NCBI GenBank assembly: GCA_933228675.1
Contig: OW121740.1
Coordinates: forward strand, 129,301,799-129,365,798
DNA from: Stomorhina lunata
Taxonomy: Eukaryota; Arthropoda; Insecta; Diptera; Rhiniidae
Reading direction: 5' to 3'
Length of the DNA: 64,000 nucleotides
A program made the translations under genes and the position numbers. How positions within the stretch are numbered: position 1 is the first letter of the stretch; each line of letters starts with the position of its first letter. Shown piece after piece: positions 1-64,000 of the stretch. The notes beneath the pieces are model-generated. The model was not told the DNA's origin. It did not search any database and saw only the letters and a program-made list of their open reading frames with translations.

Positions 1-20
1 TCTTCTTCTTCTTCTTCTTC
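1..20. repeat. (TTC)n microsatellite at window edge
   Basis: A pure TTC trinucleotide run that starts at the first base of the window, so its true length is unknown. Confidence 0.9.
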
Positions 21-984
21 CAATAATACTTGAGGGATGTTTTTTCCGGAATTCTTAACGGTTTTCTTACTATTTTTAGGGTCAAACACTCTTTCTTTAT
101 ACTCACGTATTTGTTTTTTTTAATTTTCTTTTAAAATATCTCTTTGAACAACTCATTTTTTTAAATTTACCTTTTAAACTTTTTATATATTTTTTTATTG
201 TTTTTATATTTTATATTTTTTCACTCACAAGCTTCACAAAAATCAAAGCACACTTTAATACAAAAAGACAAAATGGTCGTAGGCTTGCCAAATTGCTTAT
301 TTTGTAACTGTTGGTCGTAGGCTTGCCAAATTACCTATTTTGTAACTGAATTTCTAAAGTGTTTTAACTAATGTAGCAATCCTTTTTAAAAGAGAAAAGC
401 GAATAAATAAAAAAACGTTTTGTATTTAAGTATTTTATTCTTATATATAATATAAAAATAGAACAAAATATACTTAAATAAATTTAATTTTAAAAGCAGT
501 TAAACTAGACTTTGGAACTTAAAGATGAAAAAATATCAACTTTAATCCTCGATATTTCTGTTATGTTTAAAGATTTTGGCTCACTATTAGTTCAAAATGA
601 AAGCTTTAAAGGTTAGCTACTTACGTATATATACCATTGTATTTTGGAACTTTAAAGCACTATTTCTCGCAAATCAAAAATTTCCAACCAAAAATTTTTA
701 GATTATTATTCTTAAAATTAAAAGTTCTTTATGGGCTATACAAATTTTTAAGATCGGTGCAGTTCAGCTGAACTAGAATTAAGCCCAAAATTCTATCGAT
801 CTGCAAGTGGTGCACTAAAACTACTTCGAGTACTAGTACTTTTCTACTAAAGCTTTAACTACGTTTGTACTAGTTCTTGATGTAGTAGAAAACTACTAGT
901 AACTTTTAGACAATTGACACTCAATCTCCTACAGGGTATACAGACAAATATTTTGGTCCAAGGACGATTACTATAATTTTTCCC
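21..984. other. AT-rich DNA without a gene
   Basis: Apart from the small duplication at 274-349 I see no gene. Around 830-900 there are inverted motifs (agtacttttctacta and a near complement) that could fold as a weak hairpin. Stop codons are dense in all frames. Confidence 0.6.
274..349. repeat. 38-bp tandem duplication
   Basis: Two adjacent 38-bp copies, 274-311 and 312-349, each starting TGGTCGTAGGCTTGCC and ending TTTGTAACTG. They differ at only a few positions, so the duplication is fairly recent. Confidence 0.9.
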
Positions 985-1720
985 GAAATCGGTAACAATT
1001 TCGTGTACCTCCCATAGAGATGCCTTCACGGAATTTGTTATGTTACTTCAATATTTCCTTAGGTGTATTTTTATTATGGCTTTTTATTTCGTTGAACTTT
1101 TCGGTCAGAACGCACTAAATGAGACAAAAATCTCTAAGACGCTCATAAATCTGAATATATTGAGAATTTTGAGTTTATTTTTCTCATTTGACCCTAGCTC
1201 TCATATAAGTCCTAATGACGGAAACAGCTTAAATATATAAGTTTTGAAAAAATGTTTGTATTTAAATTTAAATCAAATACTGCCTATGTAAACTTAAGTC
1301 ACTGTATTAAATTTCGTTGAAATCGGTCCACATTTGACACAGCTCCCATACAAACCTTTCTATCAAAACGCACTAAATGATACAAAAATCACAGAAAATC
1401 TCGTTAATCTGAAGATAATGAAAATTTTAAGTTTATTTTTTGACCTGTTTTTGTAACAACTGTAATCAATTTGCCAAATTTCGAGATAATCGGTTTACAT
1501 TTGAGCCTAGCTCTCATATAAGTCCAAATGACGGAAATAGCAAACATTTTTTCAAAACTTGTATATTTAATACAAGTTTTGAGAAAATGTTTATACCTAT
1601 GATGTCAAAATTTAGCAAATATTTGTCTCTATACAGAAAAAAGAACTCATTTGCCCATACTGGTGAAGGGTATCGTATGGTCGGGCTTGACCGACTATAG
1701 CACTTTCTTACATGTTTTTT
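985..1720 (+). mobile_element. Family A dispersed element, 5'-truncated and rearranged
   Basis: It matches the 3' two thirds of the roughly 0.8-kb family A repeat seen complete at 40254-41050 and 58134-58897. Shared blocks include 'acctcccata', 'aatcggtccacatttga', 'agctcccatacaaac' and the terminal hairpin GTCGGGCTTGACCGAC followed by TATAGCACTTTCTTAC. An internal block (cattTGACCCTAGCTCTCATATAAGTC through the AAGTTTTGA stretch) occurs twice, near 1188-1250 and 1503-1590, so the copy is composite. The short open frames here are not conserved between copies. Confidence 0.75.
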
Positions 1721-3244
1721 GTTAAATACGAAAATGTGGCCAAATGTCTCTCTAGAGATATTTTCTATCGTAATCGGAAAAAACATCTACTTAAATTATA
1801 ATGTGTGAAAATATAGCCTAGATTTACGAGTAAATATGTACTTAAAACTAGTAGTTTTACTTTATTATATCATACTCAAGCAATTTATTCAAATTCAATT
1901 AACAGTTCCTATTTCGAAATTTTTTAACTAAGTGAAATATCTTTTCACCCAAAAGACCAAACATAACCCATTTTTTTTTTCCTTATCAACCAAATTAGCA
2001 AAACAATATGAAAATGTTACTAAACAAACACCTAAAGTCACACCTTTCAAATAATATAAGTAATTGTTTAATAAACAAAATAATATAAAATCTTAAAGCA
2101 AAAAAAATCATAACAAATAAAGGTATACAATATATGGTAATATAATTTTCAGCAGATTTTTTTTTTTTTTTTTTGTTTGTTTGTTGGTTACCACAATCTA
2201 TGACATTTATTGTTCAAAATGTTCGGGAATAGATCGATAAAAGAGAGTGGAGGTGTAGGCAACTAAGGTTGCTAAAAAACACGGCTGGCTTGGCAGCTTT
2301 AGAGCAACATTTGTTGGGTTAAGTGTTTAAAAAATAATCAAAGATTATGTAAAACTTGTGAACAGAAATGAAAAAATCGGGCGTTATAAAACACAATTAT
2401 ATTTTGGTTATGGTTTTTTTTTCGTTTTTTTGAAAAAGTTAAAAAACATTTTTGTAATGATTTGAAATAAAAATTGAAATTGAATCAATTTATCCATAAC
2501 CGAAAACAATCATATCAATAACCAAATTAAACAACTTTTTTTTATAATTCATTTTTTTTTTCTTGCAACAGTAGCTTTTGATTGAAGGTTAAAACCAGCC
2601 AAAATGATTTGAAACAATTTCTGAGTTTTATTGAGTGAATTTTTAATTTATTTTGTAAATTCTCAGGTTATTGCACATGTGGGCGCCTTTTAAATAGTTT
2701 GGTTGTATTTTGTCAAAATTTGCTACAGCTTTTGTTTGAACAAAAACGTTATGGATTAAGGTCACATAAACGATAGTGTCGCGACGGAATAACCATTCAA
2801 GCACCTTAACTTTGTTATAACACTGGCCAACAAGAGAAATTACTTTGAAGTCTAATTATTAAATTGCGATGTATTATGGCTCCCTAAAACACCCAAAATT
2901 AAAAATTCTATGTATACAAGTTTTATTCTAAAACTACGGATTTTCACAGAGGTCGTTCTATTGATTTCATCATATCTTCGGAATGGCTTATCTAAATTCA
3001 TTGAAAGAAGCCCCGACGGATTCACCACAAAATTTGCTTTAATCCTTAATAAAAACAATTTTTTCATATGGTCAACGGTTGTGGAGTTTTTCACATAAAA
3101 ATGTAAACCAATTTTTATTTTTGAAAATCGAAAAATTTTTATTTTTCAAATATTCATAATAAATCGAAGAAAAATTTTGGTTTTATTGACAATAAATTGA
3201 AAATTAGCAAACATTTTTCATATGAAAAATTAAAGAATTAAAAA
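1721..3244. other. AT-rich DNA without a gene
   Basis: No coding signal. It holds a run of about 18 T at 2157-2174. The overlapping open frames at 2852-3098 on opposite strands have no recognisable protein content. Confidence 0.6.
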
Positions 3245-4052
3245 AACAAGTAAGAAAGTGCTATAATCTATCAAGCCCAACCATACGATATCCTTCACAA
3301 CTGATGGCAAAGGTGTTCTTTTTCTGTATAAAGGCAAATATTTGCTAAATCTTGCCATCATACAAAAATGTTCTCAAAACTTATATATTTAAGCTGTTTC
3401 CGTCATTTAGACTTATATGAGAGCTAGGGTCAAATGTGGACCGATAATCTTGAAATTTTGGCAAATTGATTACAATTTTTACAAAAATAAGCTAAAATTC
3501 TTATTAAATTCAGATTTACAAGCGTTTTAGTGATTTTGGTGTCATTTGGTGCGTTTTGATAGAAGCGTTTGTATGGGAGCTATGATCACATGTGAACCGA
3601 CTTCAACGAAATTTGGTACAGTTATTTAGGTTTACATAAAAGGTCTCTGTTTTAAATTTCATGAAAAACTATTCATAATTGTGGCCAAACTATGAGTTCC
3701 GGGAAGTGGGACCTATGGGAGGTACCATATAAAATAAACCGATTTTGACCAATTTTAATAACCATGGTCCCACTATCCAAAAAATGATCTCTGGCAAATT
3801 TCATCAAATTATCTTTAGAATTGCGACCTGTACTTTGATTATATGGTTTACATGGGGGTCCATCCAGCCAGACGGACAGATAGACGGACTGAAGGACGGA
3901 TGGACTGAAATCGCAAAATCGACTCGGAAAGTGTTTCAAAGCCTATTAGTACACTAAAAGTTGGGTCTAAGACAAATATTTCTATGCGTTACTTACGTCA
4001 GCACAAACTTATAATACCCTTTATATCTATGGTAGTGAAGGGTATAATAATG
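3245..4052 (-). mobile_element. Family A dispersed element, near full length
   Basis: On the + strand it begins ACAAGTAAGAAAGTGCTATA and has a degraded version of the hairpin GTCGGTCAAGCCCGAC. It ends with a GGTAGTGAAGGGTATAATAATG palindromic region, the mirror of the start of the + oriented copies. It carries the proto-microsatellite GACGGACAGATAGACGGAC near 3875-3900 followed by AAATCGACTCGGAAAGTG. GTCC/GTCT-rich cores and hairpin ends resemble dipteran mini-me/DINE-1 type non-autonomous elements; that family assignment is inference. The open frames at 3673-3957 are chance frames in the repeat. Confidence 0.8.
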
Positions 4053-5221
4053 TATCCATAGAATTTTAAATCTCGACCGTTTTTATAATGAAGAGACCTC
4101 AACAAATAACCACAAAATAAAGTGATGGTCAATTGCAATGCAAAAAGTTTCATTTTGTCGAGTAGTGTAATCAATAAACCATGAAATTGTCTTTTAAATT
4201 TTTTTTCTAAATTTCAAATTCATCAATTTCAAAGCCTGGCTACTACTTGAGTTTCAATTTAATTATTTTGACAATTATCTCAATGATTTATTAAGTTTTA
4301 TAGAAATTTTGATAGTAATTGAAATTGTTTTTTTTGTTTGCTTTAAATCAACCTTAATTCATTTTAAAAAGAATTCATACAGAAAAAAATCTATATAAGT
4401 AAATTTTCTTTATATTCAATTCATATGATTTGTGGTTTCTTAAAATAATTTATTACAACTTTCTAAAATCTCAAAGAATTTTGCTAGCTTTTTGTACGGC
4501 CAAATAGTAAACTAATCAAATAACCAATTCATCCTAATATTTGCTTAGAAATCATGAATATGCTAATTCTTTTAAGTTTTTTTTTATATCTTAATCTTGT
4601 TCTCATTTTCAAGCCAAGAAGGTAGAATTTCTGTTCAAAAACTAGAATCTGCGTTCAAACCACAACTCATCAACGCAAAGCCCCCACCGCAACTTGAATT
4701 TGTTAATAAAATTTGTAAAAAAAAAATTTCCAATCTAATGACCATTAAAAATTTTAGTTTTTTAATTTATAGTTGATATTAAAAAGGCGTTTCTGAAATA
4801 TATTTTATTATACTATTCTCGAAAACAATAGTTTAGAAATTTAAGTCAACAAATTATTTTTTCTGCTTTAAGCTGACATAAATTTGCTTCTATAAAGCCG
4901 CTAATTAATTCGAATTATGCAAATTTTATTTTGATTGTTTTTAAAATATTGTAACATCTTTTGTTTAAAAAAAGTTCATTGACTTTTTGTGTTTTTTGTA
5001 AACAAAATATTGGTGAAAGATTTATGTTAGCAAAAATTTAAAAGAAGTCTTAAAAAAATTAAATTTTGATATAAAAATCGTTTTAATTTCCGGTCTAAAA
5101 ATTTCTAAAATTACATCTTCATACATTCTAAAAAGTAAAAGCACAGGGAAGTGGACCTCTTAAAATTTAGAATTAAATAAATGGTTTAAAAACAACAACA
5201 ATAAAAGTATTATATTCATTT
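4053..5221. other. AT-rich DNA without a gene
   Basis: I see no gene, RNA or clear repeat here, only A/T-rich sequence with short A and T runs. Confidence 0.55.
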
Positions 5222-5606
5222 CATATTTATACAGAAAAATGTTTATCAAAAAATAACAAAATTGTCGGGATATAAATATTATTGAAAAAAGAAATTATAT
5301 TCACATTTGATCCTTATCGATTACATTTATTTGTTAATGTAAGAGACAATTTATTGATAAAAGCCAAAAAATGTTTGCGGGGAATGGTTGGTTAGGCCAT
5401 CTCTTCAGGAGGAGTATCCTTACTTTTAGAAAGATCGAAATCTCATATTATTACTTACTTTTCAAGCACTTCTTCTGTTATCCTTGACTCCCAGTGGAGC
5501 ATAGGGCCTCAAAGCACAATCTTTACGAATTATGTTTATAAACCATGAGCTCAGATTGTCGACTGAACAAAACACAAACATTTTTCGGTTTTCTTCTTAG
5601 GGATAT
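5222..5606 (+). repeat. 'TTGTCGGG' core repeat, copy 1
   Basis: The sequence ACAAAATTGTCGGGATATAA, then CACATTTGATCC, TTACATTTATTTGTTAATGT, ATGTTTGCGGGG and GGTTGGTTAGGCCATCTCTT, ending near CGACTGAACAAAACACAAAC. The same order recurs at 6045-6285, in both arms of the inverted repeat around 6648, and on the - strand at 26115-26262, each time next to a 31-bp array. It contains a passage at 5468-5511 (CTTCTTCTGTTATCC...CCAGTGGA...ATAGGGCCT) that recurs at 55630-55671. It is probably a piece of a transposon that also carries the tandem arrays. Confidence 0.7.
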
Positions 5607-5611
5607 TGTAT

Positions 5612-5842
5612 AAACTGTAAAAAATTTGCCAAATTTCGAGATAATCCACATTTGATCCTAGCTCTCAAATAAGTCAAAATGACGAAAACAGCTCTAATAT
5701 ATATGAGTTTTAAGAAAACGTTTGTATGATGGCAAAATTAAGCAAATATATGTCTTTATACAGGAAAAAGAACACCTTTGACCTCACCTTTGACCTCGTA
5801 TAGTCGGGCTTGACCGACTATAACACTTTCTTACTTATTTTT
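5612..5842 (+). mobile_element. Family A element, 3' terminal fragment
   Basis: About 230 bp matching the 3' end of family A: TTTGCCAAATTTCGAGATAA, CTAGCTCTCAAATAAGTC, a GTTTGTATGATGGCAAAATT stretch and the terminal hairpin GTCGGGCTTGACCGAC followed by ACTTTCTTACTTATTTT. The 5' part is missing. Confidence 0.8.
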
Positions 5843-6044
5843 TATACAAAATTATTCATTAAAATTTTTTTTAAAGAAAAAATTTTCATAACTTTTCTAC
5901 AGAAAAAAAATTTTATTTTATTCTACTAAAATTTCAACTAAAAATTAATTTCTTTTGAAAAAATTTTTAATTAAAATTTTTCTTCAGAAAAAATTTTTGA
6001 ATGAAAATTTTTCTATAGAAAAAATTTTTAAATGAAAATTTTTC

Positions 6045-6285
6045 TTCAAAAAGAATGACTATTCGCATTTGATCACAAATCTGTTACATTTATTTATTAA
6101 TGTCACAACAGACCAATTTATTGCTAAAAAGCCAAAAATTGTTTGCGGAGAAACCAAAATTCCTCGACGCGTATCGTGGTTGGTTAGGCCATCTCTTCAG
6201 GAATTATGTTCATAAACCATAAGTAAAAGCGTAGATCATCGACTGAACAAAAACACAAACAATTTTCAGTTTTCATCTTCCTTCA
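6045..6285 (+). repeat. 'TTGTCGGG' core repeat, copy 2
   Basis: It matches copy 1 (5222-5606): GACTATTCGCATTTGATC, CTGTTACATTTATTTATTAA, AAATTGTTTGCGGAG, GGTTGGTTAGGCCATCTCTT and CGACTGAACAAAAACACAAA. It has an extra stretch AAACCAAAATTCCTCGACGC that copy 1 lacks but the 26115-26262 copy shares. About 180 bp in the middle of copy 1 is absent here. Confidence 0.75.
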
Positions 6286-6304
6286 CTTCCCACATTCTTT
6301 CCAA

Positions 6305-6998
6305 ATTTTATTAAAAAAAGTTTTCTTTGGAAATAATTTAAGTAAACATTTTTTTCATAGAAAAATTTTTGTTAATAAAATTTTTTTTTAGAAAAATTTT
6401 CATTAAATGTTTTTCTTTGTAAAAAAATTTTATTAAGAATAGTTCTTTAGAAAAAATTTTATTATAAAATATTTCTGTAAAAAAAATTTCACTTTCACTC
6501 AAAAATTTTTTCTTTAGAAAAATTTTTATTCAAAAATTTTTTCTATAGAAAAATTTTCATCAAAAAAAAACAAAATTGTCGGGAAGTAAATATTATTCAA
6601 AAAGATTGATTATTCGCATTTGATCCCAAATCTGTTACATTTATTTATTAATGTAACAGACCAATTTGGGATCAAATGTGAATAGTCATTCTTTTTGAAT
6701 AATATTTATATCCCGACAATTTTGTTATTTTTTGATGAAAATTTTTCTATAGAATAAATTTTTGAATAAAAATTTTTCTAAAGAAAAAATTTTTGAGTGA
6801 AAGTGAAATTTGTTTTACAGAAAAATTTTATAATAAAATTTTTTCTAAAGAACTATTTCTTAATACAAATTTTTTACAAAGAAAAACTTTTAATGAAAAT
6901 TTTTCTAAAAAAAAATTTTATTAACAAAAATTTTTCTATGAAAAAAATGTTTACTTAAATTATTTCCAAAGAAGACTTATTTAATAAAATTTTTTTTA
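6305..6998. repeat. Large inverted repeat (arms about 340 bp)
   Basis: The left arm (about 6305-6645) reads as the near-perfect reverse complement of the right arm (about 6650-6998). Matching landmarks are CTTTGGAAATAATTTAAGTA against TACTTAAATTATTTCCAAAG, AGTTCTTTAGAAAAAATT against its complement near 6840, and TTGTCGGG near 6580 against CCCGACAA near 6713. The centre is a smaller palindrome CTGTTACATT-tatttatt-AATGTAACAG around 6630-6660. The arms include monomers of the 31-bp array, so the inversion happened after the array formed. Confidence 0.85.
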
Positions 6999-9095
6999 CA
7001 GCGAAAATCTTTTAATAAAAATTGTTCTCTATAAAATATTTTTTAATTCAAAGTTTTCTTAAAAAAAAATTTAAAAAGAAAAAAACTAATGAAAATTTGT
7101 CTAAAGATAAAATTTTGTAATTAAACTAAAACGTTTTTTAATGAAAATTCTAAAGCATAAATTTTTGAATGAAAATGTTTCTATAGAAAAAAGTTTTTAG
7201 TGAAAATTTTTCTAAAGAAAAAATATTTTAATGGAACTTTTCCTATAGAAAGAATTAGTTAATGAAAATGTTTATACCAAAAATTTTTTTTAATGAAAAT
7301 TTTTCTAAAAAAAATTTTTTACTGGAATTTTTTCTACAGAAGAAATTTTTTAGTGAACATATTTCTAAAGAAAAAATTTTGTTTTAAACATTTTTCTATA
7401 GAAAAAATTTTTACTGAAAATTTTTCTATAGAAAAAATCTTATAGTAAAAATTTTTCGCTGTAAAATATTTTTTGATTCAAATTTTTCATTAAAAAAATC
7501 TAAAAAAAATTTTAAATGAAAGTTTTTAATAAAAATTTTTCTTAAGAAAACCTTTATAATGAATATTTTACTAAAGAAAAACATTTTTTAAAGAACATTT
7601 TTCTATAGATAAAAGTTTTTTTTTTAGCGAAAATTTTTCTTTAGAAAAAATTTCTTTAATAAAAATTTTTCTATAAAAAAATTTTGAGTGAAAATTTTTT
7701 TGTAAAAAAAAATTCTTTAAAGAAAATTTTTCTCTAAAAAAAATTTTGATTAAAAATTTTCTATAAGAAAAATTTTCGAGTAAAACTGAGAATTAAAAAA
7801 AAATTTCGATAGAAAAAAATTTTAACGGCAATTTTTGCATAAAAAGAAAGTTAAGTAAAATTTTTCTATATAAAAATTTTTTTATTGAAAATTTTAATGG
7901 ACATTTTTTTACAGAAAAAATTTTCTATAGAAAAAAGTTTTGACTGAAAATTTTTCTATAGAAAAAATTTTTGAATGAAAAATTGTTTAGAGAAAATTTT
8001 TCTATAGAATTTTTTTTTTTTTTAAATTTCTATGGAATAAATTTTTGATTGAAAATTTTTCTATAGAAAAATTTTTGAATTTCTTTATATAGTAAACATT
8101 TTTCTATAGTTTTCTATAGAAAAATTTTCACTATATAGAAAGAATTCAAAAATTTTTTTGCTATAGAAAAATTTTCAGTAAATAATTTATTGCATAGAAA
8201 AATTTTTTTATAAAAAAATTTTTTCTGTAGAAAATTTTCTCTAAACAATTTTTTATTTTAAATTTTTCAAAAAAAAAAATTTGGAATGATAATTTTTCTG
8301 TAGAAAAAATATTTTAATGAAAATTATTCTATAAAAAAAATGTTTGAGTGAAAATTAATTTTTTTTTAAAGAAAAACTTTTTTATTGAAATTTTTGTTTA
8401 AAATTTTTCTATCGAAAAAATTGTTTAATGAAAATTTTTTATAGGCAAAATTTTTAAGTGAAAATTTTTCTATAGAAAAAGCATTTGAATGAAAGGTTTT
8501 CTATAGAAAAAAATTTTTGAATCAAAATTTTTGTATTAAAAAATATTTAATTAAAATTTTTAAATGAAAATTTTTCTATAAAAAAAAATTTATTAAAATT
8601 TTAGATATATATTTTTCTAAAAAAAATTTTTTGAATGAAAATTTTTCTATAGAAAAAATTTTTAATGAAAATTTTTCTATAGAAAAACATTTTAATAAAA
8701 ATTTTTCCATAAAAAAGTTTAATTAAAATTTGTTAATGAAAATTCTTGTAAAAAAAATTTTTGTAATGAAAAGTTTTCTATAGAAAAAATTTTTAAGTAT
8801 AAATTTTTCGATAGAAAAAAAATTTCTTATGAAAATTTTTCTTTAGAAAATATTCCTAATTAAAAATTTTTCTATAAAAAAAATTTTATTGAAAATATTT
8901 CTATAGAAAAAATTTTTGAATAAACATTTTACTGTACAAACAAGTTTAGATTGAAAATTTTTCTATAAAAAAATTTTTGAGTGAAAATAACATTTTTTTC
9001 TAGAAAAAATTTTTTAATGACTATTTTGTTATTTTTTGAAAATTTTTCTATATAAAATTTTTTTTAAATGAAAATTTTTGTATAGAAAAAACTTT

Positions 9096-10403
9096 GCAAT
9101 TTTCCTTATGAAACCTTTCTTCACACTTCAAGGCTTAAACTAAAGCAAAACAATATGCCAGTCGAAAAGGAGTGTCTTTCTCTATCCATGTGCTTTGGTG
9201 TAAAATATTCGAAAATTTTAATATTTTTAATTGTGATTAATTCGGTATTTTTAGGCGCCTAATTATAAAATACCAGAAAAATAATTTCTTAATTCCTTAT
9301 ACTTTTAATTGTGAAAAATTGCTTTTAAATTTTAATTTTGAAAAAAATATATCTTTAATTTTGTAAATATATCTAAAAAATTCTATTGAAATGATTAACA
9401 TTTTTGTTCCACATGGTTAACAATTATTGATTTAAAATCGATTGCCAAACTCTAATTAACCAAATTTAAATTTTTTCTCAGACTTATGTACTTATACTCT
9501 AGAAACAATTACTTATTTTTAAAAATTTCCGTCTGTCTAATTTTTAGACCAAATGCATAAAGACCGCATTAATATGCAATACATTTTATTTATGGTTTTT
9601 AGATAAAATTTGAAAATATATAACAAATGTATGTACATTACTTAGTTTTCCTCTTATGATTTGATAACGATTTGCTAAAGTGTTGTTTTTAACATTTTTC
9701 TTATTTCTAAATATAATTTTCCAAGCTTAGATTTTTTTTTCACAAAACATTTGTGGGCCAAGAAAAAATAAGAAGAAAAATGTTAGATGCCAGTATTAGC
9801 AAAATGGCTACTGGCTACTTTATAAAATAATAATTTTACGTACCTACATAAAAATAAATTTCATATAATTTACAAAATTATGTAGATCATGCTTAAGAAA
9901 AAAATATTTTTTTAAAAAAGAAACTTTAATCTTGGAACTGGTTTTTAGTTAAAACGAAGCCAAATTCAGCTTTTGAGCCTTTTCCTTGTTAAACAAAAAG
10001 TGCTTATTTGATCGATGGTTTTCTTTTACAAAAAATTCTTATTGACCATATTTTTTTTGTTTGAAAATTATAATTTATAACTCTTATTATGCAAAAATGC
10101 AGAATAAGAAATATTCTACAATAAAAAATGTGTGTATGTAAATGGAGTCAATACTTCTTATAAGTAATTTGATTTTTTGGAACATTTATATCAGTATCAT
10201 AAATTATTGTGAAGGCATAATTTGAATACATAATTTGCTTAAAATTCCTGAATTAAGCTGACAGTAGCACCAGCGAACGTCATAATAATAATTATTGAAG
10301 TTTTTGAAAAATGTCTTTTGGATGTTAATGAACTTGTTTGGGGACTGACAGTAAATAGCTTTAAAATGTGACAGGTATATAAATGGCATATAAAGAGGGT
10401 TCC
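9096..10403. other. AT-rich DNA without a gene
   Basis: No gene seen. It contains TGTTAGATGCCAGTA near 9781, a 15-mer also present in each 579-bp unit at 32708-36578; this may be chance or a distant relation. Confidence 0.55.
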
Positions 10404-10427
10404 GACAGACAGACAGACAGACAGATA

Positions 10428-10503
<76 letters not shown>

Positions 10504-10526
10504 GGCAGGCAGGCAGACAGACAGAC

Positions 10527-10577
<51 letters not shown>

Positions 10578-10633
10578 TAGACAGACAGACAGACAGAGAG
10601 AGAGAGACAGTCAAACAGACAGACAGACAGACG
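10404..10633. repeat. (CAGA)n tetranucleotide microsatellite
   Basis: About 230 bp of CAGA/GACA repeat with scattered interruptions (GATA, GGCA, GAGA). Reading the other strand gives endless Cys-Leu-Ser-Val open frames, which are an artefact. The family A and B elements carry short GTCC/GTCT runs, so this may be an expanded core of such an element. Confidence 0.95.
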
Positions 10634-10674
10634 AACTAAATTTAAAATGATTTCGGACAATATTGCGCCAACAA

Positions 10675-10723
10675 TAGACAGACATACAGAGAGACAGATA
10701 TACAAACAGATGGACAGACAGAA
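10675..10723. repeat. Short (CAGA)n satellite remnant
   Basis: An imperfect continuation of the tetranucleotide repeat (GACAGACATACAGAGAGACA and following), separated from the main tract by about 40 bp of unique sequence. Confidence 0.8.
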
Positions 10724-11739
10724 GGAATAAGAATTCAGAATATACAATTATCAATTATGGTTTTAGAGCCGATATTAAATCAATTATCTCAAAACATTAT
10801 CATTATTATTCAAGTTTCACTTTTTTTTTAAACTCCTATCAAAATAACCCACATTCGATAATGAATAATTTCACCTCAAAAAAGAACTTTCACTTACCAA
10901 TTGTTTAATTCTTTAGCAAAGAAACAATAATTTGACACAACAAAGAAACTTTTTTAACAAATTCATGATAATTATTAGAGCTTTTAAATTTTTTTGCAAA
11001 TTTACAATTAAGATGAAACCAGCCAAGATAAATCAAAGCAATCCAACCCATGAACCGAAATTTAACAAAAAAATAAAATCTCACCAAAAACTCTTTCAAA
11101 AATCCATTACACGCTGTATTTAAATGCTTAAAATTGAAAAAATTTAACCAAATTAAGTAGACAAAAAAAAACACCCATTGCTTGCAAATCTTAGCTTAAC
11201 GAAAAAGAAACCAGATATAACAAAGAAATAAACAAAAATGATAGTGACCGCCAACAGCTAAAAAAGACATGATACCAAACAAAAAATCCCAAACGAAATT
11301 GAAACGACATTTAAAGGCACGAAGTGCAAAAAAATCACTTGTGCCATTTAAAACAGCTTCAGCCCAATTTAAGCCGAAAATTCAAAAATTTTGTTTTCAT
11401 TTTATATTCAAAGTTGATTTTGTAGCTTAAAGAATTTTTGAGTTGCACATAATTTTGCTCCTTACAAAACCGAACTATAAAAGAATTTTAGGTTAGTCTT
11501 TGCCACAAATATTTATATATGAGTTGTATCGAAAAGGTTTAGAATTGCTTGACATTTTGAGAAAAATATTTAAAAGATAACAAATTCAATTCGGTGTATT
11601 AGTCTACATAGTCATAAAGTCATAATAAAATAATACAGAAATTAAATATTTGATTTTACTTCAAGCATAATAGCACAGGTTGTGAATAGCCCTATTAGAC
11701 ATATTTTTTAACGATCAATATGATAAATCAATTTATTTA
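10724..11739. other. AT-rich DNA without a gene
   Basis: No recognisable coding or repeat content. Overlapping open frames on both strands at 10905-11174 are lysine/asparagine- or phenylalanine-rich, as expected from A/T-rich DNA. Confidence 0.55.
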
Positions 11740-12650
11740 GCTATCGTAAGCTTTTCCATAGAAAAGTTAAGTTATCGTTAACTTTTCTAGAGAAAAGTTA
11801 TGCTATCATTTACTTTTCTGCAGAAAAGTAAAGTTATCGATAACTTTTCTATAGAAAAGTGAAGTTATCGATAACTTTTCTATAGAAAAGTAAAGTTATC
11901 GATAACTTTTCTATAGAAAAGTAAAGTTATCGATGACTTTTCTATAGAAAAGTAAAGTTATATATAACTTTTCCATAGATAAGTAAAGTTATCGATATCT
12001 TTTCTATAGAAAAGTAAAGTTATCAATAACTTTTCCATAGAAAAGTAAAGTTATCGATAACTTTTCCATAGAGAAGTAAAGTTATCGATAACATTTCTAT
12101 AGAAAAGTAAAGTTATCGATAACTTTTCCATAGAAAAGTGAAGTTATCGATAACTTTTCTTTAGGAAATTTAAGCTATCGTTAACTTTTCTATAGAAAAA
12201 TTAAGCTATCATTAACTTTTCTATAGAAAAGTAATGTTATCGATAACTTTTCTATAGAAAAGTAAAGTTATCGATAACTTTTCTATAGAAAAGTTAAGTT
12301 ATCGATAACTTTTCTATAGAAAAGTAAAGTTATCGATAACTTTTCTATAGAAAAGTAAAGTTATCGATAACTTTTCTATAGAAAAGTAAAGTTATCGATA
12401 ACTTTTCTATAGAAAAGTAAAGCAATCGATAACTTTTCTATAGAAAAGTAAAGTTATCGATAACTTTTCTATAGAAAAGTAAAGTTATCGATAACTTTTC
12501 TATAGAAAAGTGAAGTTATCGATAACTTTTCTACAAAAAAGTAAAGTTATCGATAATTTTTTTATAATTTTTCTATAGAAAAGTAAAGTTATCTATAACT
12601 TTTCTATAGAAAAGCATAGTTATCTTAACTTTTATATAGAAAAATAATTT
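11740..12650. repeat. 31-bp minisatellite, TTATCGATAA + CTATAG type
   Basis: Very regular 31-bp monomers made of two interlocked palindromes: AGTTATCGATAACT and CTTTTCTATAGAAAAG. About 20 monomers contain intact or near-intact TATCGATA. Regularity is highest at 12230-12540, suggesting recent homogenisation there, with more diverged monomers at both ends. The array reads almost the same on both strands. Confidence 0.95.
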
Positions 12651-13857
12651 TTATTGAATAAAAAATAACCAAAAAATATTTCGTTGTTGTTTTCTAAAAG
12701 CTCACCTTAGTCCCTACTATTATACCTATTTACCTTACTATATGGTAACGAAAAGTTTTGGGTATGTGAACAACTAATGAATTTTTAATAAGTTCTCAAT
12801 AAATTTAAATTCCTAAACAGTTTTTTTCGTTACTGTATTTAGAAAATTTAATAAATTATATATATGCAAAATATTTTAGTTCTACCTAAATACTTTCGTT
12901 GATGTCATATTAATAGTTAACACTTTTCTTTTCTTTACAGGTAATCTTCGTATATTGTAGTTTCCACTTTAATTAAAAATATTATGTAAGTTCCAAGGCT
13001 AAAAAGTTTTTTGATAAATCTTAAAAAAATTGCTCATTTGACTCATTGATAAGCCACTAACATCTAACAAAAATGCATTTTTCTAAATATGTTTCTATAT
13101 TTTTATATAAAGTATTTAAAATAAATTATTGTATTAGTTTAAAAAAATTATTGTAACACCTCATTTTTCTCTAAACATCTTTACCAAAACAATTTTTCAT
13201 AAATTTCTTGCCTCATTTTTCAACTCCTTTACTTTTCACTGGATCTTTCACGAATTGAACTTCAAACACGCAGGTTTTGAAAAATATATTTTTTCTCTTA
13301 GCACAGTTTTTTTTTCCCTTAAATCACATAATTTAATAAGAAAAAATATTTAACCAGCCAAAACCCCCAAGAAAACCTGACATGCCTTCTTTTATTTCGT
13401 CTCTAAGCAGGAAAAACTAGCAACAAATAAAATTTATAATAATAAAAAATCTGTAAAAAATCTACTTGTGGTCACACTAAAATGTTGAATGGGTTTTCTT
13501 TTTTTTTCGTTCACTTGGAGGATTTGCTTGAAAAACAGGCATGAAATTACTTCCACACTATTAAATGTTTAATCAGTACGAAAACATCAATGGGAAAGTT
13601 TCGTTTAAAAAGTGGCAATTTTTTTTTGTTGTTTAAAGCAGTTAAATAAAATACTACTTACTATTAGTTAGAAGTGAAGAAATAAGACAAAATTCCAAAA
13701 GTAGCTGGAAAAATACATAAATACCAAAATACAGATACAGTTGGAAGACTAGTAAAGCTGGAAAAAGGAAACTTTTTTTGTGGCACATTGAACAGTTAGT
13801 TTATGGCTTTTTAGGTGTTGGGGAATATTAAACCTATAGAGGCCAACAGACTTCTAA
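12651..13857. other. AT-rich spacer between two related arrays
   Basis: No gene seen. It separates two blocks of the same 31-bp TATCGATA family (11740-12650 and 13858-14325), so it may be an insertion that split one array or an intervening part of a larger element. Confidence 0.5.
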
Positions 13858-14325
13858 ATTTCTATGGAAAAGTAAACTTGTCGATAACTTTTCTATGGAA
13901 AAGTAAAGTTATCGATAACTTTTCTATAGAAAAGTAAAGTTATCGATAACTGTTCTATAGAAAAGTAAAGTTATCGATAACTTTTCTATAGAAAAGTAAA
14001 GTTATCGATAACTTTTCTATAGAAAAGTAAAGTTATCGATAACTTTTCTATAAAAAAGTAAAGTTATCGATAACTTTTCTATAGAAAAGTTAAGCTATCG
14101 TTAACATTTATCAAGTAAAGTTAAGCTATCGTTAACGTTTCTATAGAAAAATTAAGCTATCGTTAACTTTTCTAAAGAAAAGCAAAATTATCGTTTACTT
14201 TTCTAAGCAGAAATAAAGTAATCGATAACTTTGCTATAGAAAGGGAAATTAATCGATAACTTTTTTATAGAAAAGTAATTTTATCGTTAACTTTTTTCAT
14301 CGAAATGCAAAGCTATTGTTAACTA
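13858..14325. repeat. 31-bp minisatellite, TTATCGATAA + CTATAG type, second block
   Basis: Same monomer as 11740-12650. The first eight or so units are regular; from about 14100 the units decay (TATCGTTAAC variants). A few isolated relics continue at 14470-14545. Confidence 0.95.
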
Positions 14326-14589
14326 CGGGAAAGTGATGAAAAGCTTATGAGGAAGAAAAATTAGTTATTTCATTAAATAAAATCAGGAGTTTAATTTTCT
14401 TCAAAACGAAAGACTTAAGCAAAAAACTTGATTTTTTTATTATTGTAAACTATAACTTGTTTGAAGAAAAGCTGTTCTATAGAATAGGAAAGGTTGTCAT
14501 TTTATCTATAGAATATGAATGTTACGATAACCTTTTCTAGAGAATAAAAAAATAAGCACTCAGTTTTCTACATAATAGAAATATACATA

Positions 14590-14632
14590 AATTCCCCGAC
14601 AACATTCCAATTGGAACAATGGGTACATCCCT
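14590..14632 (-). mobile_element. SINE 3'-tail fragment
   Basis: TTCCCCGACAACATTCCAAT and TTGGAACAATGGGTAC match the 3' end of the SINE copy at 60160-60317 almost base for base. Only the tail is present. Confidence 0.65.
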
Positions 14633-16002
14633 CATAACAATAGAAATATTATTGATAATTAAAGTAGACTCTTTGAGAGAAAACCAAAATTATAGTAAAC
14701 TCTTCTCAAAGAACTTTATTTTTAGCTTTTATATAGTTTTCGTTTACCTGCTCAACCACTTAAGGGTTAAAACATTAAAATCTGACGTGTTTGCTGCTTT
14801 GGGCAGCCAGTCATGTGCTGTTGTCTTTAAAAAGGAAGGTGTGAAATTTTTGTGCTAAATTTATGAAGATTCATATTTTTTCAAAACACCTTTTTATCCA
14901 CACTTTAAAAGTAATATATTGTTGCTGTGACTGTTTATACATTTAACCTTAACTATAGTAAATTTAACTAAAAACTTTGTTGTTTTTAACGATAATATTG
15001 TGAAAAAAGAAAACGAATACTAACATATTAAAAATACAAAATTGAGATAAGAATAAAAAAGCCATATTTAAAATCTACAAAATGATTGAGTTGAAATTTT
15101 GTATAAAAAAACCTAGAGTGTAAAGATAATCAGGTAAATGCTAAAAAGAAGATGTTGTTTTAAATACGGCTTTCGCCGAAGCTGGGTACTTGAAGAAGGT
15201 GATAATGACCATAATGATGATGGTAGAATTGCGTATGTGTTGTCTTCAAATAACAAATAAATAAATACTGTTCGTACAACAAAGTAAAGATTTACAAGTG
15301 TTTAAATCGAAATAATACCTTAAGTTTAGTTTTCTAAGATTTTAAAGATTTTTTTGTATTTTTCTTAAAAAATTAAATACTAACAAAAATCGCCAATCGC
15401 TTTACGTATTTAAAAGAGTAGGTCATTTGTGTTTAGTTTCTACATTTATGCAGTCTTTCTACTTTAAAGTTTAAATATTGAACAAAATCGTTTAACAACA
15501 TCTTCATGTTTATTGTTGCTTCTTTTTTTTTTTTTTTTTGAAGTAAGATTTATCCAAACAATATTTTTTGGTGTTAAATTTATGCAAAGCATGACATGTT
15601 TTGCAAGTTAAATAAAAAAATGCATAAATCTGTTGTTAGTTTTTCTTAAATATTTTTCCGCTATTAAGATGCAGTTATAAAAATATTTGAAATAACTTTT
15701 TTTTGAAGACAAATATGGATTTGCTACTTTCTTTTGCAAAAAGTTAATAAGGTTTAAAGAAAAAATATTTCAAAATATTGTGAGAAATAGAGGTCATTAG
15801 GTGAAAATCAAGGAAATCGATTTTCAATAAATATTTTTGTGTGTCATTAATATCACACCATAAAAGATTTTTCTGAAGCTAAAAAAATTGTTTATATGTT
15901 TGCATGTCTTACAATTTGTTTGCAAGAGTTAAGAATTGGGATGTCATGCTGTTTAGGTTAAAAAATATTTTCCGAAACACTTTGACAATTTTATTTTCAT
16001 TG

Positions 16003-16110
16003 TTAGCAAAACCCTGTCATTTGCCTGCCTAAAACTACACGTTTTTGTTTTAACAATTCATTTTGTTTTGTCTTAGTTTCGAGGAGCTTTTCTTGAAAAT
16101 CTGCCAGAGA
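16003..16110 (-). CDS. Unrecognised 35-residue open frame, possible gene tail
   Basis: Read from an internal Met at 16110, the frame gives MSSLADFQEKLLETKTKQ, continues with a Lys/Gln-rich helical stretch (NELLKQKRVVLGRQ) and ends MTGFC before a stop. The composition is less biased than the surrounding chance frames and looks like an amphipathic or coiled-coil segment. An AATAAA lies about 12 nt past the stop, though this is common in such A/T-rich DNA. The frame is open upstream to 16314 but that part looks random. I do not recognise a family. It could be a decayed transposon piece, a terminal exon or chance. Confidence 0.2.
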   Translation of the reverse strand, partial: SLADFQEKLLETKTKQNELLKQKRVVLGRQMTGFC

Positions 16111-16270
16111 TGACATTATTTGGAAAGTTACCTGTCTTCTTATAAGGCTTAACCTTAAAATCACCTGAATCTTAACTTTAATGAACTTAAAAGGTTTAAA
16201 TATATAAGAAACAACTAAATTTTTTGCAAAATTTGTAAATCTCAATGCATTGCTATAATCAGGTTTGTTG

Positions 16271-16287
16271 CTTAAGTCTTTCGTTTT
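16271..16287 (+). repeat. Dispersed 17-mer motif, copy
   Basis: CTTAAGTCTTTCGTTTT occurs here exactly; exact or near copies lie at 14404-14420 (-), 26032-26048, 50091-50107, 58111-58127 (diverged) and 63478-63494 (diverged). Its role is unknown; it may be the end of a small transposon. Confidence 0.6.
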
Positions 16288-16461
16288 GAAAGTGTTTTTC
16301 TTAATAATATTCAAGGTTTAACAAATGTTTCACATTAAAATTAACTGAATGTGATTAAAATAAAACAACTTATAACAATTTGTTATTTTATGATTTTCTA
16401 AACACTATTTTTTTAATATTTAATGGATAATAAATTATTTATAATATTTTTTTAAAACTAA

Positions 16462-16795
16462 TATTGGATGAACTAAAAAATTATTGGCTTATTATTTTAT
16501 AATGTTTAAATGGAATTGTTCTATATATTGACCACTATTAATATATTTTTGTAATTTTTCTGGCTGCTTTTTAATTCCATCTAAGAAGAAGTTTTTTCGT
16601 TTATCATCGAAAAACTTGGCGAAACAAGCCGGAAACCAATATATTTATTTGCCAACTTTTCCCATCAAATATATTTTGTAGAAGCTGAAATAAATGACAT
16701 TCTGATACTGCAATGTCTGGACTTTACGATAGATGTATCAATACTTCCCAGCCATTAACTTTCAAACGTTTCTGGGTCATCTTGAGATAAATCAA
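16462..16795 (-). pseudogene. mariner transposase C-terminal remnant
   Basis: Translating the - strand from about 16770 gives WEVL-H-(stop)-SPD-A-S-CHLF, which matches the mariner block WEVL-H-YSPDLAPSDYHLF around the third catalytic Asp of the D,D34D triad. After a frame change, - strand sequence near 16640-16540 reads CFAKFFDDKRKNFFLDGIKK and then QPEKLQKYINSGQYIE, matching the C-terminal helix of mariner transposases (FFxSKxxxFFxxGIxxLxxRWxKxxxxxGxY). The first two catalytic Asp residues and the whole N-terminal half are missing. A possible terminal repeat relic, TTGGATGAACTAAAAAATTA, lies at 16463-16485. At least one stop and one frameshift make it inactive. Confidence 0.75.
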
Positions 16796-16869
16796 TTTTT
16801 AGTACATTAGTACCTCCAACTCTCACATTTACAAAGCAAAAAATTAAAACAGTTTTTAAAAAACTGTTT

Positions 16870-19158
16870 ATTCAAAAATTTTTCTATACAAAATTTTTTA
16901 TCAAAAAATTTTCTATATAAAATTTTTTATCAAAAATTATTTATAGAACATTTTTTATTAAAAACTTTTTAAAGAAAATTTTTTATTAAAAAATTTTAAA
17001 GAAAATTTTTTATCAAAATTTTTCTATAGAAAATTTTTTTATCAAAAGTTTTTCTATCGAAAATTTTTTTATTAAAAATTTTTCTATACAAAATTTTTTG
17101 TCAAAAATTTTTTGTAGAAAATTTGTTTATCGAAAATTTTTCTACAAAAATGTTTTTATCAAAAATTTCTATAGGAACATATTTTAACAAAAATTTCTAT
17201 AGAAAATTTCTTTAAAATTTTTTTTATAAAAAATGCTTCTATAAAAATTATTTTTATCAAATGTTTAACGAAGATTTCTATACAAATTTTTTTTTTATCA
17301 AAAATTGTTCTAATAAAATTATTTGTGTCAAAAATTTTTCTGTAAAAATTTTTCTATCAACAAAATTTCTGAAAAAAAAATTTTTATCAAAAATTTGACT
17401 ATAGAAAATTTTTTTATCAAAAATTTTTCTATAGAAAATTTTTTTATCAAAAAATAACAACATTTTTTTATAGAAAATTTTTTATTAAAAATTTTTCTAA
17501 AGAAATTTTTTATTAAAACTTTTTCTATAGAAAATTTTTTACCAAAAATTTTTCTATAGAAAATTTTTTTATCAAAAATTTCTACAAAATTTTTTTTTAA
17601 TCAAAAATTTCTATAGAAAATATTTTTATCAAAAATTTCTATAGAAAATATTTTTATCAAAAATTTCTGTACAAAATTTTTTCATCAAAAATTTCTATAG
17701 AAAATTTTTTTTCAAAAATTTTTATAGAAAACTTTTTTTAACAGAAATTTCTATAGAAAATTATTTCATCAAAAATTTGTATAGAAAATGTCTTTATCAA
17801 AAATTTCTATAGAAAATTTTTTTATCAAAAATTTTTCTATGGAATATTTTTATCAAAAATTTCTGTACAAAATTTTTTCATCAAAAATTTCTATAGAAAA
17901 TTTTTTTTGAAAAAATTTTTATAGAAAACTTTTTTTAACAGAAATTTCTATAGAAAATTATTTCATCAAAAATTTGTATAGAAAATGTTTTTATCAAAAA
18001 TTTCTATAGAAAATTTTTTTATCAAAAATTTTTCTATGGAATAAAAATTTTTCTATAAATTTTCTGTCAAAAATTTCTATTGAAAATTTTTTCATAAAAA
18101 TTTCTATAGACAATTTTTTTTATCAACAATATCTATAGATAATTTTTTTATCGAAAATTTCTATAGAAAATTTTTCCATCAAAAATTTCTATTAAAAATT
18201 TTTCTATCACAAATTTCTATTGAAAATTTTTTATCAAAAATTTCTATATAAAATTCTATAATCAATAATTTTTCCATTGAAAATTTTTTATTCTATCAAA
18301 AATTTCTATAGAAAATTAATTTATTAAAAATTTATATAGAAAATTTTTTTATTAAAAATTTCTATATACCATTTTTTTATCAAAAATTTCTATACAAAAT
18401 TTTTTCATCAAAATCTTCTATATAAAATTATTTTATCAAAAATTTTTTATAGAACATTTTTTTATCAAAAATTTCTATAGAAAATTTTTTTTGTCAAAAT
18501 CAAGAATTTCTATAGAAAATTTATTTATCAAAAATTTCTATAGAAAACTTTTTTATCAAAATTTTCTATAAAAATTTTTTTTTATCAAAAATTTCTATAG
18601 AAAATGTTTTTATCAAAAATTTCTATAAAAAATTTTTTTATCAAAAATTTTTATAGAAATTTTTTAATAAAAAAAAATTCTATAGAAATTTTTAATAAGA
18701 AGAAAAAATTCTTTTAATAAAAATTTTTCTATAGAAATTTTTCTATAGAAATTTTTTTTTTTTGATCAAAAATTTCTGTACAAAATTTTTTCATCAAAAA
18801 TTTCTATAGAAAATTTTTTTATCGAAAATTTTTCTACAGAAAATTCTTTTATCAACAATTTTTCTATAGAAAACATTTTTTTATCAACAAATTTTTTACT
18901 GAAAACTCTTTTATCAAAAATTTTTCTTCAACATCTTTTATCAAAAATTTCTACATAAAATTCTTATATCAAAAAATTTTATAGCAAATTTTTTTCAAAA
19001 AAAATTTCTATAAACAATTTTTTTACAAAAATTTTTCTATCAAAAATTTTTCTATAGAATATTCTTTTATCATAAATTTTACTGTTTTTCTACAGAAAAA
19101 TATTTCTAGAAAAATATTATTATAAAACATTTTTCTATTAAAAATTTTTGTATGAAAA
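16870..19158. repeat. 28-31-bp minisatellite, ATCAAAAATTTCTATAG type
   Basis: About 2.3 kb of monomers with TTTATCAAAAATTTCTATAG followed by AAAATTTTTT, period 28-31 bp, the variation coming from T-run length. A higher-order duplication of 196 bp is visible: the passage starting TCTGTACAAAATTTTTTCAT at 17666 recurs at 17862. The short open frame on the - strand at 17278-17463 is a translation of the repeat. Confidence 0.9.
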
Positions 19159-20611
19159 TCTTCGGCTTCTGGTGGTATGGGCTGCCTGCGCCTGCCTATA
19201 ACCCAATCTAGATCATTTCCTAGATCATTAGTGTATCAGAGTTATTAACAAAAATTTTGTTATGTTTTTCATTGAGTAGGCGACTGAGTTGGGGAAATAT
19301 TTAAAATTGTAATTATACACCATAAGTTCACTAACATTATTCTCATCGTAAATGCCATATACATCTTTCTAATGCATTGTATTATTTCTGAGGGAAAAAA
19401 ATTTACATGATGTACAATATTTCGGAAAATTTTAAAAATTTTTGAAAGTTTATACGAAAGTCAACAACGCAAGAAATATAGAGTAACATGTCAGCTCTCA
19501 GATGCGCTAAGTTTTGATATTTACATTAAAGATATGACCATTACAGGCAAAAATGAGCAAATACTTTTTAGACGATCCAACATTTTATGTACATACTTTT
19601 ACTTATCTTTAATTAAGTTTTTATGAAGTCGAGACATAATAAATTATTTTAATGTTATTTTAAAAAACAAAACGCATTTTAATGTTTAATATAAAGTACT
19701 AACTAAAGCCAAACCTATTATTTAATAACTCGATAAACTTGCAAAAAATAATTAACTCATATGATGTCTTAATAGAATTTAATTGCAACATGTTTTAGAA
19801 TTACCTTTTCAGACAGGTTCGAACATAGACATATTTCAAACTAACAGTTATTAAAGCCAGTCAGAACAGTCTCTTGGTCAAGTCAATATAACTTAACTGA
19901 ATATTATAACATTATTATTTTAAAGCCAAGCTAATTTGCATATTTCTTTAAATAAATAACAAAATAAACAACAAAAAACTCACCAAAAATATTAAAAACA
20001 AGTAAGAAAAAAAAACTTGTAAATTAAAATAAACATTCAAAAGTTGAAGACCCAAGGCACTATTTTTTTGTAAATTTTTCATGTTGTTCTCTAGACCTAC
20101 AATTCCTTCTATAACTTAGTATTTTTTTTTTTATCTTACACTACAAAAATAATATTTATTTAATTTTTTTGGGTGTGTTTTCAGACATACATAATTCTTG
20201 AGCAAACGCTAAGGAAAACAGGTGTTGAAATTTTTTTAATGAAAACTTACAGATACCTAAACTTCATATTAAAAATTTCAAAAGAATAAATAATAATAAT
20301 ATTTTTGTTGTAAATATTTTTTTAATTTTTTCTTAAAAAATTTGAAATTAAATAGACAGTTATTTATGCTGGTAAGTTAAAGTGTGTTTTAGATAAATTT
20401 GAATTTAGTTAATGCAAGTTCATTTAATGACTCCTCACATGATAAATTGTTAATAATTTATTTTCATTACAGACAAAGTTGGAAATTTAACGGTTAGATC
20501 TAAAAGGTAGATAGAAAACGAAGTGGTAATTCGATACATGAAGCTTTCCGGTGGTCATTTCGTACAGACCTACAGAGCTTTCAAGTGTTGTCTATGAGAC
20601 TTAATATGAAT
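19159..20611. other. AT-rich DNA without a gene
   Basis: No coding signal. The GC-richer patch near 19163-19230 (GGTATGGGCTGCCTGCGCC) stands out but I cannot assign it. Confidence 0.55.
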
Positions 20612-22503
20612 TTATAAATTTTTGAAAATTTAAAAAAATAAGAAAATTTACCATAAAAACAAATAATAAGAAATTTTTGAAGAATTTCCTGCAAAAAGAA
20701 GCTAATTTTGAAAAATTTCCTTAAACAACAATTTCTTGAAAAATTTAATATAAAAAGACAAATTTTGTGAAAAATTTACTATGAAAATACAATTTTTTTT
20801 AATAAATTCCTTTAAAGACTAGAAATTTTTTAAAAATGTCCAAAAAATTTCTATAAAAATATATATTTTTTTTTAATTTCCTATAAAAGAAGAAATTTTT
20901 GAAAAATGTCCGATAAAGAATATAAACTTTTAAAAAATGTCCCAAAAAATATAAGAAATTTTTTAAAAATTTCCTATAAAAATTAGAAATTTTTGAAAAA
21001 CTATCATATAAAAGTAAGAAATTATTGAAATATTTCCTACAAAAATAAGAAAAATTTTCTATAAAAAGAAGAAATTTTTGAAAAATTTCCTTTCAAAATA
21101 AAAACTTTTTGAAAAATTTCCTTTAAAAATAAGAAATTTTTGAAAAATTTCCTGTAAAAATAAAAAGTTTTTGAAAAATTTCCTATAAAACTAAGAAATT
21201 TTTTTAAAATTTCCTATCAAAATAGGAAATTTTTGAAAAATTTTCTATAAAACAAGAGATTTTGTAAAAATTCTCTATAATAATAAGAAATTTTTGAAAA
21301 ATTTCCTATGGAAATAATAATTTTTTTTAAAAATTTTCTATAAAAATAGGAAATTTTTGAAAAAGTTTCTTATAAAAATATGAAATTTTTGAAAAAAATC
21401 CTACAAAAATAGGAAATTTTTGAAAAAATTCCTATAAAAATAAGAAATTTTCGAAAATTTTCCTCTTAAATAAGAAATTTTTGAAAAATTTCCTATAAAA
21501 ATAAGAAGTTTTTGAAAAATTTCCTATAAAAATAAGGAACTTTTTAATAACTTCCTATAAAAATAAGAAATTATTGGCAAATTTCCTATAAAAATAAGAA
21601 ATTTTTCAGAAATTTGCTATAAAAATAAGAAATTTTTGAAAAATTTCCTATAAAAATAGGAAATTTTTGAAAAATTTCCTATAAAAATAGGAAATTTTTG
21701 AAAAATTTCCTATAAAAATAGGAAATTTTTGAAAAATTTCCTATAAAAATAAGAAACTTTTGAAAAACTTTTTATAAAAATAAGAAATTTTTGAAAAATT
21801 TCCTATAAAAATAGGAATCTCTTGAAAAATATCCTATAAAAATAAGAAATTTTTGAAAAATATCCCTTAAAAATATTAAAGTCTTGAAAAATTTCCTATA
21901 AAATTAAGAAATTTCTAAAAAAAATTCCTATAAAAATGAGAATTTTTGGAAAAATTTTCTATAAAAATAAGAAATTTTTGAAAAAATTCCTATAAAAATA
22001 AAAAAATTTTGAAAAATTTCCTATAAAAATAAGAAATTTTCGAAAATTTTCCTCTTAAATAAGAAATTTTTGAAAAATTTCCTATAAAAATAAGAAGTTT
22101 TTGCAAAATTTCCTATAAAAATTAGGAATTTTTAAATAATTTCCTATAAAAATAAGAAATTATTGACAAATTTCCTATAAAAATAAGAAATTATTGACAA
22201 ATTTCCTATAAAAATAAGAAATTTTCGCAAAATTTCCTCTTAAATAAGAAATTTTTGAAAAATTTCCTATAAAAATAAGAAATTTTTGAAAAATTTCCTA
22301 TAAAAATAAGAAATTTTTGAAAAATTTCCTATAAAAGAAAGAAATTTTTATAAAATGTCCTACCAAAATAAGAAATTTTTGAAAAATTTCCTATAAAATT
22401 GGGGTTTTTGAAAAATTCCTATAATAATAAAAAAGTTTTCAAAAAATTTCTCTAAAAATTAAAAGTTTTTGAAAATTTCCCTACAAAAATCAAAATTTTT
22501 TTC
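20612..22503. repeat. 31-bp minisatellite, AAATTTTTGAAAAATTTCC type
   Basis: Tandem 31-bp monomers pairing AAATTTTTGAAAAATTT with CCTATAAAAATAAG or CCTATAAAAATAGG. Each half is a near palindrome. The first 500 bp are diverged, 21450-21800 and 22000-22330 very regular. A block near 21440-21590 is repeated near 22030-22180 (shared TTTTCGAAAATTTTCCTCTT variant), showing multi-monomer duplication. Confidence 0.95.
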
Positions 22504-23987
22504 TTACTATAGGGTACTCTTTAGCCAATATTTATGAAGTTCAAATTATTATACATACAGTTTTACTTGACCTGCTTTCAAATCACGCCTTTTGTGTTAA
22601 ACTAACAGAACTTTTTTTTTACAAATCAAGTGATTTTTTTTGTTTTAGATTAAAACTACAAACAAACAAAAAAGAGGCAGTGAATAATCCTAGTCTAAGC
22701 ATGACATAGAACACGCGTCTCCATGGAATATAGAAAAGCTACACCTAGAAAACAACAATAAGAAATCACGACAAAATTGTGAAAAATAAATAACGAAAAC
22801 CATTAAATTGACGAAAAATGCGTAAATCTAAGCAACAGCAATGAACAGGTTGTAGCAACATGATCATTTTGATGGTGGGCCAGAACTTTTGGCATAATTT
22901 GAAATTGTTGGCAGTAGCCATCAACAGCTTAAGAAAAATGTGTGGTTGTAACAATATGCAAATAAAAATTACGTTTAACAAGAAAAAAGTTGTTAATGAA
23001 ATGAAATTATTTATACTTTTGTAAATAAATAATTAGGAATTTTTTATAATTTTTATAGTTTAATAAAATTTAATTGTTCTTTTGCTGGCATTAGATATTT
23101 ATTACGGTAGATACTTAAAGAAAAAATGTTAATTGCATCATTTCCATTATTTTATAAGAAACATTAATGTACAGGGTTACAGACAGAATCATTTGCTTAT
23201 AAAGTTTTTTTTTTATTGGTAAATACCGTGGTTGTATTTAATGTTAATTTTATGTCTTTTTATTTCTTGTTAAATGGCCACTTTTGAGACATGATATGCA
23301 GTGAATTCTGGCATTAAACACAACAATTGCTGTTTCGTATTTTTTTAATATATGACACTAATAAAACATGCATAACAAATTGTTTATTACTTAAAGTGGT
23401 TCTGTTTTATTAGAGTCTACTTTAAGTATTTGCTTATACAGCTTTTAATTTATTGTAATGCCAGAGTCATTTGTGTCATTAAAATATAATTTAAGTAAAA
23501 ATTGCTTGTTCAACCTAAACTTAATTCAAAAACATTACATTACCACAACATTACATATACAATATTAATGATCGGCGAAAACTTTGCAAATTTGTCGTTA
23601 ACTAAAATTATTAATTTGCAATCGATAGCTAAAAGTAATGAATGTTAGAGCTCAGTTTCTCTGCTAAAGACCAACCAGACAGACATTACAATCCATTAAA
23701 ATTATGGGATGAAAAATAAAATCTTATATTTGGGTAACTAAATATTAGGTAATTTGTTTATTATTTTAAAATCATGTAATATTTAATATTAGTGCCTTAA
23801 AGTATGAAATTATGGCCTGAGGGTATACACAAAATAAGTTGATGAAAATACCCGATAGAAAACTGATAAAATTATATGATAATGTAGCGATGACTTAAGT
23901 ATGGAAAACAAAATTTCTATATATTAGTCATAGAATAAAAAGGTAATTTATAACTTTTTAAAAAGGACTACAGTTAACCATAACTTT
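22504..23987. other. AT-rich DNA without a gene
   Basis: No coding, RNA or repeat feature that I can support. The frame at 22766-22981 (-) has no recognisable content. Confidence 0.55.
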
Positions 23988-25990
23988 AAGTAATCGGTAA
24001 CTTTTCTATAGGATAAAAGAGTTATAGATAATTTTTCTATTGACAAAAAAAAAGTTTAAGATAACTTTTCTATAGAATAAAAAACGTCATCGATAACTTT
24101 TCTATAGGATAAAAAAGTTATAGATAACTTTTCTATAAAATCAAAAAGTCATGAATAACTTTTCTATAGAATAAAAAAGTCATAAACTTTTCTATAGAAT
24201 AAAAAAGTAATCGATAACTTTTCTACAGAATAAATATAGAATAAAAAAGTTATCGATAACTTTTCCAAAGAATAAAAAAGTTATCGATAATAGAAAAAAA
24301 GGTTAGCGATAACTTTTTTATAGAATAAAAATGTTATCGATAACTTTTCTATAAAATAAAAAAATTATTGAAAATTTTTCTATAGAAAAAAAAAGTTATC
24401 GATAACCTTTCTATAGAATAAAAAAGTCATTAATAACTTTTCTGTAGAATACAAAAGTTATCAATAACATTTACATAGAAAAAAAGTTATTGATAACTTT
24501 TCTATAGAATAAAAAAGTTATTAATAACCTTTCTATAGAATAAAAAAGTTATCGATTTCTTTTCTGTAGAATAAAAAGCGTATTGATAACTTTTCTTTTG
24601 AATAAAATAGTTTTCGATAACTTTTCTATAAAGTAAAAAAGATATCGATAACCTTTGTATAAAATAAAAATGTTATTAATAACTTGTCTATAAAATAAAG
24701 AAGTTATCGATAAATTTTCTATAGAATAAAAAAGTTATCGATGACATTTCTATGCAACAAAATATTTTCGATAACTTTTCTAAAGAATAAAAAGTAATTT
24801 ATAACTTTTCTACACAATTAAAAAGTTATAGATAACTTTTCTAAAGAAAAAAAGTTATCGATAAATTTTCTGTAGAGTAAAAAAGTAATTGATAGCTTTC
24901 CTATAGAATAAAAAAGTTAGAAAAAACTTTTCTATAGAATAATAAAATTATCAATAACTTTTCCATAGAGAAAAAAGTTATCGATAACTTTTGTATGGAA
25001 TAAAAATGTTATCGATCACTTTTCTATAGAATATAAAAGTTATTGATAATTTTTTTATAGAATAAAAAAGTTATCGATAACTTTTCTATCGAATAAGAAA
25101 GTTAGCGGTAACTTTTCTATAAAATAAAATAGTTATCGATAACTTTTCTATAGAAAAAAAAGTTAACGGTAACTTTCCTATAGAATAAAATGGTTATCGA
25201 TAACTTTTCTATAGAAACGAAAAGTTATAGATAACTTTTCTATAGAATAAAAACGTTATCGATAACTTTTCTTTAAAATAAAAAAGTTATTGATAACTTT
25301 TCTATAGAATAAAAAGTTATCGATAACTTTTCTATAAAATAAAAAAGTTAACGCTTACTTTTCTTTAGAAATAAAATTTCTCGAAAACTTTACATCAGAA
25401 TAAAAAAAATCGATAACTTTTCTATAGAATAAAAAATGTTATTGATAACTTTTCTGTAGAATTAAAAAGTTATCGATCACTTTTCTATAGAATAAAAAAG
25501 TTATCGATACCTTTTCCATAGATTAAAAAAGTTATTGATAACTTTTCTATGGAATAAAAATTTATCGATAACTTTTCTATAGAATAAAAAAATTATTGAT
25601 AAATTGCTATAGAATTAAAAAAAGTTATCGATAAACTTTTTATAGAATAAAAAATTTATCTATGACTTTTCTATAGAATAAAAAAGTTATCGATAACTTT
25701 TCTATAGAATAATCAATTTATCGATAACATTTCTATAGAATGATGAAATTGTCGATATTTTTTCAATAGAACAAACTAAATATAGATATAAAAAAAAAAC
25801 TTCGATAACTTTTTTAATATAATAAACAAAAAAGTTTATCGATAAAAAGTTTATCGATAATAAAAAGTTTATCGATAATATTTAACAAAATAAAAAATTA
25901 TCGATAAACTTTTTATAGAATCACAAATGTTATCGATTACATTTCTAAAGAATTAAAACTTTACTTTTATGGAAAAGTTGTCGATAAAAT
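23988..25990. repeat. 31-bp minisatellite, TTATCGATAA + CTATAGAATAAAAA type
   Basis: About 2 kb of 31-bp monomers: AAAAGTTATCGATAACTTTT then CTATAGAATAA. It is the same family as 11740-12650 but with one arm changed from GAAAAGTA to GAATAAAA, and more diverged between monomers. Dozens of intact or one-off TATCGATA palindromes. From 25780 it decays into fragments such as TTTATCGATAATAAAAAG. Confidence 0.95.
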
Positions 25991-26031
25991 TAGAAGTTTT
26001 AGCTCAAAAGAATAAATATTCAAGTTTCTTG

Positions 26032-26048
26032 CTTAAGTCTTTCGTTTT
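26032..26048 (+). repeat. Dispersed 17-mer motif, copy
   Basis: An exact copy of CTTAAGTCTTTCGTTTT, just after the end of a 31-bp array. Confidence 0.6.
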
Positions 26049-26114
26049 ACAAAAATATGTATTTCTCTACAAAACTCAAGATTTAAATACTAAATTGATA
26101 ACTCTAGTTTTCTA

Positions 26115-26262
26115 TACAAAAGTTATAGATAACGTGTCGAGGAATTGGTTGTCCCCACAAACATTTTGATAAATTAATGTAATAGATACGGATCAAGTGC
26201 ATAATAAAATTTCTCTTTGAAAAATATTTACATCCCGATAAGATTGTAATTATTTGATAAAT
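26115..26262 (-). repeat. 'TTGTCGGG' core repeat, copy 3 (diverged)
   Basis: The reverse complement reads ATTACAATCTTATCGGGATG, TAAATATTTTTCAAAGAG, CACTTGATCCGTATCTATTA, ATGTTTGTGGGG, then CAATTCCTCGACACG. This is the same order as the core repeats at 5222-5606 and 6045-6285. It lies at the edge of the 23988-25990 array. Confidence 0.65.
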
Positions 26263-27740
26263 TTTACCTCTAAAAATTTTCGACTAGTTTTCATTCTATA
26301 GAAAAGTTTAAGATAGCTCTTTTTTATTTCATAGAATAGTTATTGATAGCTCTTTAGAAAAGTAATATAAGGTCACTGGCCCATTATATATACAAATCAG
26401 TCAATTTTTTAGGATCATTAAATTCAACAATTTGACTCACATCAAAAAATTAAAGTCCTGAAGAAGTTTTCTATGGGTAGAGAATAATTCAGTTAAGATA
26501 TTACATTAATTAATTATAAACAAAGTTTGATTCTGACAATATAATTATTGATTTCAGGAACGCATTCAGTTTCATTCATTCTGTTAATAATTTCCAAAAT
26601 AACCTTTTAAAATTAATTATCTACAAACAAAAACCAATAAAAACCCTATAATTTTTCCTTCATTAACGCTTGACACTAATCAAAAGGCAAAAACCCACAA
26701 AAAACCCAATCGTGTACAAAACCAAATATTGATACTAATTCCCATGAAAATTTAACATTTTATGGCAGAAATTTTTGTAAATTCTATACAAATAAAATTT
26801 ATTAATGATACAAAATCCCACAAAACTCAAACCGAATAAAAATCAGTTACAAAAATTTTGCTCATCATCTAAAATGTTATGTTATTTTGAATTTCATTTA
26901 TTTATTAAAGAAAACATTTAATATTCATGTTTGTTTCTTTGTCCGACAATCGCTGGTGGTTATTCAATATGACTTTAATAGCAAACGACTACTTCTCTAC
27001 TTACTTACAACTGCAAACACTACTGCTATTTATTTCTTTTCAAAAAAAGGTTAAAGTTCACAACTAAAAGATTTTATGCCAAAAAGTCTCAAAAAAAAAT
27101 TTAACAAAAACCTAAAAACTTTTTAAGCAAAACGCTTCAGTACACAAAACCATTGTAATGTCAAAATGTTTAAATGCCACCAGGCATTAGACGCTACAAC
27201 AACCCGTAACCAATCGAATGTAGGTAAAGCCAGCCCAGCCACCATTTTTTTTTTTTTTAATATTTATTGTGGTTTTACAGCTGGAGGAGATCTTTTAAGT
27301 GCAAATCGCATTTAATATACAGGTGCAGTTCATATTGTCAATAGTCATTTAAACTGTATTCTACACAATTTTCGAAAAAAAAGAAACAAAAACTCAATAA
27401 ATGCATATCGACATGTAATATTGAAAAATTATTATTAGGTTTTTGTGTCATTATTGTTCTGTTAACCAAAATATATTTAACTAAAAGATGATTTTATATA
27501 TTATACAAAGATTTAATGACGAAATCAAGTGGAAACAATATAAACGACATTAATCGGGTGATTTTTTAAGATCCTTTTGATTAAATTTATATTCTATGTC
27601 CAATTTTTGCATGCTCTATCCAACATATCGCCCTATATCTTGCCAACTAATTACACTGTGTCTTCCATTGCTGGTTTGTTTTTATCGAACTGAGCCTACA
27701 ACCCCTCAATTATCTAAAGGCATTAAATCACAAAATCGCG
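26263..27740. other. AT-rich DNA without a gene
   Basis: No gene seen. Isolated array relics (CTATAGAAAAGTTTAAGATA and similar) at 26290-26365. Confidence 0.55.
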
Positions 27741-29005
27741 AGTAAAGTTATCAATAAATTTTTATACTATAGAAAAATAATGGATAACTTTATTATTCTG
27801 CAGAAAAGTTATCGATAACTTTTTTATTCTATAGAAAAATATCAATAATTTTTATTCTTTAGAAAAATAATCGATATCTGTTTTATTTTGGAGAAAAGTT
27901 TTCGTTAACTTTTTATTCTATAAAAAACTTATCGATTATGTTTTTTATTCTATAAAAAAGTTATCGATAACTTTTTTATTCTATTGAAAAATTATCGATA
28001 GCATTTTTATTCCAAAAAAATCAATCGATAACTTTTTTATTCTATTATTCTATAAAAAAGTAATCGATAACTTTTTTATTCCAAAGAAAAATTATCGATA
28101 ACTTTTTTATTCCATAGAAAAATATCAATAATTTTTATTCTATAGAAAAATAATCGATAACTGTTTTATTTTAGAGAAAAGTTTTCGTTAACTTTTTATT
28201 CCATAAAAAACTTATCGATTATGTTTTTTATTCTATAAAAAAGTTATCGATAACTTTTTTATTCTATTGAAAAATTATCGATAGCATTTTTATTCCAAAA
28301 AAATCAATCGATAACTTTTTTATTCTATTATTCTATAAAAAAGTAATCGATAACTTTTTTATTCCAAAGAAAAATTATCGATAACTTTTTTATTCCATAG
28401 AAAAATATCAATAATTTTTATTCTATAGAAAAATAATCGATAACTGTTTTATTTTAGAGAAAAGTTTTCGTTAACTTTTTATTCTATAAAAAACTTATCG
28501 ATTATTTTTTTTTTATTCTATAAAAAAGTTATCGATAACTTTGTTATTCTATTGAAAAATTATCGATAGCATTTTTATTCCAAAGAAAAATTATCGATAA
28601 ATTTTTCATTCTATAGAAAAGTTATCGATAGCTTTTTTATTCTATTATTCTATAAAAAAGTAATCGATAACTTTTTTATTCCAAACTTATTAATTCTATA
28701 AAAAAAATTATCGATAACTGTTTAATTCTGTAGAAAAATCATCGATAACTTTTAGATTATAAATTTAAGTTATCGATAATATTTTTATTTTATAGAAAAG
28801 TTATCGATAACTTTTTTATTCTATAAAACAGTTTTTCATAACTTTTTTATTCTATAGAAATGTTATCGATAACTTTTTTATTCTGCAGAAAAGATATCGA
28901 TAACTGTTTTATTCTATAGAAAAGTTAACGATAACTTTTCTGTCCTATAGAAAAGTTATCGATAACCTTTTTATTCTGTAGAAAAGTTATCGCTAACTTT
29001 GCTAT
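27741..29005. repeat. 31-bp minisatellite, TATCGATA type, inverted orientation, with 283-bp higher-order repeat
   Basis: The monomer TTATCGATAACTTTTTTATT + CTATAGAAAA is the reverse complement of the 23988-25990 family. A 283-bp block (about nine monomers) is repeated: the landmark ATCGATTATG occurs at 27931 and 28214, and as ATCGATTATT at 28497, and flanking variants (TTTTCGTTAACTTTTTATT, ATTCTATTATTCTATAAAAA) follow the same spacing. The third copy carries two extra monomers. Confidence 0.95.
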
Positions 29006-30050
29006 AGAAATAGTTTTCTATAGAGAATCTGAATATGAGAAAAGTTTTTGATAGAAAAGTTTTCTATGAAAGGTTTTCTATGGAAAACTTTTTTATAGTT
29101 TTTTATAGAAAACTTGACAATGGGAAGAGATTTCTATAGAAACCTTGACTAAAAGTTCTTTATAGAAAAGTAGAATACGGGAAAAGTTTTCTACAAAAAA
29201 ATTTACTTAAGGAAGAGTTTTCTTCTGAAACCTTGGTGAAATAAGAGTTTTCTATAGAAAACTTTATTATGAAAAGATTTTTCTATAGAAAACTTGACTA
29301 TGGGAAGAGATTTTAAAAGAAAACATGGCTATGTGAAGAAATTTCTGTAGAAAACTTGACCATGGGAAGAGTTTTCTATAGAAAACTAGACCACAAAAAG
29401 AGTTATCTATAGAAAACTTTATTATGAAAAGATTTTTCTATAGAAAACTTGACTATGGGAAGAGATTTTAAAAGAAAACTTGGCAATGGGAAGAATTTTC
29501 TGTAGAAAACTTGACCATGGGAAGAGTTTTCTATAGAAAACTTTACTATGGGTACATTTTTTATAGTAAACTTGACAATGGGAAGAGTTTCAAATATAAA
29601 ACTTGACTATAGGAAGAGTTCTCTATAGAAAACTAGACTACAAAAAGAGTTATCTATAGAAAACTTTATTATGAAAAGATTTTTGTATAGAAAACTTGAC
29701 TATGGGAAGAGATTTTAAAAGAAAACTTGGCTATGGGAAGAATTTTCTATAGAAAACTTGACTATGAAAAGATTTTTCTATAGAAAACTTGACTATGGGT
29801 ACATTTTTTATAGTAAACTTGACAATGGGAAGAGATTTTTTATAGAAAACTTGACTATGAAAAAGTTTTCTATATAAGTTAACTTTTAAAAGATTTTGCT
29901 GTAAAAGGATAAAAGTGGGAAGAGTTTGCAGCAGAAAATTTTACTGTGGAAAGAGTTTTCTAATGAAAAAAGTACATTAGTAATTTTCTGTAGACAAGTT
30001 AAAAATAGAAGCGTTTTCTATAGAAAACAAAACAATGTGAAGAGTTTACT
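29006..30050. repeat. 31-bp minisatellite, CTTGACTATGGGAAGAG type
   Basis: Monomers of TTTTCTATAGAAAA plus CTTGACTATGGGAAGAG, period 31 bp, directly abutting the previous array. It shares the CTATAG dyad but has a GC-richer second half. Higher-order copies start with ACTTTATTATGAAAAG at 29261, 29416 and 29663, i.e. 155 and 247 bp apart (5 and about 8 monomers). Confidence 0.9.
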
Positions 30051-32010
30051 ACATATATCAGTGCCGCCATCTATCGGTTAATATTTTAACCACTTGCTTT
30101 TTAAAACATTCACAAAATTCAGTCTATTATATCCATTGAAAAAAATTAAACGATTTACGATTGAACAATCGATATAATATATTAAACATTTGATGGCCGT
30201 TTAATTAGACTAATAATAATGTCGATTTGAAGGCAAAAAATGCGATTTGACACCGTTTACCAATTTTCTATAAAAAGTCGTTAGAGGCAACTGTTATGCC
30301 GATACACCATAGACAACTGAGCATTTGAGAGCCAACCGAGATACGATACCATATTCTAGAAAAAGTGCATGAAAATTGTTCCGATCGAATTGATCTTTAA
30401 TATTTTAATTCTAATCAGAACAATTGTACTTTGCAGCAAACAACATAATTTCGCAAAATTTTAAGCTGTTTTTTATAGCATTTTTTAAAAAAGCTTTTAA
30501 ATGGTCCACCCTTTATGTGACAACTTTTGGCAGCTATAGAAGGGTTAACAGTGGGTGATTTAAAGTGACTATTTAAAGATATTCTGTAAAAAGTGGAGTT
30601 TAAAAAAACGTTTCTATAGAAAAATGAACAGAACTTAAACATAGGATGACTGCTCTATAGAAACGTTAGCTGTGGGATAAACATAAAAAAATGTGCAAAA
30701 ATATTTTTTATTAAAAATTGTCAACATAAATTTCAGATTTATTCTATAAAAAAATTTAGAAATTATAGTGTTAATAGTGTTATCTAGAATGCAATTTCTG
30801 TTTTACCTTCTCATAAATTTTTGAGTAATACCAAAAAATTATCTACTTCCTCATCAAAGAACTTTTATAGCATTTTAATAACTAATTTCTTCATAGCCAT
30901 GAAATGTTGGCACAGCGTCACAAGCAATTTAAAATATTAAATTTCTATAACATAAATTATTATCAATCTTTTAGGCCTTAACATTTTGTTATTATTTATT
31001 CTGGTTATTTCTAATTTACTTGTCTTGTGTTATTATAATGGCCAACATCTATATTAAATTGTCTTATTTCTAACTCCTGCCATGTTATAGATTTCAATCT
31101 TGTGAAATGAAAAATTTCCTCAAGATATTAAGTTATCAAAAAACGTCTAATGTTTAAAGACTTTTCTTACACTTCTTGGCTTGTTATACATATTTATGGA
31201 TATTTTACAATTTTCTTTGATTGGTCTAGTGATGACCAAGTAAATAGACTCTTTTAGAAGATGCAAAACTAAAAATGTTTGTCTAACACGTTTTTAGTTA
31301 AAAGGAAAGAAAAGTGGCAGTCACAGCTTGTTTTAGCTGAAAGATTTTAACGGATAACACAAACAAAATCAAGGTGTTGTAAAATAAATTATTTATAATT
31401 TAACAAAACTTTTTAGTATTTTTTATATATGTATGTATATAGAGCTACTCTTATAACACATAATTCTTAACTTGAAGCAATAATACAAATATTTAGTTGA
31501 GGTAAGGAAAATATTTAGACTCTTTTACTTGTTCACTTAAGATAAATTGTTTAGAATTTTTTTTTTTTTTTTGTTTTAAAGCCATTTTTTATTTCTTAAG
31601 AACAGCAGGCCTCAATAAGCCAACATCAGGTAATCGATATCGATAGAAAATGTATTCATTAATTTTTAGAAACTAAAGAAAAACGAACTTTTCTTCTATT
31701 CTAAACCACAGGCCAACATTAAAGATATCTTGAAGAAACCAGTTCAGTGTTTTTTTTTAAAGTTAATCAGCAAAAAGTGTAAAGTTTTATATAACATGGA
31801 ATTTTATTTATTATTATTAATAAATTTTATTTGAGATTTTTCTACTTGATCATCCCAACCATTTAGAAAACTTGTGAAAATAAAAATTACACTTCATATT
31901 TTACCTTACCAGCGTCCCTCTATCTTTAAATTCCAAGCTTTCTTCTTTAACCCATTTTTCGCGTAGTGGTAATTAAAATTACCAGCACTTATAGACATTG
32001 TAACTACTAA
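30051..32010. other. AT-rich DNA without a gene
   Basis: No gene that I can support. The patch 30060-30330 is less A/T-rich (GTGCCGCCATCTATCGG; AGCCAACCGAGATACGAT) and may be an old transposon remnant, but I see no protein or terminal repeat. The frame at 30415-30642 (-) is unremarkable. Confidence 0.5.
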
Positions 32011-32707
32011 TTTTTTAAAAATTTCTTATAAAAATAAGAAATTTTTGAAAAATTTTTTATAAAATTGAGAAATATTTAAAAATTTTCTATAAAAATAAAA
32101 TTTTTTTGAAAAATTTTTAAAAATTTCTTATCAAAATAGGATTTCTTTTAAAAAATTTCTTATCAAAATAGAAATTTTTTAAAAAATTTCTTATAAAAAT
32201 AAAAAATTTTTTAAAAATTTCTTATAAAGACAAGACATTTTTGAAAAATTTCTTATAAAAATAAAAAATTTTGGAAAAATTTCTTATAAAAACAAAGAAA
32301 TTTTTGAAAAATTTCTTTAAAAAAAAAGAAATTTTTGAAAAATTTCTTTTAAAAAAAAGAAATTTTTGAAAAGTTTCTTATAAAAATAAGAAATTTTTGA
32401 AAAATTTCTTATAAAAATAAGAAATTTTTGAAATATTTCTAATAAAAATAAGAAATTTTTGAAAAATTTCTTATAAAAAAAAAGAAATTTTTGAAAAAAT
32501 TCTTATAAAAAAAAGAAATTTTTGAAAAATTTTTTATCAAAAAAAGAAATTTTTGAAAAATTTCTAATAAAAAAAAAGAAATTTTTGAATAATTTCTTAT
32601 AAAAAGAAGAAATTTTTGAAAAATTTTTTATAAAGATAAGAAATTTTTGAAAAATTTCTTATAGAGATAAGAAATTTTTGAAAAATTTTTTATAAAAATA
32701 AGAAATT
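32011..32707. repeat. 31-bp minisatellite, TTTCTTATAAAAATAAG type, left part
   Basis: Monomers AAATTTTTGAAAAATTT + CTTATAAAAATAAG. The same variant resumes at 36579 to the right of the 579-bp array, so the two parts were probably one array split by the insertion. Confidence 0.95.
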
Positions 32708-32710
32708 AAG

Positions 32711-32745
32711 AGGTTGTGGGTTCGAATCCGGGCTCAGGTTCATAT
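32711..32745 (+). other. tRNA T-arm / pol III B-box-like motif (first of eight)
   Basis: GGGTTCGAATCC fits the B-box/T-loop consensus GGTTCGANTCC. The same motif recurs in every 579-bp unit (33290, 33869, 34448, 35027 on +; complements at about 35371, 35950, 36529). No matching A box is visible upstream, so an internal pol III promoter is not complete. Confidence 0.5.
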
Positions 32746-32829
32746 CATAAATTTTTATTTTTTAATTTTAATAATTTTTATGATTTTTAAATTAGATTAA
32801 TAATTTTTTAAGAATACTGAAAAAACTAT

Positions 32830-32898
32830 GTGACACTTAGCAGTGTGGAATGCTGCATTTTCTGTCCCGCTACGGACTTCATCAGCACACTGTGTCAC
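32830..32898 (-). ncRNA. Hammerhead ribozyme motif, copy 1
   Basis: On the - strand the 69 nt read, in order: helix I 5' strand GTGACA + CAGTGTG; CTGATGA (conserved C3-A9); helix II GTCC-GTAGCG-GGAC flanked by one A on each side; GAA (G12-A14); helix III AATG-CAG-CATT, which supplies A15.1-U16.1; C17 at the cleavage site; then CACACTG, a CTAAG bulge and TGTCAC closing helix I. All core residues of the hammerhead are present. The short helix III is the pattern known from hammerheads in metazoan retroelements and satellites. The A-A apposition at 10.1/11.1 replaces the usual G-C pair and may lower activity. Confidence 0.75.
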
Positions 32899-33408
32899 CA
32901 ACTGTTAGATGCCAGTAGTTAAGATCATCTATTTAACTGAATTCTTAAGCGAAATTGAAAACGAGAATTATATTAACACTCATTTCTATTTCACCTATGA
33001 CCATATGATCGATTCAGTTAGACGAACTTATCCACCATAGTTTTTTCCTTTATGTTTTGTATTCCTATCCTTTATTAATCTACATTTACTTTGTACTTTA
33101 ACCAACTGTCAGCTGGTAATGAAGACAAAGATTTTTGTTTTTGACAAGTTTCTGTTTATTCTTTTACGTTAATGCAAATTTGAATTTAGTATTAACTTGA
33201 AAGAGTTAGTGAAAACATGTAAATCGCGGTGCCCATGCAATTTAATTGAAAGAAATTAATTTTTAGTTGAACCATGAATTTATGTTAAGAGGTTGTGGGT
33301 TCGAATCCGGGCTCAGGTTCATATCATAAATTTTTATTTTTTAATTTTAATAATTTTTATGATTTTTAAATTAGATTAATAATTTTTTAAGAATACTGAA
33401 AAAACTAT

Positions 33409-33477
33409 GTGACACTTAGCAGTGTGGAATGCTGCATTTTCTGTCCCGCTACGGACTTCATCAGCACACTGTGTCAC
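33409..33477 (-). ncRNA. Hammerhead ribozyme motif, copy 2
   Basis: Identical by eye to copy 1, 579 bp further on. With copy 1 it would release a 579-nt monomer from a - strand transcript. Confidence 0.75.
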
Positions 33478-33987
33478 CAACTGTTAGATGCCAGTAGTTA
33501 AGATCATCTATTTAACTGAATTCTTAAGCGAAATTGAAAACGAGAATTATATTAACACTCATTTCTATTTCACCTATGACCATATGATCGATTCAGTTAG
33601 ACGAACTTATCCACCATAGTTTTTTCCTTTATGTTTTGTATTCCTATCCTTTATTAATCTACATTTACTTTGTACTTTAACCAACTGTCAGCTGGTAATG
33701 AAGACAAAGATTTTTGTTTTTGACAAGTTTCTGTTTATTCTTTTACGTTAATGCAAATTTGAATTTAGTATTAACTTGAAAGAGTTAGTGAAAACATGTA
33801 AATCGCGGTGCCCATGCAATTTAATTGAAAGAAATTAATTTTTAGTTGAACCATGAATTTATGTTAAGAGGTTGTGGGTTCGAATCCGGGCTCAGGTTCA
33901 TATCATAAATTTTTATTTTTTAATTTTAATAATTTTTATGATTTTTAAATTAGATTAATAATTTTTTAAGAATACTGAAAAAACTAT

Positions 33988-34056
33988 GTGACACTTAGCA
34001 GTGTGGAATGCTGCATTTTCTGTCCCGCTACGGACTTCATCAGCACACTGTGTCAC
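33988..34056 (-). ncRNA. Hammerhead ribozyme motif, copy 3
   Basis: Identical by eye to copy 1, in register at 579 bp. Confidence 0.75.
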
Positions 34057-34566
34057 CAACTGTTAGATGCCAGTAGTTAAGATCATCTATTTAACTGAAT
34101 TCTTAAGCGAAATTGAAAACGAGAATTATATTAACACTCATTTCTATTTCACCTATGACCATATGATCGATTCAGTTAGACGAACTTATCCACCATAGTT
34201 TTTTCCTTTATGTTTTGTATTCCTATCCTTTATTAATCTACATTTACTTTGTACTTTAACCAACTGTCAGCTGGTAATGAAGACAAAGATTTTTGTTTTT
34301 GACAAGTTTCTGTTTATTCTTTTACGTTAATGCAAATTTGAATTTAGTATTAACTTGAAAGAGTTAGTGAAAACATGTAAATCGCGGTGCCCATGCAATT
34401 TAATTGAAAGAAATTAATTTTTAGTTGAACCATGAATTTATGTTAAGAGGTTGTGGGTTCGAATCCGGGCTCAGGTTCATATCATAAATTTTTATTTTTT
34501 AATTTTAATAATTTTTATGATTTTTAAATTAGATTAATAATTTTTTAAGAATACTGAAAAAACTAT

Positions 34567-34635
34567 GTGACACTTAGCAGTGTGGAATGCTGCATTTTCT
34601 GTCCCGCTACGGACTTCATCAGCACACTGTGTCAC
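34567..34635 (-). ncRNA. Hammerhead ribozyme motif, copy 4
   Basis: Identical by eye to copy 1, in register at 579 bp. Confidence 0.75.
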
Positions 34636-35145
34636 CAACTGTTAGATGCCAGTAGTTAAGATCATCTATTTAACTGAATTCTTAAGCGAAATTGAAAACG
34701 AGAATTATATTAACACTCATTTCTATTTCACCTATGACCATATGATCGATTCAGTTAGACGAACTTATCCACCATAGTTTTTTCCTTTATGTTTTGTATT
34801 CCTATCCTTTATTAATCTACATTTACTTTGTACTTTAACCAACTGTCAGCTGGTAATGAAGACAAAGATTTTTGTTTTTGACAAGTTTCTGTTTATTCTT
34901 TTACGTTAATGCAAATTTGAATTTAGTATTAACTTGAAAGAGTTAGTGAAAACATGTAAATCGCGGTGCCCATGCAATTTAATTGAAAGAAATTAATTTT
35001 TAGTTGAACCATGAATTTATGTTAAGAGGTTGTGGGTTCGAATCCGGGCTCAGGTTCATATCATAAATTTTTATTTTTTAATTTTAATAATTTTTATGAT
35101 TTTTAAATTAGATTAATAATTTTTTAAGAATACTGAAAAAACTAT

Positions 35146-35214
35146 GTGACACTTAGCAGTGTGGAATGCTGCATTTTCTGTCCCGCTACGGACTTCATCA
35201 GCACACTGTGTCAC
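35146..35214 (-). ncRNA. Hammerhead ribozyme motif, copy 5
   Basis: Identical by eye to copy 1. It is the last motif before the inversion junction at about 35300. Confidence 0.75.
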
Positions 35215-35768
35215 CAACTGTTAGATGCCAGTAGTTAAGATCATCTATTTAACTGAATTCTTAAGCGAAATTGAAAACGAGAATTATATTAACACTCATT
35301 TTATTAACACTCATTATTAAAATTAAAAAATAAAAATTTATGATATGAACCTGAGCCCGGATTCGAACCCACAACCTCTTAACATAAATTCATGGTTCAA
35401 CTAAAAATTAATTTCTTTCAATTAAATTGCATGGGCACCGCGATTTACATGTTTTCACTAACTCTTTCAAGTTAATACTAAATTCAAATTTGCATTAACG
35501 TAAAAGAATAAACAGAAACTTGTCAAAAACAAAAATCTTTGTCTTCATTACCAGCTGACAGTTGGTTAAAGTACAAAGTAAATGTAGATTAATAAAGGAT
35601 AGGAATACAAAACATAAAGGAAAAAACTATGGTGGATAAGTTCGTCTAACTGAATCGATCATATGGTCATAGGTGAAATAGAAATGAGTGTTAATATAAT
35701 TCTCGTTTTCAATTTCGCTTAAGAATTCAGTTAAATAGATGATCTTAACTACTGGCATCTAACAGTTG

Positions 35769-35837
35769 GTGACACAGTGTGCTGATGAAGTCCGTAGCGG
35801 GACAGAAAATGCAGCATTCCACACTGCTAAGTGTCAC
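35769..35837 (+). ncRNA. Hammerhead ribozyme motif, copy 6 (inverted unit)
   Basis: On the + strand: GTGACA 35769-35774, CAGTGTG 35775-35781, CTGATGA 35782-35788, helix II region 35789-35804, GAA 35805-35807, helix III 35808-35818, C17 at 35819, CACACTG 35820-35826, bulge CTAAG 35827-35831, TGTCAC 35832-35837. Predicted cleavage lies between 35819 and 35820. Confidence 0.75.
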
Positions 35838-36347
35838 ATAGTTTTTTCAGTATTCTTAAAAAATTATTAATCTAATTTAAAAATCATAAAAATTATTAAA
35901 ATTAAAAAATAAAAATTTATGATATGAACCTGAGCCCGGATTCGAACCCACAACCTCTTAACATAAATTCATGGTTCAACTAAAAATTAATTTCTTTCAA
36001 TTAAATTGCATGGGCACCGCGATTTACATGTTTTCACTAACTCTTTCAAGTTAATACTAAATTCAAATTTGCATTAACGTAAAAGAATAAACAGAAACTT
36101 GTCAAAAACAAAAATCTTTGTCTTCATTACCAGCTGACAGTTGGTTAAAGTACAAAGTAAATGTAGATTAATAAAGGATAGGAATACAAAACATAAAGGA
36201 AAAAACTATGGTGGATAAGTTCGTCTAACTGAATCGATCATATGGTCATAGGTGAAATAGAAATGAGTGTTAATATAATTCTCGTTTTCAATTTCGCTTA
36301 AGAATTCAGTTAAATAGATGATCTTAACTACTGGCATCTAACAGTTG

Positions 36348-36416
36348 GTGACACAGTGTGCTGATGAAGTCCGTAGCGGGACAGAAAATGCAGCATTCCA
36401 CACTGCTAAGTGTCAC
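36348..36416 (+). ncRNA. Hammerhead ribozyme motif, copy 7 (inverted unit)
   Basis: Identical by eye to copy 6, 579 bp downstream, on the + strand. Confidence 0.75.
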
Positions 36417-36578
36417 ATAGTTTTTTCAGTATTCTTAAAAAATTATTAATCTAATTTAAAAATCATAAAAATTATTAAAATTAAAAAATAAAAATTTATG
36501 ATATGAACCTGAGCCCGGATTCGAACCCACAACCTCTTAACATAAATTCATGGTTCAACTAAAAATTAATTTCTTTCA

Positions 36579-37634
36579 AAATAAGAAATTTTTGAAAAAT
36601 TTCTTGAAAAAAAAATATAAAAATAATTCTCATAAAAATAAGATTTTTGAAAAATTTCTGATAAAAAAAAAAAGAAATTTTTGAAAAATTTCTTATAAAA
36701 ATAAGAAATTTTTGAAAATTTCTTATAAAAATAAGAAAATTTTTGAAAAATTTCTTATAGAAATATTATTATAAAAATAAGAAATTTTTGAAAAATTTCT
36801 TGTAAAAATAAGAAATTTCTTATAAAGATAAGAAATTTTTGAAAAGTTTCTTTTAAAAATAAGAAATTTTTGGAAAATTTCTTATAAAAATAAGAAATTT
36901 TTGAAAAATTTCTTATAAAGATAAAAAATTTTTCAAAAATTTCTTATAAAAATAAGAAATTTTTGAAAAATTTCTTATAAAAATAAGAATTTTTTGAAAA
37001 ATTTCTTATAAAAATAAGAAATTTTGAAAAGTTTCTTTTAAAAATAAGAAATTTTTGGAAAATTTCTTATAAAAATAAGAAACTTTTGAAAAATTTCTTA
37101 TAAAGATAAGAAATTTTTGAAAAATTTCTTATAAAAATAAGAAATTTTTGAAAAATTTCTTATAAAAATAAGAAATTTTTGAAAAATTTCTTATAAAAAT
37201 AAGAAATTTTTGAAAAATTTCTTATAAAAATAAGAAATTTTTGAAAAATTTCTTAGAAAAATAAGAAATTTTTGAAAAATTTCTTAAAAAAATAAGAAAT
37301 TTTTGAAAAATTTCTTATAAAAATAAGAAATTTTTGAAAAATTTCTTATAAAAATAAGAAATTTTTGAAAAATTTCTTATAAAAATAAGAAATTTTTGAA
37401 AAATTTCTTATAAAAATAAGAAATTTTTGAAAAATTTCTTATAAAAATAAGAAATTTTTGAAAAATTTCTTATAAAAATAAGAAATTTTTGAAAAATTTC
37501 TTATAAAAATAAGAAATTTTTGAAAAATTTCTTATAAAAATAAGAAATTTTTGAAAAATTTTTATAAAAATAAAAAATTTTTGAAAAATTTCTTATAAAA
37601 ATAAGGAATTTTTGAAAAATTTATAAAAAAAAAT
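36579..37634. repeat. 31-bp minisatellite, TTTCTTATAAAAATAAG type, right part
   Basis: Same monomer as 32011-32707. From 37080 to 37560 the units are almost identical (about 15 monomers), the most homogeneous stretch of this family in the window. Confidence 0.95.
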
Positions 37635-38701
37635 GAAAGCTTTTCTTACATGTTTTAATTGCTTATATAGGACCTTATATATATTTTACTAGAGACCTAT
37701 ATAAGTAACTAAAAACTCATGCGAAATAAACAATTTGTTCCTAAGCAATTACAATGTCTGAAACTGCTGGTGTTTACCTTTGCCACTCAGCAAAAAATGG
37801 GTTAAAGGTTGCCTATAAAATACCATGACAATTACTTTGCAAAATCACTCTATTACTTTCCTGGACATATCCCGGTAGACTCTTATGCTTTAAAACTTTT
37901 TAATAAAGAGGGATCTTAAAACTTTTTCTTATATTTTTCCTTATATTTTTTCTAAATTTTATAAACTGTTAAAGTTAAACAAACGGTTTCTTAACCTGCT
38001 TGTAATGTCACACTTTTTCTCTTAAAAGCACTAAATGAAAAATTTTCTGTACTTTTTTTTCTTCAAGAAAATATTGCTGACAATTTTTCTTTTTTTTTAT
38101 CTTCATTATTTTGTCATGGTTTACCGGCCGTAGTAACAGGTATAATCCATAAGTTAAAGCTAAAAAAGGAAGTCTCCAATCTTGCTTATCATCATTGTCG
38201 TTATTATTGTTATCATCATCATGATCTTCATTGAATTTTTAACTTCATAAAACTTAACGAACTTTAATATTACCCAGCATTTTTTCTATTTTCTTGAAAA
38301 TATTTTCAGTTCTTTTTTTAGTTTTGAAAATAAACCTCAACTGCCGCTACATCATTAGTTAAAATAACAGTGTTTGAGGTTTTTTGAAAGAAATCTTTAA
38401 CTATTGGCTTTAATACAATGAAATGACTGGAGGTTAATGATAGAGAACTAACAAAACACTTCCCTTTAAAGTTCTATAGAAAATTTCAATCGCTTTAAAA
38501 TGGGCCAAGAATTCGAGTATGTTGCAAGATACTTTAGAACACCTGAATAAATATATGTATAATATTAGGAATTTGTATGGCATAGAAAAGGTACCCCAAA
38601 ATAGTATATAAAGAGAACTTCATGATGGCAAATTTTTTTTATTAATGTTCTATAGAATACAAATGTTATTATTGTTAATTTTTCCACAAAAACTTTACAA
38701 T
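37635..38701. other. AT-rich DNA without a gene
   Basis: No gene or defined repeat. A short microsatellite-like TCATTGTCGTTATTATTG tract near 38189-38225. Confidence 0.5.
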
Positions 38702-39836
38702 AATAACCCAGCAAAACGTTGGTAATGGCAAGTACTCTGATAACTGGTTACCTTGTAACGACTACAACATACCATCCGAATAAATAATAAGTTATTACAG
38801 AAGTATTCATTTGTAATTAAGATGGTAATTTAAACTGAATGGCCCCGGTTCAAATCCCACCAAGGGCAACAATTTTTTTTAGTTTTTTTTTTATTAAAAG
38901 AGTCTTTTTAAATGATTTTTGAATTTTAAGAACTTAAATATTATCTTCTGTAAAAAAAATTTGTAAAACTAACTCACGTTAATGAAAAAATACCATCATG
39001 AGTCAATTTTGATTATGTTGGGGATGTTGAATACCAAACATGATTCTAATTGGTCTTAACTTGATAAGCCCAACTTATCTGGGTCATCCTTCATCTCAAC
39101 TGTGGACACACACCTCCTCATGGTATCACCAGGGGAGCTAGTTTAACACCCATTGATATTGTGAGTTAACATGTTCCGAGAGTTGTCCCATAAGATCGAT
39201 AAGAAAGGGTTAGGATTACGGGCTAGTAACCCTCTCTTGAAAAAAAATATGCTCGGACTTTGACCTTAACAGGTTGTAACATTTAAGTAAGTAAGAGTCA
39301 ATCTTATGTAAAAACTTATACAAAAAAGAAGATTTAAATTGTTTAAAATAATTTTAAAAAAGTTTTAAAATAATTACAAAAAATCGTATAAAACATTTTT
39401 CCAAAAATTACAACAAAGCAAAAAAAAAGCAGGGAAAAACAAAGTTATTTTCACATGATTTTGGATCTAAAAATAAAAATTGTTTATATTAATTATAAGC
39501 TGCTAAGTTTTCAACAAATGAAGTAGCTCAGTGGAAGAGTCTCTGCCTAGCAGTCGGAGGGTCTGAGTTCGAGCCCCCATGGGATCATAAAAAAAATTTT
39601 GTATTTCGTTTAAAAATATATGTTTTTAATAAAACAACAACAAAAAAGTTGTTGCTGTTGTTGTTGTTGCTTTCAAGTTGCTTACCCAAGTCATTACTTT
39701 TCTGCAATTGGTAAGTACTTGGCTCCAATGACATCCCCATGTTAATGTAATGACTTAAACAGCGAATGGGTAAGTAGTTCGTGTTCAATAGTTTAACTGT
39801 TTAACTCATTATTTGGTAATGAAAAGTTTTACTGGG
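38702..39836. mobile_element. Possible terminal-inverted-repeat element with tRNA-like inserts
   Basis: The left end CCCAGCAAAACGTTGGTAAT has a counterpart at the right end, where the reverse complement reads CCCAGTAAAACTTTTCATTA. Near the right end subterminal motifs GTAATGACTT and GGGTAAGTA recur. Inside are a B-box-like GGTTCAAATCCCACC near 38858 and a tRNA-like block at 39518-39590. A GTTGTTGCTG microsatellite with a CAACAACA partner lies at 39638-39672. Superfamily not recognised and target duplications not clear, so the boundaries are tentative. Confidence 0.4.
39518..39590 (+). other. tRNA-derived block (Ala-like)
   Basis: TAGCTCAGTGG at 39524-39534 is a perfect A box, and GAGTTCGAGCC at 39565-39575 is close to a B box. 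Between them CTGCCTAGCAG resembles the AGC anticodon loop of tRNA-Ala. The T stem and acceptor stem do not pair, so this is a SINE or pseudo-tRNA rather than a working gene. Confidence 0.55.
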
Positions 39837-40017
39837 AAGGTATCAAAAAATAAAAAAGTTATCGAAAAAGACGGCGAGCACTATGTAGTTCTTATTGATT
39901 ATACCTTAGAAAGTCCTTGCTGTAAATCCTCATAATGCGTCTTTTACACCTGTCAAACCACCGGCTATAGATTGATTGGCGAAATCTGAGAAGGAAATAA
40001 GTATTATAAAATAAAAC

Positions 40018-40253
40018 AAGTAGGACTGTTATATTCGACTGTGTCGAATCTTCTATACCCAACATCAAGTTGTGTTAAATCTGGAAACATATCTCACATA
40101 TTTATGAGGGTGGACTTAATTCGAAAAAATTTGTTATGCTACTTAGTATTGTTGGTAAAATCTTTGGATTTAATTCGTTTGCAGCAACTTTTTAGTTCAA
40201 CATTTATCTTACTATTTACATTGCACAAAATTTGATCTCATAAGCGGGTATAT
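40018..40253 (-). mobile_element. Family B dispersed element, terminal fragment
   Basis: On + it starts AACAAGTAGGACTGTTATAT, then the hairpin TTCGACTGTGTCGAA and CTATACCCAACATCAAGTTG. This is the end seen at 63612 and, inverted, at 61930-61990. It is joined directly to a family A copy at 40254. Confidence 0.7.
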
Positions 40254-41050
40254 TTGTATACCCTTCCCCACCACAGGTGGAAAGGGTATTATAAGTTTGT
40301 GCTGATGTATGTAACGCATAGAAATATTTGTCTTAGACCCAACTTTTAGTATACCAATAGGCTTAGAATCACTTTCTGAGTCGATTTAGCGATGTCCGTC
40401 CGTTCGTCCGTCTGGCTGGCTGGACCCCCATGTAAACTTTGTCATCAAACTGCAGGTCGCAATTCTTAATATAATTTGATGAAATTTAGCACAGATCATT
40501 TTTTTGATAATGGGACCATGGCAATTGAAACTGGTCAAAATCGGTTCAATATTTATGGTACCTCCCATAGGCCCCACTTCCCGGAATTGATATATTGGCC
40601 ACAAATATCAATATTTGTTCATGAAATTTAAAATAATGCTTATGTAAACCTAAATCACTGTAATAAATTTCGTTAAAATCGGTCCACGTTTGAACATAGC
40701 TCCCATACAAACTTTTCTTTAAAAATGCACTAAATGAGACAAAAATCACTAAAACGTAAGTCTGAAGATAATGGGAATTTTAAGTTTAATTTTTGCATAC
40801 ATAATTTTTGTAACAACTGTAATCGATTTGCCAAATTTCGGCACATTTCGGTCCGCATTTAATCCTAGCTCTCATATAAGTCCAAATGACGGTAGCAGCT
40901 TAAATATATAAGTTTTGAGATAATGTTTGTATGATGCCAAAATTTAGCAAATATTTGTCTTTATAAAGGAAAAATAACACCTTTGACCTTAATGGTGAAG
41001 GGTATCGTATGGTCGGGCTTGACCGACTAAAGCACTTTCTTACTTGTTTT
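40254..41050 (+). mobile_element. Family A dispersed element, near full length
   Basis: It begins with the palindrome TACCCTTCCCCACC-ACAGGTGGAAAGGGTA, then ATTATAAGTTTGTGCTGATG. It carries GTCCGTCCGTTCGTCCGTCT near 40395 followed by GGCTGGCTGGACCCCCATGT, and ends with the hairpin GTCGGGCTTGACCGAC and ACTTTCTTACTTGTTTT. The GTCY proto-microsatellite and terminal hairpin point to a mini-me/DINE-1-like non-autonomous element (inference). The frames at 40386-40749 (-) are not conserved coding. Confidence 0.8.
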
Positions 41051-41114
41051 TTTTAAGCCCGCCCAACTGCTTAGAAGTTACTGAAATATTTCCATTATAT
41101 TTTTAAACCATCCC

Positions 41115-41346
41115 ACTGTGCGCCGTGGTATAGTAGGTTAGTCATCTGCCTAGCATACCAGAGGTCCCAAGTTCGATCCCTAACCAGACCCACTTGAAAA
41201 AATAAATTAAAACAAAAAAACGGTTCACCTAATAACTCAGCTAGCCATTGGTTATTGAGTATTAGGCTATGTAAAACTTTTCTAATTAATGCATTAGCCA
41301 TGAGTCTAAAAAAAGAATCGGATGCAGTTCATTGTCTGTGAGAAGA
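41115..41346 (+). mobile_element. tRNA-derived SINE, 3'-truncated
   Basis: The head has an A-box-like TGGTATAGTAGG at 41126-41137, the block TCTGCCTAGCATACCAGAGG and a B-box-like AAGTTCGATCC at 41169-41179, similar to tRNA-Ala(AGC). The body includes TAAAACTTTTCTAATTAATG and AGAATCGGATGCAGTTCATT, shared with the SINE copy at 60160-62095. The copy is cut at GAGAAG, where a LINE remnant on the other strand begins. Confidence 0.7.
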
Positions 41347-42210
41347 AGGGCTAGGCAGTCAAAGAAGAGGTAAGTGAAAGTTTCTTCTTTCTTTGCGTTA
41401 TAGCAACTTCAACAGTAGTCATTATTATGCAGTTTCCTAAGAGGATTGACAGAACGCTTACTGTCGTAAGTTAGCCAGTTTCGTCTTGAGACTAAGCAGG
41501 TTATTTCTGGGAGCTAGTTGATCTGCACGGACCTATAAAAAAATTGCTTAATAAGGAATTTGCAAGCTGATAGCTGTATACTTTTGTATATATTGGTTGA
41601 TTTCCATCTGACTGAGGAGAGCACCAAACTTTGCTTGATTATCCGCAATAATGTTAACTATTACATTTTTGTGACTTCGTATCCAAAAGAGTTATATATT
41701 TGAATTTCTTGCCATTTTATTTAGGATTGCCCAGCATTCATCAGTGAAAACTGATGTAGTAAAGACTGGAAATAAGGAACGAATGGTGACTTGAGTGTCA
41801 ATACATCATCTATTGTATATTCTGTATTACCTTAGTCATGCTCGCTTTCTGTTATTTTAGCCTATTTAATACTGCAGAGTTCTGGGAGGCGAAAAAAAAT
41901 CTTTGTTCCTAATAGTGGGATAAAAAAAGACCAAGCCCACTCCCTTTTTCTATTAAGATCGATCCGTGTATATCTCAAGGAGACGTTTTATTAATTTTAT
42001 TGGAGTTGCAGAGATGTCCACAGTAAAGGAATGGTCGTGTGGAAATACAGTTGTCAATGTTGATGGGCATAGTAATGAGTATATCCAAACTAGTGGTTAA
42101 CAAGACTGGAACAATAAACAACTATCGTAGCGTATGCCAAAGATAAAGACATTGTCAGGAATGCAGAACGGGCTGTAGTAGGCGCTTTTTAAGCTATTTA
42201 GAAAAAGTCA
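41347..42210 (-). pseudogene. LINE ORF2 remnant: RNase H and C-terminal zinc finger
   Basis: On the - strand, 41977-41960 reads EIYTDRS, the first RNase H motif (xxYTDGS), followed after two stops by GVGLVFFYP. Near 41690-41640 the frame reads LFWIRSHKNV then IADNQAKFGA, matching the W-PGH...GNE-AD-LA motif. Near 41440-41347 a shifted frame reads SVNPLRKLHNNDYC, SCYNAKKEETFTYLFFDCLAL, matching the C-x2-C...EEET-HLLC-CPAL tail of R1/I/LOA-type LINEs. Many stops and frameshifts. Upstream of 42000 only weak similarity remains, so that boundary is uncertain. It abuts a SINE on the other strand. Confidence 0.6.
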
Positions 42211-42772
42211 AATAAAAAAAGCACAAATTAAAATGTTGTCTAGTGCTAGTGGCTTCAAACTAGCAATTGATCTAGAAGTTTCTGTTTGGTACTTTTATAT
42301 AAAGAAAAGTTTTCCAAATATTCTAGTAAAATTATCTAGAATATCGAAATGTATTTTTATGAACTAAATTATTACTAAATTTTATATATGGAAGATCAAC
42401 AATATTAATAAGTGACCCATGAGTGCAAAGTACAAGTATTTTATTTTTATTGCTCTACACATGTCAGTTTTTTGGCCTCATTACAATTTCCAACTGAAAG
42501 TTCAAATTATGAAAAGTCTTTTCTGGTTTTGAAAGAGCTGAGTAGTTGTTTTTTAGAAGAAATGTTTAATATATGTAGAATAGTACAACACGAGTATATA
42601 CCACGCATAAAACAAAATTTTTAATATTTAAAAAAATATATTTAACCTATTTATACTCAATAAAATCATTATTTAGCAAATTTTAAAATTTACTTCTTTT
42701 TTTTTTTGCACAATAAGCCAAATTATTTTAAAACAAACAACCACCAACGACAAAATTCTTAAGACATTTCCC
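42211..42772. other. Upstream region of the vitelline membrane gene
   Basis: AT-rich, no repeat recognised. The frame at 42412-42624 is not convincing as a gene. I do not see a TCACGT chorion-type box; ovary-specific control elements cannot be read off by eye. Confidence 0.5.
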
Positions 42773-42780
42773 TATAAATA
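42773..42780 (+). promoter_or_regulatory. TATA box of the vitelline membrane gene
   Basis: TATAAATA 94 nt before the ATG. Initiation about 30 bp downstream (near 42804, AAACACTTG) would give a roughly 60-nt leader. It also excludes the in-frame ATG at 42792, which lies between the TATA box and the expected start of transcription. Confidence 0.7.
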
Positions 42781-42866
42781 CTCCGAACTTCTTGGAAATT
42801 AAACACTTGCTCTTAAGTGTTGTCATAAAGCTAAATACCAATTTCTACTCAAAAACAAAACTCAAC

Positions 42867-43289
42867 ATGAAAGCTTTTCTTTGCCTTGCCTTCGTAGCCT
42901 TTGTGGCTTTAGCCTCAGCTACCACCAGCTCGAAAGGTGCAACATCCCTCAACACCAACACCCAAACGAAACTGGAAGTCGAAACTGAAAAACAACTGAA
43001 GGGTGATCGTTTCCGTAAATCAGCTTATGGTGGTGGTAGTGCTGGCGGTTCATATGGTGGTGGTGCTGCTAGTATTCCTGCTCCTCCCTGTCCCAAGAAC
43101 TATTTATTTAGCTGCCAGCCTAATTTGGCTCCTGCACCTTGTGCTGCTCCAGCTCCTTCATATGGTAGTGCTGGTGCGTATACAGCTCATGTACCCGTGT
43201 ATATTGCACCAGTGGGTCCTAACTATGGTGTTCCCCAAGCATGGAGCGGTTTGACGCCAGAGGCTATAAATCATCTGTATCAATATTAA
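42867..43289 (+). CDS. Vitelline membrane protein
   Basis: A 140-residue secreted eggshell protein, made in ovarian follicle cells in Drosophila and crosslinked into the vitelline membrane. Residues 1-18 ([18 protein letters not shown]) form a signal peptide. Residues 19-52 are polar and end in a basic RFRK (48-51) that could be a furin-type processing site. Residues 55-68 are Gly/Ser/Ala-rich. Residues 74-105 are the VM domain, with [18 protein letters not shown] giving the diagnostic C-x7-C-x8-C spacing (Cys75, 83, 92), followed by [12 protein letters not shown]. The Tyr-rich tail fits dityrosine or peroxidase crosslinking. The only other Cys is in the signal peptide. The gene is intronless, like Drosophila Vm genes, with a TATA box and a poly(A) signal. 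The start was chosen because the upstream in-frame ATG lies too close to the TATA box and adds a non-signal extension. Which Drosophila paralogue it matches (Vm26A, Vm32E, Vm34C types) cannot be settled by eye. Confidence 0.93.
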
Positions 43290-43397
43290 GATTTGAAAGG
43301 GAGTGTGACAAGGATAATGGACTTTGATGTAATATTGTAAGAAAAAGTATAAGATTGTTAAAATTTGTTTGGAAATACTTTATATTTGATGTGTGTA

Positions 43398-43403
43398 AAT
43401 AAA
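43398..43403 (+). terminator. Poly(A) signal of the vitelline membrane gene
   Basis: AATAAA 109 nt after the stop codon, followed by a T/G-rich stretch (TGTTGATTTTT) that could be the downstream element. Predicted 3' end about 43420. Confidence 0.7.
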
Positions 43404-43424
43404 ATGTTGATTTTTAAAAGGAAT

Positions 43425-44054
43425 GAAAATGTTTATTTTTTTTATTTTAAAAGCGTATAATTTTGAAAATTTTTAGTTAACAGTGTTAATTTTTTTGAAA
43501 AATGCATCCAATTGACGAAACATTAGCTCTAAAGTACTTATCCCCTTATTCGTAAAGGAAAAATAAAGTTATGACAAGAATTTAAATTAAAATTTAATAA
43601 AATATTCATAGAATAAGCCTTTGACAGCTTATTAAACTTTTATGAATATGAAGGTTAAAGTTTAAAGAATTTATTATCATACTTTCTACGTCAAGCAAAC
43701 TTCTGATAAAGTCATTGTAAAAATCGAAGTTGAAAGGGGTTATAATTTGAGTATACGTCTTTGGATTTCATAATATAGAGTTTGAAAAAGATTTTACAAT
43801 ACGTTCTAAAATTGTGTAACCTTACACTTAAATCGGGTTTTAACTAAAAAACTTTAATTCTGCGTTTTCTTCTTCTGAAGAATTTCTTAAATTTCTTCTA
43901 GTTTTCGTTAATCCTAGTGTCTAATTGTCTCATTTGCATAAAACTTTTTATTTAAACAAAATCAACATTTTCGACAACAATCTAATTATAGCAGCAAAAT
44001 GCGACAACATTGCATAAGGCTTACAGTGGGACATTATCAAATGAACGTCAAAGA
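43425..44054. other. AT-rich DNA downstream of the vitelline membrane gene
   Basis: No gene or repeat seen. Confidence 0.55.
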
Positions 44055-45975
44055 AATTAGAAATTTTTTCATAATCTCTCATAACAATAAGAAAATTTTG
44101 AAAAATTTTCTACAACAATAAGTAATTTTTGAAAAATTTCTTATTCAAATAAGAAATTTTTGAAAAATTTCCTATAAAAATAAGAAAATTTTGAAAAATT
44201 TCTTATAAAAATGAAATTTTCGAAAAATTTCTTATAAAAATAAGAAATTTTTTTTAAATTTCCTATAAAAATATAAAATTTTTTAAAAATTTCCTTTAAA
44301 AATAAGAAATTTTTCAAATATTTTCTATAAAAATAGGAAATTTTTCAAAAGTTTCCTATAAAAATAAGAAATTTTTAAAATATTTCCTATAAAAATAGGA
44401 AATTTTTGAGAAAATATGAAATTTTTCAAAAATAATAAATTTTTGAATATTTTCCTATAAAAATATTTAAGAAATTTTTAAAAAACTTTCTATAAAACTA
44501 AGACATTTTTAAAAAATGTTCTAAAAAATATAAAATTTTTGAAAAATTTCCTATATAAAAATTACTTATAAAAAGTAAAAATTTTTAAAAAAATTTCAAT
44601 AAAAAGACGAAATTATTGAAAAATTCACTACAAACATAATAAATTTTTGAAAAATTTCCTATAAATATAAGAAATTTTGAAAAAAAAAAACATGAAAACA
44701 TTTTTAAAAAAATTTCCAATAAAAATAAGAAAAATCTGATAAATTTTATATAAATATAAGAAATTTTTGATAATTTTCTTATAAAAATAACAAATTTTTA
44801 AAAAATTTCCTACTAAAATACGAAATGTTTGAAAATTTACCCATATAAAATTAAAAAATTTTTGCAAAATTTCCTATACAATAAGGAATTTTTTGAAAAA
44901 TTTCTTATAAAAATAAGAAATTTTTGAAAATTTTCTTATAAAAATAAGAAATGTTTAAAAAATTTCTTATAAAACTAAGAAAATTTTGAAAAATTACTTA
45001 TAAAAATAAGAAATTTTCTATAAGATTCTTATAAAAATAAGAAATTTTTGAAAAATTACTTAAAAAATTAGAAATTTTCTACAAATTTATTATAAAAATT
45101 TGAATTTTTTTTTAATTTTTTTATAAAAATAAGAAATTTTTAAAAAATTTCTTATCAAAATCAGAAATTTTTGAAAAATTTCTTATAAAAATAAGAAATT
45201 GTTGAAAAACTTCTTATCAAAATAAAAAATTTTTGAAAAATTTCTTACAAAGATAAGAAACTTTTGAAAAACTTCTTATAAAAATAAGAAATTTTTGAAA
45301 AATTTCTTATAAAAATAAGAAATTTTTGAAAATTTTTTATAAAAATAAGAAATTTTTGAAAATTTTTTATAAAAATAAGAAATTTTTGAAAATTTTTTAT
45401 AAAAATAAGAAATTTTTGAAAAATTTCTTATAAAAATAAGAAATTTTTGAAAAATTTCTTATAAAAATGAGAAATTTTTGAAAATTTTTTTATAAAAATA
45501 AGAAATTTTTGAAAAATTTCCTATAAAAATAAAAAATTTTTGAAAAATTTCCTATAAAAATAAGAAATTTTTGAAAAATTTCCTATAAAAATAAGAAATT
45601 TTTGAAAAATTTCCTATAAAAATAAGAAATTTTTGAAAAATTTCCTATAAAAATAAGAAATTTTTGAAAAATTTCCTATAAAAATAGTAAATTTTTGAAA
45701 AATTTCCTATAAAAATAAGAAATTTTTGAAAAATTTCCTATAAAAATAAGAAATTTTGAAAAATTTCCTATAAAAAAAAGAAATTTTTGAAAAATTTCCT
45801 ATAAAAATAAGAAATTTTTGAAAAATTTCCTATAAAAAAAAGAAATTTTTGAAAAATTTCCTATAAAAATAAGAAATTTCAGAAAAATTTCCTATAAAAA
45901 TAAGAACATTTTCTATAGATATGAGAAAGTTTTGAAAAATTTCCTATAAAGATAAGAAATATTTCAAAAATTTTT
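44055..45975. repeat. 31-bp minisatellite, AAATTTTTGAAAAATTTC type
   Basis: About 1.9 kb. Monomers with the TTATAAAAATAAG second half (45130-45480) give way to CCTATAAAAATAAG (45500-45890), so two subfamilies sit side by side. The left 700 bp are diverged and indel-rich. The open frame on - at 44628-44867 (Phe/Lys-rich) is a repeat artefact. Confidence 0.95.
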
Positions 45976-47342
45976 AATCAATTTTATAATATCAAACCTT
46001 TAGGCATTATCAAAAATTATTTTGCCCCACTGTGCTGCGTTCTAATGTAAATTGAATTTAAATACGAGTACAATCCAGTCTGTGTTCTTTTTTTTTTTTT
46101 TTTTTTTGTTGCTCCACATGTATTTCATGTATTTCTCCTCATCTGCGAATGGCTGCTGCTGGACTAGACCATGTTGGTTGTACTTCATTATTACATCAAT
46201 AAACCAGGTGCTATTGCCGTTATGTTTCTAAAAAGCTTTTGAATACTTAAGCAAAAGCAACACAAAATCTAAGAAACTTTAAGCCCCTCGCACTTCACTT
46301 GTGCAAAATGGAATAGCAACAGAAAAATCGCATAAAAAAATCTTAAGCCATGAACACTACGAATTGGGTTGGGTTCGATGCTAATGTTGTTGCTGTTGCT
46401 GCACACTTTTAAACTGGTAGTAAACCAGAGTTTACTTCTGTTACTATAGATTTATGATCCGTTATGTTTATTATGGCATTCTATTCTATTCTTTTCTGTT
46501 TCTGTTTTTCTCCATTTTTTTTTTTCTTAAGCAGACATTGGTTTTTTTATTTAAACAAAACGATCTGGCTGGCTCTTGAACAAGAACTTAGTTAAATGTT
46601 TCATAAATTGTTTGTATAGAGACTTAGATTCTTTTAGAGACTACGAAAAGAGGCTATGTTTTTTCCTTTTTTTGTTTACAGAAAATTTGTTTAAACTTTT
46701 TCTTAATCTTGTTATAATTTAAAATTGCATTGCATATTATTTTTCTTCTTTTCCTATGAAGCTGGAAAATAACATAACTAGTATGCTGATTGTTATGTTA
46801 GTTTAAGGCTTTCTTTCCACTTTTTCCTAGATTTTTTTCCCCTCTACATTTGGACTTTCTAACGTTTCATATTTCTATTTAACCAACTCAAGACACTTTA
46901 AGTAGTTAGGTTGTGATGTAGAGCCAAAGTTATGCATTTAAGTAGCGCTTGATTGAGTTTAAAGATTTATGTACATGTATCTATTTCAAAGATATACGCT
47001 CAACTTAGGGAGCCACAGAACCCCATTCATTTTTTTTTAGATCATCATTATGATTTAAGTTTTTACCTCAGCCTGAGTTTTTTTTTCAGTCTGATGCAAT
47101 TTTTGCTAACTTAGATTATTTAAAGCTGCTGTATTCTATTTTTACTAGTTTAAGTTTTTCCCATCTTCGGTTAAGTGATTGCGTTTATTTTGAATTACTA
47201 CACACTTGCCTGCCAAGAATTTGTACCATCACATATTGTTTGTTTGAGTTTATTAAGGACTGGAAGCAGTCAATCTAATTTAATTTTAAATTCTAAAATT
47301 AAAGTAAATCAAAAATGTCTTATAGAAGGCATGCGAAAAAAT
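45976..47342. other. Unique AT-rich DNA between two arrays
   Basis: No gene that I can support. It includes a T run at 46088-46107 and a less A/T-rich patch at 46130-46400 (ATGGCTGCTGCTGGACTAGA; TGTTGTTGCTGTTGCTGC), which might be regulatory or conserved intronic sequence. The frame at 47175-47360 runs into the next array and is not coding. Confidence 0.5.
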
Positions 47343-49110
47343 TCAAAAAATTTCCTATAAAAAAATTTCCAATTTTCATAGGAAATTTTTAAAAAATTTC
47401 CTATTTTTATAGGAAATTTTTCAAAAGTTTCCGATTTTTATAAGAAATTTTTCAAAAATTTCCTATTTTGATAGGAAAATTTTCAAAAATTTCCTATTTT
47501 GATAGGAAAATTTTCAAAAATTTCCTATTTTGATAGGAAATTTTTCAAAAATTTCCTATTTTGATAGGAAATTTTTTCAAAAATTTCCTATTTTTATAGG
47601 AAATGTTTTCAAAAATTTCCTATTTTTATAGGAAATTTTTCAAAAATTTCCTATTTTTATAGGAAATTTTTCAAAAATTTCCTATTTTTATAGGAAATTT
47701 TTCAAAAATTTCCTATTTTTATAGGAAATTTTTCAAAAATTTCCTATTTTTATAGGAAATTTTTCAAAAATTTCCTATTTTTATAGGAAATTTTTCAAAA
47801 ATTTCCTATTTTTATAGGAAATTTTTCAAAAATTTCCTGTTTTTATAGGAAATTTTTCAAAAATTTCCTATTTTTATAGGAAATTTTTCGAAAATTTCCT
47901 ATTTTTATAGGAAATTTTTCGAAAATTTCCTATTTTTATAGGAAAATTTTCAAAAATTTCCTATTTTTATAGGAAATTTTCCAAAAATTTCCTATTTTTA
48001 TAGGAAATTTTTCAAAAATTTCCTATTTTTATAGGAAATTTTTCAAAAATTTCCTATTTTTATAGGAAATTTTTCAAAATTTTCCTATTTTTATAGGAAA
48101 TTTTTCAAAAATTTCCTATTTTTATAGGAAATTTTTCAAAAATTTCCTATTTTTATAGGAAATTTTTCAAAAATTTCCTATTTTTATAGGAAATTTTTCA
48201 AAAATTTCCTATTTTTATAGGAAATTTTTCAAAAATTTCCTATTTTTATAGGAAATTTTTTCAAAAATTTCCTATTTTTATAGGAAATTTTTTCAAAAAT
48301 TTCCTATTTTTATAGGAAATTATTCAAAAATTTCCTATTCTTATAGGAATTTTTTCATAAATTTCCTATTTTTATTGGAAATTTTTCAAAAATTTCCTAT
48401 TTTTATTGGAAATTTTTCAAAAATTTCCTATTTTTATTATAAATTTTTCAAAAATTTCCTATTTTTATTATAAATTTTTCAAAAATTTCCTATTTTTATA
48501 GGAAATTTTTCAAAAATTTCCTATTTTTATAAGAAATTTTTCAAAAATTTCTATTTTTATAGGAAATTTTTAAAAAATTTCTTATTTTTTTAGGAAATTT
48601 TTCAAAAATTTTCTATTTTTATAGGAAATTTTTCAAAAATTTTCTATTTTTATAGGAAATTTTTCAAAATTTTTCTATTTTTATAGGAAATTTTTCAAAA
48701 ATTTTCTATTTTTATAGGAAATTTTTCAAAAATTTCCTATTTTTATAGGAAATTTTTCAAAAATTTCCTATTTTTATAGGAAATTTTTCAAAAATTTCCT
48801 ATTTTTATTTAAAATTTTTCAAAAATATCCTATTAAAATAGATAATTTTTGAAAAATTTTCTATAAAAATAAGAAATTTTTGCAAAATTTCCTATAAAAA
48901 AGGAAAATTTTTGAAAATTTTCCTACAAAATTCAGAAATTTTTATATATTTTGAATTTTTTTTTTATCAATATAGGAAATTTTTGAAAAATTGCGTATAG
49001 AATTAAGAAATTTTTAAAAGTTTCTATAAAAATAACAAATTTTTGAAAAACTTCCTCTGCAAATATAAAATTTTTATTAAAATTTTTTTAAAATTTCCTT
49101 TAAAAAACTG
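47343..49110. repeat. 31-bp minisatellite, highly homogeneous, opposite orientation
   Basis: About 45 monomers of GAAATTTTTCAAAAATTTCC + TATTTTTATAG, the reverse orientation of the 20612 and 44055 families. Units from 47580 to 48330 are nearly identical. Each monomer holds the palindrome GGAAATTTTT-C-AAAAATTTCC interlocked with CCTATTTTTATAGG. At about 48830 the orientation flips to AAATTTTTGAAAAATTT for the last decayed units up to 49110. Confidence 0.95.
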
Positions 49111-51325
49111 TACGACAAATTTTATTTAAAATTAAATTTCATACAAAAACTTCATTAAACTACAACATAATTTTTGACTTGTCCCATGCCTTAAAATTAA
49201 TCATTTTTTTTTTGAGTATCTCATCTCAAATTACAATATGTGGTTGGAAAATACATTTTTTTTTTGCATAGATACTTTTTACTCACATCATCTATTTTAC
49301 ATTGTATTTGTCGTTGATTACTGTTATAAAGTGTTAGAGATATTAAATCGTGAACAGCCTAAACAACAACTTAAAAACATTTTCCAACAATAGTTAAATA
49401 AATTGCCCATAGATTTTATTATTATTGTAGATTGAGTTTTTTTTTTCTTGTATTCATCTGAAAAGTGTATATTACCTATAATTAAATAATACTATCTTTT
49501 GACATCTTTATAAGGCATTAGATATTATAGACTAAAGCCAGTATTAAACTACATGCAACTGCATGTGAAAAAATGCGGAATACAAAATAAAATTGAAATC
49601 TTAATATGGTTCTATGTGTGTTATTTAATATGATGATGATTTTCTAAGAACATGTTTTGTTTTGTCGATATTTAATGTCAAGATATGTATAAGAATTGTT
49701 AGTATTTTTTTCGTAATTCAATTATCTGATAGTTAGTATATGGTTTGGGTAATTATATACCAAGAATTTGAGCGCGAAACATGTTTGAATTATTAAACAT
49801 GTTTAAGTTAAGAAGATGTTTAATAGAAGAAAGAAGTACAAGTTCTTTGGAATAAAATCTAATGATTTTATGACAAGTTTATATTAGACAAATTACTTCT
49901 TTTCGTATTTCCAATTCTCATATTTCCAATTCTCATATATCAAATATTGATAGATTTTACTTCGCTTTGAATTATTCTTTAATACTAAGTAAATCATCAT
50001 CATCACGTTTGATCTATTTTCATAAACATAAACCTTTTTCAATCTTGAGAAACATAAAAAATTAAATGCAACCAACAAACATGTTCGTTTCCTAAGTCTT
50101 TCGTTTTAAACATCTCTCATCAACATCATATTCATAGGGACTTAAGTTTAGGCAACATTTTTCAACTTTTCTTTTATGATTTTTAATTTTTCCCCTCAAA
50201 ACAAGTAAAAAATATTTTTTACTAAGCCACAACTAATATTGCATTAAGAAAAAAGCTTTATTAGGTATTAAGCCGGCAAGTTAGATTAACCCTTTAAATG
50301 TTTTGCCAGCCACTAAAAAATAACATGTTAGACATTTAACCTTTTCTCTTAAATGCTACAACCAAAAAATAGAAAAAAAACATTTACAAGAAAACTAACA
50401 ATTTACAGAAGCAAACTAGGAAAAATCTAACAGCCAGGAATAGGAATAGCTGAGATAGAGCAGCTCAAAGAAGAAACTATTGTTAAGGCTGCGGATAAAA
50501 TACATTAACAGCAAAGTTTTGTTGAAATTTGAAAAATGAGGATTCATCGGGTGTAGGTAATACCGCAGATAAAAGTAGGACCTTTAAATTGTCTATAAAA
50601 TAGTCTATACTGGAAAGCTCTGAAGATAGACCCCGAATTCAAGATCCATAATTCCATTCGAGCACTTGCCATAGTAGTATCTATAGAACATTCCACAGTG
50701 TTGCTTTCCAAAATAGATTTTGAAGCACAGGCCCATACCTGAGAGTTGTATTTCATTTTGGCCAAATGTCAATAGTATAAATACTAAGAAGATCAGGTGC
50801 AGTGGAGTTAATCTTATAACGTTTTAAAAAACCATGATAGTTTATTGGATATTTTGCAATACCCCTGCATTTTCTGATACTTTTTACCAGAAACTACTAT
50901 TGAGGCCGTTGCTTAAAATTTATCTACAAATAATAACTGACTAAGTATTTTCGTTGATGTCTGAACTTCTACAGTTCTGGAGGTCCTCATAGATATCTCT
51001 GCCCAATATAAGCCTATGACCAACATTTTTTGAAGATTCCGACAGTATCTTCAAAGGCTCTGGTTAATTTTGGTTTTATGTGGATCCTGACTTTAGCTGT
51101 TGCATGTTAGTTTGTTGACTGTTATGTCTTTGCTAATAATGGAAGCAAAACAGGATAAGTGTCTAGAATCGGCTTAACGAAAAAGCCTTATTTAATCCAT
51201 AAATCTAACAACCAGACATCCATTTCCTGGAGGATTATCCACGATACAAATGCAGCCTTGGTAAATGGTGAAGATTTGTCTGAAAAACCGTAGGGGAGAC
51301 ATATTTTTCCAACATCGAAAAACGA
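49111..51325. other. AT-rich DNA, no confident gene
   Basis: It includes a 15-bp tandem duplication (ATTTCCAATTCTCAT twice, 49907-49936) and a dispersed 17-mer copy at 50091-50107. A less A/T-rich stretch, 50440-51300, contains a 73-residue frame at 50544-50765 (-) with MAKMKYNSQVWACASKSILE. That composition looks more protein-like than its neighbours, but I recognise no domain; it may be a decayed transposon. Confidence 0.45.
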
Positions 51326-53265
51326 ATTTCTATAGAGAATTTTTTTTATATAGAAAAATTTACATTGAAATATTTTCTATTTAAAAATTTATATTAAATA
51401 GTTTTCTATAGAAAAATTTATATTTAAAAGATTTCTATAGACAAATTTATATTGAAATATTTTCTATAGAAAAATTTATATTGAAATAAAGAAAAACTTA
51501 TATTAAAGTATTTTCTTTTGAAAAATTTATATTGAAATATTTTCTATCGAAAAATTTATATTAAAATATTTTCTTTTGAAAAATTTATATTGAAGTATTT
51601 TCTTTTGAAAAATCTATATTGAAATATTTTCTATAGAAAAATTTATATTGAAATATTTTCTTTTGAAAAATTTATATTGAAGTATTTTCTTTTGAAAAAT
51701 TTATATTGAAATATTTTCTTTTGAAAAATTTATATTGAAGTATTTTCTTTTGAAAAATTTATATTGAAATATTTTCTATCGAAAAATTTATATTAAAATA
51801 TTTTCTTTTGAAAAATTTATATTGAAGTATTTTCTTTTGAAAAATTTATATTGAAATATTTTCTATAGAAAAATTTATATTGAAATATTTTCTAAAGAAA
51901 AATTTATATTGAAATATTTTCTATAGAAAAATTTATATTGAAATATTTTCTATAGAAAAATTTATATTGAAATATTTTCTATAGAAAATTTATATTGAAA
52001 TATTTTCTATAGAAATATTTATATTGAAAAGTTTTCTTTAGACAAAGTTATACTGAAACATTTTCTATAGAAAAATTTATATTGGAATATTTTCTATAGT
52101 AAAATTTAAATAGAAATATTTTTTATAGAAAAATCTATATTGAAATATTTTCAATAGAAAAATTTACATTGGAATATTATCTATAGAAACATTTACATTG
52201 AAATATTTAATAAAGAAAAATTTATATTGAAGAATTTTCTATAGAAAAATTTATATTGAAATATTTTCTATAGAAAAACTTATATTGAAAATTTTTCTAT
52301 AGAAAAATTTATATTAAATTTTTTCTATAGAAAAATTTATATTGAAATATTTTCTATAGAAAAATTTATATTGAAAAATTTTCTATAGAAAAACATATAT
52401 TGAAAATTTTTCTATAGAAAAATTTATATTGAAATATTTTCTATAGAAAAATTTATATTGAAATTTTTTCTTTTGAAAAATTTATATTCAAATATTTTCT
52501 ACAGGAAAAATTTATATTGAAAAATTTATATTGAAATATTTTCTTTCGAAAAATTAATATTAAAATATTTTCTACAGTAAAATTTATATTGAAAAATTTT
52601 CTATAGAAAAATTTATATTGAAATATTTTCTATAGAAAAATTTATATTGAAATATTTTCTATAGAAAAATTTATATTGAAATATTTTCTTTCGAAAAATT
52701 TAATTGAAAAATTTTCTATAGAAAAATTTATATTGAAATATTTTCTATAGAAAAATTTATATTGAAATATTTTCTAAAGAAAAATTTATATTCAAATATT
52801 TTCTACAGGAAAATTTATATTGAAATATTTTCTATAGAAAAATGTATATTGAAATATTTTCTAAAGAAAAATTTATATTGAAATATTTTCTATAGAAAAA
52901 TTGATATAGAAAATTTTCTAAAGAAAAATGTTTATTGAAATTTTTTTATAGAAAACTTGATATTGAAATATTTTCTATAAAAAAATTGTATCTTTAAAAA
53001 TTTTCTATAGAAAAGTTTATGTTGAAGAGCTACCGTCAAAAGTTTTCTATATAAAAATTTATATTGAAATGTTTTCTAAAAAAATGTATTGAAATATTTT
53101 CTATAGAAAAATTTATATTAAAATATTTTCTATAAAAAAATTTATATTGAAATATTTTCTAAATATAAATTTGTATGTATTTTTCTGTAAAGAAAAATGC
53201 TTGTAATCTTTATACTAAAACTTGTATGTATATCACAAAACTTTCTATAGAAAAACTTGTTTGTA
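51326..53265. repeat. 29-bp minisatellite, CTATAGAAAAATTTATATTG type
   Basis: About 1.9 kb of monomers: ATTTTCTATAGAAAAATTTA + TATTGAAAT, period 29 bp, the only array clearly off 31. It shares the CTATAG dyad. A variant CTATCGAAAAATTTATATTA occurs at 51544 and again at 51776, 232 bp apart (8 monomers), marking a higher-order duplication. Confidence 0.95.
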
Positions 53266-53324
53266 TTAAAAAAGATGTATTATCTGTGCTCTTATGTCCA
53301 TTAACAGACCCTATTTAAAACAAA

Positions 53325-53790
53325 TAAGAAAAATTATAGTCGGTCAACCCCGACTATATTATACTTTTCATTACTAAGGACTATACATACCAACAATTTA
53401 AAAAGTTGTCCTTAAGTCTTCAAAATTTCGAGATTTTAGTAGATTTATATCATTTCCGGCTGATATGGGAGCTAGGGTCAATTGTTAATCAATTGTTACC
53501 AAATTTCGGTTATAGGTTTCTTTTTGCAAAATATTTATCTGTGCAAAGTTTTAGTAATAAAATGTAATTACCTTTAGATTTATAATCGTTTTGTGCTTTT
53601 CTGAGTATTTAAAAGACTTTTGAGAATGCGTCTTGTATGGGAAATATGGTAAAATTTGGATCCATTCCTACAAAATTAGGTATACTGATACTATAAGAAG
53701 CTTACATGGATCGGTATACTAATAGTTAGGTTTCAGACCAATATTTCTATGTGTTGCAAACATCGTCACATACCTAATATACCCTTTGGT
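53325..53790 (-). mobile_element. Family A-like element, diverged
   Basis: It starts on + with AGTCGGTCAACCCCGACTAT (terminal hairpin) and contains GGGAGCTAGGGTCAATTG, CCAATATTTCTATGTGTTGC and CACATACCTAATATACCCTT in the family A order, but it is shorter and much more diverged than the other copies. It lacks a clear GTCC run. Confidence 0.6.
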
Positions 53791-55952
53791 GATAAATCTC
53801 ATAAAATTTTTCGAGTTCTTCCAAATTTTTAATTTCGTTTTGGTTTATATTTTCTGGCGGTTCGAAGTTCGTTTTTTTTCAAGATTTTTTCTAAACATAC
53901 CCATTTTATATGCCTTTAACTATTATTACTAAAATTCACTTCAATTTACTAAAATTTTACTACTTTCTCCTCGAGTAGTGTAGGGTATTCCGTATTGTCA
54001 TTAATTTATCTCATTTATTTATTTCTGTACTCAATTACTATTTCTTTTTCTGTTAATAACATTTTAATTGGCATTGCATTACAATGGTTTGTAAACAATT
54101 TAACTTCTCTAGAACTTATGACAAGTTCAAGTCATTTTCATTTTAATAAGTAGATAATTTACATGAAAACTTCAACTTGCCACCAATGACCATTTTAACA
54201 TTTAAACAGCTAAACATGTAGGTTAAATTTGAAATACTAAAAAAAAACAAAAGGTAATTGAAGTAATTGCTTCAAAAGAAAAAAAAAAAACTAATAAGAA
54301 AATAAAATTTGAAATATACACCCACTTAAGCGTTTAACTCTTTTGGAAAGAGTTAACTAACCAATCTTCAACAATATAATAAGCATAAGCCAAAAAGGCA
54401 AACAAATTAAAATCATAATTTATATAGGAGAAAAAATTCTTTTGCTAAAACAAAACAAATACCATCCAGACAGACAGAAGAAAATTGTTAAAGTGTCTGT
54501 CATTTTCTAAATTCCCTGTGGACTTTAAATGGCTTTTGCTCGAAACCGCCATCAAACTAATGCTAACAGTAAAACAGGAACAGACCAAGAAGAAACTCAA
54601 AACATTTACAACAAAAACTCTGACACGACAAACAGATCAGGTGCACTCTTATTCTTTTTTCTTAATCCAACAAATAAAAGCAAACCAGCTTTTGGCTTAG
54701 ACGAAAACTTAAAAGAGAAAAACCTCCGTCTTAGACTAAAGTTAAGTTAAAAGTTATAAATAGTGGCAAAGCTAAAAGTAAAGCACTTGTTTATTTTATT
54801 TTAACCAGCGAAGAAAGAAATGGGAAAAAACAGTTATTCACAGGTTTTCTGGTAAAGTAAATTTAGCCTAAGAAAATATAAATAACCACCAGAGAGACAC
54901 CGCACAGTGCACCGCATCATTGTTAACAGCAGACCTACATAAATTTTAAAATGAACTGAAATGAAATGAATTTACAAAAGTAAAATAGTGTTTGGCTACT
55001 TGAATAGTTTTCCTTCTTTTTAGCCGTTTATGTTTCTGTTTTAGTTGATTTTACAGCTTCTATGCAAGAACCAGCCACATTTATTTGTTTGTTTGTTTTT
55101 TTTTTTTTGTTAATATTTCATTTGTCTTCTTACCGCTTGGCTGGTAATTTTTGTGGCATCAGGATGTTTTTTTTTATTATCTAAAGACATGTTAAAGCAT
55201 GATTGCCCTTCATGCTTTTGAAAGATGGCGAAATCGAGCCAAAGAAAGGAATAAACGGTTGTTTTATGGTTTTTCAGTTATTTATGTAGTTATAAGTATT
55301 TTCATTTTTTTTGTGGATTATACCAGCATTTAACAGCCATTAGTATATCCGTTTGTTCTTAAATCGTTAATATTATTTTCTTGTTTGCACATAAGTCGTT
55401 TTTAGCCTAGATGTTAACTTTAGCTAATACAGGTTTAGTATGAGTCACATTTATAACATTTTGATGTATATAAGATTCTTTTTCGACTGTAAATTTAATA
55501 GTTAGACTTATCCGATTTTTGTCATGATCTTCTGTGGGCTGTATATGTATTTAGGTAATTTTTAAACTCATTGATATCACGCAATGAAAAAAAATATATA
55601 CATACTTTTTTGGTTTTTTTATCACCTGTTTCTTCTTCTGTTATCCCTGACTTCCAGTGGATTATAGGGCCTTTTATCACCTATATATAAATAATTTCAA
55701 AATTAAAGAACAAACTCAAGGTAAAAAATTAAAAAATAAAAAAAATAAGGACATTTGTATATTGATTAAAATCTGCGAAGAGTTTAATACCAAAAACCCT
55801 ATTTCAAGTTTTAAGAGAATAGTTTAACATTTAAAATGCAATATCTTCCTCAAAAAATCAGGCCATCCCTCAATCTTGTAAATAATCAATAAATTGATCT
55901 GAAGTTAAACAACCAATTAGATACATAAATATCAACAATATTTTTAATTAAA
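53791..55952. other. AT-rich DNA without a confident gene
   Basis: Two overlapping frames at 54485-54750 read different phases of the same DNA and neither looks like a protein. 55630-55671 repeats the CTTCTTCTGTTATCC...ATAGGGCC passage of 5468-5511. Confidence 0.5.
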
Positions 55953-56742
55953 AGCAAGTAAGAAAGTGCTATATTCGGTCAAGCCCGACCATACGATACC
56001 CTTCACCACTAACGTCAAAGGTGTTATTTTTCCTGTATGAAGACAAACATTTGCTAAATTTTGCCATCATACAAACATTTTCTCAAAATTTATTTATTCA
56101 AGCTGTTTCCGTCATTTGGACTTATATGAGAGCTAGGGTCAAATGTGGACCGATTATCTCAAAATTTGGCAAATTGATCACAGTTGTTACAAAAATTCTC
56201 ATCATCTTTAGATTTACGAGCGTTTTGGTGATTTTTGTCTCATTTTTTGGGTTTTTAAAGAAAAATTTGTATAGAAGCTATGGTCAAATGTGGACCGATT
56301 TGGTATTTGGTACGATTTTGGAAATTTGGTACAGTGATTTTAGTTTACATAAGCAGTATTTGTTTTAAATTTCATGAAAAAATATTTACATTTGTGGCCA
56401 ATATATCGATTCCGGGAAGTGGGGCCTATGGGATCCATAAATCATGGACCGATTTTGACGAATATCAATAGCCATGGTCCCACTATAAAAAAATTATCTG
56501 TGACAAATTTCATCAAATTATCTTTACAATTGTGACCTTTAGTTTGATTACAAGGTTTACATGGGGGTCCAACCAGCCAGCCAGCCAGACGGACGGACAT
56601 CGCTAAATCGACTCAGAAAGTGATTTTAAGCCTATTGGTGTACTAAAAGGTGGGTCTATGACAAATATTTCTATGCGTTACATACATCAGCACAAACTTA
56701 TAATACTCTTTCCACCTCTTGTGGTGAAGAGTATAGCAATAA
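55953..56742 (-). mobile_element. Family A dispersed element, near full length
   Basis: On + it starts AAGCAAGTAAGAAAGTGCTA, then a hairpin with TCGGTCAAGCCCGACC. It carries CCAGCCAGACGGACGGACAT near 56575 and ends TCCACCTCTTGTGGTGAAGA. Good match to 58134-58897 in reverse. The frames at 56021-56471 are chance. Confidence 0.85.
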
Positions 56743-56811
56743 TGGCTCTTTCTGTCAACTTTCATCATTTTTGACATGTTTTTGATGTTGAATTATGAAA
56801 ATAAGAATCGA

Positions 56812-57860
56812 TTTTGTATTGATTTAATTAAAACGTTAAGAATAGTACTGGAGCAATATAATGAGTTCCGCACCCCCCCAATTATCAACTTTATGAAGGC
56901 CTTCGACAGTGTCAACAGGAGCTATCTATGGAGAATTTTAGAAAATCGTAATATGCAACGAAAATTCTGAACTTAATTGAGCCAATGTACATAGACTTAA
57001 AATGTCGGATTCTATATAAATGTAAATTGTCGAATCCGTTAGAAGTTACTACTGGGGTAAAACAAGAATGTATCTTGTCACTTGTGATTTTTTTCCTTGT
57101 CATCGACAATATAATGCGCACCCCTTAAACAACTCGAGGACTTGGAATACGCTGATGACGTATGTCTTCTAAGCCAAAGCTCAGGTCACCTTCAAGAAAA
57201 CACTAGCGCTATTACTGTTGCAGTTGGGCTGGAAATCAATATTTCCGAGACAAAGATTATGCCTAGAGGCTATGGCGCAAACTCGTTGACACACATCAAT
57301 GTTAATAACGAGGTTATTTGATATGTAGGTACATTTAGTTATCTTGGTAGTTTGGTATCTTCAAAAGGTGGCGCCGACGAAGATATTGAATCGCGTATTA
57401 GAACGGCAAAATCTGCATTCGGCATTCTCCGAGCAATTTGGAGATCTCAGCAAATATCAACAACATCTAAGTTCCGAATATATAACTCAAATGTCAAGTT
57501 CATCTTGTATTACGGTTGAGAAACTTGGAAACACACAAATTCCATCGATAAGTGCCTACAAACCTGTGCAAACAAGTACTTGCGGCAAATCATTAACATA
57601 TGGTGGCCGAATCGCATAAGAAATGAGGATCTACTAAACGCTATAAACCAAATCCCTGCTTCTATAGAGATATGTCAGAGGAAATGGCGGTGGATATGCC
57701 ATTTCCAAATACAAAATACAAAATGCTCGACAAGCGCTTTGTTTTAATCCACAAGGAAGCAGCCGTAGTGTTGGTGCACCTGCCAGAACGTGGAGAAGGT
57801 CAAATGAAGCGGAGTTACAAACAACAAACTATTCATGGAATGATGTATGCCTAACATCTC
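56812..57860 (+). pseudogene. LINE reverse transcriptase remnant, 5'-truncated
   Basis: Three consecutive frames carry RT sequence. 56812-56970: KTLRIVLEQYNEF, then KAFDSVNRSYLWRIL (the A motif Asp is present, but the preceding residues are shortened). 56965-57128: KILNLIEPMYIDLKCRILYK and TTGVKQECILS (motif B). 57133-57700: LEDLEYADDVCLLSQS (YADD catalytic motif at 57148-57159), KINISETK-like region, YLGSLVSSKGGADEDIESRI, AFGILRAIWRSQQIS, YYG-stop-ETWK, ICQRKWRWICH. A further shift gives RQALCFNPQG and RTWRRS at 57728-57810. At least two frameshifts and three stops. Clade not assigned. It lies immediately downstream of a family A element. Confidence 0.85.
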
Positions 57861-58133
57861 GCAATAGAGTTTTTGAGATCCTTTTTAATTTTAAAATAAT
57901 CAAATCTAAAACTAGAAAATCACGTTAATACTATTTCCACACACTTCTCCATCACTTGAAACTCATGTTGAACTTTTCTAAGATAGAAATGCAAAATATT
58001 GAATTTAATTTTCACTAATTTTGAATAAATATTTTATATTTAACATTAGCTATTACTATCTACCGAAGATTAATAACTTTTTTATTTGTCTATGTACCTA
58101 CGCTTGTTTCTTAAGTCTTCAGTTTTTATAGTA

Positions 58134-58897
58134 TAATTATACCCTTCACCACCATAGGTGAAAAAGGGTATTATAAGTTTGTACTGATATATATAAAGCA
58201 TAGAAATATTTATCTTAGACCCACCTTTTAGTATACCAATAGGGTTAGAATCAATTTCAGAGTCGATTTAGCGATGTCAGTCCGTCCGTCCGTCCGTCCG
58301 TCTGGACGGCTGGCTGGCTGGACCCCCATGTAAACCTTGTAATCAAACTACAGGTCGCAATTCTAAAGAAAATTTAATGAAATTTGGCACAGATAATTTT
58401 TTTGATAATTGGACCATGTCTATTGAAATTCGTCAAAGGTCCATTATTTATGGTACCTCCCATAGGTCCCACTATCCGGAATTGATATATTGGCCACAAA
58501 TATCAATATTTTTTCATGAAATTTGAAACAAATACTGTTTATGTAAACATAAATCACTGCACCAAATTTTGTTTAAATCGGTCCACATTTGACCATAGCT
58601 GCTATACAATGAGACAAAAATCACAAAAATGCTCGTAAATCTGAAGATAATGAGAGTTTTATGTTTATTTTGTGCATACATAATTTCGAGATAATCGTTC
58701 CACATTTGACCTTTGCTCTCATATAAGTCCAAATGACGAAAACAGCTTAAGTATATAAGTTTTGAGAAAATGTTTGTATGATGGCAAAATTTAGCAAATA
58801 TTTGTCTTTATACAGGAAAAAGAACACCTTTGACCTTAGTGGTGAAGGGTATCGTATGGTCGGGCTTAACCGACTATAGCACTTTTTAACTTGTTTT
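58134..58897 (+). mobile_element. Family A dispersed element, near full length
   Basis: It begins ATTATACCCTTCACCACCAT, has GTCCGTCCGTCCGTCCGTCT near 58282, and ends with the hairpin GTCGGGCTTAACCGAC plus ACTTTTTAACTTGTTTTT. A good reference copy for the family. Confidence 0.85.
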
Positions 58898-60159
58898 TAA
58901 TTATTTTATGTCTTAGTAAAGAACTTCTTTAAAATTTAACTTTATTTAAATAGGATAACTTCTATGACATAGCTCCTTCTTTAAAAGAGGTACTTTATAA
59001 TTCGTTTTTAAATATTACAATAAATTTCGCTTTGAAACCACTTTGTATTTAAAAGTTGTGTATCAAATGCATTGCACTAGGATCCCAATTTGTTGCAAGG
59101 AGTATCCCTAATTCTAGACAAATCGAAAACTACGCATATAAGAAACTGTTCACAAATTACATAAAAGATACAATTTAAAATATTTTGAAAAGCACGAAAG
59201 TATAAAGCGATAACCATCGTTTAAACAGAACTTCACAATACAATATTTTTAAATTTCATCTTTTTAATAACTAAACATAAATTTTAAACATTCCTTAAAA
59301 TCTGCATAATTCAATCAATTAAACTAAAATTAAATATACCTTTTAAACCATATTAGCAATAAATTTAAAAAGGATAAAAATTTTAATATAAAATAAACTA
59401 TATACTTTACATGCTAGAAATAAAATTTAACCAAATTGCCTTAATAAAAATTATAGAAACGTTAACAACAAAAAATAAGAACAATTGAAAGAAAAAAAAA
59501 ACAACTAAAAGATCATATCCAACAAATAACGTTAACTTTTGCAGTTAACGTAACATTAAAAATATATAAAAATTAATATTCTTTTGTTTTAGACAACAAA
59601 AACAGAACAAATAGAATTTAAGAAAATTTAAATAAAATTGATAAAAAAAAATACATATAAAAAATTTTTTATATAAAAAAAATAAATGAAAGAGCCAGAA
59701 CTAAAACCCAAAAAAGAAACGTTGTAAAATATGTCCATAATATTAGCACATTTATGAAAATTGCATATTGCCATATATGACAACACTTCGATAGACAGAA
59801 AAAATTGAAAAAAAGAACCAAACAGTTAGTTACCGCTTTCAAAAAAAACAAATAAGAAAGTACAATAGTCAGACAAGCCAGACTATAAGATACACTACAC
59901 CTTACAAATACCACTAAACGGTATTAAAAGACCTAAGCGTTGAAAAAGAATCTGGATCCATAAAATACTAGTAAATCAAAAGAAGTCAAACAACTTCTTT
60001 GAAAAGCGACTAAACTGACCAGACTTCGGCCTGTCGAGAGTTTATTGGAGTATTGCAAAAAAAACGTAAAAAGCTTTAAATTGAAATTGACTGATAAAGA
60101 AACTTTTTGAGATTTTCGTAGCATTTGATTGTCTCTGGTTCTATAAAGATATATGTATA
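58898..60159. other. AT-rich DNA with a short family A relic
   Basis: 59848-59906 (ACAAATAAGAAAGTACAATA, AGTCAGACAAGCCAGACT) is a diverged end of a family A element. Otherwise no gene; the frames at 59669-60208 (-) are not convincing. Confidence 0.55.
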
Positions 60160-60317
60160 ATTCCCCGACAACATTCCAATTGGAACAAAGGGTACTTCTC
60201 TTAGACAATGAGCTGCATCCGATTCTACTCTTAGACTCATTGAAAGTGGCCTACGTTTTAACTCCGGCTCCGAACGGCCAATGAATTAGTTAGAAAAGTT
60301 TTACCTTGCCGCTTTTT
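60160..60317 (-). mobile_element. SINE, 3' part (interrupted copy)
   Basis: On - it reads GGCAAGGTAAAACTTTTCTA, AGTAGAATCGGATGCAGCTC and TTGTTCCAATTGGAATGTTG, ending GTCGGGGAATTATACAT. It matches the body of the SINE at 41115-41346. The tRNA head of the same copy is at 61991-62095, separated by the family B insertion. Confidence 0.7.
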
Positions 60318-60447
60318 TATACCCACCATCAAAAAGAATGGGGCGTATATTGAGATTGTCATTCCGTTTGTAATTTCCTTAATATTGGCTCAAAAATCAA
60401 AAACGATATATATTCTGAATCCTTATGAAATTCTAAGACGATTGAGC

Positions 60448-60486
<39 letters not shown>

Positions 60487-61990
60487 TGAAATCACGATTA
60501 CGTCTAAACGAAAAGAGCTAGCTAACTGCGACTTAGCAAAAACATTCTTCATCTATGAGAAAATTTTGGTATTGAAATTGGGCAAAATCGGTTAGCATTT
60601 GACCATAGCTCCCGTGAAACCTCGTCTAGGCTAATCGCTTATTTGCTAATAAATGACAAATTATAACAGTTATGATGACAAACTTTGGTATCTAGAAGTT
60701 TTACATAAGCACTAGGCAGCATATAAAATTTCATCGAAATCGATTCACATTAAGCCATAGCTCCCATACAAAAAACTTACGAAAACACAAAAATTCAAAA
60801 AGAAAAGGGGATTTATGTCCGTCTGCCGGTCAGATAAAATCGTGATAGCTTCTTAACTACAAGAGGTAGTAAGACTAAATTAAGCACTTATGTCAATGCC
60901 AGCCAGTGTGCAAAATTTTGTCACAATCGGTCACGATTTGACCATAGCTCCCATATAAAAAACTTATGGAAACACAAAAATAAACAAAGAAAACGTTGTC
61001 TATGTCCGTCTGTCCGTCAGATAAAAGCACGATAGCGCCTTAACGAAAAGAGCTAGAATGACAAAGTTTTACAAAAGTATTTTGGATATCTGAAAAAGAT
61101 GTGTGTTGAAATGGACAAAATCAGTTCAAATTTAGTTAGAGCTCCCATATAACACCACCCCGGGAAACACATTAGTGCTGATAAATTGAATACAATTGTA
61201 ATAGCTATGACGATTCAATTTAAAATAGGAAAGTTTTATGCAATTTTTGATCAGTTTATCAAATTTTATAGGAATCAGTCCATATTTGACTTTAGCTTTC
61301 ATATAAAAAACACTCACGGAAACCAACAATTTTAGCAAAGGCCAGTTAAAAGCTATTAAATTAGAAACTATGATAGCTATGGCCACTAAATTTTGCAAGA
61401 ATAAGCTCTATATATATACCAGCCAGTGTGTAAGATTTTGTTACAATCGGTCAACATTTGGCTATAATTCTTATATATATAACATCCCCTTTTTTATATC
61501 TACAATCAAAAAGATTTTGAGGTACATTCATTATATTAAAATTGCACCTATGAAATTATATAGACATCAATCAATGTTCAGCCCAGACTTTATATATGAT
61601 GAATGCATTAGAAACTCATAAAGAAATATATGGACCTACCGTATTACTATTAACGTGTTTAGCTTAACTACATATTAAGCACAACGAAAAGTATTTAACA
61701 ACTTATTAATGTAAAACTATACCCGGTTATGAAACCGAATTTTGATCAAGGTAAATACTGGGGAAACCACTAAAATATTTTTAAATGTTGACCTATAAAG
61801 CTACGGCAACCGAATTTAGTCCAAAGGTTTTACCAAGAATACCAATTAGCTTAGCGATTTTTTCAGTTTTGGTCCAGATTTTGAATTAGCTGCATCCTTG
61901 TAGATATATGAGATATGTTTCTAAATTTAACACAACTTGATGGTGGGTATATAAGATTCGGCACAGCCGAATATAACACTCTTACTTGTT
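60318..61990 (+). mobile_element. Family B dispersed element, about 1.7 kb
   Basis: It starts ATACCCACCATCAAAAAGAA and ends GATGGTGGGTATATAAGA, hairpin TTCGGCACAGCCGAA, then TATAACACTCTTACTTGTT. Internally a module with GTCCGTCTG, a CACGATAGCG-like block, AAAAGAGCTAG and 'catagctcccatataaaaaac' is repeated three to four times (around 60480, 60820, 61000, 61300). No intact protein. Its architecture is like family A (GTCY core, hairpin and TTACTTGTT end), so both probably use the same machinery; a Helitron/DINE-like mechanism is inference. It lies inside a SINE. Confidence 0.75.
60447..60486. repeat. (CTGT)n microsatellite inside family B
   Basis: Ten perfect CTGT copies at the place where other GTCY-bearing copies have only a few. 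It is consistent with these elements seeding microsatellites. Confidence 0.95.
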
Positions 61991-62095
61991 AAAATTTAAT
62001 TGTTGAAGTGGGTCTGGCCGTAGATCGAACTTGGTACCTCTGGTATGCTAGGCGGATGACTAATCTGATATAGCACTGCTCACGATACTAATTCT
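61991..62095 (-). mobile_element. SINE, tRNA-derived head (interrupted copy)
   Basis: The reverse complement reads CCGCCTAGCATACCAGAGGT, then CCAAGTTCGATCTACGGCCA, matching the head of the SINE at 41115-41346 (A box region, AGC-like loop, B box). It is the 5' half of the copy whose body is at 60160-60317. Confidence 0.7.
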
Positions 62096-63080
62096 ATATA
62101 TTTGAATTAAAATATGCAAAAATTTGTCGAGTTAAGAGGTCGAAATCTCAACTTCAGGAAGTCAGTACAGAGCCCGAAATAAGACAATACATTATAAAAT
62201 TTGCCTGAACATCAAGCTTTACGTGGACAAAGAGCTAACCATCGTCAAATCCACTTAGGAAATGATTCTAAATTGATCGGTTTATATTTTATATTCTTTA
62301 CATATATAAGCAAAAACTCATAATACCCTTTTATGCTGGTGTAGGGCACACAAACTGCATTAGCTTAAATGCTGAGCTGGTTTTAGAATTTCTATTGTTG
62401 GCAAACAAAAGAAAACGAAAAAAAAGTCACAAACCAAAATTCAAAGCAATTCTAAAGCAATGAAACTGTATGACATTTCCATATAAGGTCAAAACTTTAC
62501 GAACCAAAAACAAATGAGAAAAAAAATTTTACAAATAGAAAATTACAATTTGGCAATGAATTTTAGAGGTAAAGTTTATTGTACATACAATGGTTTACAT
62601 ATAACCAACAAAAAAAAATACAGCTATTGCTAAATATGTATGTAAATAAATGGGTTTAAGAAAAGGCTTTAGTATTGAGAATAAGAAAGTTAAACAGGAA
62701 AATTTGTTAGAATAAAATTTACGTAATAACGTTTACTTATGTATAAAAAATAATAAAAACATTTCTTTTAATAGCTTCAAAGACATAATTGCCTAAAATT
62801 TATTTATATGAATTTCTTATTAAAGTTATACACTTTATTAATTGATTTTCCAAATTTGTATTGACATTTTTTTCCCCTCAATCGATTAGATTTATTTTCA
62901 AAATTAACCCCTTTTTTGTTCACAAACGATTATTAAAATTATCTAAGGTTTACTGTAGAAATTGTGTATGACAAAATTAAATTATAATCCTTTTATAAGC
63001 TTATTTCCGTTTAAGAATTAGAGATTCATTTTTTTACCTTTAATTTCACTTATTAATTTGATTATAATTTTTTAATCAAT
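62096..63080. other. AT-rich DNA upstream of the coding exon
   Basis: Probably intronic if the exon at 63105 is internal. No other gene seen. Confidence 0.5.
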
Positions 63081-63104
63081 TTTTCTTTTTCTTCTTTTTT
63101 TCAG
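63081..63104 (+). promoter_or_regulatory. 3' splice site and polypyrimidine tract
   Basis: A TTTTTC/TTCTTC-rich run of over 20 pyrimidines ending TTTTTTCAG at 63104, a strong acceptor. It shows that a 5' UTR exon lies upstream. Confidence 0.7.
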
Positions 63105-63306
63105 TTTTAAGTCATCAGAATGTCCTCTGCTACCACCTCATACACCTGCCATCATCGCATAACATATTTATCAGCTTTATATTTAGTTTTTGTTTTGCTA
63201 TTAAAATGTCACAAAGTAGCTGGAGTTTTGGGAAAATCACAAATGTGTGAAGTGGAAACGGGCCAGACAAATATTATATTGGATATTGAGGAGAGTAGGG
63301 GTGATT
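63105..63306 (+). CDS. First coding exon of a secreted/membrane protein, Cad99C (protocadherin-15)-like
   Basis: The exon has 15 nt of 5' UTR, ATG at 63120 (A at -3) and 62 codons plus one base, ending at a GTAAGT donor (63307). An in-frame TAA at 63108-63110 confirms the start. Residues 15-28 (TYLSALYLVFVLLL) form the core of a signal peptide ending near KVAGVLG. The mature start reads SQMCEVETGQTNIILDIEES then RGD. A Cys followed by G-T-I-...-EESR resembles, from memory, the start of EC1 of protocadherin-15 (CKL...IDEESR) and hence its fly orthologue Cad99C, a microvillar cadherin of follicle cells. Without an alignment the assignment is tentative; that this is a real exon is more certain. 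The frame continuing to 63368 beyond the donor is intron. Confidence 0.6.
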
Positions 63307-63611
63307 GTAAGTATTTAAATTTTGTCATTCAGATATTAAGAATATTTTTTTTAATTTTAACTTTTTAAAAATGTAAATTTTACTTAACAATAGTGTATGT
63401 GCGTTAAGTCGTTTGTTTTATTTCAATATTTATAACAATTGCTTTTTTCACTCTGAAACGAAATAATAGTGTATGTGTCTTAAGTCTTTCGTATTATTTT
63501 TAAATTGAAAGTAATTACTTCTATTACTCTTAAAGATTTTATAAGTTCTAAGAGGTGATTAGTGTGAAGGTTTTTGGACATGCAGATGTTGTGGCAATAG
63601 CAAAATCTAAA
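63307..63611. other. Start of the next intron
   Basis: It begins GTAAGT. It contains two near-copies of a passage ATAGTGTATGTG...TTAAGTC (63389-63420 and 63466-63496), the second extending into the dispersed motif CTTAAGTCTTTCGTATT. Confidence 0.55.
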
Positions 63612-64000
63612 CAAGTAAGAGCGTTATATTCGGCTGTGCCTAATCTTATATACCCACCATCAAGTTGTGATTAATTTATAAACATATCTCATATATCTAC
63701 GAGGGTGTAGCTAATTTAAAATATGGACCAAATTCGAAAAAGAAAATGTTACGCATGTTGGTAAAATATTTCGACTAAATTCGGTTGCAGTAGCTTTATA
63801 GTTTAACATTTAAAAGTATCTAAGTGGTTTCCCTAGTACTTACTTTGCACAAAATTTTATCTCATAACCGGGTATAGTTAAGCATTAATAATCTGTTAAA
63901 ACTTAATATGCTGATTTTACCTCTGAATCTTTTTGATAGTAGATATAAAATGGGGATGTTTGCACACTGACTGGTATTTATATAAAGCTTATTCTTGAAA
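63612..64000 (-). mobile_element. Family B dispersed element, cut by window end
   Basis: It starts on + ACAAGTAAGAGCGTTATATT, then CGGCTGTGCCTAATC (degraded hairpin) and TATATACCCACCATCAAGTT. The following sequence is the reverse complement of the end of the 60318-61990 copy (e.g. GGGTATAGTTAAGCATTAAT). It lies in the intron after the 63105 exon. Confidence 0.75.

What the first reader, a model, noticed from the sequence alone, without database searches (positions are those of the whole stretch)
32708..36578. Tandem 579-bp units each encode a hammerhead ribozyme (retrozyme-like satellite)
Seen: in every complete unit one strand reads CTGATGA, then a GTCC...GGAC helix, GAA, an AATG-CAG-CATT mini-helix, C, and a 13-bp helix I (CAGTGTG/CACACTG plus GTGACA/TGTCAC with a 5-nt bulge). 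Known: this is the order and the conserved core of type I hammerheads with a very short helix III, found in metazoan Penelope-like elements, retrozymes and satellites such as those of cave crickets and schistosomes. Inference: transcripts of the array would self-cleave into 579-nt monomers (between 35819 and 35820 in the + copies) and could circularise, giving a non-autonomous RNA-mediated element.
Basis: partly seen in the sequence, partly recalled or inferred. Interest (0 to 1): 0.93.

Follow-up and report, generated by a model that had tools for sequence, protein, structure and literature searches.

The report
Ribozyme element inserted from both strands
A small non-coding mobile element in a fly genome carries a probable self-cutting hammerhead RNA, and its insertions look as if one RNA circle was copied into DNA from both cut ends of the target at once, which points to the still unproven machinery that moves such elements in animals.

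Summary
In detail: seven identical hammerhead-like motifs lie in 579-bp units at 32707-36577. Rfam does not report the motif; a model from 11 phage hammerheads ranks all seven copies first in the window (E 0.038 each). It is not a satellite: the same genome (728 Mb, a higher fly) holds at least 39 further loci. 28 of 40 loci are head-to-head, and 23 of those 28 carry 10-14 bp target duplications. Outer ends cluster at two sites 38 nt apart; 26 of 28 inverted loci have exactly one end of the longer kind. Inner ends are scattered. Arms reach 4.6 units, and the two arms of a locus resemble each other more than arms of other loci. A homologous 463-bp family shows the same plan. These are published marks of Penelope-like elements (two start sites, an optional tail on one inverted end, both strands primed). 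Best reading: a hammerhead retrozyme copied by rolling-circle reverse transcription of one circular RNA, primed from both target strands. Self-cleavage, circles and the Penelope partner remain unshown.

The parts
32707..36577 (.). whole insertion: two arms of 579-bp units, head to head
32695..32706 (+). target site duplication, left copy AAAATAAGAAAT (13 bp if the T at 32707 counts as target)
   Evidence: and sequence
36578..36589 (+). target site duplication, right copy AAAATAAGAAAT
   Evidence: and sequence
32707..35301 (-). minus arm, about 4.5 units; outer end at site A (unit 141-142)
35302..35312 (.). inverted junction with a few filler bases; a 15-bp stretch is repeated here (35283-35317)
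35313..36577 (+). plus arm, about 2.2 units; outer end at site B (unit 179-181)
32841..32885 (-). hammerhead core copy 1
33420..33464 (-). hammerhead core copy 2
33999..34043 (-). hammerhead core copy 3
34578..34622 (-). hammerhead core copy 4
35157..35201 (-). hammerhead core copy 5
35782..35826 (+). hammerhead core copy 6; predicted cleavage between 35819 and 35820
36361..36405 (+). hammerhead core copy 7
35960..35963 (+). site A (unit 141-144): where one arm of most inverted insertions ends; beside the AC-rich stretch ACCCACAACCTCTTAA, in a predicted hairpin loop
35998..36000 (+). site B (unit 179-181): where the other arm ends; the 38 nt between A and B correspond to the 'tail'
32111..32694 (.). 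31-bp AT-rich minisatellite, left target flank
36590..37622 (.). 31-bp AT-rich minisatellite, right target flank

Best explanation
The block is one insertion of a non-autonomous, non-coding retroelement of the hammerhead retrozyme kind. Proposed cycle: a multimeric transcript is cut at each hammerhead into 579-nt monomers, which are closed into circles. An enzyme of the Penelope-like type makes a staggered cut of about 13 bp in AT-rich DNA, leaving two 3' ends. Both ends prime reverse transcription on the circular RNA, one at site A (unit 141-144) and the other at site B (unit 179-181). Each cDNA runs round the circle for up to several turns, and the two cDNAs are joined in the middle with little or no overlap. 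The result is a head-to-head array flanked by one target duplication, with a 38-nt tail on one end only. Shown from sequence: the insertions, the two clusters of outer ends, the one-of-each rule, the target duplications, the scattered inner ends, the likeness of the two arms of a locus. Inferred: self-cleavage, circularity, the Penelope-like enzyme, one template molecule for both arms.
For: 40 loci were aligned (window plus 39 fetched). 28 of 40 are head-to-head. 26 of those 28 have exactly one end at site B (binomial P 1.5e-6 against half and half). Target duplications of 10 bp or more occur in 23 of 28 inverted loci, 12 of them exactly 13 bp, against 14% with the right flank shifted and 11% (83 of 756) with flanks of other loci. 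The offset between the inner ends of the two arms is uniform over the unit (KS P 0.55, 26 loci). Of 68 arms, 50 are longer than one unit and 64 run through the cleavage site; the longest has 4.6 units. The two arms of a locus differ less than arms of different loci: 0.91% against 1.74%, 0 of 5000 shuffled pairings as low. Copying linear templates would only shorten arms, so repeated multi-unit arms need a step that multiplies units. The published Penelope-like enzyme of Anolis cuts and extends both strands, starts at two adjacent internal sites, most often in an AC-rich stem-loop, and prefers AT-rich DNA (PMC11167929). Rotifer Penelope copies are described with an inverted repeat end, an optional 31-bp tail on one of the inverted ends, 8-10 bp duplications, and the first 12 codons of the ORF inside the repeat (PMC3846280, passages). 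Here an ATG lies 12.3 (Fam1) and 11.0 (Fam2) codons before site A. A second homologous family (463 bp) repeats the plan in L191 and L180.
Against: A Penelope-like gene was neither found nor excluded in this genome: the search was asked 33 times and never answered. The hammerhead is not reported by Rfam, has an unpaired A.A at the base of helix II, and a rival fold is 3.1 kcal/mol better. The phage-hammerhead model did not report the Fam2 motif at E<=5. No RNA data. Variants that differ between arms are many: over all loci 67 variants in both arms against 100 in one arm, and of strictly private ones 9 in both (7 of 28 loci) against 64 in one; I read the one-arm variants as later mutations, but gene conversion could also make arms alike. 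In 10 of 25 loci another locus's arm is closer than the own partner. 12 of 40 loci have a single arm and weaker duplications, 0-11 bp. Five inverted loci have an end outside the two sites (unit 94-134), one has two A ends and one two B ends. Duplications of rotifer Penelope are 8-10 bp, not 13. The Anolis enzyme showed no difference in start site between the two strands, whereas here the two arms of one insertion use different sites.
Confidence: 0.7

Rival explanations
1. Ordinary satellite DNA amplified by unequal exchange; the hammerhead is a fossil.
For: Units in the window are 100% identical and tandem within each arm; the flanks are minisatellites.
Against: At least 40 dispersed short arrays with clustered outer ends; 28 of 40 inverted, 23 of 28 of these with 10-14 bp duplications, and different inner junctions.
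Confidence: 0.05
2. The same both-strand insertion, but copied from a linear multimeric transcript; circles and hammerhead cleavage are not needed.
For: In vitro the Anolis enzyme did not need hammerhead cleavage and unprocessed RNA was its main substrate (PMC11167929). The mismatch in helix II may weaken cleavage. Only 1 of 68 inner ends lies within 3 nt of the cleavage site, so cleaved 5' ends are not visible as stops; circles and uncut multimers both predict this.
Against: Arms join with -17 to +17 nt, leaving no room for flanks of a source array. Repeated copying from linear templates should shorten arms, yet 50 of 68 arms exceed one unit and the longest has 4.6.
Confidence: 0.2
3. Self-priming: the first cDNA folds back and copies itself, giving inverted repeats, as was proposed for rotifer Penelope (PMC3846280, passages).
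For: Head-to-head products; one locus (L156) has inner ends close together, 431 and 440.
Against: Fold-back should give mirror-image arms with the same inner coordinate. Here the offset of the inner ends is uniform and outer ends differ in 26 of 28 loci.
Confidence: 0.03
4. A LINE (APE-type non-LTR element) mobilises the unit and inverted arms come from L1-like twin priming.
For: AT-rich targets and short overlaps at the joins would also fit a LINE; a LINE-like RT fragment may lie in the window (56743-56970, not tested).
Against: In L1 twin priming (recalled) the second start is at a variable internal place; here both starts cluster at two sites 38 nt apart, the pattern published for Penelope-like elements.
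Confidence: 0.12
5. The hammerhead resemblance is chance or dead and plays no part in the cycle.
For: Rfam negative; strict descriptor negative; unpaired helix II base; Fam2 motif not reported by the phage model.
Against: Top seven hits of an independent model; low variation of the region; core kept in the homologous family with paired changes in helices I and III (hand count). An axolotl hammerhead with a U.U mismatch at the base of helix II cleaves 22% in an hour alone and efficiently as a dimer (PMC7229834).
Confidence: 0.12

Closest known systems
Metazoan non-LTR retrozymes with type I hammerheads (Cervera and de la Pena 2020, PMC7229834)
   Same: Non-coding, GC-poor repeat units with a type I hammerhead, in multimers of dispersed copies; target duplications, when present, longer than 4 bp.
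   Different: Unit is 579 bp (RNAs of ~170-400 nt in that abstract); arrays are head-to-head with two end sites, which I did not find described for retrozymes in the listings or in the passages.
Penelope-like elements: rotifer Penelope (PMC3846280) and Anolis Poseidon (PMC11167929)
   Same: Inverted head-to-head ends, optional 30-40 bp tail on one end, two adjacent RT start sites, AT-rich targets, both strands primed; hammerhead in Poseidon.
   Different: No ORF here (longest stop-to-stop 43 aa), target duplications of about 13 rather than 8-10 bp, several complete units per arm, hammerhead with a closed helix III and a helix I bulge.
Axolotl retrozyme hammerhead HHR_Amex2 (PMC7229834, section 15)
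   Same: Mismatch at the base of helix II in a retrozyme-borne type I hammerhead.
   Different: U.U there, A.A here (C.A in Fam2); unit of about 350 bp; vertebrate.
Schistosome and cave-cricket satellites with hammerheads (recalled; not read)
   Same: Hammerhead-bearing repeat in an invertebrate genome.
   Different: Here most copies are discrete insertions with target duplication, not a long satellite array.

Membership tests
Type I hammerhead ribozyme | Core CUGANGA...GAA...UH with three helices, open helix I | tested here: met
   7 of 7 copies
Type I hammerhead ribozyme | Base pair 10.1-11.1 at the foot of helix II | tested here: not met
   A.A in Fam1, C.A in Fam2; a natural retrozyme variant has U.U there
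Type I hammerhead ribozyme | Scores with a hammerhead covariance model | tested here: inconclusive
   Rfam none; own model: top seven hits of the window, E 0.038 each; Fam2 not reported at E<=5
Type I hammerhead ribozyme | Self-cleavage at the predicted bond | not testable with these tools
   needs in vitro transcription or RNA ends
Metazoan non-LTR retrozyme | Short non-coding units with a type I hammerhead, in multimers, dispersed | tested here: met
Metazoan non-LTR retrozyme | Circular RNA form | not testable with these tools
   no RNA data; circularity is inferred from arm structure
Element mobilised by Penelope-like machinery | Two adjacent reverse-transcription start sites 30-40 nt apart (tail) | tested here: met
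   ends at unit 141-144 and 179-181, beyond them chance matches to the target; 5 of 56 ends of inverted loci lie elsewhere
Element mobilised by Penelope-like machinery | Head-to-head inverted ends with tail on one of them | tested here: met
   26 of 28 inverted loci; 12 of 40 loci have one arm only
Element mobilised by Penelope-like machinery | AT-rich target | tested here: met
   67 of 80 flanks at least 80% A+T, mean 84%; the window as a whole is 75% A+T, so this is weak evidence
Element mobilised by Penelope-like machinery | A GIY-YIG/RT gene in the same genome | not tested
   The genome search PF01541 did not complete (33 requests)
Autonomous Penelope-like element | ORF with RT and GIY-YIG domains | tested here: not met
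   longest stop-to-stop 43 aa in the circular unit
tRNA-derived SINE | A box and B box promoter | tested here: not met
   perfect B box GGTTCGAATCC on the strand opposite to the hammerhead; no exact A box, one place with 1 mismatch
Classical satellite DNA | Long arrays without element ends or target duplications | tested here: not met

The most novel reading that the evidence does not exclude
Animal retrozymes insert by both-strand priming on one circular RNA: the two 3' ends of a 13-bp staggered cut each take a different one of two fixed start sites on the same circle, roll round it independently and are joined. The unit is itself a remnant of a Penelope-like pseudo-LTR (hammerhead, first 11-13 codons, tail), so these retrozymes are Penelope-like elements reduced to a self-circularising pseudo-LTR.
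Probability: 0.5. Interest if true: 0.85.

Novelty: new variant of a known kind. Interest (0 to 1): 0.72.

Why it matters
Which enzyme moves hammerhead retrozymes in animals is open: a 2020 review says their repeats show no conserved motif that could tell the autonomous partner (PMC7761336, passages). The end structure described here is such a mark. It makes the question testable in any genome with retrozymes: look for two end sites 30-40 nt apart, one per strand. It also gives a natural record of dozens of insertions for a mechanism (both strands primed, internal starts) that I have seen shown with one purified enzyme (PMC11167929), and argues that circular RNA templates are used in nature. 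A fly with such an element would be a convenient system.

Tried and rejected
Rejected readings: plain satellite, L1-like twin priming, fold-back self-priming, chance hammerhead (see rivals). A tRNA-derived SINE was considered because of the perfect B box on the opposite strand; no exact A box was found, and the stretch may instead be a remnant of an ORF start (post hoc, and Fam1 has a second ATG at unit 100 that is closed at once). The private-variant test of the one-template idea was weak: 9 private variants in both arms (7 of 28 loci) against 64 in one arm; I rely on the permutation test of arm likeness. Automatic alignment of the two families' hammerheads misplaced helix III and the 3' side of helix I, so paired changes (helix I pairs 4 and 6, helix III pair 2) were counted by hand; helix I pair 5 is broken in Fam2. 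Of 101 stop-to-stop frames of 90 aa or more in the fetched loci and the window, those passing a low-complexity filter (first 60 residues seen) showed nothing that I recognised as Penelope-like (not scanned with a library). The promoter-like motif scan and the Rfam searches led nowhere.

Limits: only 40 of 1577 first-look candidates in the genome were scored, so 40 loci are a lower bound and favour close copies. L157 holds two pieces 808 bp apart and L168 and L158 have interrupted plus arms; each was counted as one locus. Inverted loci with an end outside the two sites (5 of 28) were kept in the 26-of-28 count as non-B ends and left out of the 21-of-23 count. The first mapping put the inner end of L187 at unit 1 because the reference began there; remapping on a longer reference gives 573 and leaves the counts unchanged. 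The minisatellite word count (30 of 40 loci) has no chance control.
Full report
WHAT IS THERE. The window is from a 728-Mb assembly of 104 contigs. A vitelline membrane gene at 42864-43286 (PF10542, E 1.9e-18) is closest to blow-fly proteins (57% identity to Lucilia sericata), so the organism is a higher fly, perhaps a calyptrate; the species was not given. At 32707-36577 lie 579-bp units. Seven exact copies of the 45-nt hammerhead-like core are present, five on the minus and two on the plus strand, in two arms that meet head to head at 35302-35312. Full units are 100% identical. The block sits in a 31-bp AT-rich minisatellite, between two copies of AAAATAAGAAAT (12 bp, 13 with the next T).

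THE HAMMERHEAD. Rfam reports no hammerhead; in five control loci with 11 canonical motif copies it listed one. A covariance model from 11 phage hammerheads puts the seven copies first in the window, 15.1 bits and E 0.038 each, next hit 9.7 bits. In isolation a competing fold is 3.1 kcal/mol better than the hammerhead, and the mean pair probability of helix III is 0.00 without tertiary contacts. As a 579-nt circle the unit is strongly self-paired (-126.3 kcal/mol, z -5.4 against 40 shuffles). Between loci the hammerhead region varies at 10 of 3120 locus-sites, the rest at 196 of 17760 (end region 138-192 and two homopolymer positions left out). A published axolotl retrozyme hammerhead with a U.U mismatch at the same place cleaves 22% in an hour as monomer and efficiently as dimer (PMC7229834, section 15 read).

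THE INSERTIONS. A search of the own genome gave 121 matches (40 of 1577 first-look candidates scored), which I grouped into 40 loci including the window; 39 were fetched with flanks. Unit coordinate 1 is the first base after the predicted cut. 28 of 40 loci are head to head, 12 have one arm. Outer ends cluster at site A (unit 141-144..CACAACCTCTTA) and site B (unit 179-181..ATTTCTTTC), at times lengthened to 148-153 or 186-188 by matches to the AT-rich target. Of 28 inverted loci, 21 have one A and one B end, one A and A, one B and B, and five B with an end elsewhere (unit 94-134). Exactly one B end: 26 of 28. A left with B right and the reverse are equally common (11 and 10). Target duplications of 10-14 bp are found in 23 of 28 inverted loci, 12 of them 13 bp; the other five have 0, 0, 0, 7 and 9; controls 14% and 11%. 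L187 (TATAATCTTTTTC) and L153 (CAAATTTAAAAAT) have flanks without the minisatellite words, so the duplication is not just a product of the repeats. Inner ends are spread over the unit (KS against uniform P 0.12) and their offset between arms is uniform (P 0.55); arms join with -17 to +17 nt. Arms measure 0.06-4.6 units, median 1.3; 50 of 68 exceed one unit and 64 of 68 pass through the cleavage site (the other four are 35-159 nt long); one inner end lies within 3 nt of that site.

ONE TEMPLATE. The two arms of a locus are more alike than arms of different loci: mean 0.91% against 1.74%, 0 of 5000 shuffled pairings as low; the own partner is closest or tied for closest in 15 of 25 testable loci. 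Variants against the majority letter found in both arms and in one arm are, for example, 9 and 1 in L156, 5 and 1 in L172, 3 and 0 in L174, but 3 and 16 in L158, 0 and 11 in L173, 1 and 24 in L190; over all loci 67 and 100. Strictly private variants are mostly in one arm (64 against 9 in both). I read the one-arm variants as mutations after insertion. Gene conversion between arms is not excluded.

A SECOND FAMILY. The flanks of five of the 39 fetched loci hold pieces of another repeat; L191, fetched next to one of them, shows it whole. Its unit is 463 bp and aligns with the first at 61-73% over parts. It has a hammerhead with the same core, C.A at 10.1/11.1, a palindromic helix III (ATTGCAAT), and helix I changed with pairing kept at two positions and lost at one (hand count). 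Its arms in L191 are again head to head; one end stops near ..CCTAATTTTTC and the other runs about 40 nt further, as in L180. The phage model did not report this hammerhead at E<=5.

MECHANISM. Both arms start at clustered internal sites, so both strands of the target primed copying; a variable second start as in L1 twin priming (recalled), or fold-back priming, does not give this. Anolis Poseidon protein does this in vitro: both strands cut and extended, two adjacent internal starts, the most common in an AC-rich stem-loop, AT-rich targets, the 'tail' being the stretch between the starts (PMC11167929, parts 1-2 of 4 read). That paper found no difference in start site between the two strands, whereas here the two arms of one insertion use different sites; I take this to mean that the two primers share one RNA molecule. 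Rotifer Penelope copies are described with head-to-head inverted ends and an optional 31-bp tail on one of them, and carry the first 12 codons of the ORF in the repeat (PMC3846280, passages). Here the A-B distance is 38 nt, site A lies in the loop of a predicted GAACC/GGTTC hairpin in the circle, and an ATG lies 12.3 and 11.0 codons before site A in the two families, followed by I-N-S just after it in both (post hoc and short). I infer a Penelope-like enzyme and a unit derived from its pseudo-LTR. Because copying a linear template can only shorten arms, while arms of several like units keep arising, I infer a circular template, which is what the hammerhead would supply.

WHAT IS NOT SHOWN. No cleavage, no RNA, no circle. 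The Penelope-like gene was never searched: the tool did not answer 33 requests. In vitro, the Anolis enzyme did not need hammerhead cleavage, so the ribozyme's part is the weakest link.

NOVELTY. Retrozymes and their likely dependence on Penelope-like elements were proposed by Cervera and de la Pena (PMC7229834: abstract, part 1 of Results, sections 15 and 17 and passages; PMC7761336: passages). Searches aimed at inverted or head-to-head retrozymes gave no title or abstract start describing them (listings; most listed papers were not opened); 'inverted', 'head-to-head' and 'orientation' do not occur in the main text of PMC7229834. Subscription papers and supplements were not available. The new part is the end structure and what it says about insertion.

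Noticed in passing
L191:1-3001; also L169, L178, L180, L183, L167: A second, homologous 463-bp hammerhead family (Fam2), head-to-head in L191 and L180, in the same kind of minisatellite.
   Followed up: partly
unit 119-129, e.g. window 32719-32729: A perfect tRNA-type B box (GGTTCGAATCC) on the strand opposite to the hammerhead; no exact A box.
   Followed up: partly
window, e.g. 6727-9018, 16860-19051, 21049-22500, 23988-25775, 32111-32707, 36568-37622, 44054-45912, 47361-48925, 51344-53176: Many arrays of AT-rich 28-31 bp minisatellites, several of them quasi-palindromic; 30 of 40 retrozyme loci carry such words in their flanks (no chance control).
   Followed up: partly
L174:1-260 (minus strand): A 5'-truncated piece of a related element ending at site A, between 13-bp duplications AAACACAGATATT.
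   Followed up: no
L158:2694-3350: The plus arm is interrupted by about 650 bp with inverted ends ACACTGCTCTGC/GCAGAGCAGTGT, probably a small DNA transposon.
   Followed up: no
window 42864-43286: Vitelline membrane protein gene (PF10542), nearest to blow-fly Vm26Aa-like proteins.
   Followed up: yes
window 56743-56970: Open stretch with KAFDSVNRSYLW, reminiscent (recalled) of a LINE reverse transcriptase.
   Followed up: no
   Followed up: no
window 10404-10632: Long (GACA)n array.
   Followed up: no
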